Positions 1 to 64,000 of a DNA stretch of 64,000 nt are shown here, one piece after another. The stretch comes from Lineus longissimus (Eukaryota; Nemertea; Pilidiophora; Heteronemertea; Lineidae). Numbering within the stretch: the stretch's first letter is position 1; each line of letters starts with the position of its first letter. The DNA lies in contig NC_088315.1 of assembly GCF_910592395.1 (NCBI RefSeq), positions 14,555,808-14,619,807 on the forward strand, given 5' to 3'. The notes under the pieces were generated by a model that searched no databases, was not told the DNA's origin, and was given only the letters and a program-made list of their open reading frames with translations. The position numbers were made by a program, and so were the translations under genes.

Positions 1-999
1 ATGGAAGGCCCAACACCAGTAAGTCAAATTCAATCAATTGCACCTGAAACACAGGCAGTAATTGACACTGTAAACAGTTCAAACAAACCAATAGATAAAT
101 TAATTGATTCCAATGATGATGAACTTAAAACACTGGGTTTTACTGAATATGCCTTGAGAGAACTTAGAGGGTTAAAACAGGCTGGTGATGATCTAGCTAC
201 AGTAAAGAGGGATAAGGACATGCAAATAGAAAGCCTAGAAGAAGAACTTAACAGTAAAAAAAGAGAATATGCTATCCTAGGAGAAGAAAATGAAGTTCTA
301 AGAAATGACTTAATTAACTCTGGAGAAGATCATTCAGACGAAAAGGAAAATCTAATAATAAGAGAGGGAGAGTTGAAAAAGCAAATAGATGAACTAAATG
401 ACAAATTGCATGAGGAACAGTCAAAGGTATGGAGGTTAGACAATGACAGGGAGTCACAAACTAGAAGAATTAAACGTTTAATTGTTGATGTTCTAAAGAA
501 ACCAGATTCAACTATTCCTCTGAAGGATAGAATAAAGTTACTTTTTAAGACGTATGGTGTAACTATTAGCGCCATAATAACAGCTGTTGTAATGACACTT
601 ACAACTCTAGGTCTTAGTATCAGTAGTGCTTTAAGTGGTGCCACTAAATCTGTAAAACCAACTCCAGGACCAGGACCATCTCCAGGACCAGACCCAACTC
701 CAGGACCTACACCAGAACCTGGACCAAAACCATCAATACCAGATAAAGTAAAAGAAGGTCTTAAGAAGTTGGCTGAATGGTTGAAAGAACTAGCCAAGAA
801 ATCAACTGCAGCTTTACCTGGAATAATAGGGTCTTTAGTTTCATTTTTATTGAAATCAGTAGGTGCTGCTGTTGGATTTTTAGCCGAACATCTGATCATA
901 GCAGTTATTGCTATTGTGAGCTCCATAATCTATGGTTTAATAGAGGGTGTTAAAGCCTTAAAATCACGTAAAGCCTTAAAATCACGTAAAAGGTCTTAG
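1..999 (+). CDS. Polinton coiled-coil membrane protein with Pro-Gly repeat
   Basis: 332 residues, not a named family. Residues about 65-165 are strongly charged with heptad-like spacing, as in a coiled coil. Residues 188-215 form a hydrophobic membrane segment. Residues 219-245 are a Pro-Gly-rich linker of repeated P-G-P-x units. Residues 273-322 are hydrophobic and alternate with small residues. The C-terminus repeats a KALKSR unit twice through a direct DNA duplication at 956-988. Similar proteins with a Pro-rich linker and a Gly/Ala hydrophobic tail recur beside Polinton capsid genes from memory; a role in virion membrane interaction is only inference. The ATG is the first base of the window, so the true start could lie further left. 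Confidence 0.75.
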   Translation: MEGPTPVSQIQSIAPETQAVIDTVNSSNKPIDKLIDSNDDELKTLGFTEYALRELRGLKQAGDDLATVKRDKDMQIESLEEELNSKKREYAILGEENEVLRNDLINSGEDHSDEKENLIIREGELKKQIDELNDKLHEEQSKVWRLDNDRESQTRRIKRLIVDVLKKPDSTIPLKDRIKLLFKTYGVTISAIITAVVMTLTTLGLSISSALSGATKSVKPTPGPGPSPGPDPTPGPTPEPGPKPSIPDKVKEGLKKLAEWLKELAKKSTAALPGIIGSLVSFLLKSVGAAVGFLAEHLIIAVIAIVSSIIYGLIEGVKALKSRKALKSRKRS

Positions 1000-1059
1000 G
1001 TGGCCTTCTATCAAAACAATGTTTAAAAAATAATTATTATGTAAATAGAAGTGAATAGG

Positions 1060-2193
1060 ATGATTTCATTAAAAGACTATTTTAGTAAATGTAGCAATGA
1101 AAATCTTACTGGATTCCTTCGTCCTAGGGTTATGGATGGAAATTCTACATTCAATAAAAAAGATGACAGTGGAGAAGATGATAAGCCTACTCGAGCTATG
1201 CTCTCAAGACGAAGTCTGACTGAGACAGGCAAAGATGAAAACAACTTTCTTGTGCACAGCTCTGCTGTTAATACCAAAGGTATGCCAAAAATGAAAGAGT
1301 ATGACACCAGTACCATCGCCAAAGCGGAATTATGTAGAAATTGTAAAAGGTGGACACTATGTGAGTACCGAAAAAACTTGAATTCAGCAAGGTACGCAGC
1401 TAAAACTGTCAGGTATCAATTCTGCACCAATTGCAATTTGACTACTTACGACGATGATTTTAAAACTCTTGAGATCAATATTGACAACAAGACACATTAC
1501 TTTGACAGTATTCTAAGGAAACTTGGATGGAGGCGGCTGTCCGAATCGGCAGTTAAGTATTTAAAGGACTTTGTGGAATGGTATTTGCAGGGTTGCTTTT
1601 CAAGTTCCAGAAAATGCCTCAGTAAGCAGAGATATGAAAGTACTCTTCAGTCAGCCCTAAAAATGGGTATTAACACTCTCCCCTCTAAGTTATGTAACCA
1701 AGGGTTACATGGTGAAGCCATGCTTTTTAAATTTCACTGTGGGGAATATGACTGGTTTCTTGCAATAGAATTTATTAACAGGGCAATTGGTAAACCCCAA
1801 TTAACAGATGAGAATATCACTGACCTTAGACTAGTTTACTTTGCCTTCCTAAGATTTCTGCATTACTGTGGTGTGAAGGTCACCATTAACTACAAGGTAT
1901 TTTTACACCAAGCCTTTAAAACGCTGAAAATTGATTATGTAATATTTACACCTTTTTTAACCAACAAGGAGCGAGTAAATGATTTGGAGAGATTATGGTA
2001 TGATTTCACTCAAAGTATTTTCTTCCAAAATTACAAATTTGAGAAGGTATATGACCAGGATATTGACAAGCAGTTTGACGTTTTACTGAGTGCCAGTGCA
2101 GGTAGAGACAATAACTGCATCAGTAGTATTAAGTTTACACCAGCCGGACTTCGTCCTGAGAGCATAGCTCGAGCTAGTGTTAAGATGCAATAA
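1060..2193 (+). CDS. Polinton hypothetical protein with zinc-ribbon-like cysteines
   Basis: 377 residues from the ATG at 1060; the frame opens upstream only with GTG at 1051, which is unlikely as a start. Cysteines at residues 92, 95, 103, 122 and 125 form two C-x2-C pairs as in a zinc ribbon. The rest is probably a mixed alpha/beta domain that I do not recognise. Two copies of the Polinton double-hairpin repeat are translated in frame: one near residues 44-53, reading R-A-M-L-S, and one at the C-terminus in the opposite orientation, reading R-P-E-S-I-A-R. They leave the frame open. TAAATAGA lies shortly upstream of the start, as it does for the genes beginning at 4615 and 4672. Confidence 0.7.
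   Translation: MISLKDYFSKCSNENLTGFLRPRVMDGNSTFNKKDDSGEDDKPTRAMLSRRSLTETGKDENNFLVHSSAVNTKGMPKMKEYDTSTIAKAELCRNCKRWTLCEYRKNLNSARYAAKTVRYQFCTNCNLTTYDDDFKTLEINIDNKTHYFDSILRKLGWRRLSESAVKYLKDFVEWYLQGCFSSSRKCLSKQRYESTLQSALKMGINTLPSKLCNQGLHGEAMLFKFHCGEYDWFLAIEFINRAIGKPQLTDENITDLRLVYFAFLRFLHYCGVKVTINYKVFLHQAFKTLKIDYVIFTPFLTNKERVNDLERLWYDFTQSIFFQNYKFEKVYDQDIDKQFDVLLSASAGRDNNCISSIKFTPAGLRPESIARASVKMQ
1189..1220 (+). repeat. Double-hairpin repeat copy 1, inside a CDS
   Basis: Hairpins GAGC-TAT-GCTC (1193-1203) and AGAC-GAA-GTCT (1207-1217). The second stem differs from the consensus GGAC/GTCC at both arms, so pairing is kept. It is translated in frame. Confidence 0.85.
2145..2173 (-). repeat. Double-hairpin repeat copy 2, at a gene 3' end
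   Basis: GGAC-TTC-GTCC (2146-2156) followed by GAGC-ATA-GCTC (2160-2170), in the orientation opposite to copy 1. It encodes residues just before the stop at 2193. Confidence 0.88.
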
Positions 2194-2244
2194 AGTTGTG
2201 AAAACAGCATTTTGCACTTAACAGTCATTTTTCCATAATTTTAA

Positions 2245-3087
2245 ATGAATAATCAGCAAATGAACAGTCAGACATCTGCAGTGATTGAACAACAGATGAA
2301 ACAGATTGGTGTTATCATTCCAAACCCAGTCGGACACAGTCCTGAGAGCTTAGCTCGAGTTGGGGCTTCTAACCAACAGAACACTGGTAGTTACCAACAA
2401 AACAGAACTAACTTTCAACATAACTGCTCTACAAATCAACAAGTTTCAAACAAGCAGTTGAATAGTTCAAATTTAGTTAATCCCAATCAGGGAATAGTTA
2501 ATCCCAGTCAGGGAATAGTCAATTCTAGTTGGCAACTAGGCTCAACTAGCAATCAACAAAATTTGAACTATTTGACTGATAGTGGCCTTAAAGCCAAACA
2601 AGACTTAGAGATTCTAGTTGCAACTGGTAAAAGCAAGGATTTCCTTAATAAACAAATAACTTTTAATGACTTAGATAATATGACTGAAAAAGAAATCTTA
2701 AAACACCATAGAATGTATGAAACAAAGATGGCTGCTAGACTTAATGATTCTTTGGGTAAGACAGTACTTAAAGCTTACACTAAATTATCAAGGTGGTTAT
2801 TACCAATAGATGATGAAGATAATCTTTACCATGATCTTAGAAATGATTATTTGATAACTAACGAGTTGGATAAATGGCTTGGATGGTTGAGTTTGAGAAT
2901 GGGTGCACTAACTGCACTTGCTTCAACAACACTTATTACTTTAGGTCATTGTCATGAGGAATCATCTATGAATACATCGAGTATGACTGCATCAAATATG
3001 AATACACCAAATATGACTGTCTCTGAATGTGACAAACCAATAGATGAAAGTCTAGATATCACAGGTAGTGATGATAAACAAGACTAA
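2245..3087 (+). CDS. Polinton Q/N-rich protein with hydrophobic C-terminal segment
   Basis: 280 residues starting at an ATG within TTTTAAATG. Residues 1-110 are rich in Asn, Gln and Ser, with a short tandem duplication NPxQGIVN at about residues 79-92. A predicted helical region follows (about 120-225), then a hydrophobic stretch around 220-238. The C-terminus has N-T-x-x-M-T type repeats. Not recognised as a named family. A double-hairpin repeat is inserted in frame near residues 30-39, reading S-P-E-S-L-A-R. A single hairpin follows the stop codon at 3104-3114. Confidence 0.68.
   Translation: MNNQQMNSQTSAVIEQQMKQIGVIIPNPVGHSPESLARVGASNQQNTGSYQQNRTNFQHNCSTNQQVSNKQLNSSNLVNPNQGIVNPSQGIVNSSWQLGSTSNQQNLNYLTDSGLKAKQDLEILVATGKSKDFLNKQITFNDLDNMTEKEILKHHRMYETKMAARLNDSLGKTVLKAYTKLSRWLLPIDDEDNLYHDLRNDYLITNELDKWLGWLSLRMGALTALASTTLITLGHCHEESSMNTSSMTASNMNTPNMTVSECDKPIDESLDITGSDDKQD
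2331..2360 (-). repeat. Double-hairpin repeat copy 3, inside a CDS
   Basis: GGAC-ACA-GTCC (2332-2342) and GAGC-TTA-GCTC (2346-2356). The loops differ from other copies while the stems are kept. It is translated in frame. Confidence 0.87.
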
Positions 3088-3103
3088 ATTAACCTGGTTA
3101 TGA

Positions 3104-3114
3104 GAACTGAGTTC
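3104..3114. repeat. Short hairpin after a stop codon
   Basis: GAAC-TGA-GTTC lies 17 bases after the stop at 3087. It has the same 4-3-4 geometry as the repeat family. A smaller AACC/GGTT inverted repeat sits just before it. Confidence 0.55.
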
Positions 3115-3135
3115 CAATTAATTTGAGCAAGATAA

Positions 3136-3570
3136 ATGGAACTTGAAACTGTAACTGATACTACTAAAGTTTCAGTGTCTAAGAAACCTCGATCAGAGAA
3201 ACAATTAGCATGGTCTAGAGAACTGGGTAGAAGATCTAAGGAATTTAAGAGGATAAAAAAGGATAAGACGACATTTAAAGTACAGGACTCTGTCCCAAAA
3301 AACAGAGTTATGGAAAAGGAGGAAGAAGAAGTAGAGGAAGAAGAACCACAATCTCAAAATACTGATGTATCACTGCGTGAATCTACCAGTAATACCTATG
3401 TCTATGTACTAGGTTTAGGTGCCGTTATTTTAGCAGCATTCATTATGTTTAAGAAACTTCCTAAAAAAGTAAGTAAAGAGCAGCGATCAGGCTTGAATCG
3501 AGCTATGCTCTCAGGACAAAGTCCGAATGAAGTTAAAGAGAAGAAATGTACTATTCCTTTAATGGAATGA
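3136..3570 (+). CDS. Polinton small basic/acidic single-pass membrane protein
   Basis: 144 residues starting at an ATG in GATAAATG. The N-terminal half is Lys/Arg-rich (about residues 12-50) and is followed by an acidic run of glutamates at 57-69. A single membrane segment lies at about residues 89-107, then a basic stretch. The C-terminal part contains an in-frame double-hairpin repeat read as R-A-M-L-S-G-Q-S-P. The stop is 13 bases from the end of the convergent gene at 3584. The topology suggests a small virion or membrane protein; no family was recognised. Confidence 0.65.
   Translation: MELETVTDTTKVSVSKKPRSEKQLAWSRELGRRSKEFKRIKKDKTTFKVQDSVPKNRVMEKEEEEVEEEEPQSQNTDVSLRESTSNTYVYVLGLGAVILAAFIMFKKLPKKVSKEQRSGLNRAMLSGQSPNEVKEKKCTIPLME
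3497..3526 (+). repeat. Double-hairpin repeat copy 4, near a gene 3' end
   Basis: GAGC-TAT-GCTC (3500-3510) and GGAC-AAA-GTCC (3514-3524). This matches the family consensus and is translated in frame near the end of the 3136-3570 gene. Confidence 0.9.
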
Positions 3571-3583
3571 TCTCATCAGGTGG

Positions 3584-4615
3584 TCAGACTTCGTCTTGAG
3601 AGCATAGCTCGAGTCCGAGGTGCTTGTCTTCACCACAAGAGTTTAACTCTATTCGGACTTTGTCCTGAGAGTTTAACTCTATTCTTAACTCTAAAGAAAC
3701 CTCTGTTCCTCTGAAATTAACTAGCTTACCATTCTCATCAGTGATTTCGAATTTTATGTGATTAGTACACTTATTTATAGTTTTCTTACAATTCGGTTCG
3801 TATCGCTGCATTTTTATTTGGTCAGCATCTTCTACAGGTATGATGCAGAAAATGTTAGATGGTTTATTGTTGTAGAGGGTCTTAGCTTTGTCAACCAAAT
3901 TAGCTTGCAGGAATAGATATTTCCTGTAAAAGTTGAGTGGTCTTGTGGAGTAGTATTTTCCTTTCTTGGTGAATTTAGTTTGCTTAAAGCCAAACCACTC
4001 ATTCACCACTGTGATCTGTTTTTCTATCACCTCTCTTATGGTTTTGCTTATTTGAAAACCTTCTGTGTTTCTCTCAATCTTGATTTTTTCATTTTTATCT
4101 AACTTGTCTACTTTCAGAGGGTACTCTTTATCCTCTGTAAGTTCAAGGGTTATGTAATTATTGTTATCACAGTTGACCTTAACGTGGCTAATTCCAATTT
4201 CTTTTATGTATTTTTGCCATACCTCACAGAACTCACTTAAACTAAAATGTTGAGAGTATGGAAATGTGTATTGAGTAATGGTGTCTTTAGTTGTGGTAGA
4301 TTCATTTTCCAAATGCCGTTCGCAAATTTTCATGACTTCCTTTTCAAGTGTATCTGTTTCAAGTCCAGGAGCAAATAATGTCCTAAATTCATCCATACAC
4401 CATAATTGTTTATCTAAGGGCACATTTGTTGTAATTCTGGTTATTTCGACTAGAAATGAGAAAATCCTGACTCCCTCTGGTAGAAAATCACCTGTCCACC
4501 ATGAATTGTAAAAGGTTATCGATTTCAAAGTAATGGATTTTATGTCTAATTGGTCTGTTAAGTAGTACTCAAATTTGGCTTCATTACATTCTTGTTCATT
4601 GATTATGAAGTCCAT
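3584..4615 (-). CDS. Polinton protein, possibly a second minor-capsid-like beta protein
   Basis: 343 residues, ATG at 4615-4613. The N-terminal segment carries a hydrophobic strand followed by F-Y-N-S-W, resembling the start of Polinton minor capsid proteins. Near residues 285-310 it has an I-T-D-E-N-G motif similar to the I-T-D-x-x-G motif at the end of the penton-like protein at 12957. A jelly-roll virion role is inference from those two resemblances only. The last 35 residues are encoded by three degenerate tandem copies of the double-hairpin repeat (3585-3682) and are unlikely to belong to the original fold. It is transcribed divergently from the polymerase, with 56 bp between start codons. 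Confidence 0.62.
   Translation of the reverse strand: MDFIINEQECNEAKFEYYLTDQLDIKSITLKSITFYNSWWTGDFLPEGVRIFSFLVEITRITTNVPLDKQLWCMDEFRTLFAPGLETDTLEKEVMKICERHLENESTTTKDTITQYTFPYSQHFSLSEFCEVWQKYIKEIGISHVKVNCDNNNYITLELTEDKEYPLKVDKLDKNEKIKIERNTEGFQISKTIREVIEKQITVVNEWFGFKQTKFTKKGKYYSTRPLNFYRKYLFLQANLVDKAKTLYNNKPSNIFCIIPVEDADQIKMQRYEPNCKKTINKCTNHIKFEITDENGKLVNFRGTEVSLELRIELNSQDKVRIELNSCGEDKHLGLELCSQDEV
3585..3682 (-). repeat. Cluster of three degenerate double-hairpin repeats
   Basis: AGAC-TTC-GTCT (3586-3596) with GAGC-ATA-GCTC (3600-3610), then GAGT-TTA-ACTC (3639-3649), then GGAC-TTT-GTCC (3655-3665) with GAGT-TTA-ACTC (3669-3679). Stems GGAC to AGAC and GAGC to GAGT each carry matched changes in both arms. 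The cluster forms the 3' end of the minus-strand gene. Confidence 0.85.
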
Positions 4616-4671
4616 TTCTATTTAATTCAAGAGATTTATTGAATTTAATAAATTTTAATCTGATAAATAGA

Positions 4672-7600
4672 ATGACTGATAAGAATCAGAAAATACTTTG
4701 CACTACATGTGACAAGTACATATCCTACAATAATATGGCCATTCACAGGAGAACCAAAGGTCACTTAAGTAAATTAAATCCGGATTATGTCCCTATTGCT
4801 CAACCCCGAGCCCAATCACTGGTCCCTAAAACTATGGATAAGAAACTTGCATTTGAGAAAGATGAGCTAGATGGCATAAAGAAAGTGAGTGGAATAGAAA
4901 TAGTAAAACAATTTGGCAAGCCTGTAGTCACCATTAGTTTGAAGATTGACAGAGAAGCTAAACAAGTGTATGAATACAGAGATAAATTAGAGGAGGTATT
5001 ATTTCAACTCAATGATTACCATCACAAAATTAGCATATCAGTATTTGCTCAGTTTGATCGTCAGGGTGAAAGTGTAACACACCCCATTCAGCCCCCAATG
5101 GAAAGCATAATTTCAAGGAACCAGGCAATTTATGCCATAACCAACCAGTTAAACTACATTAAGACACAGATTGAGGAAAGGTACTTTCAAGGTTCTGGAC
5201 TTACTTTAAATAAAATAGAGTCTTGTAACATGACCATCTGTTCTTACAAGAGGTGTAAAGGTGGTCATTACACTAAATTACCATTTAAAACAAAAGCAGT
5301 AATAAATGTGAAATCAAATGACAATAAATGTTTTCTCTGGTCTTTATTGGCCGCTAAATATCTGAAAGAAAATCCAGAGAGTACATTAAATATTACTACC
5401 GATATGCTAGAAATGACTTCGTCACGAGAACAGAGTTCGAAAACTACTGATGTCGTAATCGAGCCTAGCTCTCAGTGCGGAGTACGAATAGACTCATTTC
5501 CTGTATGTATTCAAAAGGATATTCCTAAGATAGAGAGTGATAATAATCTCAAAATTGATGTGTTTAAATTGCAGAATGAATCGGCTAAGAGCACCTGTGA
5601 GGCAAAACTAGAACCTCTCTACCTGTCCAAGAATTATGATGATGATGATGTCATCGATCTGCTGTATTTCAAGGACCATTTCATGTACATAAGAGACATC
5701 AATCTTTTCTTCAGGACACTAGCTCATAGAGTGTATCTTTGCAGGAGATGCATGAATTACTTTTACAGGAAGTCAACACTAGATAATCATAAAAAGAAAT
5801 GTGGAGAACACGATTACTGTAAGATTACTTTGCCTCCACCTAACAGTAAATGGTCACAAATTAAATTTGAAAAACACTCATTCAAAAATAGAGTTCCGTT
5901 TGTGATCTATGCTGATTTTGAATCAATAAGCGAACCTTGTTCTTCTGCCAAAGGCAACATACCAGTAGTGTCAGTAGAGCCACCTATGGTGAAAGAACAG
6001 AATTTTAAGAAACTTTTTAAACAAAATGCATCAGCTGTTGGTGTTTATGTTCACTCAGACTACACACACCTTTACAGTAGCCAGTATGTGTCTAACAGGG
6101 GTGCTGATGTTGTAGATGATTTCTGTAATTGGTTAATCAGGATGGAAGAAAAATTCTCTAATTTATTGAACTGTAACTTTCCTCTAACAATGACAGATGA
6201 AGACTGGCATAAATATCAATTAGAAACACATTGTTACTATTGTAATCAACCTTTGGGATATGACAAGGTCAAGGATCATGATCACTACTGTGGTAGATAT
6301 CGAGGTGCTGCTCACAACTCGTGTAATTTGAATGAAAAGAAAGCTATGTTTGTTCCAGTGTTTTTTCACAATCTCAGTAATTACGATTCTCACTTATTTA
6401 TTAAAGAATTAATGACTAAGCTACCGAAGTACAAGAAACTGAAAATACTTGCCAAAACATCAGAGGAATACATTTCATTTCAGTTCGGTTGTTTCAGGTT
6501 TTTGGACTCGTACAGATTCCTGCAGTCAAGTTTAGACAACATAACCAAATCAATGTTGGATGATGATTTTAAAATTACCAGACAGCTGTTCCCAAATACC
6601 ACTGACTTTAAGCTATTGAGGAAGAAGGGTTCAGTACCTTACTCTTTTTACACATCACATGAAAGCTACAATGTTACTTACCTAGAAAAGTCTATGTTTT
6701 TTGACGAATTGAAAAATGAAATGGCACCTGATTCTGCCTATGATGAAGCTAAGGTAATATGGGATCATTTCAAGATCAGGAATCACGGTGAGTTCATTGA
6801 CCTCTACCTCAAAACTGATGTGATCCTTCTAGCTGATTTATTTGAGAAATTCAGGGATGTCAATTTGAACTACTTTCAGATAGATCCATGTCACTGTTAC
6901 TCGGCACCAGGCCTAACCTGGCAAGCTGGTTTGAAATACACAGGAATAAACCTAGAACTACTGACTGATACCAACATATTACTTACTTTTGAAAAGGCAA
7001 TAAGAGGTGGAATATCGGGTGTTATGGGCACAAGACATATCAAGGCCGATGAGAGTCATAAATTGCTGTACATCGATGCTAATAATCTTTACGGATGGGC
7101 CATGATGGAACCTCAACCCTATGGTAGTTTTGAAATGATAGATATTGATCCACTCGAGCTATGCTCTCAGGACAAAGTCCGACTTAACATGAATGCTATT
7201 AGTAAAGAGCAGATTATGGCAATTCCAAGTGATGGTGAGGTAGGGTATTTCTTAGAGGTGGATTTGGAGTATCCAGGAAATATTAAATTTAAGTCAAGGA
7301 ACTTTCCATTCTGTCCTGAATCTCTCTTTATTGAAGATGATGAATTAAGTCCTTACCAGAGGGAGTTACTGGGTGATGATAAAAGATCAAATGTAGAGAA
7401 ACTAATACTAACACAAAAGGATAAAACTAATTACATAGTGCATTACAGAATGCTACAGTTTTACCTAAAGCACGGAATGGTACTTAAGAGGGTTCATTCA
7501 GTGATAAGCTTTAAACAATCAAAGTGGTTAGCACCATACATTGATTTTAACACTAAAAGACGTATGGATTCTAAGACTGATTTTGAGAAAGACTATTTTA

Positions 7601-8403
7601 AAAACATGAATAATGCGTTCTACGGAAAGACTTGTGAGAATGTAAGGAACAGGGTTGAAATTGAATTGGTATCGGACGGGGAGAGAGCCAGGAATGTAAT
7701 GGCCAATCCCAGGTTTTCATCGATATGCGTATTTGACGAACATAATGCTGCTATTAGCATGAGGAAAACATCAATGAAATTCAACAAACCAATCTACATA
7801 GGAGCTGCCGTACTTGAATTGTCTAAATTATTAATGTATGAGTTCTATTATGAAGTTCTTCAACCATATTTTGGTGAGAAAAATATTGAACTACTGTATC
7901 TAGATACAGATTCTTTCGTAGTTAACATTAATACTGATGACTTAACTAAAGACTTAAAGGAGTTGAGACACTATTTTGATTTCAGTAATTATCCAAAAGA
8001 TCATACACTCTATGATACCAGTAAAAAGAAGGTACCAGGCTACTTTAAGGATGAGCTAGGAGGAGTAGAGATGACTGAATTCATTGCCCTGAGAAGTAAG
8101 ATGTACGCTTACAGGACAAAAGATTACGATTCTAAGAAATTGAAGGGTATTGCCAAGAATGTAGTAAGGAGAAATATCTCATTTGATGACTATGTTGATT
8201 GTCTTGAAACGAGTAGGTCATTTTACCACAAGATGAGACACTTAAGATCAGATAAACACCAAATCTATTTGGAAGAAGTTGACAAAAAAAGCCTCAGTCC
8301 TTTTGATGACAAGAGGTTCATACTTGAAGATGGAATAAGCACCTTACCATTTGGAATGTATTATGAAGGCTACATGGATTACAGCGATTCAAACTTCGCT
8401 TGA
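4672..8403 (+). CDS. Protein-primed family B DNA polymerase (pPolB)
   Basis: 1243 residues from the ATG at 4672; the frame extends to a TTG at 4639, which is unlikely as a start. It replicates the element using a protein primer. A C2H2 finger lies at residues 10-31 and a second Cys/His cluster near 355-380. The 3'-5' exonuclease has D-F-E at 414-416, N-x3-Y-D near 570 and Y-L-K-T-D near 712-716. An endonuclease-VII-like insert (C-Y-Y-C to D-H-D-H, about 522-550) is usual in Polintons. Polymerase motif A is D-A-N-N-L-Y-G-W near 802, motif B N-N-A-F-Y-G-K near 980, and motif C Y-L-D-T-D-S at 1076-1081. All catalytic motifs are intact. Two double-hairpin repeats lie in frame, near residues 248-272 and 828-837. 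Confidence 0.97.
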   Translation: MTDKNQKILCTTCDKYISYNNMAIHRRTKGHLSKLNPDYVPIAQPRAQSLVPKTMDKKLAFEKDELDGIKKVSGIEIVKQFGKPVVTISLKIDREAKQVYEYRDKLEEVLFQLNDYHHKISISVFAQFDRQGESVTHPIQPPMESIISRNQAIYAITNQLNYIKTQIEERYFQGSGLTLNKIESCNMTICSYKRCKGGHYTKLPFKTKAVINVKSNDNKCFLWSLLAAKYLKENPESTLNITTDMLEMTSSREQSSKTTDVVIEPSSQCGVRIDSFPVCIQKDIPKIESDNNLKIDVFKLQNESAKSTCEAKLEPLYLSKNYDDDDVIDLLYFKDHFMYIRDINLFFRTLAHRVYLCRRCMNYFYRKSTLDNHKKKCGEHDYCKITLPPPNSKWSQIKFEKHSFKNRVPFVIYADFESISEPCSSAKGNIPVVSVEPPMVKEQNFKKLFKQNASAVGVYVHSDYTHLYSSQYVSNRGADVVDDFCNWLIRMEEKFSNLLNCNFPLTMTDEDWHKYQLETHCYYCNQPLGYDKVKDHDHYCGRYRGAAHNSCNLNEKKAMFVPVFFHNLSNYDSHLFIKELMTKLPKYKKLKILAKTSEEYISFQFGCFRFLDSYRFLQSSLDNITKSMLDDDFKITRQLFPNTTDFKLLRKKGSVPYSFYTSHESYNVTYLEKSMFFDELKNEMAPDSAYDEAKVIWDHFKIRNHGEFIDLYLKTDVILLADLFEKFRDVNLNYFQIDPCHCYSAPGLTWQAGLKYTGINLELLTDTNILLTFEKAIRGGISGVMGTRHIKADESHKLLYIDANNLYGWAMMEPQPYGSFEMIDIDPLELCSQDKVRLNMNAISKEQIMAIPSDGEVGYFLEVDLEYPGNIKFKSRNFPFCPESLFIEDDELSPYQRELLGDDKRSNVEKLILTQKDKTNYIVHYRMLQFYLKHGMVLKRVHSVISFKQSKWLAPYIDFNTKRRMDSKTDFEKDYFKNMNNAFYGKTCENVRNRVEIELVSDGERARNVMANPRFSSICVFDEHNAAISMRKTSMKFNKPIYIGAAVLELSKLLMYEFYYEVLQPYFGEKNIELLYLDTDSFVVNINTDDLTKDLKELRHYFDFSNYPKDHTLYDTSKKKVPGYFKDELGGVEMTEFIALRSKMYAYRTKDYDSKKLKGIAKNVVRRNISFDDYVDCLETSRSFYHKMRHLRSDKHQIYLEEVDKKSLSPFDDKRFILEDGISTLPFGMYYEGYMDYSDSNFA
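5413..5487 (+). repeat. Two adjacent double-hairpin repeats inside the polymerase gene
   Basis: TGAC-TTC-GTCA (5414-5424) with GAAC-AGA-GTTC (5428-5438), then GAGC-CTA-GCTC (5461-5471) with GTGC-GGA-GTAC (5475-5485, one G-T pair). All four stems differ from the consensus in compensated ways. They are translated in frame between the N-terminal region and the exonuclease domain. Confidence 0.82.
7152..7182 (+). repeat. Consensus double-hairpin repeat inside the polymerase gene
   Basis: GAGC-TAT-GCTC (7156-7166) and GGAC-AAA-GTCC (7170-7180). It is translated in a different frame from copy 4, giving L-E-L-C-S-Q-D-K-V-R about 20 residues after motif A. Confidence 0.92.
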
Positions 8404-8606
8404 GTTGCAAAATCATTCTTAAACTAATGAATAGGGTGGTGCTGATGGTAGTGCTACTTGGTGAAATTCATCCCTAACACCAAAGTCATGATAATAGTGA
8501 TAGTGAATAACCACATTAGGATTAAGACTATTTAGTCGGACTTTGTTCTCGGGACCTTGTCCTAGTCGGACTTTGTCCTGAGAGCAGAGCTCGAGTCCTG
8601 TATGAT
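8404..8606. other. Convergent intergenic region
   Basis: 203 bp between the polymerase stop and the stop of the minus-strand gene at 8607. Apart from the hairpin cluster at 8527-8595, nothing is recognisable. Confidence 0.7.
8527..8595 (-). repeat. Double-hairpin repeat cluster in a convergent intergenic region
   Basis: GACT-ATTT-AGTC at about 8527-8538, then GGAC-TTT-GTTC (8538-8548, one G-T pair), GGAC-CTT-GTCC (8552-8562), GGAC-TTT-GTCC (8568-8578) and GAGC-AGA-GCTC (8582-8592). It sits between two gene 3' ends and so could serve both. Confidence 0.85.
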
Positions 8607-9263
8607 TTACTGAACTTTTAGTTTTTCTAGCATCTCTGTCTGTGCTAGTTTTTTTCCTTCTTCTAAAAAAGTCTTTTTAAGGGACTCTACATCGACATTG
8701 GAATTGGTCTCCCTTTGTTTTTTCCTAATGGCATTTTTCATGGAAATGTACTTCTCCTTCTTGAGTATTAAACCGAATTCCTCTGTAGATATGTGAGAAT
8801 CGGTTAAGGCTTTACTGACCAAATCATTGATTGTGTTAAGTTTGGAAATGGCCAGTTGTGATATCTTCTCATGCTTTTCAATTTTCCTAAGAATATTCTT
8901 TTTCTCCCAGCCTAAGGCTGATGAAATAATGGCACTACCTATTGTTACGCCACCCAAAGCTAAGCCTATCGGTGCCGTGATGACACCAGCTAAAGCGGAA
9001 ACACCAACAGAGCCAGCTGCAACGCTGGCAAAATTAAGGAAATGGCTAATGCCAGTTATCACATCAAAAGCTTTTTTGTATTTTAAAGATATCTTTCTCC
9101 TGCATTCAATCTCGCCCTCAAAAAACCTCTTGACATCACTAATTGAATTAAGCCTGAAAGACTGAGGGTTACTTTCTGTATGCTTTTCAGACCTTTCATA
9201 GTTTAATTGACTTTCAGAGTTTAAATTACTTAAATCTGGATAAACCTTGTTGTCTCCATCCAT
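8607..9263 (-). CDS. Conserved Polinton hydrophobic protein of unknown function
   Basis: 218 residues, ATG in TAATTAAATG. A charged N-terminal region is followed by a Gly/Ala/Ser-rich hydrophobic block (about residues 75-118) of the kind that can insert in membranes. A helical region with repeated K-L-N-T-I-N-D-L-V-S-K-A-L motifs (about 141-153) follows, then a basic C-terminus. Proteins with this arrangement recur in invertebrate Polintons from memory, without an assigned function. It is the last gene of a minus-strand run 11843-8607 with 4-88 bp gaps. Confidence 0.72.
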   Translation of the reverse strand: MDGDNKVYPDLSNLNSESQLNYERSEKHTESNPQSFRLNSISDVKRFFEGEIECRRKISLKYKKAFDVITGISHFLNFASVAAGSVGVSALAGVITAPIGLALGGVTIGSAIISSALGWEKKNILRKIEKHEKISQLAISKLNTINDLVSKALTDSHISTEEFGLILKKEKYISMKNAIRKKQRETNSNVDVESLKKTFLEEGKKLAQTEMLEKLKVQ

Positions 9264-9267
9264 TTAA

Positions 9268-9519
9268 TTAGTGGGAATAACTAGAATCAGTTGTTCTGTC
9301 ATTTCTAGTGTTTAGTGTTGATCTTACAGACACTACAGGTTTTTGAAGTACATTAAATTTTAAAGGTTTTTCTGACCCAGCAGGCCCAGCAGGTTTTAAA
9401 GGTTTTTCGGGACCAGGCTCCAACTTTGACTCTACTTCTGCCTCTAATTCTCTATGAAATCGTTCTAATCTTTCTTTCCAATTACGTGGTCGTTTTGTGT
9501 AACCCCAAGTTCTATTCAT
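9268..9519 (-). CDS. Polinton small basic Pro/Lys repeat protein
   Basis: 83 residues with the ATG in CTTAATTAAATG. The N-terminus is Arg/Trp-rich and basic. An acidic stretch follows, then two copies of an E-K-P-L-K repeat (around residues 46-56 and 57-70) encoded by a direct DNA repeat at 9354-9410. It ends four bases before the next start (9263). No known family; short low-complexity coding could be a linker or core protein. Coding status rests on its position, start motif and open frame. Confidence 0.55.
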   Translation of the reverse strand: MNRTWGYTKRPRNWKERLERFHRELEAEVESKLEPGPEKPLKPAGPAGSEKPLKFNVLQKPVVSVRSTLNTRNDRTTDSSYSH

Positions 9520-9538
9520 TTAATTAAGTAGAATAAAA

Positions 9539-10633
9539 TCAATTCACTGCAAAGAGTAAATTTCTTTCAAGTCTATTATTCAACTTAATCATCTCGTTTA
9601 TGATTTCTGTCTGACTACATATGTTAATGTTCTGGTTCATTCTCATGTTATTACTTAAATTCGATAATCTATCAAGCAGAATCATATTTTCATCACGAAG
9701 ATAATCCCCGAAATGCTGTGATATCACTATTTTCCAATCTGGTATTACATTCTGGTCTCGAAAGACAAACCAGTTTTCACTTCTCATCTTTACCATGAAA
9801 TCCATTGACCTATCCAATTGATCCTTAAATAGTGTGTAGTTTATTGTAGCACTCTTCTGTCTGTTTTCTGTCTTTTCCATTGGTCTCATGTTAAACCAAG
9901 CAAAGCACAGTTCAGGTTTATCTTTGAATTCCTTGATTGGTAAGACATGATCCAACTCTTCTTCTTCTATTCGAACTCTGTTCTCGGGACTTTGTCCTAT
10001 TGGAGATAGACTCCTCTGGTACTCTAACCACTGATGGAAGAAACTGTCTGTACATCCTAGATTAAATGAGGAATTACCGTTACACTCTCCCTTAGAAATG
10101 CGGTTTAGACCAACTCTAATTTTGTGTCTGTCTCTATTACCATTTTGGTCAAGGTAATCCTTTTTGTAATATGAATTAAAACATGATCTGCAGTTACCTC
10201 TATTTCCGTATTTACCAAATTCACCATCACTTAGTAATTTAATTTCGTAACATTTATTACATCCCTTGATTTTACTTGAACCACATTCTTTACAGTAATC
10301 AAGTAGTTTATTACGCCTGTTCTTTTCAAAATTAATTTCAGGTTTCTTTTCACAGCACTTAACACAATAAATTGTAGGTTGATTTTCCATGTTTTGATTC
10401 ATCATATTATTCTGATTTTCCATGTTTTGATTTAACATAATCTGATTTAAGATAAACTGATTTATCATATTTTGATTTAACATAATCTGATTTATCATAT
10501 TTTGATTTAACATATTATTTTGATGCAAATAATACAAAAACTTCTGAATATTTTGATTCATCATATTATCATGATTCATCATATTATTCTGATTCATCAT
10601 ACCATTTTGATTATCAAATATTGCTCCCTCCAT
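9539..10633 (-). CDS. Polinton zinc-finger HNH endonuclease-like protein with M/N/Q repeat tail
   Basis: 364 residues. Residues 11-83 are low-complexity N-Q-N-M-M repeats built from a degenerate 12-15 bp DNA unit. Three or four C-x2-C pairs (residues 90-151) follow, as in zinc-binding recombination nucleases. An HNH-like core reads L-D-H-V-L-P-I at 227-233, then F-N-M-R-P at 247-251 and E-N-R-Q-K at 256-260. This points to a metal-dependent nuclease; the substrate is unknown. A double-hairpin repeat is translated in frame at residues 210-222, immediately before the catalytic His motif. The start is in GAAAGAAATG, not TAAATG. Confidence 0.72.
   Translation of the reverse strand: MEGAIFDNQNGMMNQNNMMNHDNMMNQNIQKFLYYLHQNNMLNQNMINQIMLNQNMINQFILNQIMLNQNMENQNNMMNQNMENQPTIYCVKCCEKKPEINFEKNRRNKLLDYCKECGSSKIKGCNKCYEIKLLSDGEFGKYGNRGNCRSCFNSYYKKDYLDQNGNRDRHKIRVGLNRISKGECNGNSSFNLGCTDSFFHQWLEYQRSLSPIGQSPENRVRIEEEELDHVLPIKEFKDKPELCFAWFNMRPMEKTENRQKSATINYTLFKDQLDRSMDFMVKMRSENWFVFRDQNVIPDWKIVISQHFGDYLRDENMILLDRLSNLSNNMRMNQNINICSQTEIINEMIKLNNRLERNLLFAVN
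9971..9999 (-). repeat. Double-hairpin repeat inside the HNH gene
   Basis: GAAC-TCT-GTTC (9973-9983) and GGAC-TTT-GTCC (9987-9997). The first stem is a compensated variant of GAGC/GCTC. It is translated in frame next to the HNH motif. Confidence 0.86.
10385..10620. repeat. Degenerate short tandem repeat coding M/N/Q
   Basis: Many imperfect copies of a 12-15 bp unit (attttgattcatcat and variants) encode the N-terminal low-complexity tail of the minus-strand HNH-like protein. Copy number is likely to vary between insertions. Confidence 0.8.
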
Positions 10634-10680
10634 TTCTTTCTTTATTTAGTAGGACATTTTTTTTTTAAATTACGTTTTTC

Positions 10681-10706
10681 GAACTTGTTCTTGTGACTTA
10701 AGTCAC
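10681..10706. repeat. Double hairpin just downstream of the integrase gene
   Basis: GAAC-TT-GTTC (10681-10690) followed by GTGAC-TTAA-GTCAC (10693-10706), a perfect 14-bp palindrome. It starts 16 bases past the integrase stop on the minus strand. The layout matches the array at 14095-14225. Confidence 0.75.
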
Positions 10707-10721
10707 TTTAGAGACTTTATT

Positions 10722-11843
10722 TCATTTCAATGATTTGATATCAGAAACTGGTAACCATTCATTGAACTTATCACTATAACCCTTCCACTTCACTAATCCG
10801 TATTTCTTGCCTTTACTGGTCTTGTACCTTAGGATTTTCTCGATCTTGTACTCTAGCTGGTCAGGATTAGGAACATAGCTCAATTCCTCTTCATAGAAAT
10901 ATCCTTGAATTTCTTCTTTGTGGTAATCCTCAAGCTTGTAGACGATAGGGTGAGTAAAGATGATCTGTTTGATTTGGAACACCTCCTCAGTGTAGTTGGG
11001 CATGTAACCTTTACCAAAAATGGACTTGTACTTTGAAATTCTTACACTGTCACCTACTTTGTACTTTGGATTACCAAATGTCTCTTTGAGGTGAAGACCG
11101 TAAAGATTGTACCACACTGTTCCTTCGTTTTCCATCTTTCTGGCGTCTACAGGTTTCATACCTATTGATGAGTGAAATGTGTTATTGTAGCCGCTGACCA
11201 GGTCATCCAGAACGTCAATCCACTTGGCAGTCTCCTTAGCGGTGAAATAACGCCACATTTTTTCTTTAAGGGTTCTATTGAATCTCTCTACTACTGCTGC
11301 CTTCTTATCAGATTTTGTGGAGAACCATTCTATGTCATTTTCTGTTAAGAGTTCCTTGAAGTGTTTGTTGTAAAATTCTGTACCGTCATCAAACTGGATC
11401 TTTTCTGGTTTTGCTTCTCTGAAAATCAATTTGAATGCATCTCTGATTTCTTCTTCCCTCTTACTCTTAACTGCTAGAGCCCAAGAAAAACGACTAAATA
11501 GATCTATGACTGTTAAAATGAATCTGAAACCCTTATTCTTACTCTCGAATTTCTGCATGTCAACCAGATCAGCTTGCCACTGTTGATCGATGTACGATAC
11601 CATTGTCTTCCTGAAGGTGAATTTCTTAATGGCCGGTTTGTGTAGTTGGTGAGTTGGTAGTGTTTCTAGAAATTCTTTCACTTCTTTTTGTTTAATAAGT
11701 TTTCCTGAGCTCTGCTCTCGTGACGAAGTCATATCTTCCTTGACCTGTTTCCAGATTTTACTCAAAGAACTGTAAGCCACGGGACTCTCGGGGTTGTAGT
11801 ACAAATCCCTTAGATACTGCTGTGTGTCATCCTTTACATCCAT
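10722..11843 (-). CDS. Polinton retroviral-type integrase with chromodomain
   Basis: 373 residues. It catalyses integration of the element into host DNA. The RNase-H-fold core has D92 (Q-A-D-L-V-D), D152 (F-D-D-G-T-E-F) and E186 (V-V-E-R-F-N-R), so the DDE triad is complete with 33 residues between the last two. The C-terminal 42 residues are a chromodomain (Y-K-I-E-K-I-L to W-K-G-Y-S to N-E-W-L-P), which in other integrases binds methylated histone tails and directs insertion. A double-hairpin repeat is translated in frame at residues 38-46, ahead of the core. The start codon faces the ATPase start, four bases away. Confidence 0.95.
   Translation of the reverse strand: MDVKDDTQQYLRDLYYNPESPVAYSSLSKIWKQVKEDMTSSREQSSGKLIKQKEVKEFLETLPTHQLHKPAIKKFTFRKTMVSYIDQQWQADLVDMQKFESKNKGFRFILTVIDLFSRFSWALAVKSKREEEIRDAFKLIFREAKPEKIQFDDGTEFYNKHFKELLTENDIEWFSTKSDKKAAVVERFNRTLKEKMWRYFTAKETAKWIDVLDDLVSGYNNTFHSSIGMKPVDARKMENEGTVWYNLYGLHLKETFGNPKYKVGDSVRISKYKSIFGKGYMPNYTEEVFQIKQIIFTHPIVYKLEDYHKEEIQGYFYEEELSYVPNPDQLEYKIEKILRYKTSKGKKYGLVKWKGYSDKFNEWLPVSDIKSLK
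11706..11732 (+). repeat. Double-hairpin repeat inside the integrase gene
   Basis: GAGC-TCT-GCTC (11707-11717) and TGAC-GAA-GTCA (11721-11731). The second stem is a compensated variant of GGAC/GTCC that matches the polymerase copy at 5414. Confidence 0.86.
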
Positions 11844-11850
11844 TTAAATG
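11841..11850. promoter_or_regulatory. Palindromic back-to-back start CATTTAAATG
   Basis: A perfect 10-bp palindrome contains the ATG of the integrase (minus) and the ATG of the ATPase (plus), so each start lies in TAAATG. The two coding regions are four bases apart, so any promoter must lie inside the opposite gene or overlap both starts. Confidence 0.6.
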
Positions 11851-12460
11851 AGTGAAGTATTTATTTACGAGCCACACAATATGTTAATTTCTGGTGTTAC
11901 CAATTGTGGTAAGACATATTTTGCCCTTGACCTCTTAGAAAAAGAGTATCGGCACAAGTTCCAGAACATAGTCATTTTCTGTCCAACATATTTCAACAAT
12001 AAGACATATGAAAGGAAATGGATTTACCAAGACAAGAACGTCTACATAGTTAATCCCGAAGCTGTGCCCAGTAATTTGGACCTTGTGCTTCAGTTTGCTA
12101 CTCTGACCTTTGCTGGTTCTAACACATTATTCCTCATTGATGACTGTGCTAATTTGAGAGACACAAAAAAGAAGGTGTCCGAGTTATGTAATCTTGCCTT
12201 TTCCGGCAGGCACTACAATCTCACTGTTTGGTTACTAGTTCAGAAGTACAATTCAGTTGTCAAGGACTACAGAGAGAACATAAGAATTTTAGTCCTGTTC
12301 TTTAACAAGGATGAATCAGCCATGAAAGATGCCTTAGAAGAAAACAGTGTGATTCCTAAGGAGAAAAGACATAGAAGAACTTAAGATGAAAAAAGGATCA
12401 AAACTGATCATTAGACTACAACATCCATTTGGATTTACTCTTTCCCATCAAAAATCTTAG
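11848..12460 (+). pseudogene. FtsK/HerA-type genome-packaging ATPase, frameshifted near its C-terminus
   Basis: The uninterrupted frame runs 11848-12384 (178 residues). The Walker A motif is G-V-T-N-C-G-K-T at residues 16-23 and Walker B L-F-L-I-D-D at 94-99, as in A32-like ATPases that pump DNA into capsids. The frame stops at 12384. Conserved-looking C-terminal sequence ending in an R-x-x-H-P-F-G type motif continues in the +1 frame to a stop at 12460, so about 33 residues are displaced. The shift lies between about 12350 and 12375, near an AAAA run. It may be an inactivating indel or a sequencing error; a programmed shift is less likely because no slippery signal is obvious. Without the shift, length would be near 203 residues, usual for Polintons. 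Confidence 0.85.
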
Positions 12461-12468
12461 TCCCGCTT

Positions 12469-12489
12469 CTGATCATCAGGACTGTGTCC
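12469..12489. repeat. Double hairpin between convergent gene ends
   Basis: CTGA-TCA-TCAG (12469-12479) shares one base with GGAC-TGT-GTCC (12479-12489). It lies at the 3' ends of both the ATPase (stop 12460) and the minus-strand gene ending at 12476. Confidence 0.75.
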
Positions 12490-12934
12490 GATCAGTGGTC
12501 TTAGTCTTTCTAACCCTAGTAAAATAATAAATTATTAACCCTAAACCACTAAGTCCTAGGATAATCCATAGGTACTCGTATTTCTTCATTTCATCACTAG
12601 GTTGGTAGTAATCACTTAATTGTGGTCGCTGAGGTAGTACAATAGTTCTTTCTGGATGTAAATGATTGTAAACAGTAAGTGCTGAATCAGTATTGTTAAA
12701 ATCAATAGAAGCGTCTCTTTCTCTCTTTAATTCAAGATTAACAAAGTCAATAGTACTCTTTCTATGCTCCTTCCATTCCGTGGAGGCCTTCTGTAATTGC
12801 TCCTGAGCCAAATCATGTCTTTTCACTTCATCTTCATAACCGTTTTTGTCTAGTGACTTGAAAAGGTAACCGGATCCAGTGAATGCTAATCCATTGATTA
12901 TTGCAGATCCAAATAACATACCAATGCCAGCCAT
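12476..12934 (-). CDS. Conserved Polinton membrane protein of unknown function
   Basis: 152 residues, ATG in GAAATTAAATG. It has a hydrophobic Gly/Ala-rich N-terminus (residues 1-27, A-F-T-G-S-G-Y-L-F motif), then a charged helical region starting K-R-H-D-L-A-Q-E-Q-L, then a C-terminal membrane segment near residues 122-141 with basic residues behind it. This architecture and the K-R-H-D-L-A motif recur next to the penton gene in Polintons from memory. Its function is unknown; a minor virion protein is plausible. The last residues are encoded by a hairpin pair. Confidence 0.75.
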   Translation of the reverse strand: MAGIGMLFGSAIINGLAFTGSGYLFKSLDKNGYEDEVKRHDLAQEQLQKASTEWKEHRKSTIDFVNLELKRERDASIDFNNTDSALTVYNHLHPERTIVLPQRPQLSDYYQPSDEMKKYEYLWIILGLSGLGLIIYYFTRVRKTKTTDRTQS

Positions 12935-12956
12935 TTAATTTCCACGAATTTTAATT

Positions 12957-13733
12957 TCAATGATGTGTCGGACTTTGTCCTGAGAGCATAGCTCGAGTTA
13001 ATACCAATTGGTACTGTACATTATGACCATTAAGATCGATGATGTCACCTTTTTCATCAGTTAAGCGAATATTCAGCTTATTGAATCTTGGTTTACAGGG
13101 AATTGCTATTGGTTTCTCAAATGTGTATGCTATTAAATCTCCAAAATTAGCTTCCTTTATTGGTCTTGTGGTTAGCACATCAGATGCTTCACCATTACTT
13201 AATACACTAGTAGATTCGATTATGTCACAGTGAAAAACAAAATGGTTAATTGGTCTAAAATTGATGGGTTTCTCGCTTACAACATCATCCTTACTTTTAT
13301 TGTCTAAAGGGTAAGGCCATTCTGATTTCATGCCAAATAATTCATTACTTTTACCAAGAAAATAGATCTGATAATGCGCCTCATTTTTTCTCTTTAGGAA
13401 GTGTAAGATGGCCTTACCTGTTGGTTCTTCAAGGTCAAATCTGACAGCACCTCTACTCATACTATTTTCTTTCAACTTATCCGCAAATACTTTTGAAAAG
13501 CTCTGTAGGTCATAGAGACCATCTGGTAGCGTAATCTCTGCCACATCAAACCCCTTAACTTTGATTCGGTTATTCTCCCTGGCTGCACTTATGTTGTAGA
13601 ATGTACAAGGTATTACTGCAAAAGTTAAAGTGATGCTACATGCATCCTGAATTTCAGTCTTGAGATTGACTGTTAAATCACTTGAACTCTGATCTGGATA
13701 GTCACTTGAATCTATGTTCATTACAGTAACCAT
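12957..13733 (-). CDS. Minor capsid (penton-like single jelly roll) protein
   Basis: 258 residues, ATG in CTTAACTAAATG. The beginning (V-x-M-N-I-D-S-S-D) and the end (I-R-L-T-D-E-K-G followed by Q-Y-Q-L-V-L) match the pattern of Polinton minor capsid proteins, which build the capsid vertices. Beta-strand-like alternation runs throughout. The last 11 residues come from an in-frame double-hairpin repeat and probably extend the native C-terminus. It follows the normal Polinton position, next to the major capsid and in the same orientation. Confidence 0.82.
   Translation of the reverse strand: MVTVMNIDSSDYPDQSSSDLTVNLKTEIQDACSITLTFAVIPCTFYNISAARENNRIKVKGFDVAEITLPDGLYDLQSFSKVFADKLKENSMSRGAVRFDLEEPTGKAILHFLKRKNEAHYQIYFLGKSNELFGMKSEWPYPLDNKSKDDVVSEKPINFRPINHFVFHCDIIESTSVLSNGEASDVLTTRPIKEANFGDLIAYTFEKPIAIPCKPRFNKLNIRLTDEKGDIIDLNGHNVQYQLVLTRAMLSGQSPTHH
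12969..12998 (-). repeat. Consensus double-hairpin repeat at the penton gene 3' end
   Basis: GGAC-TTT-GTCC (12970-12980) and GAGC-ATA-GCTC (12984-12994). Identical in stems to the copy at 7152, inverted. Confidence 0.9.
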
Positions 13734-13790
13734 TTAGTTAAGTAAATTTTCGTTTTCAAATTAACCTTTTATCAAATAAGTAAATTATTC

Positions 13791-14027
13791 TTACTTCATA
13801 ATATTTCTGGGTAGGATTCCTTGATCGTAAAGGTACTCTAATGTTCCATTACTAATAGCTACAGTTCCTCCCAGTTTAAGAATTTCCTCTAGGTCGGCCT
13901 GACTTGGGGGACCAATATTGATTCTCAAGAACCTTTTCAGTAACATAGAGTAACCAATTGTTGTTGATGCCAACAGTAAACTTTGATACAGTGTATTTAT
14001 GATATCTTTCTTTCCTGGTGTATCCAT
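13791..14027 (-). CDS. Small conserved Polinton protein of unknown function
   Basis: 78 residues, ATG in AGTAATTAAATG. A hydrophobic N-terminal part (L-L-L-A-S-T-T-I-G-Y-S) is followed by G-P-P-S-Q-A-D-L-E-E-I-L-K-L-G-G, a short motif I associate with small ORFs beside Polinton capsid genes. Function unknown. It lies between penton and major capsid on the same strand. Confidence 0.65.
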   Translation of the reverse strand: MDTPGKKDIINTLYQSLLLASTTIGYSMLLKRFLRINIGPPSQADLEEILKLGGTVAISNGTLEYLYDQGILPRNIMK

Positions 14028-14094
14028 TTAATTACTTAGAAAATCACTAGTAAAACTCATTATCTAGTATTTAGTATTTAATTTAGTGTTGTAC

Positions 14095-14225
14095 GAACTT
14101 TGTTCTGCAACTAATGTTGTAGTGAACTTTGTTCTTGCAGCACCTCAGTGCTGGAGTGAACTTTGTTCTTGCAACACCTTAGTGTTGGAGTGAACTTTGT
14201 TCTTGCAGCACCTCAGTGCTGGAGT
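14095..14225 (-). repeat. Tandem array of four double hairpins at the capsid gene 3' end
   Basis: Units at 14095-14123 (29 bp), 14124-14157, 14158-14191 and 14192-14225 (34 bp each). Each has GAAC-TTT-GTTC and a second hairpin: CAAC/GTTG in unit 1, CAGCAC/GTGCTG in units 2 and 4, and CAACAC/GTGTTG in unit 3. The difference between units 3 and 2 is compensated on both arms. The last bases code the end of the major capsid protein. Confidence 0.9.
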
Positions 14226-15472
14226 GAAGCAATCTGAGAATTCTGAATGTTAACCTGGGCGTCAGAAACCACGAATATGTGCATTTTGTATGGTCCCTTT
14301 CCAGATTTCTTTGTAACAGATAATTGAATACCATCTTTTGTGTTCTGAAGCTTCTTTCCTGATCCGTGTAAGCGGTTGTCTTCTGTGGTTCTCAAATCCA
14401 ACCATAAACCATAGTGATTAGAATCACCATAGTATTTCTCCATTGTCATGTAACAGTCATAAGTTTTCTTCAAATCTTCAGACATAAAATGTTTCTTGAT
14501 CTCCTCCCATTGATCCATCATTCTCATTCCTTCTGGGAACACCTGATTGGCAACACCCTCTATTGTGATCTGCACTTTACTTATGTTAGGGTTTTCAAAC
14601 ATCTCTGAATCTCTAGCTCCATCTACATAGTCAGACACAAATAGTAATAATAATCCTTTAATAGACATTCTTGGAAAGTTGATGTTCTCATTAATTAGTG
14701 TTTCATTAGCAGTAACATTGACTGTCTTAAAATGGTCTACCCAATCATAAAATATTGAGAATCCAGAATTGTACTTGTTACTCAATTGACTAGCAATCAT
14801 TTTGTTGGTTACGGTGTCATATTCAAAACAAATATTCTCTAGTTTGTAGCCCATACTTGCTGTGGTTGCGGTAACTATGATCTCTTCCTTTGGTGCTAAT
14901 GTGATTTCAATAATCACATCTTCTTGAATTGGAAACTTGTAAAATGGAGCATGATGGTGAAATAGTTCAAAATCTAACGGTATTTTGTACTTCTTGTCAA
15001 ACACTTTCTTCAATGTCTTTTCATTAGCTGTTTCTCCAGTGACATCAGCTTCAGCGACTCCTGATCTTAATTCTCTAAGATTTTCTGATTGAATACCCTG
15101 AAAAACTCTATCTTTTCTTTCTTCTTCTGTTAACCACAGATCTTTAAATGTAGAATAATGACTGTATTCGTCAAGGTCAAATATCTGCTCTGTTCCCCAC
15201 TTAACCACCATCTTTGAAATCAGGTTTCTACCAAGATTATTTACAACACTATTTTTAGAATCACCAGAAATGGTTACATCAGCAGACAGATAAAGAGATT
15301 TAGGTACAAAGAATGTATTCTCTCGCAATGCCGGTATTCTAACATACAGTGTTTCTTTGGGGTTAGCAGATGAGGGGTTATGAGTAATGATATGATGCTG
15401 CCTCTCAGCTTTCAAACCAAGTGGAATCTTATGTGCCCTTTCGGTATTTAATAAATATCCTGTTGCTATTTT
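14213..15472 (-). pseudogene. Major capsid protein (double jelly roll), no ATG at its 5' end
   Basis: About 400 residues are open from 15415 down to the stop at 14213. The beginning has a Q-H-H-I-I-T-H-N-P-S motif and then L-Y-V-R-I-P, a pattern typical of Polinton hexon-like capsid proteins, and the end approaches I-F-V-V-S-D-A-Q-V-N. The codon at 15415 is TTG, not a credible animal start. The same frame continues to a stop codon at 15473-15475 with no ATG, and the residues next to 15415 still look capsid-like. The 5' end is therefore cut off or lost, which marks the right edge of the recognisable Polinton. Coding beyond about 15430 may be host sequence. Confidence 0.88.
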
Positions 15473-16136
15473 CTATTTATTTACTAGTAAAATTATGTTA
15501 CATTTTCCAGGCAAAATTAAGGCCTCTAAAATTCATGGAGCGTGGCTTTATGCCACATATGGTAATTGATAAACTATTCTTTATTGTAATATTGATCCGG
15601 CTCTCATTAGCAATTCAGTCATGCGCATTTTGGTCCTTAACAACGATCCCTGTCAGGAGGATGGTTGCTATGTACAAACACAAACTACCATCTCGTTGAC
15701 CAGAACCGATTGCGACATCTTTCATTGTAACATCTAACTAAACAAGCTTGACATAGGCCAGACTCGAACCCGGGTATTCTGCGTGGTAAGCATATGTTAT
15801 CCCACTAGGCTATTGAACTTTCTATTTAGATCAATAACATTTATGCCTATTTAAAAGTAACATCTGTTTAAGGTAATAAGAGCGCCTATTGATTATGCGC
15901 GTCACAGCTGTCATGTGATATCTCATTCAGTGTGGCACATGCATGGGAATAGGGTCAATTTCTCTGCTATTTTTTAACGGATATTTGCAATGAGGTATCC
16001 TTGGAAAGCTATTGACGTGTACTTTCTGTTGGATTACAGTAAGTCATGATTACATTAACCCATTGAGCTCTAGTATTCCCTCACCATTTCATTGACCATT
16101 TCATTGCAACGCTTCACTGGGAATCTCATGAATGAT
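15473..16136. other. Flank between Polinton and MITE
   Basis: No credible gene. A tRNA-like segment lies at 15757-15825. The open frame 15421-15699 has a hydrophobic start and one ATG but no family resemblance. Confidence 0.5.
15757..15825 (-). repeat. tRNA-like pol III promoter sequence, possible SINE head
   Basis: On the minus strand an A box TAGCCTAGTGG is followed by B box GGTTCGAGTCT at tRNA spacing, with a plausible anticodon arm (loop TTACCAC). The T stem has four of five pairs. The 7-bp acceptor arms do not pair, so this is not a functional tRNA. A tRNA-derived SINE head or a degraded tRNA is the best reading; no poly-A or SINE body was confirmed. Confidence 0.5.
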
Positions 16137-16266
16137 AGAATAGTAGTATTGTGGTGGATGGTTCTTTGGGGGTTGTAGGCTAATTTGGGGCAAAAGACCT
16201 GTAAGGTCTTTGGTCAAAAGGGCCTAAAACATAACCTAGTTCCTACCACCACAATACTACTATTCT
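16137..16266. mobile_element. 130-bp hairpin MITE
   Basis: Perfect 21-bp terminal inverted repeats (16137-16157 and 16246-16266; AGAATAGTAGTATTGTGGTGG). No coding capacity. No clear target duplication. Confidence 0.7.
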
Positions 16267-17064
16267 TTTGGTCCTTATTAATGCCCTAGTCGCCTACTCT
16301 ACTACGTGACAGTACATCGGCTGCGCTCATGCTTCCACGAGGAATATTTTTATCACTCAGTCATACCATACCCATGCATCTTGACCACAAAATTTCAACG
16401 TTGCTGAAAGTACTTGAAATATTAGTGATAAACAATGGGTGAGCCTATGCGAACCATACCAGACCAGCCGACGAATGTCTTGCGCCCTATCACTGCTTGA
16501 AGATGAAGACAGGTTATAGACACCAGATGGTCGAAGACGATTGGGGCTGCCTGCTGCGCATGAAGTCGACTGGTCATGTGCGTAGCTGGTCTTTCGGTCG
16601 GGGAGGCTCTCTTGGGGAAGGGTGGCTAATTGACACTTTTTGAAAACATTCGGCCTGAATCACCGATCATAAATATATATATATAAGACATTATTTTGGT
16701 GACTTCTGCGGTATCTGACACCCCCCCCCCCCCCTTCTGCCTAGCTAGCTTTGCCTAATGCTGGTAATGGTGATCATAAGTCAACCTCACAATTGTGCCA
16801 TCGTGATGTTTCATTTTAACACTTATTGATCTTTATGACGAAATATGCAGCAATCGATAGTCTGGTATATATTCAACAATCTATATGACAAACTTATAGG
16901 CCTTTGAAAGTTTGCCTCCTTGGCTCACCGAACAGAGTATTATACAATGGACCCTCTTTTTGTGCTACAAGCATCATCATTTATTATTTGGCTTACTGAT
17001 CACTCAGATCTAATCTGTGTCACACGTCGATGATAATTGGGTTTCTTTTTCGGAAATGACAGGC
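16267..17064 (+). other. 5' flank of gene copy A (shared by copies B and C)
   Basis: Homologous to 24810-25560 and 28940-29739, including a run of C near 16722, which marks the left limit of the triplicated segment. No open gene is visible; it may hold the promoter. Confidence 0.6.
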
Positions 17065-20000
17065 ATGCAAAGTCTGCTGCATTCCCGTTTGTGGCTGTCG
17101 TCAATCACCATTACCTGGGTGACAGCGTCAGTCCGGCGTCAAAATATGGAGCGTGAGTACCACTGTATACATACTTAGTGCTCTCTATCGCATTTCCCCA
17201 CTCTTACTCGAAATTTTCTCTTCAAAGATGAACCCAACAGATTCATTCCTGATCGCAGCCACCTCCCTCGAGCCCAAAGATGAACCCAACAGATTCATTC
17301 CTGATCGCAGCCACCTCCCCTCGAGCCCAAAGATAAACTCAACCGATTCATTCCTGATCGCAGCCGCCTCCTCTCGAGCCCAAAGATGAACTCAACCGAT
17401 TCATTCCTGACCGCAGCTACCCCATTATATAGCCTCGATCCGCTACGCTGTACATCGAGCCCATGTGTGAGCTCGAAAAAAGCCAGGAATTCTAGCCCAA
17501 ACGCATTTAAACTTAAGCCATGAAGAAAAACAGGAAAACCCGTCGGTGTAAAAATAATTTCACGTCACAAGGCTAGCCAATCAATCAAGCCATTGTTTCG
17601 CAACAAATCATTTTCGCAATAGGAGCGCACCTCGCACTTCGTCCCTTTTGGGGACGAAGTATTGGTCCAGACCGCAGGCACCTCCCCTCGTACTTCCGCC
17701 CATCAAACAGAGAAGGATATCGTTGGAAGAATTCTCGTCTAAGGATGTTCTCGTTCCTATTTCAGCTATCATCAGTTATAGTCTGAATGGACCTCATCCA
17801 GACGTGAGGTGGGTATATGGACTTACAAGCAATCACGAAAGGAGGTCTGCCGCTTCGAGTACCCTGCATTGAGAATGGCTTCAAAGGCCATTCATGTCCA
17901 AGAATAGTCTTTCTGCCAACGTAGATGTTATTATTATTATTATTATCAAAAACATTTTTATAGCGCTTAACGTTGTTAAAACTTCTAAGCGCTTTACAAT
18001 TTATAATAAAACATAACATTAATACATGATAGAATAAAAGTCATTACTAAAAAAAACGTGCAAAGGATTCAAAAGAATTTCTTAAAAATATGAGTTTTTA
18101 GTGCAGTTTTAAAAACGACCCAGGGTACTCTGGCCACGAACACTATTTGGAAGCTCATTCCATAGCTTTGGTCCCGCCACTGCGAATGCAGAGGAGCCTA
18201 TCACCCGGTTTGTGCGGATTTCCTTACACAGACCCATTGTACTTGACCGCAGGGAGCGTGAGGGTTTGTAAACTTCCAAGCAGTCTGCGAGATATTTTGG
18301 TGCGTAATCATGTAGACATTTGTAGACCATTAGATTAACCTTGTACTCGAGCCTTGCTTTCAAAGGAAGCCAGTGGAGTGTGCACAGAACCGGAGTGATA
18401 TGATCCCCTCTGGACACCCTTGTGACGAGACGAGCTGCCGAGTTTTGAACCAGTTGAAGCTTACGCACATTGGCCTCAGAGATGTTTTATAGCAGACTAT
18501 TTGCGTAGTCCAACCGCGAGACAACTAAGGTCCGCACTGCACTTGTTGCTGCTGATTTACTGAGCAAAGATCTTATCTTGCTTATACGATAGAGATGGAA
18601 ATTTGCCGCACGGCATACAGTGTTAACATGCGTTTTCATGGACATTTCTCTGTCAAATGTTACACCAAGAATCTTGATGGTATCACTCAGCTCAATTTCA
18701 GTATCGCCAATTTTCAATTTCAGATCAGACACATACTTCTGTAGGTTCTTTACACATGTTCATTAAATCGCCAAGTCCCGGATGTGGCACATTGGCGCTT
18801 GATGATATTCGAATCATAGCAGAGCAAAGCGATCGTACCTACAATCAGATATCCCCACACAGAACACATAGAACGCTGGAGATAAAGGAGTGATAGGGTG
18901 CACCTAAAATTTGGAATAAAAACCAGTATTTGACCACTTAGGGTCAAATTTGGCCAAAAAGTGTTAAAATGGCTATTTTAATTTTAGTGGTTCAGCATCA
19001 GCACACCTGTCTACATTGAATAGGCCTGCCGATCGCGAAACCACCTTACCTAAAATTCTAATCAGAAGCCAGTAAATATGTATTTAATATTAAAAAAAAG
19101 GTTAAAATGGCTATTTTGACTTCAGTGGTGCGAATAAGACTGTTTTTCAGAATGAACGCCCCTTTTTACATAGAGTAAGCCTGTCAAAACATCCTTACCT
19201 AAAATTCTGATTAAAGGCCACTGTATCTTGGAGTACTTGTTATTCAGAATGTGTCAGAATGTGATCTACACTACGGATCGTGGACGAGATAAACAAGGTG
19301 GCACCCCTTGTTGGCAATCATGGAACGATGTAGTAACGGAAATCAAGGGCTTTTTCCCCAGTTAATTTTGAGGACAACAACAAAGTTTCCCGAAGACATC
19401 TCTTGTAGCATCCTGAGGAAATCAGGGATTAATGTCATCACGGTGGATAACCGTAGCGGTTTAGCGACCAATATGTACGGTTCAGCGAACTTCCGTTTTG
19501 CTCGAATTTTCAAGGTAGCACACATTTTTATAATTTTCAGTAAGTTCCTGTTGTTTAATCCGGTTCTGCTTATAATGCATGCATCATCAGTCGTTGTAGT
19601 TTACATCAGTATGCCCATCTGGTTCTGACTAAGAGAAAAAGAGCTAATATTCACGTTGAAAGTTGGAAATTTGATGATCTTCAAAGACATCATTTTGTGG
19701 CGAAGCGTCTGAAATTGACGCCATGTTTGCATGGCTATCATGTACTACAAAGCTAACAATAAAGACTGACGAAGTAACAAGTAATATGCATGCCCTTTTG
19801 CTGAGATACATTGCAAAATATGTTGACTTCATGAAAGTGTACGATGTTTAGCGATATTACTGTACACCGGTTTAGCAATGTAACGCACTGAAAGTGTACG
19901 GGTTGTATGGTTCAACGATTAAAAATTATTTATCGCATTTCACTCGTAATATGGCCCAGACAGTCATCATTCCCAATCTAAAATGTAACTTTACTACCAA

Positions 20001-22953
20001 TAGTCGATCGTTTTTGCCTTCGAGGCGTGAGAATTGTCTTCAATTAGCCAAATATTTTACTCTATTTCAGGAGCAACTTTTGTGAGAAAACGTCGACGAA
20101 AATGCACGGTCTCGTCGAGCAGTTTCTCATACACAATCACTGAAAGTGCACTTTATGCTTGTAGGTCTTGTGGCACACCGTACCGTATACTCTGTTTTTT
20201 ATGAACCTTGACGTTTATGGATAGGATGACCATGGAGACGAGAAGAACTGGGATTACCATGCCGGTGTGACAGCGGATATAGTCCCCCTGGAGTCATAGT
20301 CCGGTAGCATTGTATTTGACCAATTAAGCAATAAAATACCACGAAACACATACACAGAGGTTGACTCCACAGCTTTGAAAGGAACCTGACAGCCTACCGT
20401 TAACTAGACAGCGATGACATGGTACCCTACTAAACTTGTTTAAAATTTCAGGAGCAATGTTTCTTCAGAACTTTTGTGAGAAAACGTCGACGAAAATGCA
20501 CGGTCTCGTCGAGCAGTATCTCATACACCATCCCGGAGAGTGCACTTTATGCTTGTAGGTCTTGTCGCACATCGCACACTTGTAAATGTTCTCACCAGTG
20601 CTATCTTTGACGTGTCTTGTGTTGATTGAGCGTCCATTTTACACACACGTCGCACACCAGTGCTTCGCACCTTACGAGCTTATTACGAACCGTTGCTCGG
20701 AGAACAACTTGTTTGTTGAAAGTAAAAAATAAAATTCTATCAGTCAAATTGTTGTTTGCTTATTACTTTTTGTTCTGTTTTATATGAACCTTGACGTTTA
20801 TGGATAGGATGTTCATAGAGACGAGAAGAACTGGGATCACCATGCAAGTACCGTGTCATGGAGTGCAGCAGTATACGTCAGAAACTGAATTTCGACGTGC
20901 AGGTTGCCTTTGTTAAACTGTACAAGGTGAAGTTAATGAACCACTCGAGGGTTCGCTAAATGTGTATGAGCATTGCAGATATCGGTCAAAATAACGAAAA
21001 AAAATAAGAAAAGGGCAGAAAATTCGAATGAAACACCATGAAACACATGACCAGAGGTCGATTCCATAGCTTTGAAGGGAACCTGACAGCCTACCGTTAA
21101 CTAGACAGCGATGCCATGTTACCCTACTAAACCTTTAAAAAATTGTAATCAATTAGCCCTATAAACGACAAAAACCATCGCGTTATGATCTGAAGGATAG
21201 TATCTAGCAAAAGCCCAGGCCGCTACATCGCAAAAATGTATCCATATCTTCCATATTTTACTGTATTGATTTTCAACTCACGTCATCTGCTAGAGTGCAT
21301 AAGCGGCTGTTCCCTGAACCGTACATTTGTTCGCTGAAACGCTACGGTTATCCACCGTGGTTAGCAGGGCCAAACGTTAACCAATGATTTCCTCACGATG
21401 CTCTCAACTAGCGTGAAGTAACAAGATTTCATTTCATTTTCTTTTTTATTATTTGTTCATTATTCAAAATAACTGGTAACGCGCAGCTTACGTTCACTCA
21501 GTCATATTCCGGTCTGTCTTGACAATTAGGGACAACACGTCAAGGATCACAATTCCAAGATTCGAAATGAGAGGCTTTAGTTTCACTATAGCTCTTTATA
21601 TATACATACTCCAACATAATAGACTGGCGATGCTACTAGGTGACTGGACAATACCATTCCAGTTTTGCTTTCATTTTTCACGAAAAGCATTAGTATTTAG
21701 ACTCTATCAGGTTCATTATAAAAATCTCATTCACTTGCAATGCAAAAATAAAGATACCTTATTAAACCTGCTAGTGTGGACATCTGTCGTTGTGACCTGG
21801 GACCGTCGAGAGCGTACAGCAGCGATGTATGTGAATGGTCAAGTTGTCCATAGGCAACATGTCATGAGAAGTAACCTGGACAGTGTTTACAACAAGCATG
21901 AGCGGTATCAGCTCGGATGGAAGGGGGATAAGCACGGTGGAATGGGTGTGTTTATCGGATCCATGAGTAGTCTCCATGTTTATCACCATGCACTTTCTCG
22001 AAGCAATGTCAAGAAGTTCCATAGCGCCAGTATAGGTAAACGCGACGATATAACGGAGCCTTAACGGTTTTTCTAACTTTTTCCTGATTTATCTGACAAA
22101 AGTCCAACAAAGTCCGACTTTTCCCTAAGAGGTCGGATTTTTTAAAAACATGTGATATAAAGTGTGAAACACACACCCAGAGTGACCCAAAGTGTGAATA
22201 CCAATTAGCTCACTCAATTAGGTAACCTCATTAACCGCATTTAAGATAGTCCTTTGATTTTCATAGCCCTATTTTGGGAAGCCCTGATATTATTAAAGGT
22301 TTTTTAAAAAGCCGTCCCTTTCAGGGAAAAGTCGGACATTGTCGGACTTTTGTCAGATAAATTAGGAAAAAGTAATAGTGATATGAGGTATGACATCTTG
22401 ACCCTCAATGCTCAGCTTACAGACAATGCGCGTGAATACATTGACGTAAAGTAAAGCATGCACTTATATGCAATCTATTTCCATTGCCATTGCTCGATCA
22501 CCGGTCTGATATCACGGCAAGTGACAACTTGTTTGTGTCTCATTCAAAACCACAATATACTTCTTCTTCGAATCGGGTATTGCATTAAAATACTCGATAC
22601 GGCGAGGCTGAAGTCACAAACTTTTCAACAGAACCGTAATAGGTAGCTGGCTAAATGCTCTACGTTTTGTTTGTTCAGTCGTCGTTGATAGAGAGAAGTA
22701 CATCCGGACAAACACGGACAGAAGCTTATTTGACGTATCTGGCCCGATTGAAACAGCAACACGACGCACACCAATAAGCTGCATTGCGTATTGTAAATCG
22801 CGGAATATTCCTTGCAAACATGCTATTTTCTCGCAGAAGGCAAAGAAATGTGAGCTTTTCTCAATGTCGATTTATGTTTTACAAATAAGAACTAACTTAA
22901 AGGCAGAGGTTAAAACAGGATTTCACTTCAAGCTAAAAGTGGAGGCCATGTAA
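17065..22953 (+). CDS. Secreted LamG-domain protein, copy A (spliced)
   Basis: Four exons with matching phases. Exon 1 (17065-17152) encodes M-Q-S-L-L-H and a hydrophobic signal peptide, and ends at donor GC|GTGAGT in phase 1. Exon 2 (17766-17808, 43 nt) has acceptor TTTCAG and donor GAG|GTGGGT in phase 2. Exon 3 (21530-22035) follows acceptor AATTAG and encodes a LamG-like jelly roll with W-T-S-V-V-V-T-W-D and M-Y-V-N-G-Q motifs. It ends in phase 1. Exon 4 (22679-22953) follows acceptor TTGTTCAG and gives a Cys-rich C-terminus ending V-E-A-M and a stop. The product is probably an extracellular sugar- or ligand-binding protein. All exons are open. An extra exon between 1 and 2 cannot be excluded. 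Confidence 0.7.
17224..17430 (+). repeat. Tandem 52-53 bp repeats in intron 1 of copy A
   Basis: About four units beginning AAAGATGAAC, at 17224, 17276, 17329 and 17381. The equivalent region has one unit in copy B (25722) and about two in copy C (29893). Open by chance in one frame. Confidence 0.75.
17766..17808 (+). CDS. 43-nt micro-exon of copy A
   Basis: Flanked by TTTCAG and GTGGGT. In phase 1 it reads I-I-S-Y-S-L-N-G-P-H-P-D-V. The copy B counterpart (26368-26410) differs at five sites, three of them synonymous in this frame, which supports coding. Confidence 0.65.
17940..18755 (-). mobile_element. 5'-truncated CR1-like LINE inserted in intron 2 of copy A
   Basis: The minus strand encodes the C-terminal part of a CR1-type reverse transcriptase: Q-N-S-A-A-R-L-V-T-R and L-H-W-L-P-L motifs (18109-18468) preceded by 18487-18732. 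A nonsense codon (TAA) separates the two. The 3' end is a (TAA)n tail at 17940-17960. ATGTT flanks both sides (17935-17939 and 18756-18760). Copy C has the empty site with a single ATGTT (30948-30952), so the element inserted after the duplication. Confidence 0.9.
20040..21150 (+). repeat. Internal duplication in intron 2 of copy A
   Basis: A block containing GGAGCAACTTTTGTGAG (20070) and the CTGACAGCCTACCGTTAAC segment (20386) is repeated at about 20460-21100. Copy C has each block once (32336, 32530). Confidence 0.75.
21530..22035 (+). CDS. LamG-like jelly-roll exon, copy A
   Basis: A 506-nt exon coding one concanavalin-type beta-sandwich. F-S-F-T-I-A-L-Y starts the first strand; T-S-V-V-V-T-W-D-R-R-E and M-Y-V-N-G-Q are the conserved LamG core; V-F-I-G-S-M-S-S-L-H-V-Y-H-H-A-L ends it. 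Acceptor AG at 21528-21529. Confidence 0.8.
22075..22374. mobile_element. 300-bp MITE in intron 3 of copy A
   Basis: Imperfect terminal inverted repeats of about 50 bp starting CTTTTTCCTGATTTATCTGA. Half copies of the same termini occur at 23205, 27845, 28760, 33565 and 34480, so this is a dispersed local family. No coding. Confidence 0.75.
22679..22953 (+). CDS. Cys-rich terminal exon of copy A
   Basis: Acceptor TTGTTCAG, then a 275-nt open frame ending in TAA. It has a C-x3-C-x6-C-x9-10-C pattern (I-S-C-I-A-Y-C, P-C-K-H-A, K-C-E-L-F) like a PAN/apple-type module. Present and open in all three copies. Confidence 0.7.
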
Positions 22954-23302
22954 TTAATGAATAATTTGGTCATGTAATGATTGAAAAGAGTTGCTTCTAT
23001 CTGATGAGCAGCATAACAAATTTCCAGTGATACAGAAAGACAAGCCAAAAGTCGTCAGTATACCCGGCGACGAAGGAATTACCTTTACTGGTATCATCAG
23101 TTGCGACGTGGTACTATCGGCATAACCTTGTGCACGTGTGGAACATCAAAATACATTCACTAGTAGAGGCTTTTCCGACTTCTTAACAGTTTCTCTCACT
23201 TTGTCCTGATTTATCCGACAAAAGTCCGACATTGTCCGACTTTTCCCAGAAAGGAAAAAAAATGGTGAAAAATATCAGGGCTTCCCAAAATAGGGCATTA
23301 AA

Positions 23303-24692
23303 GGCCATATATCAAGGTTTTTTGCCATTTTCTGCTGTAAGACGATTTCAAAAGTGTACCTAACACTTTATACAATACAGAAAACCAAATGCAATTAGCT
23401 CCATCCATTTTGAAGATATAGCCAATTATGTGTTTGACAACTTGATTACCTAATCAGGCTAGCAACTGGCTTGTTAGAGCCAGGCGTCGGGTTCAGCAAA
23501 AGTTGTGATGTAGATCAGGTTATCTGTACATGTCATGCAATCATAAAAGCAGGAGGGCCTTTATTAATCATGCACACCTGGAAGTAATGTGTTTCATTCA
23601 CTATGGTGTAATGTGTGGCTCCGAATTGTGTCAAGGATAGCACAAAGAACAATCGAATAACGGATGGGACCCATTTTCATGAATTTCCAAAGCCAGTTGA
23701 ACGAGAGAGGAGGAAGCTGTGGATTCGGAAGTGCAAACGTTTGGAGTGTTGGAAGCCTGGGCCTTCGGCCAAACTTTGCAGTGATCACTTTATCGATACG
23801 GATTATCACATGAAGCCGGATATCTGCATCCAACTGAATATTAAATGCCACTTGTTAAAAACAGCTGTTCCAACCATGTCAATTGCATTTAATGCCCGAG
23901 GCTGCTGAGGTCGGTTGTTATACATAATGTGTAGGCCCTATTGGGGCCTGTGATACCGCATAGTGTCTTCTTGTGTTCCAGCCATAGCAAGGTGACAGCA
24001 ACACAGGTCAGTGTCAGTGACAGCCACTGTCAATGACAGATTATTGTCATCTGACATCCAGGCCTATCTAACGTTGCACGGCATTATATTGTCACGTCAA
24101 GATGATTGTGCATAATACCGTCACTTTTCAATAGTAGTTCAGCGTCATGACATAACTGGCGATACAACACAGACGAGGCGAAACAATATTGTGCAACATT
24201 AGTCTGTTCAAAAATCATACATGTTATGCATCTGCAACCGTCTATCAATGTCTTCTTTGCTATATCGGCAGGTCTGCCATGCAAATTGATTAACCACAAA
24301 TTCTAATCACTTTCGTCCGAATGATCACTCTCATTATGATCTAGTGATATTAATGGTTCGAACATGTACGGCTCAACGTTTCAATATCCTTCTGTATCGA
24401 CCAAAACATCCTCAAATTCACTGCTCTCACTCTCTGAACTGTATGCGGAAGCCATCTTGCTTTGTTCTGACTGACCTGATCTACGTCATCAAAAAATCCC
24501 TAGCGGCCACATGTGGAACTAATCTAAAGTTGTGTGTGGTGGGAAATTCAAATAGTTTAAAATTGAAAATTGAAATAACTAAATAATGACTTTATTATTA
24601 GAATTTTTTTAATGTCTGGGATCTTGTTTTTTTAACCCTCAACATATTTCATGAGTATCAAGCATGTTTTCAAACCTTGATATATTATGGCC
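23303..24692 (+). mobile_element. THAP-domain DNA transposon remnant
   Basis: Terminal inverted repeats GGCCATATATCAAGG (left) and its near-complement with a 3-nt indel (right, 24672-24692). Inside, 23612-23880 encodes a THAP zinc finger: C-V-A-P-N-C, H-F-H-E-F-P, W, C-S-D-H-F and A-V-P-T. A TAA precedes the first Cys, so an upstream exon or decay is needed. THAP domains bind DNA in P-element and Kolobok transposases; no catalytic domain is left. Copy C lacks this insertion. Confidence 0.7.
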
Positions 24693-24809
24693 TCGCTTTC
24701 CAAAATAGGGCATTAGAGATCAATGGCCTGTGTTGGATGGGGTTAATGAGGTGACCTAATTGAGTGAGCTAATTAGTATTTACACTTAGGGTCACTCATA
24801 GGTCTTTGG

Positions 24810-25560
24810 TCCTTACTAATGCCCTAGTCGCCAACTCTACTACGTGACAGTACATCGGCAGCGCTCATGTTTCTACGAGGAATATATTTATCACTCAGTC
24901 ATACCATACACATGCATCTTGACCACAAGATTTCGACGTTGCTGAAAGTACTTGAAATATTAGTGATAAACAATGGGTGAGCCTATGCGAACCATACGAG
25001 ACCAGCCGACAAATGTCTTGCGCTCAATCACTACTTGCAGATGAAGACAGATTACGGACACCACATGGTCGAAGACGATGGGGGCTGCCTGCTGCGCATG
25101 AAGTCGACTGGTCATGTGCGTAGCTAGTCTTCCGGTCGGGGAGGCTCTCTTGGGGCGGGGTGGCTAATTGACACTTTTTGAAAACATTCGGCCTGAATCA
25201 CCGATCATAAATAAATACATATAAGACATTATTTTGGTGACCTCTGCGGCATCTGACCCCCCCCCCCCCTCGCTGCCCAGCTAGCTTTGCCCAATGCTGG
25301 TAATGGTGATCATAAGTCAACCTCACAATTGTGCCATCATGATGTTTAATTTTACACACTTATTGATCCTCATGACGAAATATGCTGCAATCGATAGTCT
25401 GGTATATATTCAACAATCTATAAGACATACTTATAGGCCTTTGAAAGTTTGCATCGTTGGCTCACCGAACAGCGCTGATTAACGTTCCTCAATGCATAAT
25501 TGAGGATCAAATCACTGAGACGTCGGTGATAATCGGGTTTCTTATGCGGAAACGCCCAGC
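24810..25560 (+). other. 5' flank of gene copy B
   Basis: Homologous to 16270-17064. Contains a run of C near 25258. No gene was seen. Confidence 0.6.
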
Positions 25561-28515
25561 ATGAAACGCCTGCTGCATTTCAATTTGTGGCTGTCAATCA
25601 TCATTTCCCTCGTAACAGAGGCAATTTTACATCAAAATATGGAGCGTAAGTACCACCATAAAAACACTCTCAGTGCTTTCTTTCCCATATCCCCACTCTT
25701 CCTCGATATTTTCTCTTTAAAGATGAACCCAACCGATTCATTCCTGACCGCCGCCACCGCCCCCTCGAGCTTCCGCCCACCAAAGCTGAGCTTGGATCTC
25801 ACTAGCCAGCGGTGGACCCCGCTGGGCGAGACGTCAGACATACCCGGACCCTGAAAATGGTCAAAACTCACATCAGAATTGCCCGACCTGGGACCAAGGA
25901 GCGGGCTTATATGCTATGTAAAGGAGATTTTTGAGGCAAAGAGCTGACCTCCATAAGATAACCGGATATATGTACTTTGGAGGTTCATTGCCAAAAGTGG
26001 AACCCATCTAAGTTTGTTTCGCTATATGGCCCAGAACACGAACGAAGAAAATTCGCCCTCAATGAACTTGGACAAATCTCGCCCCGCCGCTTGGACGTAT
26101 GTTATGAAGCCCAACTGGAGTGGCGGCGTGGTCCTAAACTCACAAAAGATGGCCTCATAAAATCACCAAAGCATCCTCTGTACATGGAAATTATGATCAT
26201 GACGTTTAAGTAAGTAGTATTTGGAATAGGACAGGCCCATACATTAACATGGAGACGGGATGCGCCTGAAGAACTGTATTTTTGAGGTAGGACAAAAGGC
26301 GGCCACGTATCCACTGGCTAGTGAGACCTTCACAGATATCATTGGAAGATTCTCGTTCCTCTTTCAGCAATCGTCAGTTATAGCCTCAACGAACCTCATC
26401 CAGACGTGAGGTATATAGTCTTTAAGATATACATGTACAAGCAATTACGAAAGTTTGTTGAAAGTAGAAAATAAAATTCTATCAGTCAAATTGTTGTTTG
26501 CTTATACCTTTTTGTTCTGTTTTACATGAACATTGATGAGTATTGATAGAATGTTCATGGAGACGAGAAGAACTGGGATCACCATGCAGGTACCGTGTCA
26601 TGGAATGCAGCAGTATACGTCAGAAACTGACTTTCGAAGAACAGGTTGCCTTTGTTAAACTGTACAAGGTGAAGTTAATGAACCACTCGAGGGTTCGCTA
26701 AATGTGTATGAGCATTGCAGATATCGGTCAAATTCACGAAAATAAATAAGAAAATTGCAGAATTTCGAATGAAACACCACGAAACACATCCCAAGAGGTT
26801 GATTCCATAGCTTTGAAGGGAACGTGACTGCCTACCGTTAACTAGACAGCGATGACATGGTACTCTACTAAACTTTATTAAAAATTGTAATTAAATAGCC
26901 CTATAAACGACAAAAACCATCGCGTTATGATCTGAAGGATAGTATCTAGCAAAAGCCCAGGCCGCTACATCGCTAAAATATATCATATCTTCCATATTTT
27001 ATTATACCGATTTTCAACTCACATCGTCTGCTAGAGTGCATAAGCGGCTGTTCCCTGAACCGTACATTTGGTCACGAAAACGCTACGGTTATCCACCGTG
27101 GTTAGCAGGGCCAGAGAACGTTAACCAATGATTTCCTCAGGATGCTCTTAACTAGCGTGAAGTAACAAGATTTCATTTTCATTTTCTTTTTTATTATTTG
27201 TTCATTATTCAGAATAACTGGTAACGCAGCTTACGTTCACTCAGTCATATTCCGGTCTGTCTTGACAATTTGGGACAACACGGCAAGGATCACAATTCCA
27301 AGATTCGAAATGAGAGGCTTTAGTTTCACTATAGCTCTTTATATTTTCAAACTTGAACATAATAGAAGGGCGGTGCTACTAAGTGACAGGAGAAGACCAA
27401 ACCAGTTTGGGCTTTATTTTTCAAGAAACGAATTTGTGTTTAGCCTCCGTCAGGCTTTTAAAAATGATATCATTCTCCTGCATTGCAAAATTAAAGATAC
27501 CCTATTAAACTTGCTACGGTGGACATCTGTCGTTGTGACCTGGGACCGTCGAGAGCGTACAGCAGCGATGTATGTGAATGGTCAAGTTGTCCAAAGGCAA
27601 CATGTCATGGGAAGTAACCTAGACAGTATTTACAACGAGCATGAGCGGTATCAGCTCGGGTGGAAGGCGGATTGGCACCATCATCAAAGCAAGGAAACTG
27701 ATGTGTTTATCGGACCCATGAGTAGCCGCCGTGTTTATCACCATGCACTTTCTCCAAGCAATGTCAAGAAGTTCCATAGCGCCAGTAGGTGTACGCGATG
27801 TTATAACTTATATCACCAGTAGGAGTCTTGACGGTTTCTCTAACTGTTTCCTGATTTATCTGACAAAAGTCCGACAATGTCCGACTTTTCCTTGAAAGTT
27901 CGGATTTTTTTAAAACTTGCGATAATATCAGGACTTCCCAAAATAGGTCAATAAAGATTGAATGGGGTTAATGAGGTGTGAGCCAAACACTCAGAGTGAC
28001 CCAAAGTGTGAATACTAATTAGCTCACTCAAGTAGGTAACCTAATGCCACTGACCATCGCTATTGCTCGATCAGTGGTCTGATATCTCGGCAAGTGTGGC
28101 GTGTTTGTTTCTTATTCAAAACCACAATATACTTCTTCTTCGAATCGAGTATTGTATTAAAATACGAGGCTGAAGTCAGAAACTCTTCAACAGAACCCCA
28201 ATAGGTAGCTGGCTAAATTCTTTACGTTTTGTTTGTTCAGTCGTCGTTGATAGAGGGAAGTACATCCGGACAAACACGGACAGAAGCTTATATGACGTAT
28301 CTGGCCCGATTGAAACAGCAACACGACGCACACCAATAAGTTGCATTGCGTACTGTAAATCGCGGATTGTTCCTTGCAAACATGCTATTTTCTCGCAGAA
28401 AACAAAGAAATGTGAACTTTTCTCAAAGTCGATTTATGCTTTACAAATAAGAACTAACTTAAAGGCAGAGGTTAAAACAGGATTTCACTACAAGCTAAAA
28501 GTGGAGGCCATGTAA
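25561..28515 (+). CDS. Secreted LamG-domain protein, copy B (one splice acceptor lost)
   Basis: Exons at 25561-25645 (signal peptide, M-K-R-L-L-H, donor GC|GTAAGT), 26368-26410 (micro-exon), 27273-27784 (LamG-like) and 28241-28515 (Cys-rich, stop at 28513). All frames are open with the same phases as copy A. The donor of exon 3 is A|GTAGGT. The acceptor before exon 3 reads AATTTG where copies A and C have AATTAG, so normal splicing into the LamG exon should fail unless another AG is used. Intron 2 is about 2.9 kb shorter than in copy A. It could still be expressed, or be an early pseudogene. Confidence 0.6.
27273..27784 (+). CDS. LamG-like jelly-roll exon, copy B
   Basis: Open frame with the same W-T-S-V-V-V-T-W-D and M-Y-V-N-G-Q core as copy A. 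It has an extra H-H-Q-S-K type insertion before the last strand. The upstream AG is mutated to TG. Confidence 0.75.
28241..28515 (+). CDS. Cys-rich terminal exon of copy B
   Basis: Acceptor TTGTTCAG, open to a stop at 28513-28515. The four core cysteines are conserved with copy A. Confidence 0.68.
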
Positions 28516-30300
28516 TTAATGAATAATTTGGCCATATAATAATTGAAAAGAGTTGCTTCTATCTGATGAGCAGCATAACAAATTTCCATTGATACAGATA
28601 GACAAGCCAAAAGTCGTCAGTATACTCGGCGACGAAGGAATTACCTCTAATGGTATCATCAGTTGCGACGTGGTACTATCGGCATAACCTTGTGCACGTG
28701 TGGAACATCAAAATACTTTCACTAGTATAGGCTTTTCCGACTTCTTAACAGTTTCTCTAACTTTTTCCTGATTCATCCGACAAAAGTTCGACAGAAAGGA
28801 AAAAAAACGGTGAAAATATCAGGGCTTCCCAAAAAAGGGCATTAAAGATCAAAGGCCTGTGTTGGATGGGGTTAATGAGGTGACCTAATTGAGTGAGGTA
28901 ATTAGTATTTACACTAATTGTCACTCATAGGTCTTTGATCCTTATTAATGCCCTAGTCGCCAACTCTACTACGTGACAGTACATCGGCAGCGCTCATGTT
29001 TCTACGAGGAATACTTTTATCACTCAGTCATGCCATACACATGCATCTTGACCACAAGATTTCGACTTTGCTGAAAGTACTTGAAATATTAGCGATAAAC
29101 AATGGGTGAGCCTATGTGAGCCATACCAGACCAAATGTACCAGCCGACGAATGTCTTACACCCAATCACTGTTTGGAGGTGAAGATAGATTACGGACATC
29201 ACACGGTCGAAGACCTGGCCAAGGTTATCTGGAGGAAGTTGGGGGCTGCCTGCTGCGCATGAAGTCGACTGGTCATGTACGTAGCTAGTCTTTCGGTCGG
29301 GGAGGCTCTCTTGGGGCGGGGTGGCTAATTGACACTTTTTGAAAACATTCGGTAAGACATGTAAGACATGGAAGACATTTTTTTGCGGCATCTGACCCCC
29401 CCCCCCCCCCGCTGCCCAGCTAGCTTTGCCTAATGCCGGTAATGGTGATCATAAGTCAACCTAACAAATGTGACATCATGATGTTTCATTTTAACACTTA
29501 TTGATCCTCATGACGAAATATGCAGCAATCGATAGTCTGGTATATATTCAACAATCAATATGACAATCTTATAGGCCTTTGAAAGTTTGCCTCGTTGGCT
29601 CACCGAACAGAGCATTATACAATGGACACTATTTTTGTGCTACAAGCATCATCACTTATAATTTGGCTTACTGATCACTCAGATCTAATCTGTATCACTA
29701 GTCGATGATAATCGGGTTTCTTCTGCGGAAATAACAAGCATGCAACGTTTACTGCATTCCCATTTGTGACTGTCAATCACCAATACCTTGGTGACAGCGT
29801 CAATCCGGCGTCAAAATATGGAGCGTGAGTACCACTGTACATACTTAGTCGCTATCGCATTTCCCCACTCATACTCGATATTTTCTCTTCAAAGATGAAT
29901 CCAACAGATTCATTCCTGATCGCATCCACCTCCCGTCGAGCCTAAAGATGAACTCAACCGATTTATGCCTGACCGCAGCTAGCCCATTATATATCCTCGA
30001 TCCGCTACGCTGTACATCGAACCTATGTGTGGGGTCGAAAAAAGCCAGGAATTTCAGCCCGAACACGTTTAAGCTTAAGCAAGGATAAAAAACAGGAAAA
30101 CCCCTCGGTGTAAAAATAGTTTGACGTCACAAGGCTAGCCAACCAATCAGGCCATTGTTTCGGCAACAAATCATTTTCGCAATAGGCACCTCGCACTTTT
30201 AGGGACGAAGTATTGGTCTTGACCGCAGCCACCTCCCCTCGTACTTCCGCCCATCAAACAGAGAATGATATCGTTGGAAGAATTCTCGTCTAAGGATATT

Positions 30301-30756
30301 CTCGTTCCTATTTCAGCTATCATCAGTTATAGTCTGAATGGACCTCATCCAGACCTGAGGTGGTTCTATGAACATTCTCGTTCCTCTTTCAGCTATCATC
30401 AGTTATAGTCTGAATGGACCTCATCCAGACGTGAGGTGGGTATATGGACATTCTCGTTCCTCTTTCAGCTATCATCAGTTATAGTCTGAATGGACCTCAT
30501 CCAGACGTGAGGTGGGTATATGGACACTCTCATTCCTCTTTCAGCTATCATCAGTTATAGTCTTAATGGACCTCATCCAGACGTGAGGTGGGTATATGGA
30601 CATTCTCGTTCCTCTTTCAGCTATCATCAGTTATAGTCTGAATGGACCTCATCCAGACGTGAGGTGGGTATATGGACACTTTCATTCCTCTTTCAGCTAT
30701 CATCAGTTATAGTCTGAATGGACCTCATCCAGACGTGAGGTATGTATATGGACTTA
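30301..30756 (+). repeat. Six-copy tandem array of a 76-bp micro-exon unit
   Basis: Unit starts at 30301, 30377, 30453, 30529, 30605 and 30681. Each contains TTTCAG, the 43-nt micro-exon (30317-30359, 30393-30435, 30469-30511, 30545-30587, 30621-30663, 30697-30739) and a GT donor. Donors are GTGGTT in unit 1, GTGGGT in units 2-5 and GTATGT in unit 6. Copies A and B have a single unit. Confidence 0.92.
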
Positions 30757-32991
30757 CAAGCAATCACGAAAGGAGGTCTCAAACCGACTTGGATGGCTAA
30801 TATCACTTAATACCTCATGTTCGCTCAAATGATGCAGAGACGAAACATAACAGATTCTAATGAGTCAGGGTGCTGCTTCGAGTACCCTGCATTGAGCATG
30901 GCTTCAAAGGCCATTCATGTCCAAGAATAGTCTCTCTGCCATCATAGATGTTCATTTAATCGCCAAGTCCCGGATGTAGCACATAGACGCGTGATGATAT
31001 TCGAATAATAGCAGAGCAAAGCGATCGTGCCTACAATCAGATACCCCCACACAGAACACATAGAACGCTGGAGATAAAGGAGTGATGGGGTGTACCTAAA
31101 ATTTGAAATAAAATCCAGTATTTGACCACTTAGGGTCATATTTGGCCAAAAAGGGTTAAATGGCTATTTTATCTTGAGTGGTTCACAGGAGACTGCTGTT
31201 TCGGCATCAGCACACCTGTGTACATTGAATAGGCCGCCGAAACCTCCTTACCTAAAATTGTAATCAGAAGCCAGTATTTATTATCAAAATATGCCATTTT
31301 TTGGAAAAAAAGGGTTAAAAAGGCTATTTTGACTTGAGTGGTGCAAATAAGACTGTGTTTTTAGAATGAACGCCCCTTTTTACATAGAGTAAGCCTGTCA
31401 AAACATCCTTACCTACAAATTCTGATTAATGGCCTCTGTCTCTTGGAGTACTTGTTCTTCAGGTTGTGTCAATTATTTATTTAGGAGCTGATCAATCGCT
31501 ATGAATCTGGCATCTTCACGCACCTGTGATCTACTCTACGGATCGTGGACGAGGTAAACAAGGTGGCGCCCCCTGTTGGCAACCATGGAACGATGTAGTT
31601 ACGGAAATCAAGAGCTTTTTCCCCGAGTTAATTTTAAGGATAACAACAAAGTTTCCCGAAGACATCTCCTGTAGCATCCTGAGGAAATCATGGATTAATG
31701 TCATCACGGTGGATAACCGTAGCGGTTTAGCGACCAACATGTACGGTTCAGCGAACTTCCGTTTGGCTCGAATTTTCAAGGTAGCACACATTTTTACAAT
31801 TTTCGCTTAGTTCCTGTGGTTTAATCCGGTTCTGCTTATAATGCATGCATCATCAGTCGTTGTATTTTACATCAGTATGTCCATATGGTTCTGACTTAGA
31901 GAAACGGAGCTAATATTCAAGTTGAAAGTTAGAAATTTGATGATCTTCAAAGACATCATTTTGTGGCGAAGCGTCTGAAATTGACGCCATGTTTGCTTGG
32001 CTATCATGTACTACAAAGCTAACAATAAAGACTGACGAAGTAACAAGTAATATGCATGCCCTTTTGCTGAGAAACATTGCAAAATATGTTGACTTCATGA
32101 AAGTGTACGATGTTTAGCGATATTACTGTACACCGGTTTAGCAATGTAACGCACTGAAAGTGTACGGGTTGTATGGTTCAACGATTAAAAATTATTTATC
32201 GCATTTCACTCGTAATATGGCCCAGACAGTCATTATTCCCAATCTAAAATGTAACTTTACTACCAATAGTCGATCGTTTTTGCCTTCGAGGCGTGGGAAT
32301 TGTCTTCAAGTAGCCAAACATTTTACTCTATTTCAGGAGCAACTTTTGTGAGAAAACGTCGACGAAAATGCACGGTCTCGTCGAGCAGTTTCTCATACAC
32401 CATCCCGGAGAGTGCACTTTATGCTTGTAGGTCTTGTGGCACACCGAAAAAAATTAAGAAAAGAGCAGAATTGCGAATAAAATACCACGAAACACATCCC
32501 CAGAGGTTGATTCCATAGCTTTAAAGGGAACCTGACAGCCTACCGTTAACTAGACAGCGATGACATGGTACCCTACTAAACTTTTTTTAAATTCTAATTA
32601 AATAGCCCTATAAACGACAAAAACCATCGCGTTGTGATCTGAAGGATAGTAAATTGTATCTAGCAAAAGCCCAGGCCGCTACATCGCAAAAATTTATCCA
32701 TATCTTCCATATTTTTTTTTCTGTACTGATTTTCAACTCACGTCATCTGCTAGAGTGCATAAGCGACCGTTCCTTTAACCGTCCATTTGGTCGCTAAACC
32801 GTTACGGTCATCCACCGTGGTTAGCAGAGCCGGAGAACGTTAACCAATGAATTCCTCAGGATGCTCTTAAGTAGCGTGAAGTAACATGATTTCATTTTCA
32901 TTTTCTTTTTCATTATTTGTTCATTATTCAGAATCACTGGTAACGCAGCTTACGTTCACTCAGCCATATTCCGGTCTGTCTTGGCAATTAG

Positions 32992-33502
32992 GGACAACAC
33001 GTCAAGGATCACAATTCCAAGATTCGAAATGAGAGGCCTTAGTTTCACTATAGCTCTTTATATATACATACTCCAACATAATAGACTGGCGATGCTACTA
33101 GGTGACTGGACAAGACCAAACCAGTTTCAGCTTTTTTTTCAAGAAACGAATTAGTGTTTAACCTCCGTAATACTTTTAATAATGATATCATTCACCTGCA
33201 TTGCAAAATTAAAGATACCTTATTAAACTTGCTACAGTGGACATCTGTCGTTGTGACCTGGGACCGTCGAGAGCGTACAGCAGCGATGTATGTGAATGGT
33301 CAAGTTGTCCAAAGGCAACATGTCATGGGAAGTAACCTGGACAGTATTTACAACGAGCATGAGCGGTATCAGCTCGGGTGGAAGGCGGATTGGCAGGATT
33401 ATCTAGTCGATGGAATGGGTGTGTTTAACGGATCCATGAGTAGTCTCCGTGTTTATCACCATGCACTTTCTCGAAGAAATGTCAAGAAGTTCCATAGTGC
33501 CA
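32992..33502 (+). pseudogene. LamG-like exon of copy C, frameshifted
   Basis: Acceptor AATTAG is intact, but one T is missing in the run near 33135, so the frame breaks between the first strands and the T-S-V-V-V-T-W-D core. The 3' portion (33154-33540) is open in the original frame. Confidence 0.75.
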
Positions 33503-33958
33503 GTAGGTGTACGCGATGTTATAACTTTTATCACCAGTAGGAGTCTTGACGGTTTCTCTAACTGTTTCCTGATTTATCTGACAAAAGTCCAACAATGTCC
33601 GACTTTTCCCTGAAAGTTCGGATTTTTTAAAACCTGTGATAATACCAGGGCTTCCCAAAATAGGTCAATAAAGATTGAATGGGGTTAATGAGGTGTGAGC
33701 GAAACACTCAGAGTGACCCAAAGTGTGAATACAAATTAGCTCACTCAATTAGTTAACCTAATGCCACTGACCATCGCTATTGCTCGGTCAGTGGTCTGAT
33801 ATCTCGGCTAGTGTAACGTGTTTGTTTCTCATTCAAAACTACAATATTCTTCTTCCTAGAAGCGAGTATTGTATTAAAATACGAGGCTGAAGTCAGAAAC
33901 TCTTCAACAGAACCCCAATAGGTAGCTGGCTAAATTCTTTACGTTTTGTTTTTTCAGT

Positions 33959-34256
33959 CGTCGTTGATAGAGGGAAGTACATCCGTACAAACACGGACAG
34001 AAGCTTATATGACGTATCTGGCCCGATTGAAACAGCAACACGACGCACAACAATAAGTTGCATTGCGTACTGTCAATCGTGGATTGTTCCTTGCAAACAT
34101 GCTATTTTCTCGCAGAAAGCAAAGAAATGTGAGCTTTTCTCAAAGTCGATTTATGTTTTACAGAAAAAAACTAACTTAAAGGCAGAGGTTAAAACAGGAT
34201 TTCACTACAAACTAAAAGTGGAGGCCATGCAATTAATGAATAATTTGGCCATGTAA
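33959..34256 (+). pseudogene. Cys-rich terminal exon of copy C, stop codon lost
   Basis: The acceptor is TTTTTTCAG. The four cysteines are kept, but the TAA of the other copies is CAA here, extending the frame by about seven codons. Confidence 0.68.
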
Positions 34257-34659
34257 TGATTGAAAAGAGTTGCTTCTATCTGATGAGCAGCATAACAAAT
34301 TTCCATTGATACAGATAGAAAAGCCAAAAGTCGTCAGTATACTCGGCGACGAAGGAATTACCTCTACTGGTATCATCAGTTACGAAGTGGTACTATCGGC
34401 ATAACCTTGTGCACGTGTGGAACATCAAAATACTTTCACTAGTAGAGGCGTTTACGACTTCTTAACAGTTTCTCTAACTTTTTCCTGATATATCCGACAA
34501 AAGTCCGACATTGTCCGACTTTTCCCAGAAAGAGAAAAAATCCGGTGAAAATTATCAGGGCTTCCCAATATAGGGCATTAAAGATCAAAGGCCTCGCTTT
34601 CCAAAATAGGGCATTAGAAATCAAAGGCCTGTGTTGGATGGGGTATTGTTTGTTATTGT

Positions 34660-36363
34660 CTTCCCTTTAAAGACAACCCCTCCAAATGACTGGGGGTCAA
34701 GTGCAGCTGAGCACAATGTGACGACCCCCACACACACACACGCATATTCTCGGGACAATGGCCTAAATCGGGCCTTACTCCTTGGCGTGGCCCCTATAAA
34801 CTCTTTCATTGAAGCCAATTATTTGATATGAAATGCAATTTGCTGGGGTTGTGTAAGAAAGTGAATTATAAAGACACAACAAGAGCATTCTAATTCATGG
34901 GTCTAAATTATATTTTTTGCATTTCAGGGAAACAGGATGATCATTGTTGTTGTAGACGACCGTCATTCGATGACATTGACGATGCGGCACAACAGCAACA
35001 GATTGTTTATTTTTGTCTCATTTGAGGTACTTAATAAATTTGGGGTAGCCCAGTAAAAAAACCGTAACAAAACTGTTGTTCCTATTTCTTTCCGTTGGAC
35101 TTGGTCTTCCATACATTGTATGAGACGGTATGGAAGGTGCATACATTAAAATGTCCTAATGACACTCGAATGAGTGGAAACACCAGTAACTCTATGTCCA
35201 TGGAACCTCTTGGATGGTTGTGCCATAGGAACAGGATGTGAAAAATGTTGTTTTTTTTTTACTTTCCTGCCACATCAAAACATGCTCGTGCCAGATATAG
35301 ACGAGTGGGTCTTCTCCTGTCCTGATACAACAAGCTGCCTCCAGATGGAGGCAACTTGCTTCATTCCCCGTCAAAGATGCGATACGAAACAAAATAATCC
35401 ATACTGACAACTTCAGTAATGGATGCGACATGACTTCTTCCCACAAGGCAAATACAACATTGTCATGGACGCCTCCTAGAAAGGACCAGAGGGAAGTCAT
35501 TGACACATGCATCCAGGTACAACGTAGCATGACACATGTAACATCAAGATAGCATAACTTGTCTTGGGTCTCCTTCTATGTCCTGGATGAGACAAGACAG
35601 GTCACCTCTAGATGAAGAGCACATGGCTTTGTGTCTTCCAGTCAAGATTTAAAACACGAAAACTTCAACAATAATTTTTATTTTACAAAGGGATAAATAA
35701 TTAAAACAATCATTTGGACGGAGACAAGTAAAAAACTTTCATTTGACACTTTTAAAGTGGCAGTGAATTGGATGTCAAGTATGGATAAATGATATCAGTG
35801 TAAAACCAAAACTCAATGGTTTCATTCCAATCGGACAATACCCCCCCCCCCCCCAAAAAAGATTTAATTCCCTACTTGACATCCAATACACTGCACCTAT
35901 TTAACATTTGAATCATCAGTCATCAGTAAACAAATTAAAGATGCAATACAAATATTTTCCTTGCACAATTAAAATCAACAAGTTTCCAGGATTTCAAAAC
36001 TCGGCACAACATCACAATCACCGGTTAACAAGTGCTTATAAGTACCACATGGAACAGTTAACATGGTTTAGCGCCGGTAGCAAATTACGTTAAAAGACAT
36101 CCTGATCAATCAGGCCTTCTAATCTTCAGTGAAATGGCAGAACCCAGTACATCTGACCAATTTGACATTTTGATTATTTTCACGGAAATTTGCTCAGCAG
36201 TAACCCAGCAGTAACCCCTACATCTCCAATATAGTCACTTGGGAAACTACAGTCCATTACAGTACTGGTCTCCAGACCTGATTGCAAATAGCTGCAGTGT
36301 CTGCATGCAAGAAAAATTACAAATTGCAGGAAGACCGTATATGCAGAAGATCACCATCGACCT
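34660..36363. other. Intergenic region without recognisable gene
   Basis: Contains a short (CA)n run near 34731 and a C run at about 35840. A Cys-rich open frame at 35174-35407 has no splice or start support. I see nothing else to annotate. Confidence 0.5.
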
Positions 36364-38400
36364 TTAACTGCTTGTAGCCGTTTTCAATCCGTCCGAGTAG
36401 AGTGTGATTGCAGTAACCACACTCTTCCGCCTCATGAAGTCCACACTTACACTTGGATGTGGCACTGATGGTAAAGACATGGTACTTTGAATTGTCTCCA
36501 CAATAATTCTTATTTGTTTTGCCTCATAATTTAGATCATTCTCCCTGAACCAGATTAGATTGACATACTCGTGACGGAAAATCATCGGCCATTTATTCTG
36601 TGGAGTGCTGAACTTCCCATACATGGCTGCTCGCTGGTGCTTTGCCTCTCTCCCCTGTGTAGTATTTAGGCCTAAACCAACTCCAAATTTATGATGAATC
36701 ACTTTGGCATGGGATGGAATAATGTAGCCAATATGCCATGTTGTTAGAGTAACCTTGGTTAGGAGGAGAGAATGCAAAGCATGAAATAGCTCGCAAACAA
36801 CCTCAAACTGGCTGAACTTCACTTTGGATGACAATGACACCAACTCTTTTTAGAGACAACAACCATAGTGAAGTCGAATTTGGACAAACTTGTCATCATC
36901 AGTTCCATTGTCATCATCAAGGGCCTTGAGCAGGTAAGGGAAACCCTGCGAGAATTTGAATGAATCTTCTCCTGTGAATCGTACGGAACAGTCTCTAACA
37001 GCTTTAGCTGTCACATTCGAGCTAGATTCCTTGAACCACATAGATAGTCTAGTATGTAACTTTCCTGCTTTCAGTTTGTGTTGCAAAGCATCCAGGTACT
37101 TCCTGATAGGTGATGCAACAAAAGTGGGATCATTCAGATCTTTTTTCAAAACACTATAATCTGTTTTGGTGATACAGGCATACAGTACTTGAACATTGAG
37201 TTCTTGACATGCATTGTTTTTCACGTGGAGGGGGTCAATTAGACACTTTTCAGAATATCTACCAAGAGGTGGCTCAAATTCATGCCTACATTTCATGTTA
37301 GCAATAGCTTTTAGCACTTTAGCTCTTGTTGTTTTTTCACTTTCTCACCCCTTTTGGCGTACTTCAGTCTCTCCAAATACCCCCACGGATGCCACATATC
37401 TTCAGTACCACTATCAATGCTTGCACCTATTTTACCAAGTTCATCCTTGTGAACATTTCCGAATGACGATGGACAAGTGGCAGCATTTGATAATTCTCCA
37501 CAGGCGGTGGCCACCCACTTGCAGTCAGCAGGGACAATTTCTAGCCTTAACCTAAACAGGTACATTTCTAATCTGGTACTCCTTTGTTTCACTAAACTTG
37601 TCAATTTCACTGAACTCTTTGACAAGTTTGGTTAAGTGTGCCATGAAAATAAGGTCATCCTCTTTCCAATCACCAATCTACAAGAATGAAATTGTTATCA
37701 CAACTTCTGACCTTACTCACGGTGTTAAAAAATTACAGCAGCAATGATGGTGAGTATTGAACTTGGAGCACCATCTGCTCCAATGGCAACACAGAAGTTG
37801 CCTCTATTTTCTCCGAACCAATTCAGACCCTCTCAATGCTCTGATTTTAGTTTCTCATTAATCTGGAGATACAAGTCACTGAGTTTAAGTAAAGTTTTCT
37901 CAATGTCTCCGTAACACCCCTTTCCATCGGCACCATCAATTGAGCCAACTTCGAGGCTTTCCTGGATTTTTCTCAATCTCTTTCACAACTTCTTTGTAAG
38001 TAAGGGGCTCAGGTCTAGATACACCAATATTTGAAATTCTAATCGCACTGTATTTTTGACTACTTATGAGACCACCTCAGTAAAGCATCTTAATTGATGC
38101 TTCTCACAGCATTGGCCTTCGTTTGCCTCTCTTGAATTGTTGTCCTTTCGGTGATCTTTCCTTCAGAAACAACACCTTCACACTTTTTACTAATGGTGAA
38201 ATACCTTTTCAGGTCAGAAGGGGTGTAGACCTTGACCAAGGTGTACCACATTCCATCAGTTGCATTTTGCATTGACTGTCCATGGATGGACTTCAGTGCC
38301 TCTACAGTCCTATCATGCCGTTTCTTGCTAGTTCTTGGATTTAGCTGGACCTCATCTGCCTCATTGTAGAGAACTGTTGTCGAAATTGACTGTAAGGGAA
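36364..38400 (-). pseudogene. Decayed ORF family of unknown function (minus strand)
   Basis: Open pieces at 36364-36843 and 36850-37317 belong to one frame split by a TAA at about 36845. A third at 37311-37625 is offset by a frameshift, and further coding-like sequence reaches 38385. Motifs include V-I-H-H-K-F-G-V-G-L-G-L-N (near 36690), G-R-E-A-K-H (about 36640), H-V-K-N-N-A-C (37230) and C-G-E-L-S-N (37490). I recall similar multi-copy ORFs in invertebrate genomes but know no name or activity; mobile-element origin is inference. An AG acceptor-like site at about 38385 (CCCTTACAG) suggests exons. Confidence 0.5.
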
Positions 38401-38575
38401 AAGAAAGGACTCTTAGACACTAAAAGTGTACAGTTTTTAAGGCTGTCACTACTTTCTCTGACCCCCAGACCTACCTTTGGACGACGACAGTCCATGGAGC
38501 TACGCCTTGTATAAAAATGCAAACCTTTGTTTGAACAGTGAGTACCAGCACCAGTAATACAAACGTTTGGCTTAC

Positions 38576-38652
38576 CTGAAATGGTACTGATGGTCAAGGC
38601 AACCACAAGGATTGAACGAAGGTATTTCATGTTTAATTCTGCAACTGTCGTC
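38576..38652 (-). CDS. Orphan signal-peptide exon, paralogue of the knottin gene
   Basis: A 77-nt exon: 22 nt of leader, then M-K-Y-L-R-S-I-L-V-V-A-L-T and a phase-1 donor CAG|GTAAGC; the acceptor is CCAATTTTAG. Exon length, leader, start position and phase match the knottin exon at 46197-46273. Downstream exons 2 and 3 were not found, so the gene is partial or uses unrecognised exons. Confidence 0.6.
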
Positions 38653-38708
38653 CTAAAATTGGAAGGTGCAAAAAATAAGAATAAAATTGTGGTTTCAGGG
38701 TTTTTCAA

Positions 38709-39792
38709 AGCAACTGCGATGGACCAGCATAATTGTATATACTTTATTTAGATTTGCTCAAAGGGGGCGTTTTGATTCAAATTAATATATTCTCTTCTAA
38801 GTTCTTTATGCGTATTGTATTCTAGTCTATATCCAGGGGGAATGATTATGCTAGTGGCGTAAGGTTACATAAACTGGGATAAGCCTGGGGTTGACGATTG
38901 TGTCCTTTTGGAGCTTTTAGAATAGATGACGTTAACCTTCAACCAAAGCACTTCGACCTATTAGCTGATGAGGAGGGGCAGAGATGCTCTCGATTCCAGG
39001 ATAGAAATCAAACTTCCAAATTACAATTCCCAATTTATCTTCGAAGTGAATGTGCCTAATTGGTATGGAAAATAGACAGTTTGATACGTAGCTCAGGTTT
39101 CGAATGAGTTGTGTTCTCCTCTTGTGCCAACGAAATGTTTAATAAACCAGAGTGTTATGGCCCTATTTATACAAGTTTAAATTCTACTGAATCAATTACG
39201 TTTCAAAACTAATTTGAAATATCCAAAAATTTGAATAATTTTGACATAGATTTTAATTTCGAATTCAATTTGTCTCACACACATTATCTGAACACGCCGG
39301 CTAATTCCGCTGATTCTGCATAGCATGATCAGCTAGACAAAACAACAGATGGAATGCATATTCCAGGGTCCAACTAGTCTCATCAATTAATTTCTAGGGA
39401 CCATAATTTCAATCTATGACTAAGAACAGGGGAAACACCTGCAAACTGGAAGAGGAAACGTCCTAGCTTTTCACTGTCCTTTGAATTAGACTTAAAACCA
39501 ATTTTCTTCGCTGTACCAAGGCTAGCAAAACACCTCACCAAGCGAGTAGTTTGTGATGGACCCCCCCCCCCCCCCCGCCTCCACCTAGGCGAAAACCATC
39601 GACCATTGACAATGCTCAAGATTTACGATTTACCACCAGGCCGTACATGGTATAAGTAAAGGCCAGCACACACACACAGTGTATATCAGGACAGTGTTCG
39701 TCACATCAGTTCATTCTCCTGCTACACATCATTACTGATGATTGCACCCGTTCGATCTCTCGTGGGAAACAGCCGCACCATCAGGAGCCTCG
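38709..39792. other. Intergenic region
   Basis: No coding sequence was recognised. There is a run of C near 39560. A TATA-like TATAAGTA at about 39650, followed by leader-like sequence up to the MITE and a donor-like AAG|GTAAGA after it (about 40551), could be a plus-strand first exon; this is weak. Confidence 0.35.
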
Positions 39793-40513
39793 CGGCTGTT
39801 ATAAAACGCGGATTCCGCGGAAATCCTCGGAAAAATCACAGAGCCGCCAGTAAATACGCGCATAATATTTAATGATAATTATATTATACAAATAACAACA
39901 TAAATCATAAATCGGAGGCAAGAACTACCAGTTATCTGCACATTTCATTGGTCCGATTTTAATCCTCTGGAGCGCCATTCATGCCATTCCGATCGACTCT
40001 TCCCTCTTTTTTTCTTGGTGTTGATAAACTTTGCATGTTATCTTCGACACCACCGTGGTTCCTTCCCTAACGGAACACATTACGAGGCTGCTTTCAAGTG
40101 TGATTGATACCCGGATTGATGTACGTTACGGTATATGCCTCCTTCAAATATAAGTCGATGACGAACTGAATTCTGGTCTACGAAAAAATTTTAGGACAAT
40201 CTCCTTGCAGCTCGAACCTAACCAACCATATGCGACTGCACATTGGAGTCTATTTTAAGCAATCACAAAAACTTACTTCGCGGCCCGTCTAGAGTATAAG
40301 TTTATTTCAAACCACAAGGTGCTTGTGATTTACGGTGGATACAGCGCACCATATAACGGGGATTCCCAAAGACCTTGTCACCAGGAGTACTTCATGCGCA
40401 CAACAATGCACACTACTAATATGAAAAACTCTCACCTGCGGTTCAGGTAGCCACCCTGTAGCCAAGTTAGATTTTTCGCGGATTTCCGCGGAATCCGCGT
40501 TTTATAACAGCCG
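39793..40513. mobile_element. 721-bp MITE with 9-bp target duplication
   Basis: Terminal inverted repeats beginning CGGCTGTTATAAAACGCGG, about 34 bp. GGAGCCTCG flanks both ends (39784-39792 and 40514-40522). The inverted ends and a 9-bp duplication fit Mutator-like elements among families I know; no transposase. The interior shows no ORF. Confidence 0.88.
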
Positions 40514-40522
40514 GGAGCCTCG

Positions 40523-41950
40523 AGTATAACGACTAAGCTGGTGACAAGGTAAGAACAGAGTCTTTCAAATAAAGAGTCAGGCAACTAGGGAACATATTGT
40601 TTCAACATCAAAGCCACCGACCATTCCGAAAGACGCGCGTTTGGACAGAGGTATCTAGGGTTCACGTGGTACACCCAAGCCAATTCCGCACAACTGGACT
40701 TTGAACAATTCTTCTATCAGCTGAACATGGCCATTACAAACAACCCGTTTTAAAGCAAATGCCTACTCAAAGTCACTGATCTCTGTAAAACTATTTAGAT
40801 ATAATGTCAAAGATAACATTTATATGAAAAGCGATATGTTTCACATTTTGCTTTTCGACAGTTTTAGTGATGGCATTGGTTTGAGAATAATTTCAGAAAA
40901 GCGGTTTTCTACTCCACATCATAATATTTTTTTTGGTTAGCAGTTTAGTATGTTGTCGGTGCTTAATGGACCATCTAAAGGTATCAAATGGTTCCATTTG
41001 TTGGCATCTAATGGGATATTAATATCTTATTAATTTTGACGGACTAAAACTAGTTTTATAGCAGGTTTAATTTCGCGTTCGCGGTAAAAAACGAAAAAAT
41101 ACATGAAAAAATGCAAAACATCTCGTTTTTTGTGGTAAGATGTTTACATGTTTAAAAAACCCATTTTATGTCTTTCAAAATTTTTCTAGTTTAATGTAAC
41201 TGTTATTTATTGGGATATTTGATAGTTTTGTGATTTTGAAGCCAATTTTCTAGTTTATTTAGATTAGAAAACGGTTCATTTTCCTATCGATGAGCATGTT
41301 TTGGCACACATAAAGTGGTGTGAGGTACATGTATATACACCGTTCCAATATTGATAAACACGCAATTTGGCTTAAATCTTACAAACATTTATGATGTGTA
41401 TATCAATTTTTAAGGTACCCCATAAGAAACAATTTGTAGTATATGTTGCCATTGATTACAACCTGATTAAGGATTTTTTATAACAAAATTGCAAACAGAA
41501 GAGAGTGCATGCGGCTTAATTGTGTACTGATTATTGTTATGTTTGGAAATAAGCAGCTAATCAACACATCTGCCTAAATTCTTAGATCGTTCTCGTCAAT
41601 AAAATTATATTGTATGTATTTGTAACCCGATAAATCATTATGTTTACCTCATGTGCAGAATAAATATTTTTCGTTAAATTTTGGTCGTGCCGTCATTGTT
41701 TTGCACCTCATCTCAGTTTGTAGCTGAATTAAAAAGGGCTTCATCGTGGCTTCCAATTAATTGCCCGAGAGAGCTGAGGGATCAAAGTCATTTTGCCGTG
41801 ACCTGACTCTTCATTTGAAAGACTCTGGTAAGAACAACTAAACAAAACACAAGGTAAGAACAACTTAATCTGTGACAACATTTTATTTGGATAATATATT
41901 CCACAGCAGAATTGAGGAAAACAAAATAATGTTTTGTTCTTTCGGGTCAA
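40523..41950. other. AT-rich intergenic region
   Basis: Nothing recognisable on either strand. Confidence 0.5.
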
Positions 41951-44900
41951 TTAGAGCGGTTTACCCGTTGGTTTGTATTTTTCCATCCCTCCAACCCATT
42001 TGCCATCTTTCTTGTTCTTGGAGTTTCCTTTGGAAGACCCACTTGCCATGAGCCCGCCGTGAAAACCTTTGCCGCCCTCTGGTGGTTTCGTCCCGTTTTC
42101 TTTACACAACCATTCGCCCTTTTTATTCATCTGATTCTGGCAATAGAGGCCAATACAGCAATTGTTCTTTGCATCTTTACAATTTTTATTGCGGGTAATG
42201 CATTCTCTGGAAAAACAAATTCAAATGTTACCCATGCAAAAAAACCAGATAAAATGGCTTTATTAGGGCCGTTTAAAAGACAGGAAAAAAGCCACATGCG
42301 ATCCGATTGAATCCGAATGTGGTTTAAATTTTTCTCGTCTAAATGCAAAATGATCCGGATCAATGTGGTCCCATCCGGATTTAAAAAAAACATCGATCGA
42401 GGTAGTTTTAATCTTGATATATCCGGATCAAAAGCGTCGTCTAAACCCGAATGGATACCGAATTGGGATTCATTTTACCCGGGCGTGTGCGCACTAACGC
42501 ACTTACGCACTAACACAAGCAACAGGTATTGGATAGTTCCACATCAACAGAAATGCGACCAGATGAGACCGGATTGCGCTGATCGTCTCAATGCACGCAA
42601 GTTTTTAGCTTGACTGGGCAGAAAAACATCCCACACTGTACTGGAGGTCAAGAGGACCCGAAAAGATTGCATAGACTGTTACAATGATTCATCGATGGTG
42701 CAGGGCTACATCAGAAAGGTATGACACACTGTGGCCAAATGTCTTTAGTGGAACCCCACATGGCCTTTACCCCCTTCCCTGTTATTGTAAAGACTGGGAT
42801 GCACACAGCAATTCATTAACAGCCCGTATATAGGTGGAAGAAGAACTCGATTAATTCAAAATTATCTTACCTTTTGTGAAGAGATTCAATGAAATCCTCT
42901 TCATCTGTCATTGCTGTAAAAAAATGATTCAATCGTGACTACAAATTCCTTATTTGAATAACGTAAATATAGCCTTGGATTATCTTTTGTTTGGAGATGG
43001 CTAGGAGTCCTGTTAGGCCATGCCAAAACTAGATTATTGTAATATTTAGAGCTGTTTAGATAGGATGCATCCATGTGGTTAGACTTAGTCAGCAAAGACA
43101 AGCAAGGTTGTAGTTTTTCGAAATTTGAAGGCCATTTCGGCTGTAAGAAAATGACAAGGCGTTGCTGGGAGCACATTGGGTGACTTTAAAGTTTCGAGTT
43201 AATGTTAGTGTTAGGTGTTGGTGTTGGTGTCAGTTTTAATCTACAGCTCCAAACACCTGGTCTGGTTTAACACCGCCATTAACACTGGGAATGGGTGTTG
43301 GTGTCAGTGTTAATCTGAACCCCCAGACACCAAGTCTGAATTAACACCGATGTCAACACTCGGTGTTAACACCGTGTTCTACTGGGTGTTGGTGTTGGGG
43401 AATCCCCATTTTCAATTTGTAGTTTTTCACTTCACTGTATGACTTGACTGCTCAGGGGCAGCTCCACAGTTATCTCAAATATAGGGAATATATGAAAAGA
43501 TGATGTGATGTAACATGAACCTCATCTATGTTTTGTCGCTGCTGCATTTTTAAAATGCCAGGAAGGTTAGAATTTACCATCCAAATCAATGAAGGGCTGA
43601 ATATTCAGAATACATGTGCTTTCGTGCATTAGGCCTCTAGATCATCTTGATCTAAATTTTTACTAGGCTGCATCATGTTGTAAGGAAGGAAGACTAATAC
43701 GTGTCGCGAAGCACGAGGTTTTCTAGCTATTCTACTCTCCCGGAATGCTTCTGCCACCTTATCAATTTGGTCCTCATTTAGCCTCATGTGGTCCTCCACT
43801 GCCTCACTGCTTTCTGCAGCTTTCCACCTGTGGTTTTGCCGTCTTCTTTGTTGAAGTATTCCTGCCACAACTAGTTGAAATGGTACAAACATGGCAGCTA
43901 ACACCCCTAACTTTAAACGGGGTCATCCCTATGTTCCTCCATATAGTTTTTATGATACAGTGTACCTTGGCCTTTAAGTCACGAAAAAATGAATCTATGC
44001 TGAGTAAAAATGTCTTTTAATACAAACAAAAAATACTGAAACGCTGCTTTTGGGGGGATTTCTGGGAATTGCAATTTCCTGGAATTCAGTGACTTTATTC
44101 TGTGAGGTCTTTCCAGGAATTTGTGGAAACAAACCGTATCACAAAAAACACATTTTCTTTGCGGTCATATGTACTAGGAACATAGATTCCTGGGGAATAT
44201 AGGTACCGGGGAACATATGTTCCTCATCGGGGAACATAGGTACCCCTTCGGGGAACATAGGTAGCGGGGAACATAGGTACCGGGGAACATAGGTATGCTC
44301 CCCTTTAAACTCCCGTCGGTGTTAACACCTAGGGGTTAGTGTTAGCGCTTATAGAAAATGCACTGCAAATTTAGGAAAATAAACACCAAGTACTGTTTAA
44401 GCTAATACATGGTGTTCCAGTCGGAGTAAAATTGATACCTACACCCAACTTTTAAATCTGCTCACACCAACACCGAGTGTTAACACCAACACCACGGACA
44501 GATTATAATGTTGGTGTAAGATGACCCTTAGTGTCAGTGTTAGTGTTAACACCAGTGTTAACTCGAAACTTTAAAGTCACCCCACTGTGTCTAAAGTATG
44601 GAACAATGCATATACAATTGGATCTACCCAAAACTCACTCCACTTTTTTACTAGTGTCAATGGGGTTTTTGTAACAAACGTTCTACCACAACCCAGTTAG
44701 TCCAGGTACAGCATAGAATTGGTGAAATATTAGACAATGGTGGTCAGACAGATGTTATTTATTTGGATCATGCTAAAGTTTTTGATTCGGTACCTCACAA
44801 TCTTCTGTTACATAAGCTCCAATCTTTTGGAATTTGTGGCCAGTTATTGGCATGGTTGTCATCGTATCTAGGTAACAGGAGACAGACAGTTGTAGTAGGT

Positions 44901-46273
44901 GTTTCGGAATCTTCACTTTTGAATGTTACATCTAGCGTCCCTCAAGGTTCAATTTTGGGACCTGTTTTATTTTTATTATATGTTAATTATCTTGCTGAGG
45001 TTATTGATAACTCATCAATCCTGGATCTTTTTGCTGATGACTCTAAATGTACAGGGAGATCAAGTCAATAGCTGATTCTCTTCAGCTCCAAACTGACTTT
45101 TAAAATATATGTGCCTGGAGCAAGAAATGGGGCATGAACTTCAGTCCTGGTAAATGTGTTTACATGAGTATCACGAGGATGGTTATGTTCTTTCAAAAGT
45201 TGACAAATTCAGAGACTTGGGTGTTCATTTCCACACAGACAAGTCATGGGCGAGCCACGTGGATTCTATTGTAAGAGGTGGTAGTAAGGTTTGCGGTGTG
45301 AATCGCCGAGTTTGTGGACGTAATGCCAGTATTAATTTGTATAAAATGCTTTATCAATCGCTTGTACGAAGTCGCCTGGAATACGGTACAATAATTTTTG
45401 ACACACAAATTGGACGTGACCGAATCAATTGAGCAAGTACAAAGAAGAGTCACGCGATACATTCGAAGCCGTGATATACCTTATGTAAATAGATTGCATA
45501 TTTTATCTCTGTTGCCTCTCTCGTACGTCGGGAAATCAATAACATAGTTTTTATGCATGGTTCTGGATTTTGACTCGTCAGCTTTTATTGTTCCATATAC
45601 GAAAAGGGGAGATAATTTGTTGTTGCGGCAATCAAGATTTTATTCTGAAACTTTTGCGGCTTTCTCTTTTATCCGTATCCCCAAACTTTGGAATTCTCTT
45701 CCTTTCAAAATAAGGTGCAATGACAGTCGATTAAATTTTAAATCTATGTTTTTATTTTAACAGAATGGGTCAGCTCAATGTTGACGACATGTGCAGCTTT
45801 GTCAGTTTTTTTGTCGTTGTTACGACTGCCGGCCGGTTTAGGCGTGATGGTGGACATGTCGCCAACATTGAAGCGATGTCATTTTTGAGACCATTTACAA
45901 GTTCACTGTGACCTGCTTGGTCTCCTGCGTATACATATTTATTGTTATGTTTCCTTGTAATTATTAGTTATGCCCATGTATGTGCTTGTATGTATACACG
46001 AGATAAATAAACTAAATAAACTTGACAACATCCCACAGTCTTCAGAGTCATTAGGAGCAACAGCATGTACTAACTGCATCACATTACATACATACTTAAT
46101 GATCAGACAGTATTCAAATCCACAACCTCTTGATCAAGTGTGCACCACCACACCACTGCTGAAAGCGGTATTCTACACAAGAAAGGTTTCACTTGCCTGC
46201 AATGCAGTTGATGACCACCGCAATGACGAGGATCGTACAAACAAACTTCATGTCGGATTCTGTAGATGTTGTC
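41951..46273 (-). CDS. Secreted knottin (inhibitor cystine knot) peptide precursor, three coding exons
   Basis: Exon 1 (46197-46273, ATG at 46251) encodes a signal peptide, M-K-F-V-C-T-I-L-V-I-A-V, and ends in phase 1 at a GC donor CAG|GCAAGT. Exon 2 (42871-42913, 43 nt) has acceptor TTTTTTTACAG and donor AAAG|GTAAGA, and encodes an acidic propeptide ending in a Lys-Arg pair completed at the junction. Exon 3 (41951-42206) has acceptor TTTTTCCAG and ends at TAA. The mature region has the framework C-x6-C-x6-C-C-x4-C-x11-C, followed by a Gly/Lys-rich tail. This signal-propeptide-knottin order is that of many invertebrate secreted ICK peptides; the activity (channel toxin, antimicrobial or other) is not deducible. 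Leader splicing upstream is suggested by an acceptor at 46274. Confidence 0.75.
43178..44583. mobile_element. 1.4-kb TIR element in the knottin intron
   Basis: Inverted termini GGGTGACTTTAAAGTTTCG (left) and its complement (right, ending near 44583). The interior is rich in GTGTTGGTGT/AACACCGA repeats in both orientations and has a tandem GGGGAACATAGGTACC array at about 44190-44300. No transposase-like frame was recognised. Confidence 0.75.
44190..44300. repeat. Tandem 15-16 bp repeat
   Basis: About six imperfect units of GGGGAACATAGGTACC. Confidence 0.75.
44656..46020 (+). mobile_element. 5'-truncated non-LTR retrotransposon, decayed
   Basis: Reverse-transcriptase motifs: S-T-T-T-Q-L-V near 44690, F-D-S-V-P-H-N near 44778, S-V-P-Q-G-S-I-L-G-P near 44940 and F-A-D-D near 45030. 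A stop at 45069-45071 and frame changes near 45150-45440 break it. C-terminal motifs (K-L-W-N-S-L-P, about 45690) follow. A TAAATAAAC tail lies near 46000. It resembles Jockey/CR1-group LINEs; the clade is not certain. Confidence 0.85.
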
Positions 46274-46374
46274 CTGGAATGAAGAAAATGTGTTAGAAAA
46301 ACAAAAAATTGATTGGTTTCTGTGATTTCGTTGGTCAGCAATACAACAAAACAATATAAGCGCACAGACTTTTG

Positions 46375-47618
46375 CTAAATTAACTTAGCTGACCATGAAG
46401 GGTAGGCCGGTCGACCTAATCGTCCATGATTAATTAGATAAATGATATATACAACGATGGCAGATCCAGATATATGGGAGAGGGGCGTACCCCATCCACA
46501 ACACACCAAACGTACTATCATGAAATCAGGTGGTCTAGGTCCCCCCTCCCCCCAAAAAATGGGAAAAGTGCCAATTGGAAGTTTTCGGACATTTGAACAC
46601 AAAATAAGAAGTAGCTATTTGGTTGTGAGCCAAGGGCACCCACCAAAATCATTGCTTTCCAACAAAAAGAGTGGAGGCACGCCTCTTGTGCCCAAAGCTA
46701 AATCAGCCACTGACACGATGAACATAGACATAGTGCCTTGAGGTGGGTAACCTAGAAAGGCATGTAGTGATGTGATTGAAGGCAGACATGACAAATAGCT
46801 AAATCAGCTCGGGTATCACCAAACAATGAATTCGGTGCAATGTGAAAATTTCGGGTAAAAAGAAGTAGAGCGATAGTACATACCCTGATATTCAGATGTC
46901 TCACACTAACTCCTCTGGCACCACTCTGCTCGGAAGTCATCAGGTGAACGAATTTGAACACTTTCACATGAATAATTTAATAATTCAATTTCACGGCACA
47001 ATGCAAGGCAATTGGGCATAGTTTATTGATTATCTATTACCACTTTGCTTACACATGACAGATGGGAGGTATCTAGTCGTGACACATTGAAAATTCATAC
47101 CAGCCGGACCCTTTCGTGCGATATAATTCATTTCTAGAGGCAAACATGATGAAATTTCAGGCTTGGTTCGATCTTATCTACTACCGCGAGACATAACAAC
47201 GCAACATCAACAGTCCCGCCATTTAATCACTTCAGTAGGCTTATTTTACGATACTAAGCTATGATAACCCAAAAGTCAGGTCTCACGAGATGAAAACACA
47301 ATTCATGCAATGCAGCGCATTTTGTTACCTCACTGCGTCATATTGTGTTTGACCAAAAGACAGTCCATGGTAGTGAACGGAACTTATCAAGACACTGGAC
47401 CAAAAACTAGTCCATCGAAGTGAAAGGGCTTTAAAACATTAAAATATTTATTTTTAATACGGATCAAAGAGAGATAAGACTCAGCCACCCTGTGACTCCT
47501 GAATGGCAGAAAACTTGGGTCAGGGAGAACATTATCATTGCAATTCCCTCATTACCAAAATCAGCATCAGTGTTTCTTCCTTTTCTGCTTGGAGAAAGCA
47601 GTATTAAAAACTAGGATT
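46375..47618. other. Intergenic region with low-copy-like repeat
   Basis: Contains ATGGCAGATCCAGATATATGG (near 46458) followed by C-rich sequence, which looks like a dispersed repeat. No gene was recognised. Confidence 0.35.
46884..46970 (-). other. Possible non-coding first exon of the knottin gene
   Basis: The minus-strand donor ATATCAG|GTATGT at 46884 points toward the acceptor at 46274. The upstream limit is unknown. Supported only by the donor and the matching acceptor. Confidence 0.35.
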
Positions 47619-48250
47619 TTTGGCTCACCGTAGTGCAGTCTACACAGCACCGCAGTGTCCGTCGTCCGTCGTCGTCTGTATCCTGTTTCAAAAACAGTTG
47701 CACGATTCTAAACCGCTAGGGCTATGAACTTGAAACTTTGTACGCATAAAACCCAGGTCAGGTGACCTCTGACTCTGACATTCGATCTGATCTGATTCTC
47801 CACTTGGCCACTAGGGGGCCAAAGTTAAAACCTAAAAAGTGCGATGTCTCGCTTATAAGCTACTCGTTTTCGCTAAATCATTATGGTAGGTACTCTTAGT
47901 AAGGATATATCACATATCATACCGGTTTTTTGATTTCATCTAATTTTCAAGGTCGCAGAGGTCAAATGGCGTAAACTGGCCGTTGGAGGGTAACTATTGC
48001 ACGTTTCTCAACCGCTGAAGCTATGAACTTGAAATTAAGTACACATTAGTCCCTAAATCAGATGACCTTTGACATCAAATTTCGGTCAGATCCGATTCTG
48101 GGCTTGGCCAAAACTAAAAATGGTCTAAAGTGCAATATCAGTTATCACGCTTATTAGTGACTTTTTTTTCGATGATGTTTTTGTGGTAGGTACTCCAAGC
48201 AACGATACATCACATGTCATACCGACTTTGGTTTGACCTATATACGATAC
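47619..48250 (+). repeat. Dispersed repeat with internal duplication
   Basis: Starts TTTTGGCTCACCGTAGTG; two diverged copies of a module (about 47690-47955 and 47995-48245) share CTATGAACTTGAAA and TTGGCCA. CGTCGTCCGTCGTCG lies at the beginning. I associate the opening with interspersed repeats of invertebrate genomes (from memory). Confidence 0.6.
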
Positions 48251-48465
48251 ATGTAGCATGTTTCTTAACCAGGATGAATTCCTAACCACCAAATATCTAT
48301 ACGGTGAAAACAATGGCCCTTGGCCGTTTCATTTTTGTGACACATAAGGCTGTGCAAATAAATGGGAACTGAATATACAAACCTGCAGTGCAACATATTA
48401 TTCTTGACATACTATAGTGGATTGGTAAATCAATTCGTCCCACTAGTACCCGCACATACTTAAGT

Positions 48466-51400
48466 ATGGCTCAATCTCGGGGACTCTCAGGTTCCCGGTT
48501 TGTTCGTGGAGGGCGTGGGAGTGTACCTGACGGTCGATGGAACCTGTCACGTAGTAATCTGGTACATCCTTTCGCAGTAATCAATCGATTAACAGTGATG
48601 CCAACAGCGATCGTGAAAGTGATTCGGAGGATTTCCAAATAGGAAAGCACGAGTATAGACGTCAAAAACGTAAGGAACATAAAATAGTCATGGGAAAGTC
48701 TACAGATATTTCTATGGTGAAGGGTGCCCCTTTTCCTGGTCATGATGTTTTTGTTTGTCGGCTAGACAAGGCTACTAATGAGGACGACTTAAGAAATTTC
48801 ATCAAGGAAAATTCCATTTAAGTAAAATCAGACGAGTGCAGATCTCACGAAAATGCAAACTTCAAGTCGTTTCAAGTTAGTGTGACAGATTTACATAAAA
48901 TGTTCAAGGAATATTGTGGCCTGGCGGCGTGTGTGTAAGAAAGTTCATAAGACCAAGGGACTGTTACGAAAATATCTCTCCGGAAGCCAGGGTAGCCAAA
49001 ACATATCTAGTGATGTTGCTGGTACCAAATAACTTTCTTACGTTATTTATAATGGTATTAACCGTTTGTACTTATAATGCTCAGGGACTTGGAAGTGGTA
49101 AAATTGACTACATATTGCACTTACTAGACAATCACGACATTGTGTTGCTTCAGGAAACTTGGCTCTTGAATATCAATTTGAACTTCATAGCGGATCGTAT
49201 TCCAGACGTGTGTACTCACGGTATCTCTGCTGTCAATGATTCCGCACCTTTGGTTTGGAGACCGTATGGAGGGTGTTCCATAATATGGAAGAAATCAATT
49301 GTTTGGCAAGCTGTTCCCATCTTGAATTTCAATAGCAAACGGATATGTGCTGTAAGTTTTAAGCTTTCACCAGATACTACTTTACTGGTCGTAGATATTT
49401 ATATGTCGTGTGACTTTATGGTGGGCAATTTACCTGAATATCGCAGCATATTATGAGATAGCTGGGATAGCAGCTTCTTCAGGTGCAGACCATTTAATCA
49501 TAGGTAGTGACTATAACACTGACTTTAATAGGGATTGTCAAAACAGTCGGGCCTTTTTGCCGTTTGTTTCTACCGAATGTTTGGAGAGAGCCATAAGGTT
49601 CCCACTTTCCGATATTCAGTATACGTATGAGAGTAAAATAACGGGAGTGAAATCGTCCCTGGATCACTTTTTAATAAGCGGGGATATTTTACCGTTAATG
49701 ACACATCATGTATCAATTTATAAAGGAGATAACTTGTCCGATCATTTTCCTGTGTCGATGTCCTTAGAATTGAACCCTGACCGCTTTTTTGAGATAGGAC
49801 ATACGCCCCGTGAAAGAAAATTAGAGTGGGCCTATCAAAACGACCAGGATACTGCCACATATCAGCTTACATTGGATGAATTCCTAAGTAATATTTTGAT
49901 ACCACAGCATCTCATTCACTGTTGGAACTTTGACTGTCGGAACCACAATGATTCAATTGACGTCTTGTTCAAGGACATTGTTGATGCATGTATATCAACG
50001 AGTAAAGGAACATTCCTCCTACTATACAATCGGATAAAAAGGTCATTCCAGGCTGGAATGAAGTTGTGGCTGAACCAAAAACGCAAGCACTTTTTTAGCA
50101 CAAGTTATGGAAATCGAACGGTTCTCCTCGAAATATCCGGCGTAGAACGCGACTACCGTATCACTTATCTATAAAAACAGCGAAGAAAAATAAAAAGAGA
50201 TTTATTGCCGACAGTTTGGGAAATAATCTATTGTCGGGAAGCGACTAAAACTTTTGGCGCGAGGTAAAAAAGACAAATCGCTCGACTACGCAATTACCAA
50301 ATATTGTAGAAGGACATGTTGGCGAGGAAGCTATATGTACACACCTGGCTGAAAAGTATGAAAACCTTTATAACTCAGTCTCATATGACAGAAATGAAAT
50401 GGATAATCTACTTCGCTATATTAACCGTAAGATATCGGAAACATGTTGTGATCCACAGAGTAAATGTCACCTGCAACACGTGATAACACACGTGATAACA
50501 GTTGGGGATGTTACATCAGCTATCAACTCGTTAAACCTTCATAAAAATGATGGTGACAGTGTTCTCTCTACGAACCATCTTACGTATGGTTCTAATAAGT
50601 TATGTGATATGATGTCACTTCTATTCAATAGCATGTTAAGCATGGCTATGATCCAGTAAACATGATATGTAGTACAATCATGCCCATACCGAAGGACTCG
50701 AGGAAGACTCTGAATGATTCGTCAAATTACCGTGGAATAGCTCTCAATAGTCCTCTGGGTAAACTTTTCGAAACAGTCAAACTACATAAATGTGAAGATG
50801 TTCTGAAATCGACAGATATGCAGTTTGGCTATAAAAAGGGGCTTGTCGACAAATGACTTTACCTCTGTTGTAAACGAAGTCATCAGATACTATCTTAATA
50901 GTGGAGGACAAGTAAATGCAATGCTCTTGGACGCGAGCCAGGTGTTTGATCGGGTAGAATACACGATATTAATGAAAGTTATGTTTAAAAAAGATATTTG
51001 TCCTGTTATGGCAAGGATGATTGCGCACTTGAACATTAAACAGAAAATGCGGATACGATCGGGTACATCCCATTCGAATTATTTCAATGTGTCAAATGGT
51101 GTCAAGCAAGGAGGGATACTTTCTCCATTTCTCGTTGTTAATTACATGGATGAACTACTTTTAAAACTAAAAGGTTCAGGATATGGTTGTTATATTGGCG
51201 CTACATGTGCAGTAGTGCATGAGTACGCTGACGATATAATTATTCTATGCCGGGCAAAGTTTTCTTTGTCGGCCCAGCTTGAAATAGCAGTGGAGTTTTC
51301 AAAGGATTACATGATCAAATTCAACCCAACCAAGTGCCAACTCCTATTTGTTCAGTCTAATAACAGAACAGTGGGCGATATGATAATAAACTTTCAAGAC

Positions 51401-52170
51401 ATTCCTGTACGGGCAAATGGAACTGCTACCCACCTTGGAAATATCATTGGACCAGATTCTCAATATCAAAATATTATAAAGTCTATATCTGATTTTAACA
51501 GAAGGGTCAATGTCCTTTTGTCAAGGTTTCGTTTCAGTAATCATGATACAAAAGTTAAATTTTGTCAATCTTTTTGCATGTCTTTGTATGATTCTGTCTT
51601 GTGGGACATTGGTGATAGGACTATCAACTTAGTTTATATCGCATGGAGGAAGGCGGTCAGAAGAATATTATCTGTACATCCAAGAACTCACTGTGCCTTT
51701 TATTGCAACATTTAATTTCATCATGCCCGATAGAGGTCACCCTCCAAAACATATTTTTACGTTTCATGAATAAGTCTTTTGTTACAGAAAATAATTCAAT
51801 TCAAATATTTTTTCAGTTGGCATTAGATGGTAGCTCTTTCTCTGTGTCTAACTCTATCTCATACATTTCTGGTTTAATCGGGGCACCGCGTTCTACAATT
51901 GGGAAAACTGGCGCGCTGCCGTACGTCATCCTTCTGAAGAAATTTTAGTTTGGTCTACTGCCATTAGGGATTTTCTACATTTACGGGATGATAACCGCGG
52001 GGTTATAAATATAACAACCATCCTTGAATTCTTGTGCACTGAGTAACCTGTATTATATGTACTTGCACCTGCACCATAATTTGTATTCACATAATCTGCA
52101 TTCACTTATTTTTCAAGAAATGTAAATGTAATTTACATGTCGAATAAAGATATCAATATATATAGAATAT
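48466..52170 (+). mobile_element. Near full-length non-LTR retrotransposon (LINE), decayed
   Basis: ORF1 remnants at 48466-48955 include H-D-V-F-V-C-R-L-D and, after a frame change, W-P-G-G-V-C-V-R-K-F, an RRM-like ORF1 end. The AP endonuclease region 49051-49780 (Y-N-A-Q-G-L-G, L-Q-E-T-W, I-G-S-D-Y-N-T, S-D-H-F-P-V) is split by a frameshift near 49440. RT fragments 50660-51715 contain N-G-V-K-Q-G-G-I-L-S-P and Y-A-D-D-I. Several stops and shifts make it inactive. An AATAAA lies at about 52144. Clade not assigned. Confidence 0.87.
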
Positions 52171-55100
52171 GAACATTTGGGGGGGGGGGGGGGGAGTTGG
52201 GATAACAATTAGAATTATAAGTTTGGAGTCAACAACACCTGCTGAGTACTTTCCAGACTTTTCGCTCAGGGTGTTGACTCATCATTGATTCGATCAGAAT
52301 CAGCCCTACATCTGAGTTCAATGACCACATACCAAATATGTGAAGTTCCAAGAGGAGGCAGTCAAGGACACGAACAAGTTAAAGATTGATATTGGGCACC
52401 CATTGCATGGCGACTTGAGCTTAAAGTGGTCTTGAAAATCATGAATACATGAAGGCTAAAGAGTTTGGATCAGGTGCATTAGCTCACATCTGGCATTGAT
52501 GTATTCTGGTCACTAGAATTGGGCTCATTGGTCGAGTGATGTGACTTTGGCTGTACCCAAAAGCACTGCGAAGCTAGAGTCCATTGCAAGCTGCAGTCAA
52601 CTTGGATGGAATCTTTTTATTGCCTCGGCAGAAGGTAAAAGGAACTTCAGTTTTTACATGTATGTCTCTTTCGAAGAACAAAAGTAGGGTTTAGGTACCT
52701 TGCTATAAAAGGACACTGAGACTACAGCCTGGATCTTCTGATCTCATGACCTCATCATTATGAGCCTGCCACGTGAACCATGGTGCCACCTGGCCAATGT
52801 TATAAAATGTAAATAGAACCTGTCAAGTCATTTGGAGCTTATTTATGTCTTGAATGGCAAGGATGGTGACAATTGGGGACCACATGCTCAGGCAAAACAA
52901 CAGCTGATCTCATCACACGAGCCGCATTTTCCCACTTCCAACTCAACTTCGATTAGAAACAGTGAACATGTCATGCTTTACATGTACACCAACTGAACTG
53001 AGCTGAACTGGACTCCTATCTCTTATGTGGTAACTTCATTATCAACATGCTGCTTATTCGTTATATGTCCTCTAAAAGGTAACTTGTACTTTTACGGCAC
53101 AAAAATTCTCTCAATTTTATAAGATATTAGCTAGTCCAAAAGATGAATAGTTTTTCAAATCAAAGCCAAAAATATGGCATTCTGAATACAAACAATAGTT
53201 AACTATTCAGCCACACTCCCGGGATTCTCGCTCTTCTGATGCACAGTGCCGATGCACTTGTACCATCACCGACGCGCATGCGCATTGGGAAGTGCCTGTT
53301 GAGGAGAGGAATCAACTGATCTTTTGTCTTGAGTGGTAGCATACAGAAGATTGGTGGCTTGAGACAACAGGAAAAATAAGACATATTTACACACAGAGTT
53401 CTTCTGGCGTATATATATAGCCGAGTCCCTTGTATCCCTCAATTACGTGTTATGAAAGTAAGCAGCGCTGTCACAAATCACTACGGTGTGGATTCTGTAA
53501 AAATTAAATTCAATGCAATAAGAGTAACAGACAACTTTTTAGACACACTAGTAAAGCGGTGCAACACTCGTCGACCCACCAACAGTCATTATGTTCGACT
53601 CCTCACCTGTCTCCGGCCTAAGTTTCTGAGCAACCCTTTCAATCATTGGTTTGAGAGTTGTCAGACATGGCGACTACTTGGGAACGAGGTACATATCTGC
53701 TCCACACAATCTGTTCAGGAAGATGTTGCCATTGCACTCGACTTCTACAGGATTCTGAAACATTTTGTGACAAATTTCAAATTAAAAGACTTCGGAAATC
53801 TCACCAATTGCCAGGTGCTTTAGCTAGACACAAACAATCATAACAAGTAGAAAAGGCAAAATATCTGTAAATGATTGAACATGTATGAACAAAAATATTG
53901 TTTGCCAATTTTAGCTAAACAAAATATCATCCCGATGATACAAGTTAGTAGAGACATGCAGAGACGTCATTCCACGTATGCATCGCAATACTAGCAGACG
54001 TCACTCCACATAGGTTAACTCCGAGTTCAATTCAATCAACCGAATACAACCCAGTCACATTTTCTCAGTCTGAACTTTATAGGTGTCCTTAATCAATGTG
54101 GTACCTCTATATGTGTCCTCAGAACCAAGTGTGTCTGGCATCCAAGCTGAGAAGCGGCAACTGCTGCAAAAATTGGACTGCAAACCGCCACATGTGATGA
54201 TGTGCTTGCAACCTTTGTGTAGAGCGTCAGCCAGGAGGAACTCTAACTTTCGAACCTGTCAAAATGCTAGAAGTGATTTTAGAGCAAGAGTTTTACTGCA
54301 TGGGTTTGTACTCGTAGGGTATAGCATTCCATGCTCTAGAATACTCTTGGTAAAGCAGTTCAATGTCGGTAAAAAATTACACATCTCAACCGAGATGGTT
54401 TATGTTGATGTGGTGTGGTTCAAGAGGGCAAAATATAACAAGAGGCCCAAGGGCCTGGCGCTCAGCTGGATGACCTAATAACATAGGACTGAGGGTGTAA
54501 AGTAGTAAATATCGGCTTTATACTACTGTTTGAAGGTCAAGAGAACACGTTATACCACTAAAATTTCCAATGCAGAGCTGCCAGCTGGATGAAATATGAT
54601 TGAACTAATCAGCCATGTCATATAAATATTACAGGAGGCAACGGAAGATATCCCTAGTTCAGTATGTTGTATCGGTAGCTTTACAGAAAAGAAGTGTCAG
54701 AGAGGATGAGACTTCTCCATGGACAACTGTGGTATGTCCAGGCTGGGTTGTACAGCACAAGGATACAAAATGCTGTCTGTAATTGAGAGGTATCCTGATT
54801 TAACAGAGGTCAAAATAAATAGAAATGACCAGTTTGGGACTAACACCACTGTCTTTTTTTTAATAAGGTAGAGATTACAGGAGTCAACAAAATTAATTTT
54901 ATTGCGAGAAATTGACCTGTCCTGCAGGTGATTGGAATTTACAATACAAAGGGTCGTTTTTCATGACATAGTGCTCTACTGCGTATCCCTAGTGAGTCGA
55001 TCGGGAACCAATCTATCCTTGGCGCAGACAGGTTCAAATTGGCTATATCTTGAATAGATTCAATTGCGATGAAAATCTAATGCAATAAAGGAGCAATATC

Positions 55101-57900
55101 GAAGAGACATCTTAATCAAACCAATTGTCCACAGACTCAGACCCTGCAATGGCGTGATGTATGCGTGCATATAAAAGTATATCAATTGGTCCGATAGAGA
55201 TGATGAGGCAATGACAATATGCCTCGTTCCTTAGTCAGCAATATGCCCCTTTTTATACAGAGAAGAAGGAGAACCCAGATAGGCCTTCACATGTCGGCTT
55301 CCAAATGGCTCGAGGAAAACTGTACTATCACTACTATAACTTTGAAACGCGTGCTCCTCCTGCATGTAGCAATGTCTCGGCCAAAAAGACACTTTGTCGA
55401 CAAGCAAGCTAGAGGTTCAGCACCGTGAGCAGCTCCTTGGTAAGTCCATGTCAGGTTCTGCGCCTCTTCAGATACATCAAGTATTGAAAGCTGTGGTGAG
55501 CACATAAAAAGACCATGGTCACCTTAATTTGAAAATCCCTTCATAATCAAGGGCTACCTCTGACTAAAACAGCACCCATAAACAATAGACCACCAATCTG
55601 ACCCAAGCTCCTAACTGCGGGAAAACCCAAGTCCAGCAACCAAAAGTACCAAAAATACATTTTTGTTCACATTTGAACTGCACACTTGCGTTTGTTTACA
55701 ATTTCCCGCGAAATCTCGAAAATCAGGTGACCTGCAATCGTGGATTGAAATCGTGGATTGAAATCGTGGGTTCAGCAGGTCAGCAGGTATACCGGCTGTT
55801 CCAATCATCCCCCCTACAGCCAGCCGTTCAAAAGGTAATGTTATTCACCCCACAGGGAGTGCAGGTAATTGATTAAGCCCATGCATAACTTAACAGCAAT
55901 GGCTGGCTTCTGTGAGTGGTAAGGAGAATTGACAGTGTCCGATTAAAAATCCCTCATTACTGCTCCGCTGAAGTAAATTTTTGAATAAAACCAAGACGTT
56001 GCATCAGGGTAAGGTGTCACCACTATTCATGCAAAATTTCAAGGCGATCCAACGCCTCTAAGTGTGACTTTATTCGTCCCCCTTCTAATATTATTATATA
56101 GAAGATTTAGACCAGCGATGACATCATTACTGGTGATTCCCTACGTTGTCCAATGTGCGCTTTTTAAAGTGTGCCATTTGGCATGCATTAGCATGCAATG
56201 TATTTTATCAGCGCTGCCAATTGCCGAACAGAATGCCGTAGCTCCGTCAATTTGCAATCAATTTTTGTGGGGGTAACATTATTGTGTTGCTTAAAACGTC
56301 TACTTTTTACTCATGTAAGAATCGTAGTACTAAAAACTAATACGCAAACAGAATCATGCCGATTCACTGCACATACTGTGGGAATTCTCCACTTCAAAAT
56401 ACATCGCGAACAGAGCGTGCACTTCCGATATCGTTTTCACAGAATTGTGGCCAAATTTTCATGAACTAATTTCTGAAAGTATTCCCTTAAGACCTTATGA
56501 CTACCCACTGAAAGGAACTAGTGGTAATATCGCCTACTTGACTACTTTTTAGCAGAAAATTGGTTACTTGTTGCAAAATCAATCTTCCATCTTTAGACTG
56601 GTCACAGTGGGTATGCTGAACTATAGCCCGGTTCCCTGGCCAATTCAATGCGCAGAATACAACTGCGCAACTATACGTCATAACCCGGGCTTTTGAATCG
56701 TCAAAAAATCTGTCAAATGTGCCTGTAGCGCCAACTGGCGGTGAAAACTAAACTAATTCCATTACAAGTCAAAACGAAAAATTATTAAAAAATATTCGGC
56801 CAGATTTGAAAACAATATTTCCTCTGTGGACCGAGGTATTAAGGAAAGAAGTTTAAACTTCCCCATGACCTCATTCGCCGAATGTATGTCGGATCGCGCT
56901 GATTTTTGGTTTCTGAGTTCCCCTTGGGCTACTCCTAATTTAACAGCGTCAACAAAGTGCCTAGGTCTTACGGTTACAAAATGCCCAAAATTGACATGGA
57001 AGGATGGCAGGAAGGATGGCAGGAAGGACGGACACCATTCCCTTAGTAATATGACCAGCTTCGTTGACTTTGTCAGCTGAGCTAAAAAAGAAGACATGAT
57101 GCCAAAATGTTCAAATCATGAAATATTAATAATCTATGGGGCCATGCAGAGGGCCATGGATGTCATGGTGCCGATGTAAGACGGTGCCGATGTAAGAAAA
57201 AAACCAAGACGTTGCTGCGTTGAGCTGATTAAGAGACAATGTGAGGTCCAGTTAAAGGCGAGAGGTATTACCATGACGTCACAAATATAATTATCTTCTC
57301 ACATCACCATCACCACGCGGGGCCGGAGGGCATCCAACAGTCACAGTGGACGGATGACGGAGATGAGAACCCACATCAAAACAGGCTACTCCCGACAAAT
57401 CTTTGTGGCGACAAAACAAGGCAGTCTAAAAACGTTTTTTGCATGTGATTACTGACGTCATGATGTGTTCTTGACATTGTGTAGGATGCAGATGTATGGT
57501 AAATGTCACTCATGATGTAGGGGCCGTGTGAAACATAAAAGACTTACAACAGCGTGTACTTGTACCTAGCAAAAACAATTCTGTTTTACTATTCTGATGA
57601 GTTTTGACGGGTTTGAGGGTGGTTCAGCATTGGTATACCAATTTTATACAGCCAAACATAGACGCACGCTCATGCTCAGGGCGCGAATATAAAGATTTAC
57701 CGATGACGACACCATATTCCCGAAGGTGAGTAACAGCATCAATGTTAGTCTGTGTCGTGTGATTTGATTGGTTCATGGGAGCATCGTCCTATAGTATAGA
57801 CCAATAGGAATTCATGTAGCATGCTTGGTTCCAGAGGCCACTTTCCCGCGATCGCAGAAGACACTTTAATTTTAAAATACTGTAAATTCTACTTTCCCCA
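52171..57900. other. Gene-poor region
   Basis: No convincing gene on either strand. A G run lies at about 52180. ACAAGAGGCCCAAGGGCCTG at about 54439 resembles a repeat I associate with lophotrochozoans. A TATATATAG core-promoter-like site lies at about 53412. AGGAAGGATGGC repeats lie near 57000. Confidence 0.4.
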
Positions 57901-58539
57901 AGTCACATTGAAGTAAATTAAAACAGTCGGATATCAGGTTGGTTTGGGGAAAGAAAGAAAGAAAGAACACAGAGGAAACATTCATTTAGTATTTTATTTC
58001 AGAGTGGGGCAACTGCCTGTTTTATGGTTTCCGCCTTTCTTGGGAACGTTTGACGGGTTTATATTTAATTTTTTCAGGCAGAATACTTGGATGGCCATGA
58101 TGGCCGTGGCAAACCGGCAAATTGCCGTTCGTGTCATGGAGAGTGGTGGTATCATTTCTCCATGGCGCTTCATATCTATGGCCGACAAAGCATTTTATAT
58201 CAACCGCGCGTTATGTTCAGATTCTATCAACACTCTTCATTCCAAGGGGGCAGCCAAATGCAGGAACTACATATTCCACGAGGCAAAGGCTTACTCTTCC
58301 ATGGCACTGAATGATGGGATTTTGGTCGATGCAGTCACTGATCTAGTTCAAGTAGTTCAACTATATTTAACATGGGATGTTTCGATGTTGCAACCAAACA
58401 TTCCAACTGTCTCACTTGTAATCCAGTTCAGGAAGTTAGGCCCACCTTGGACGCCTTCCGGGAGATTATGACTGCATCCAGAAATGTTGCTGACGCCGAT
58501 CTCCCACAAATAACCACAGCCCATCGACCAATTTAGAGT

Positions 58540-59720
58540 GATTGCGAAATGTAATCCTTGAATACTTCGTTGAGGAAGGTTGTCTTTTTCCCGCTAAAAG
58601 TGGAAAAGTGGCAACATCATTTGTGTCAAAGTTCACAGAAATTGTGTACTACTTGGATGGGCAGTATAGAAAGATAAAACTAGAAATCGGCCATGGTCAG
58701 AAATTTCCTGATGTTTTCAAGACGAAATTCATTGGGTACAACTGCCCTGAGAAATCCAAACACCGCAAAAGGAACCTCGCCAACCTGCGTGAAAGAAAAC
58801 TAAATTCTCACTGCATCTTGGTCCATGAGGCTCTCCAGTCCCTGGGTCCCTACCTTGATGCTATGCATTGGGCTGAAGTGAAGCAGATGGCACTGGATCT
58901 TTTCAAGGATGTTGAAGAATACTGTGTTTTCCTGCGGTATCAGAATGTCAGAGTGAGGTTGACCCAAGCCTAACCCCGGAGTGAGGTAGAGGTCAAAGCA
59001 AGTTTGACAATCCTAAAGGTGAACCAGGGCCCGGTGCATCTTCTATTCAGTGATTTAGACAAGCAAGTTTCTGCTGCTAAACTGTATTAGCCCATTTCAG
59101 TGCGAGAGCATCTGCCACCTGACATGGAGAAAAGGCGCGTGTATGATGCGATAGAAGATCTGAAACAGGCAGGACTCAAGTCACATGCGGCACACTGCGT
59201 TCATCACATTTATTGGTGGGAGCAAGGAAAGTCTTCATTTTGTTTTGAGAGTTGAGCCTACAGGGGTTCCGCAGGTAATCATCAATGGTTGTTTAAAGGT
59301 TAAACAGAAAATCGAAGCTGAAACACCAGTATTCGAACGTCGTGTTACAAAGCGTGAATTTATGCGAGCGTATGGCTTTGTCGATAAAAGGGTAGCATTG
59401 AGATCAATTTTCAAGAATCTCACCGGGATCAGTCAGCTGCTCATGACAAAGATGAAAAAGCTATTGATGAGAGATTCCAACTGGCACTTCTGTGTGAAGA
59501 TCCCTTTTGAGTTGTTGATCTTAGAACGACAAAACTTCCAAATCAAAGAGACACATTTGCTACATTATTTGAGGAAACAGAGAGGTACCTATCGGAAGAA
59601 GTTGGTGTGTCAGTACAAGAGAGACGGCATGGTGAACAGCTTTACCTGGCTAAAACCGTTAGCCTGAATGACCTCCATAAACGAGTTCAAGAACGAGTTC
59701 CTCCTGGAACCATGCATAAG
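58540..59720 (+). pseudogene. Decayed ORF family of unknown function (plus strand)
   Basis: One coding stream can be followed: 58542-58973 (H-C-I-L-V-H-E-A-L-Q-S-L-G-P motif), on through in-frame stops at 58971 and about 59088 (motifs H-L-P-P-D-M-E-K-R, I-Y-W-W-E-Q-G), then into 59185-59460 (A-Y-G-F-V-D-K-R-V-A-L-R-S) and a second frame shift to about 59722 (E-R-R-H-G-E-Q-L-Y-L). Three or more stops or shifts disable it. The type recalls repeated unnamed ORFs of invertebrates, similar in nature to the remnant at 36.4 kb; function unknown. Confidence 0.5.
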
Positions 59721-60001
59721 TAGTTTCCATCAACAAATTGCACAAAAAAAGGAAAAATTCAAAATCTGTCGGAATTATCGCGCTTTTCCGATGTTGACTC
59801 CGATTTGACTCGAGTTAGCTCTCCACGCATAGACCCTTTCGACGTGGAACGATGCACTAGTAAGGCGTTTCCTGGAGCTAGGATCTACCCCTTGACGTCA
59901 TGGTGCTGATTTCGATTTTTCCGACGTCACGCTGATGACGCGTGATTAGCCCGCAACTGCGACGATAAATGGAAATGACGTTGCGTCTGAGGTCTCGTTA
60001 A

Positions 60002-60733
60002 GCCCGGTCTACACTAGCCAACATGAACCAACAAATGTTGGCCAACATCGTGTTGGGCCTTGTTGCAGAGGCATGTTTGCTATTGTTTGCCAGTGTGGAC
60101 GGGTCCAAAAACAAGTGAAAACATCAGCCAACTTGTTGGCCAATGTTGGCCTATGTTAGGCCATGCTACTTCTGAACAACATGTTGGTCGGTGTTGGGCA
60201 ATCAGCAGCCAATCAGGGAACAGATTTGGATCATGTGATGGAGCTACTGGAACAAAATGGCAGCCTCAATGAAAGATAGAGAATGGCAATTTCAATAAAT
60301 TGAACACTTAATTTCGGAATACGAAAAGCTTCATCCATCCGTAGGAAATTCTTGAGGCTTTTGAAGTCTGAGGCCATTAACTCTTGAAGGAGGCAGTGAT
60401 AGGCCCCATGCATGCTTTTTCCACAAGTATGGCTTTTGTCAGTTGCGGCGGCGACGGGGGTTAATCACAACTGAAAGAATTGCTGCTGAAGCACCTAGGC
60501 ATGCTTTCTTCCTGTGGTTCTCCATTGTTTTAAAGAAAAAATGAAGAGAAATGACTGATTTTCCCTCCAAATTGCCTCAAATTCATGCCAAACAAGGCCA
60601 AACTTAGTCAAACTTGTTTGGCAATGTTTGCCTGTGTTTGAAAGTGTGGACGGGTCCCCAAACATTCGCCAACATGATGTTGGCTCATGTTGGCCAACAA
60701 TTGTTGGCGAATGTTTGCTAGTGTAGACCAGGC
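60002..60733. mobile_element. 732-bp MITE with TTAA target duplication
   Basis: Terminal inverted repeats GCCCGGTCTACACTAGC and GCTAGTGTAGACCAGGC lie inside TTAA at 59998-60001 and 60734-60737. TTAA duplication fits piggyBac- or Kolobok-type elements. The interior has many CCAACA/TGTTGG short repeats. No transposase. Confidence 0.85.
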
Positions 60734-60737
60734 TTAA

Positions 60738-61150
60738 AGCTTGCAGCACACTGGACGCCAACTCCGGCGGCAAGGCGCATTTTTTGCCGCAAGAGTCCTG
60801 AACGCCTGAAAAATCCGTGGTGTGCTACGGACGGCGTCAGGCAAACGCCACTTGCCGCCACTTGCCGCCACTTGCCGCCAGATATCTAGCATGTTTGATT
60901 TTTGACGCCTGTAGCGGCGTCTGAACGCCAGTGAACGCAAGAAGAATCCAGGTGTGCTACGGATCGCCGCCAGAGTTGGCGTCAACCAGCGTCAACGGCG
61001 AGGCTTTGGCCAATCAGCTTGCGTCTTGACGTCACATGATATCAAAATGGCAGCCCCCACGATTCTTGGAAGTGGCGGAAAAGACGCTACTGGACGCCAA
61101 TTCTGAGTAGGTGTGCTATGAGCGCGATCCACTGCCGCCAACTCTTAGGG
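60738..61150. repeat. GC-rich inverted-repeat element, adjacent to the MITE
   Basis: GACGCCAACTCCGGCGGC (60756 onward) is inverted at about 60965 (GCCGCCAGAGTTGGCGTC). CACTTGCCGC is repeated three times at 60849-60880. A non-autonomous element is likely, but the boundaries are unclear. Confidence 0.5.
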
Positions 61151-61187
61151 AGTTATTCCCAAATGTACGCGATGATGACGTGCCCCA

Positions 61188-63596
61188 TTAACAGGACGTA
61201 ACATCTATTTTAAAATGCGTTTCCAAAGTGAATGCAAGACGACAACCCATTTGTGTCTGACCCTCAATGACCCTCTGACCCTCAATGACAACTGTCTGGG
61301 ATAGGGAAAGGTACGACTCAAACCATTCCAGGGCTTTTCCTGTGATACCCAGGCTACATTCAAGGCGTTTAAGTAGAATGACATGACTGATGGTATCAAA
61401 TGCAGCTGACATATCAAGCAGGATGAGAATCATACCCCTCCCCTGGTCCAGAGCAGTATCGATGTCAGATTTGATCTTAAGGAGAGCAGTCTCGGTGCTG
61501 TGCCCACATTTGTATGCTGACTGCAATTTGTCATCTATGCCATTCACTTTCATGTGGGTTAAGAGCTGCTGGGCGATAACCTTTTCAGTTACCTTTGCTG
61601 GGAATCGGAGGTTCGAAATTGGCCGATAGTGTTTTAGAACATTTTGATCAAGTCCTGGCTTTTTAAGAATGGGAGTCACAAGTGCCTTTTTAAAAGGCTC
61701 GGGAACTTTACCTGCTATGACCGACTCATTTATAGCCAGGACAAGAAGTGGCAATACGGCATTGAGAACAACACTTTCCTTGAGTAGCCATGTGGGCATG
61801 GGATCCAGTGCACATGACTTTGGAGCACACTTATTTATCACTTTAAGCATCTTCTCGGAAGTAACTTGCTCAAAACTAGCAAGACGGGCCTTGTTTGGAA
61901 TGGAATGTTCAGTGTTCACTTGTGATATAATGTCAATAGGATCATCAAACCCTACGCGGATAGCTTCGATTTTTTCATGAAAGAAGGTAGCAAACTTATT
62001 GGCAAGATCGATGTTGTCGAGTGTCTCTGGCAGGTGATTGCCCCTGTCAGCCGAAAACAGACCGTTTACCTCCCTGAACATGTCTTTAGAGTCACAGGTT
62101 GAAAGTTTGTTCCGCATGAATGTTGACTTGGCATCACAAATCATCTTGACCACCGTCTTCCTCTGCTCGACAAACATCTGCCGGTGAACCTCAAGGCTGG
62201 TTTTTTTGTACTGACGTTCAAGACGACGCCTAGAACGGCAAGCTGAGTGAATTTTACTGTTATATCAAGGCTTGGGGTTGACCCCTTTGATACGAATGGT
62301 TTTCACCGGTGCATGTTTGTCGAGCAAAGAAACAACAACGTCATTATAGGCAACGATGGCATTTTCAGCCACTGATCTTGTCCGATCAGAGAAGTCAGCC
62401 GCAAATGATGTGAGGTCAATGTCACGAACCTTTCTCACTTGACATTCTGCCCTTTTCCGACGTTGGCTGTCACCTTTATAGCGCAAAGAGAAGAAGATAG
62501 GAAAATGGTCAGAAATGGCCATGAGTGGCTCCACAGAGAAGTGCACAAGAGGATTGTCAGATTCAAGACCAATGATGTGATCAAGCGTGTTCCCAGACCT
62601 GTGTGATGGGTTATCAACGTACTGATGTAGACCATAGGGTGACAGTAGTTCCATATATTTCACCGTTTCAGGATCATTTGGGAGGTCGACTTTCACATTG
62701 ATGTCTCCTATGATAGTCAGAGGCACAGGATCAGTGATGTATGTATCAAGGAGATCCGAGAAGTCACGTAAGAATCCACCGAAAGTAAACTTGTTCGTCC
62801 GACTAGGGGGTGACCGATAGACTAGTAGGACCTTCATTTTTCCCGAATCCATGGTGACTTGTCTCCATTCGAAAGTCTCATATTTCACTGACTGTGCAGC
62901 CTTAGTGTCAATTGAACTCTTATGGACCACTGCGATACCTCCACTGTATGTTGTAGAAGACCGAGGGAAGTGAAGCAGATCGTAGTTTGGTGGCGTAAGG
63001 TCAACAAGTAGCGGATCATCACGTCCATCGCAATGAAACCACGTCTCCGTTATGAAGAGAAAGTCTAGGTGGTGCTCAACAATGAATTCATGAAGCTGAA
63101 TTGTCTTGTTCCAAGCAGATTGGGCATTTACCATAATGCAATTTGCCACCTTGTCATCTGCTCCATGATTACCACCATCACCCTTATCAAGTGAGATGGT
63201 TGTAAAATTTTCCAAGTTCAGATGTGACCCGAAATGTCCAAGTTCTGAAAGGGTTAATGGGTTAACCCTGGAATCAGCTGGGGAATTTCGATCAGTGGTC
63301 CATGGCTTGATTGTCCTGAATGTTTTTACACCAGCCTTTGAACCACGATGCATCACTCTTGGCAATGTTGGCAAGTAACATGGGGCAGATCGATTTCCAA
63401 AATCAAGAATCCTTAGATTCCTTTTAGTATTAATCCATGATTGATGATGGGCTGGTCGATTTCTGGAGGAAAGTGAGTCCAATACCACCTTGCCAAGCTG
63501 TAGGAGCTTAGATCTGCTGTACACTGGCATTTTACATCCACATCCAGTTGAATGGAATGGAATTGTGGGCCAATATGGCCTCCGACCCACAAACAC
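61188..63596 (-). mobile_element. CR1/L2-like LINE ORF2, one nonsense codon, truncated at its 3' end
   Basis: The endonuclease half (63596-62265) has I-T-E-T-W, I-I-G-D-I-N-V and S-D-H-F-P-I-F motifs. It ends in a TGA where LINE proteins normally have Trp, and the same frame continues into the RT half (62177-61188): Y-R-P-I-S-N-L, S-T-E-T-A-L-L and D-M-S-A-A-F-D-T-I-S-H. The RT stops before the P-Q-G and Y-A-D-D motifs, so the element is cut on the 3' side, which is unusual because most LINE truncations are at the 5' end. A 12-bp tandem repeat lies near 61255-61285. Confidence 0.87.
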
Positions 63597-64000
63597 AGTC
63601 CAAGATTAAAATGTTGAACCACAGATTGTCTCAGCAATGATAATAATCAGCAAAGATATGATCAGCATGGTCTCTAGATATTCATAATCCTATGTACCAA
63701 AATAAAAGAGCGTGAGAGTCTTTTAACAGACGAAAAGAAGACAACTTTACAAGAGCTTGTTTGGCAGCCTTTCAGCGCACACAACAGTATAATTGGGCCG
63801 GACATTCTAAAATACCTTGGTACCGCAAAGTCAACTTTTAAATGGAAAATGCAAAAGCCTCGTTCTGAGAGTGGAGTGTTTTGGACACGCAACCAAGATG
63901 CTCTACCAAAGTTCCCTCGGGTTGCACTAAAATGTGGAAACCATGCACACTTCAGAAGTTTGAGGCTCTCAAAACACTGCTTCAAACACAAATCAGCCAA

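What the first reader, a model, noticed from the sequence alone, without database searches (positions are those of the whole stretch)
1189..12998. Family of co-varying double hairpins dispersed through a Polinton
At least 12 sites carry two 11-bp hairpins in tandem (4-bp stem, 3-nt loop). Consensus: GAGC-TAT-GCTC then GGAC-AAA-GTCC. Across copies the stem arms change together: GGAC/GTCC, AGAC/GTCT, TGAC/GTCA, GAAC/GTTC; and GAGC/GCTC, GAGT/ACTC, GAAC/GTTC. Loops vary freely (TTT, TTC, ACA, CTT, GAA). Compensated changes are seen directly in the sequence and suggest either selection for structure or a copying mechanism that re-creates both arms. I know no described Polinton repeat of this kind.
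Basis: partly seen in the sequence, partly recalled or inferred. Interest (0 to 1): 0.86.

Follow-up and report, generated by a model that had tools for sequence, protein, structure and literature searches.

The report
Tiny jumping double hairpins in Polintons
Copies of a Polinton (a virus-like jumping element) in this genome are peppered with double-hairpin inserts of about 28 bases that have jumped into its genes, each adding exactly ten codons, which makes them remarkably small mobile DNA units.

Summary
The window's Polinton carries 14 copies of one double-hairpin family; the rest of the window has none. In 44 stretches of Polinton DNA there are 464 members in 120 site groups; for 60 groups another Polinton copy has the same site empty, with one target sequence instead of two. 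Net gain is 30 bp, best read as a 28-bp unit plus a 2-bp target duplication, preferred target A-N-T. Among 155 distinct indels of 6 bp or more between 42 stretches and the window, 30 bp is the commonest size (35), and 32 of these 35 carry the double hairpin. All 27 coding insertions placed on the window are stop-free, in all six orientation/phase classes. A degenerate pattern finds 3,482 copies genome-wide, control 0. Compensated arm changes are real, but broken arms are not rare. Best reading: gene-less mobile micro-elements living in Polintons, akin to mitochondrial double-hairpin elements and yeast GC clusters. The enzyme that moves them is unknown.

The parts
1189..1221 (+). member: ACT - C - hairpin1 - TCA - hairpin2 (AGAC/GTCT) - G - ACT; inside ORF2
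2142..2174 (-). member, GCT...GCT repeat; inside ORF2 near its end; other Polinton copies carry tandem extra copies here
2328..2360 (-). member, ACT...ACT repeat; inside ORF3
3086..3118 (-). divergent member (GAAC/GTTC, TAAC/GTTA), just after the ORF3 stop; its flanking triplets differ by one base
   Evidence: its kin occur as 25 copies in the fetched stretches
3496..3528 (+). member with the consensus body, AAT...AAT repeat; inside ORF4
3582..3614 (-). member (AGAC/GTCT); ACT...ACC; in ORF5, where the insert supplies the stop codon
3651..3683 (-). member (GAGT/ACTC), AAT...AAT repeat; in ORF5
5410..5442 (-). member (GAAC/GTTC, TGAC/GTCA), TTT...TTC; in PolB
5457..5489 (+). member (GTGC:GTAC, one G-T pair), AAT...AAT repeat; in PolB
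7152..7184 (+). member with the consensus body, ACT...ACT repeat; in PolB; empty in other Polinton copies
8534..8566 (+). member, second type (spacer TCG, one G-T pair), AGT...AGT repeat; between PolB and ORF7; empty in other Polinton copies
8564..8596 (-). member in opposite orientation that shares the AGT triplet with its neighbour
9969..10001 (+). member, second type, ATT...ATT repeat; in ORF8; empty in other Polinton copies
11703..11735 (+). member (TGAC/GTCA) without a matching flanking repeat; in the integrase gene
12966..12998 (-). member with the consensus body, ACT...ACA; end of the penton-like gene
10677..10709 (+). possible relative: GAAC-TT-GTTC, TTG, TGAC-TTAA-GTCA between TTT repeats, also 30 bp net (read from the sequence)
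4672..8403 (+). carrier Polinton: protein-primed type DNA polymerase B
   Evidence: PF03175, E 1.3e-17
10722..11843 (-). carrier Polinton: integrase with chromodomain
   Evidence: PF00665 E 9.4e-12, PF00385 E 1e-7
11848..12384 (+). carrier Polinton: packaging-type ATPase
   Evidence: PF04665 E 7.1e-15
14213..15415 (-). carrier Polinton: probable major capsid protein (weak)
   Evidence: PF16903 E 0.0053, below its cut-off
16056..16266 (-). right terminal inverted repeat of the Polinton, 211 bp, 100% identical to the left one in L180:549-759; TTTGGT flanks both ends

Best explanation
The double hairpins are copies of a gene-less mobile micro-element that spreads inside Polinton genomes. A unit of about 28 bp (a terminal T and C, hairpin of 11, 3-nt spacer, hairpin of 11, terminal G) is inserted into a short target, preferably A-N-T; the two bases A-N are duplicated and the following T is supplied by the element, so every insertion adds 30 bp, that is ten codons. 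A second type (spacer TCG, TCT or TCC) shows the mirror-image junction. Shown: precise filled and empty sites, target duplication, target preference, fixed 30-bp step, restriction to Polinton DNA in every place examined, stop-free insertion in all six orientation/phase classes, compensated arm changes among the variants that spread. Inferred: the folded form (single-stranded or extruded) is what is recognised; the move is copy-like rather than cut-and-paste; it happens while Polinton DNA replicates, helped by a nuclease or recombinase acting in trans, perhaps Polinton-encoded; copies lose pairing by mutation once inserted.
For: Filled/empty: flank pairs lie 27 bp apart (3715 pairwise cases) or overlap by 3 (2171), with 57 (two copies) next at 726; 60 of 120 site groups have an empty allele. 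Indels: 35 of 155 distinct indels of 6 bp or more are 30 bp, 8 are 60, 1 is 90; 32 of the 35 carry the double hairpin, shuffled 4.6. Junctions, 60 polymorphic groups: first type, positions 1 and 2 equal on left, right and empty site in 42 of 42 and 38 of 42, while the left third base is always T and departs from the empty site in 9 of 42 (the right one follows the empty site in 6 of these 9); second type, positions 2 and 3 equal in 18 of 18 and 17 of 18, while the right first base departs in 8 of 18. The consensus body occurs with AAT (10 groups), ACT (7) and GCT (1), so the repeat is made anew at insertion and not carried along. Genome-wide 3,482 pattern matches, reversed control 0. Stop-free in 27 of 27 coding insertions; over all six frames of the same bodies 48 of 162 hold a stop. 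Pairing: TGAC pairs with GTCA 234 times against 16 other endings, 6 of them G-T; the A-C mixed form of stem 1 occurs 19 times. Within a site, stems differ less (0.015) than flanks (0.031) and loops (0.079).
Against: No moving enzyme is identified. Empty sites alone do not exclude precise loss. Of 120 group representatives 66 have an exact 3-nt repeat, 40 one mismatch, 14 more. Broken arms occur in 34 of 100 distinct 25-mers, 7 of these in two or more groups. Single-strand DNA folds are weak (-2.2 to -4.6 kcal/mol, z from -1.8 to +0.5) and one of eight (5461) does not fold as drawn at its optimum. 215 of 464 members lie in tandem arrays, where local recombination can copy units. 3 of 35 30-bp indels have no double hairpin.
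Confidence: 0.86

Rival explanations
1. Template switching during Polinton DNA replication copies a hairpin unit into a new place at a short stretch of shared bases, and hairpin-templated repair re-makes both arms; no dedicated enzyme is needed.
For: The target's T matches the element's own terminal T (33 of 42 first-type empty sites have T). Tandem arrays in alternating orientation. Two-sided changes are frequent.
Against: One and the same body occurs with AAT, ACT and GCT repeats; copying through shared bases predicts that donor and target repeat agree. Fixed 30-bp step.
Confidence: 0.25
2. They are functional sites of the Polinton (transcript 3' ends as in the Mimivirus hairpin rule, packaging or replication signals) kept by selection.
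For: Several lie within 100 nt of a stop codon. Stems are more conserved than flanks.
Against: 60 of 120 site groups are empty in another copy; many lie inside PolB, ORF8, integrase and ORF3; both orientations.
Confidence: 0.05
3. A conserved peptide motif in Polinton proteins, with the DNA pattern a by-product.
For: 12 of the 14 members in the window lie in reading frames.
Against: 27 coding insertions occupy all six orientation/phase classes (8, 1, 6, 4, 1, 7) and others are intergenic.
Confidence: 0.01
4. A very short deletion derivative of a cut-and-paste DNA transposon (MITE) moved by a host transposase.
For: Target duplication and target preference resemble DNA transposons.
Against: No terminal inverted repeats beyond one base pair, body of 28 bp, every place examined is Polinton DNA, and pairwise residual gaps of 0 (both repeats left behind) were seen once against 2171 clean empties.
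Confidence: 0.08

Closest known systems
Double-hairpin elements (DHEs) of fungal mitochondrial DNA
   Same: Two adjacent short hairpins, dispersed, thought mobile (passages of PMC10085805 and PMC7218506; Paquin et al. 2000 seen only as a citation)
   Different: Mitochondrial, in the passages seen mostly intergenic or in rRNA genes; Allomyces elements are said to lack flanking duplications (passage in PMC2800124). Here in Polinton DNA, in protein genes, with duplications
GC clusters (GC42) of yeast mitochondrial DNA
   Same: Short mobile hairpin-forming elements flanked by AG or ACT direct repeats, presence/absence polymorphism, loops vary more than stems (passages and section 10 of PMC4478555)
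   Different: 42 nt, mitochondrial, most in intergenic regions. Here 28 bp, in protein genes of a nuclear virus-like element, fixed 30-bp step
Rickettsia palindromic elements (RPEs)
   Same: Palindromic mobile DNA inserted in frame in protein genes (passages of PMC10969869)
   Different: About 150 bp with a conserved peptide; here 28 bp and all six orientation/phase classes
Repetitive hairpin-forming elements of sponge mitochondria
   Same: Repeated hairpins, some insertions in genes without frameshift (passages of PMC2800124)
   Different: Mitochondrial; mechanism left open there
byps of Magnusiomyces mitochondria
   Same: Short hairpin-prone inserts in protein genes (one passage of PMC8211752 names them; details recalled)
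   Different: byps are skipped by the ribosome; here the frames are open and the step is ten codons, so skipping is not needed

Membership tests
Polinton/Maverick (carrier) | PolB, retrovirus-like integrase, packaging ATPase, capsid protein | tested here: met
   the capsid match is below its cut-off
Polinton/Maverick (carrier) | long terminal inverted repeats and 6-bp target duplication (6 bp recalled) | tested here: met
   211 bp at 100%, TTTGGT on both sides
Double-hairpin elements (DHE) | two adjacent hairpins as the whole unit | tested here: met
Double-hairpin elements (DHE) | mitochondrial location | tested here: not met
   in a 391-Mb assembly, inside Polintons
Double-hairpin elements (DHE) | no flanking duplication (Allomyces, as reported in PMC2800124) | tested here: not met
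   2-bp duplication
[quoted passage not shown]
   ACT among the repeats; 60 of 120 site groups polymorphic
Yeast GC clusters | sequence kinship with GC42 | not tested
   no alignment made
Rickettsia palindromic elements | conserved peptide in one frame | tested here: not met
   six orientation/phase classes
MITE | terminal inverted repeats shared with an autonomous transposon | tested here: inconclusive
   ends pair over one base pair only; no search for a long relative was made
byps | skipped in translation | not testable with these tools
   needs protein data; frames are open

The most novel reading that the evidence does not exclude
A gene-less 28-bp DNA unit, recognised by its double-hairpin fold, transposes within a virus-like element with the help of that element's own replication or nuclease proteins: a parasite of a Polinton, among the smallest transposing units, whose length has settled at a whole number of codons because its only habitat is a densely coding genome.
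Probability: 0.4. Interest if true: 0.92.

Novelty: new variant of a known kind. Interest (0 to 1): 0.82.

Why it matters
Mobile double hairpins were known to me from the papers seen here only in mitochondria, where how they move is open. Here is a system with thousands of copies, many filled/empty comparisons and exact junctions in nuclear, virus-like DNA, so target, duplication and structure can be tested. It also shows a route by which ten-codon peptides are scattered through viral proteins. My searches of the open-access library listed no paper on such elements in Polintons; only listings were seen for most, and subscription papers are not held.

Tried and rejected
Relatives outside the genome: strict pattern in viral contigs, 0; looser pattern, 14 stretches with one match each, and in genome contigs, 111 stretches; none of these loci holds more than two perfect double hairpins, 63 in 960,642 bases in all, so they look like chance. 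Protein-based scans for PolB, PolB core and ATPase found no relative; two PolB motif patterns gave 6 and 1 stretches, the first 6 without any tblastn match to the window's proteins at E 1e-3. No Rfam family in 1-16000. No useful solved structure for PolB. Peptide-motif and gene-end-signal readings rejected by frames and empty sites. A 3-bp duplication was my first reading; the empty sites changed it to 2 bp plus one element-borne base. Covariation counts genome-wide are incomplete: the G-T mixed form of stem 1 and the AGAC mixed form did not complete.
Full report
What the window holds. Positions 1-16266 are most of a Polinton: PolB, integrase with chromodomain, packaging-type ATPase and a probable capsid protein (the capsid match is below its cut-off). 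Its left end lies upstream in L180; the two terminal inverted repeats are 211 bp and identical, and TTTGGT stands on both outer sides. By these coordinates it spans 18,526 bp (my arithmetic). The assembly has 391,118,348 bases in 30 contigs; its species is not known to me.

The double hairpins. 14 perfect pairs of 4-3-4 hairpins with a 3-nt spacer lie in 1-15500, none in the rest; shuffles give 0.49, at most 3. A pairing-blind matrix finds 14 family members. In the window their arms pair in all 112 cells, 2 of them as G-T, and four of eight pairs change on both sides. Both orientations occur, seven each.

They are insertions. Triplets at a fixed distance of 30 repeat on both sides of 10 of 14 copies and differ between copies: ACT, AAT, GCT, AGT, ATT. 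The genome gave 359 exact copies of the consensus 25-mer, control 0, and 3,482 matches to a degenerate pattern, control 0. I fetched 43 stretches, 42 of them around matches and one at the left end of the window's own element; with the window they make 44 stretches, 241,522 bases and 464 members. Searching each member's left and right flank apart, the two land 27 bp apart (filled, 3715 pairwise cases), overlap by 3 (empty, 2171) or lie 57 apart (two copies, 726). Members fall into 120 site groups; for 60 groups another Polinton copy has the site empty. Grouping may split one site or treat tandem copies as sites; the 34 groups that could be placed on the window fall at 29 positions (recounted by hand). 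Without using the motif at all, the indel spectrum of 42 stretches against the window peaks at 30 bp (35 of 155), then 60 (8) among the larger sizes; 32 of the 35 have the double hairpin, 3 do not.

Exact junction. In the 42 first-type polymorphic groups the first two bases of the triplet agree on left, right and empty site (42 and 38 of 42), but the left third base is T throughout, also where the empty site has A, C or G (9 of 42). In the 18 second-type groups the last two bases agree (18 and 17 of 18) and the right first base departs in 8. So two bases are duplicated and one base belongs to the unit. The empty sites of the first type have A first in 34 of 42 and T third in 33 of 42 (recounted). 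The same body occurs with several different repeats, which speaks for a repeat made at insertion and against copying through shared bases. Both repeats left without the insert were seen once as a pairwise case (gap 0), so there is no sign of regular cut-and-paste footprints.

Where they sit. Of the 450 members in fetched stretches 448 lie next to DNA like the window's Polinton; the other two lie in its left part (L180, and L178 in DNA 98% identical to L180). Four scattered or divergent matches that I chose for a second look (L181-L184) also lie beside Polinton genes, some distant (ORF8 63%, ORF2 47%, PolB 52% identity). The 27 coding insertions that could be placed are stop-free in all six orientation/phase classes; over six frames the same bodies would hold a stop in 48 of 162. 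If independent, 27 of 27 would have a probability near 1 in 10,000 (my arithmetic); tandem neighbours share a phase, so the true figure is weaker. The insert at 3586 supplies the stop of ORF5 with one flanking base.

Structure and covariation. Over 100 distinct 25-mers 729 of 800 cells are Watson-Crick, 28 G-T, 43 mismatched; 48 two-sided WC changes stand against 28 one-sided G-T and 35 one-sided mismatches; permuted columns give 81.5% WC on average and 83.8% at most, observed 91.1%. TGAC is followed by GTCA 234 times and by other endings 16 times, 6 of them G-T; the A-C form of stem 1 occurs 19 times in the genome. Variants in two or more site groups are paired in 31 of 38, others in 35 of 62 (p 0.016); isolated copies only, 13 of 14 against 19 of 31 (p 0.038). 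Inside one site group, variants against the majority show 24 changes to mismatch, 21 to G-T and 21 two-sided WC changes; the latter may include replacement by another variant. Isolated sites show fewer differences in stems (0.015) than flanks (0.031, p 0.039) and more in loops (0.079, not significant against flanks, p 0.14). Folding energies of single strands are small and one of eight does not fold as drawn. My reading: a paired fold is needed to spread; once inserted, copies may decay, with some extra conservation of stems whose cause is open.

Mechanism. Shown: insertion, duplication, target, step, habitat. Inferred: recognition of the fold, copy-like movement during Polinton replication, an enzyme in trans. 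Candidates named from sequence only: ORF8 (9539-10633), which looks to me like an HNH nuclease by eye although Pfam gives no such match at E 0.1, and a weak endonuclease VII-like segment in PolB (PF02945, 20.2 bits against a cut-off of 23.6). The Polinton's own integrase is less likely because the Polinton is flanked by a 6-bp repeat against 2 bp here.

Known kin. Yeast mitochondrial GC clusters are flanked by AG or ACT, are polymorphic, and vary more in loops than stems (PMC4478555, passages and section 10). Double-hairpin elements and sponge hairpin elements are mitochondrial (passages of PMC10085805, PMC2800124, PMC7218506). RPEs sit in frame in bacterial genes but are about 150 bp with a conserved peptide (passages of PMC10969869). 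Byps are named in one passage of PMC8211752. The Mimivirus-type hairpin rule was read in passages of PMC5413956. The library searches listed nothing on such units in Polintons. It works like a mitochondrial double-hairpin element; it is not a member by location and by the reported lack of duplications in Allomyces. Hence: new variant of a known kind.

Noticed in passing
window 14094-14222: Tandem 34-bp units with another double hairpin (GAAC-TTT-GTTC then CAGCAC-CTCA-GTGCTG); one copy has CAACAC-CTTA-GTGTTG, so both arms and the loop changed. A further hairpin family at the end of the capsid gene.
   Followed up: partly
window 1256-1282 and 5932-5956: Other adjacent hairpin pairs (ACAGC/GCTGT with ATACC/GGTAT; GAAC/GTTC with TGCC/GGCA); family or chance not settled.
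   Followed up: no
window 8534-8596; L133:1992-2082; L178:1125-1215: Arrays of members every 30 bp in alternating orientation that share flanking triplets, as if new copies land at the edge of old ones.
   Followed up: partly
L181:921-945 against window 9973-9997: The insert in ORF8 is shared with a Polinton whose matching DNA is 73% identical, yet the 25 bp differ at one loop base: old insertion with strong conservation or homogenisation.
   Followed up: partly
window 16056-16266, L180:549-759: The terminal repeats themselves contain a 21-bp inverted repeat about 110 bp apart, so the ends could fold back.
   Followed up: no
window 49410-51715 and 61188-63596: Reverse transcriptase and endonuclease ORFs (retrotransposon remains; PF00078, PF03372).
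   Followed up: no
window 3582-3614: The double hairpin supplies the stop codon of ORF5.
   Followed up: yes
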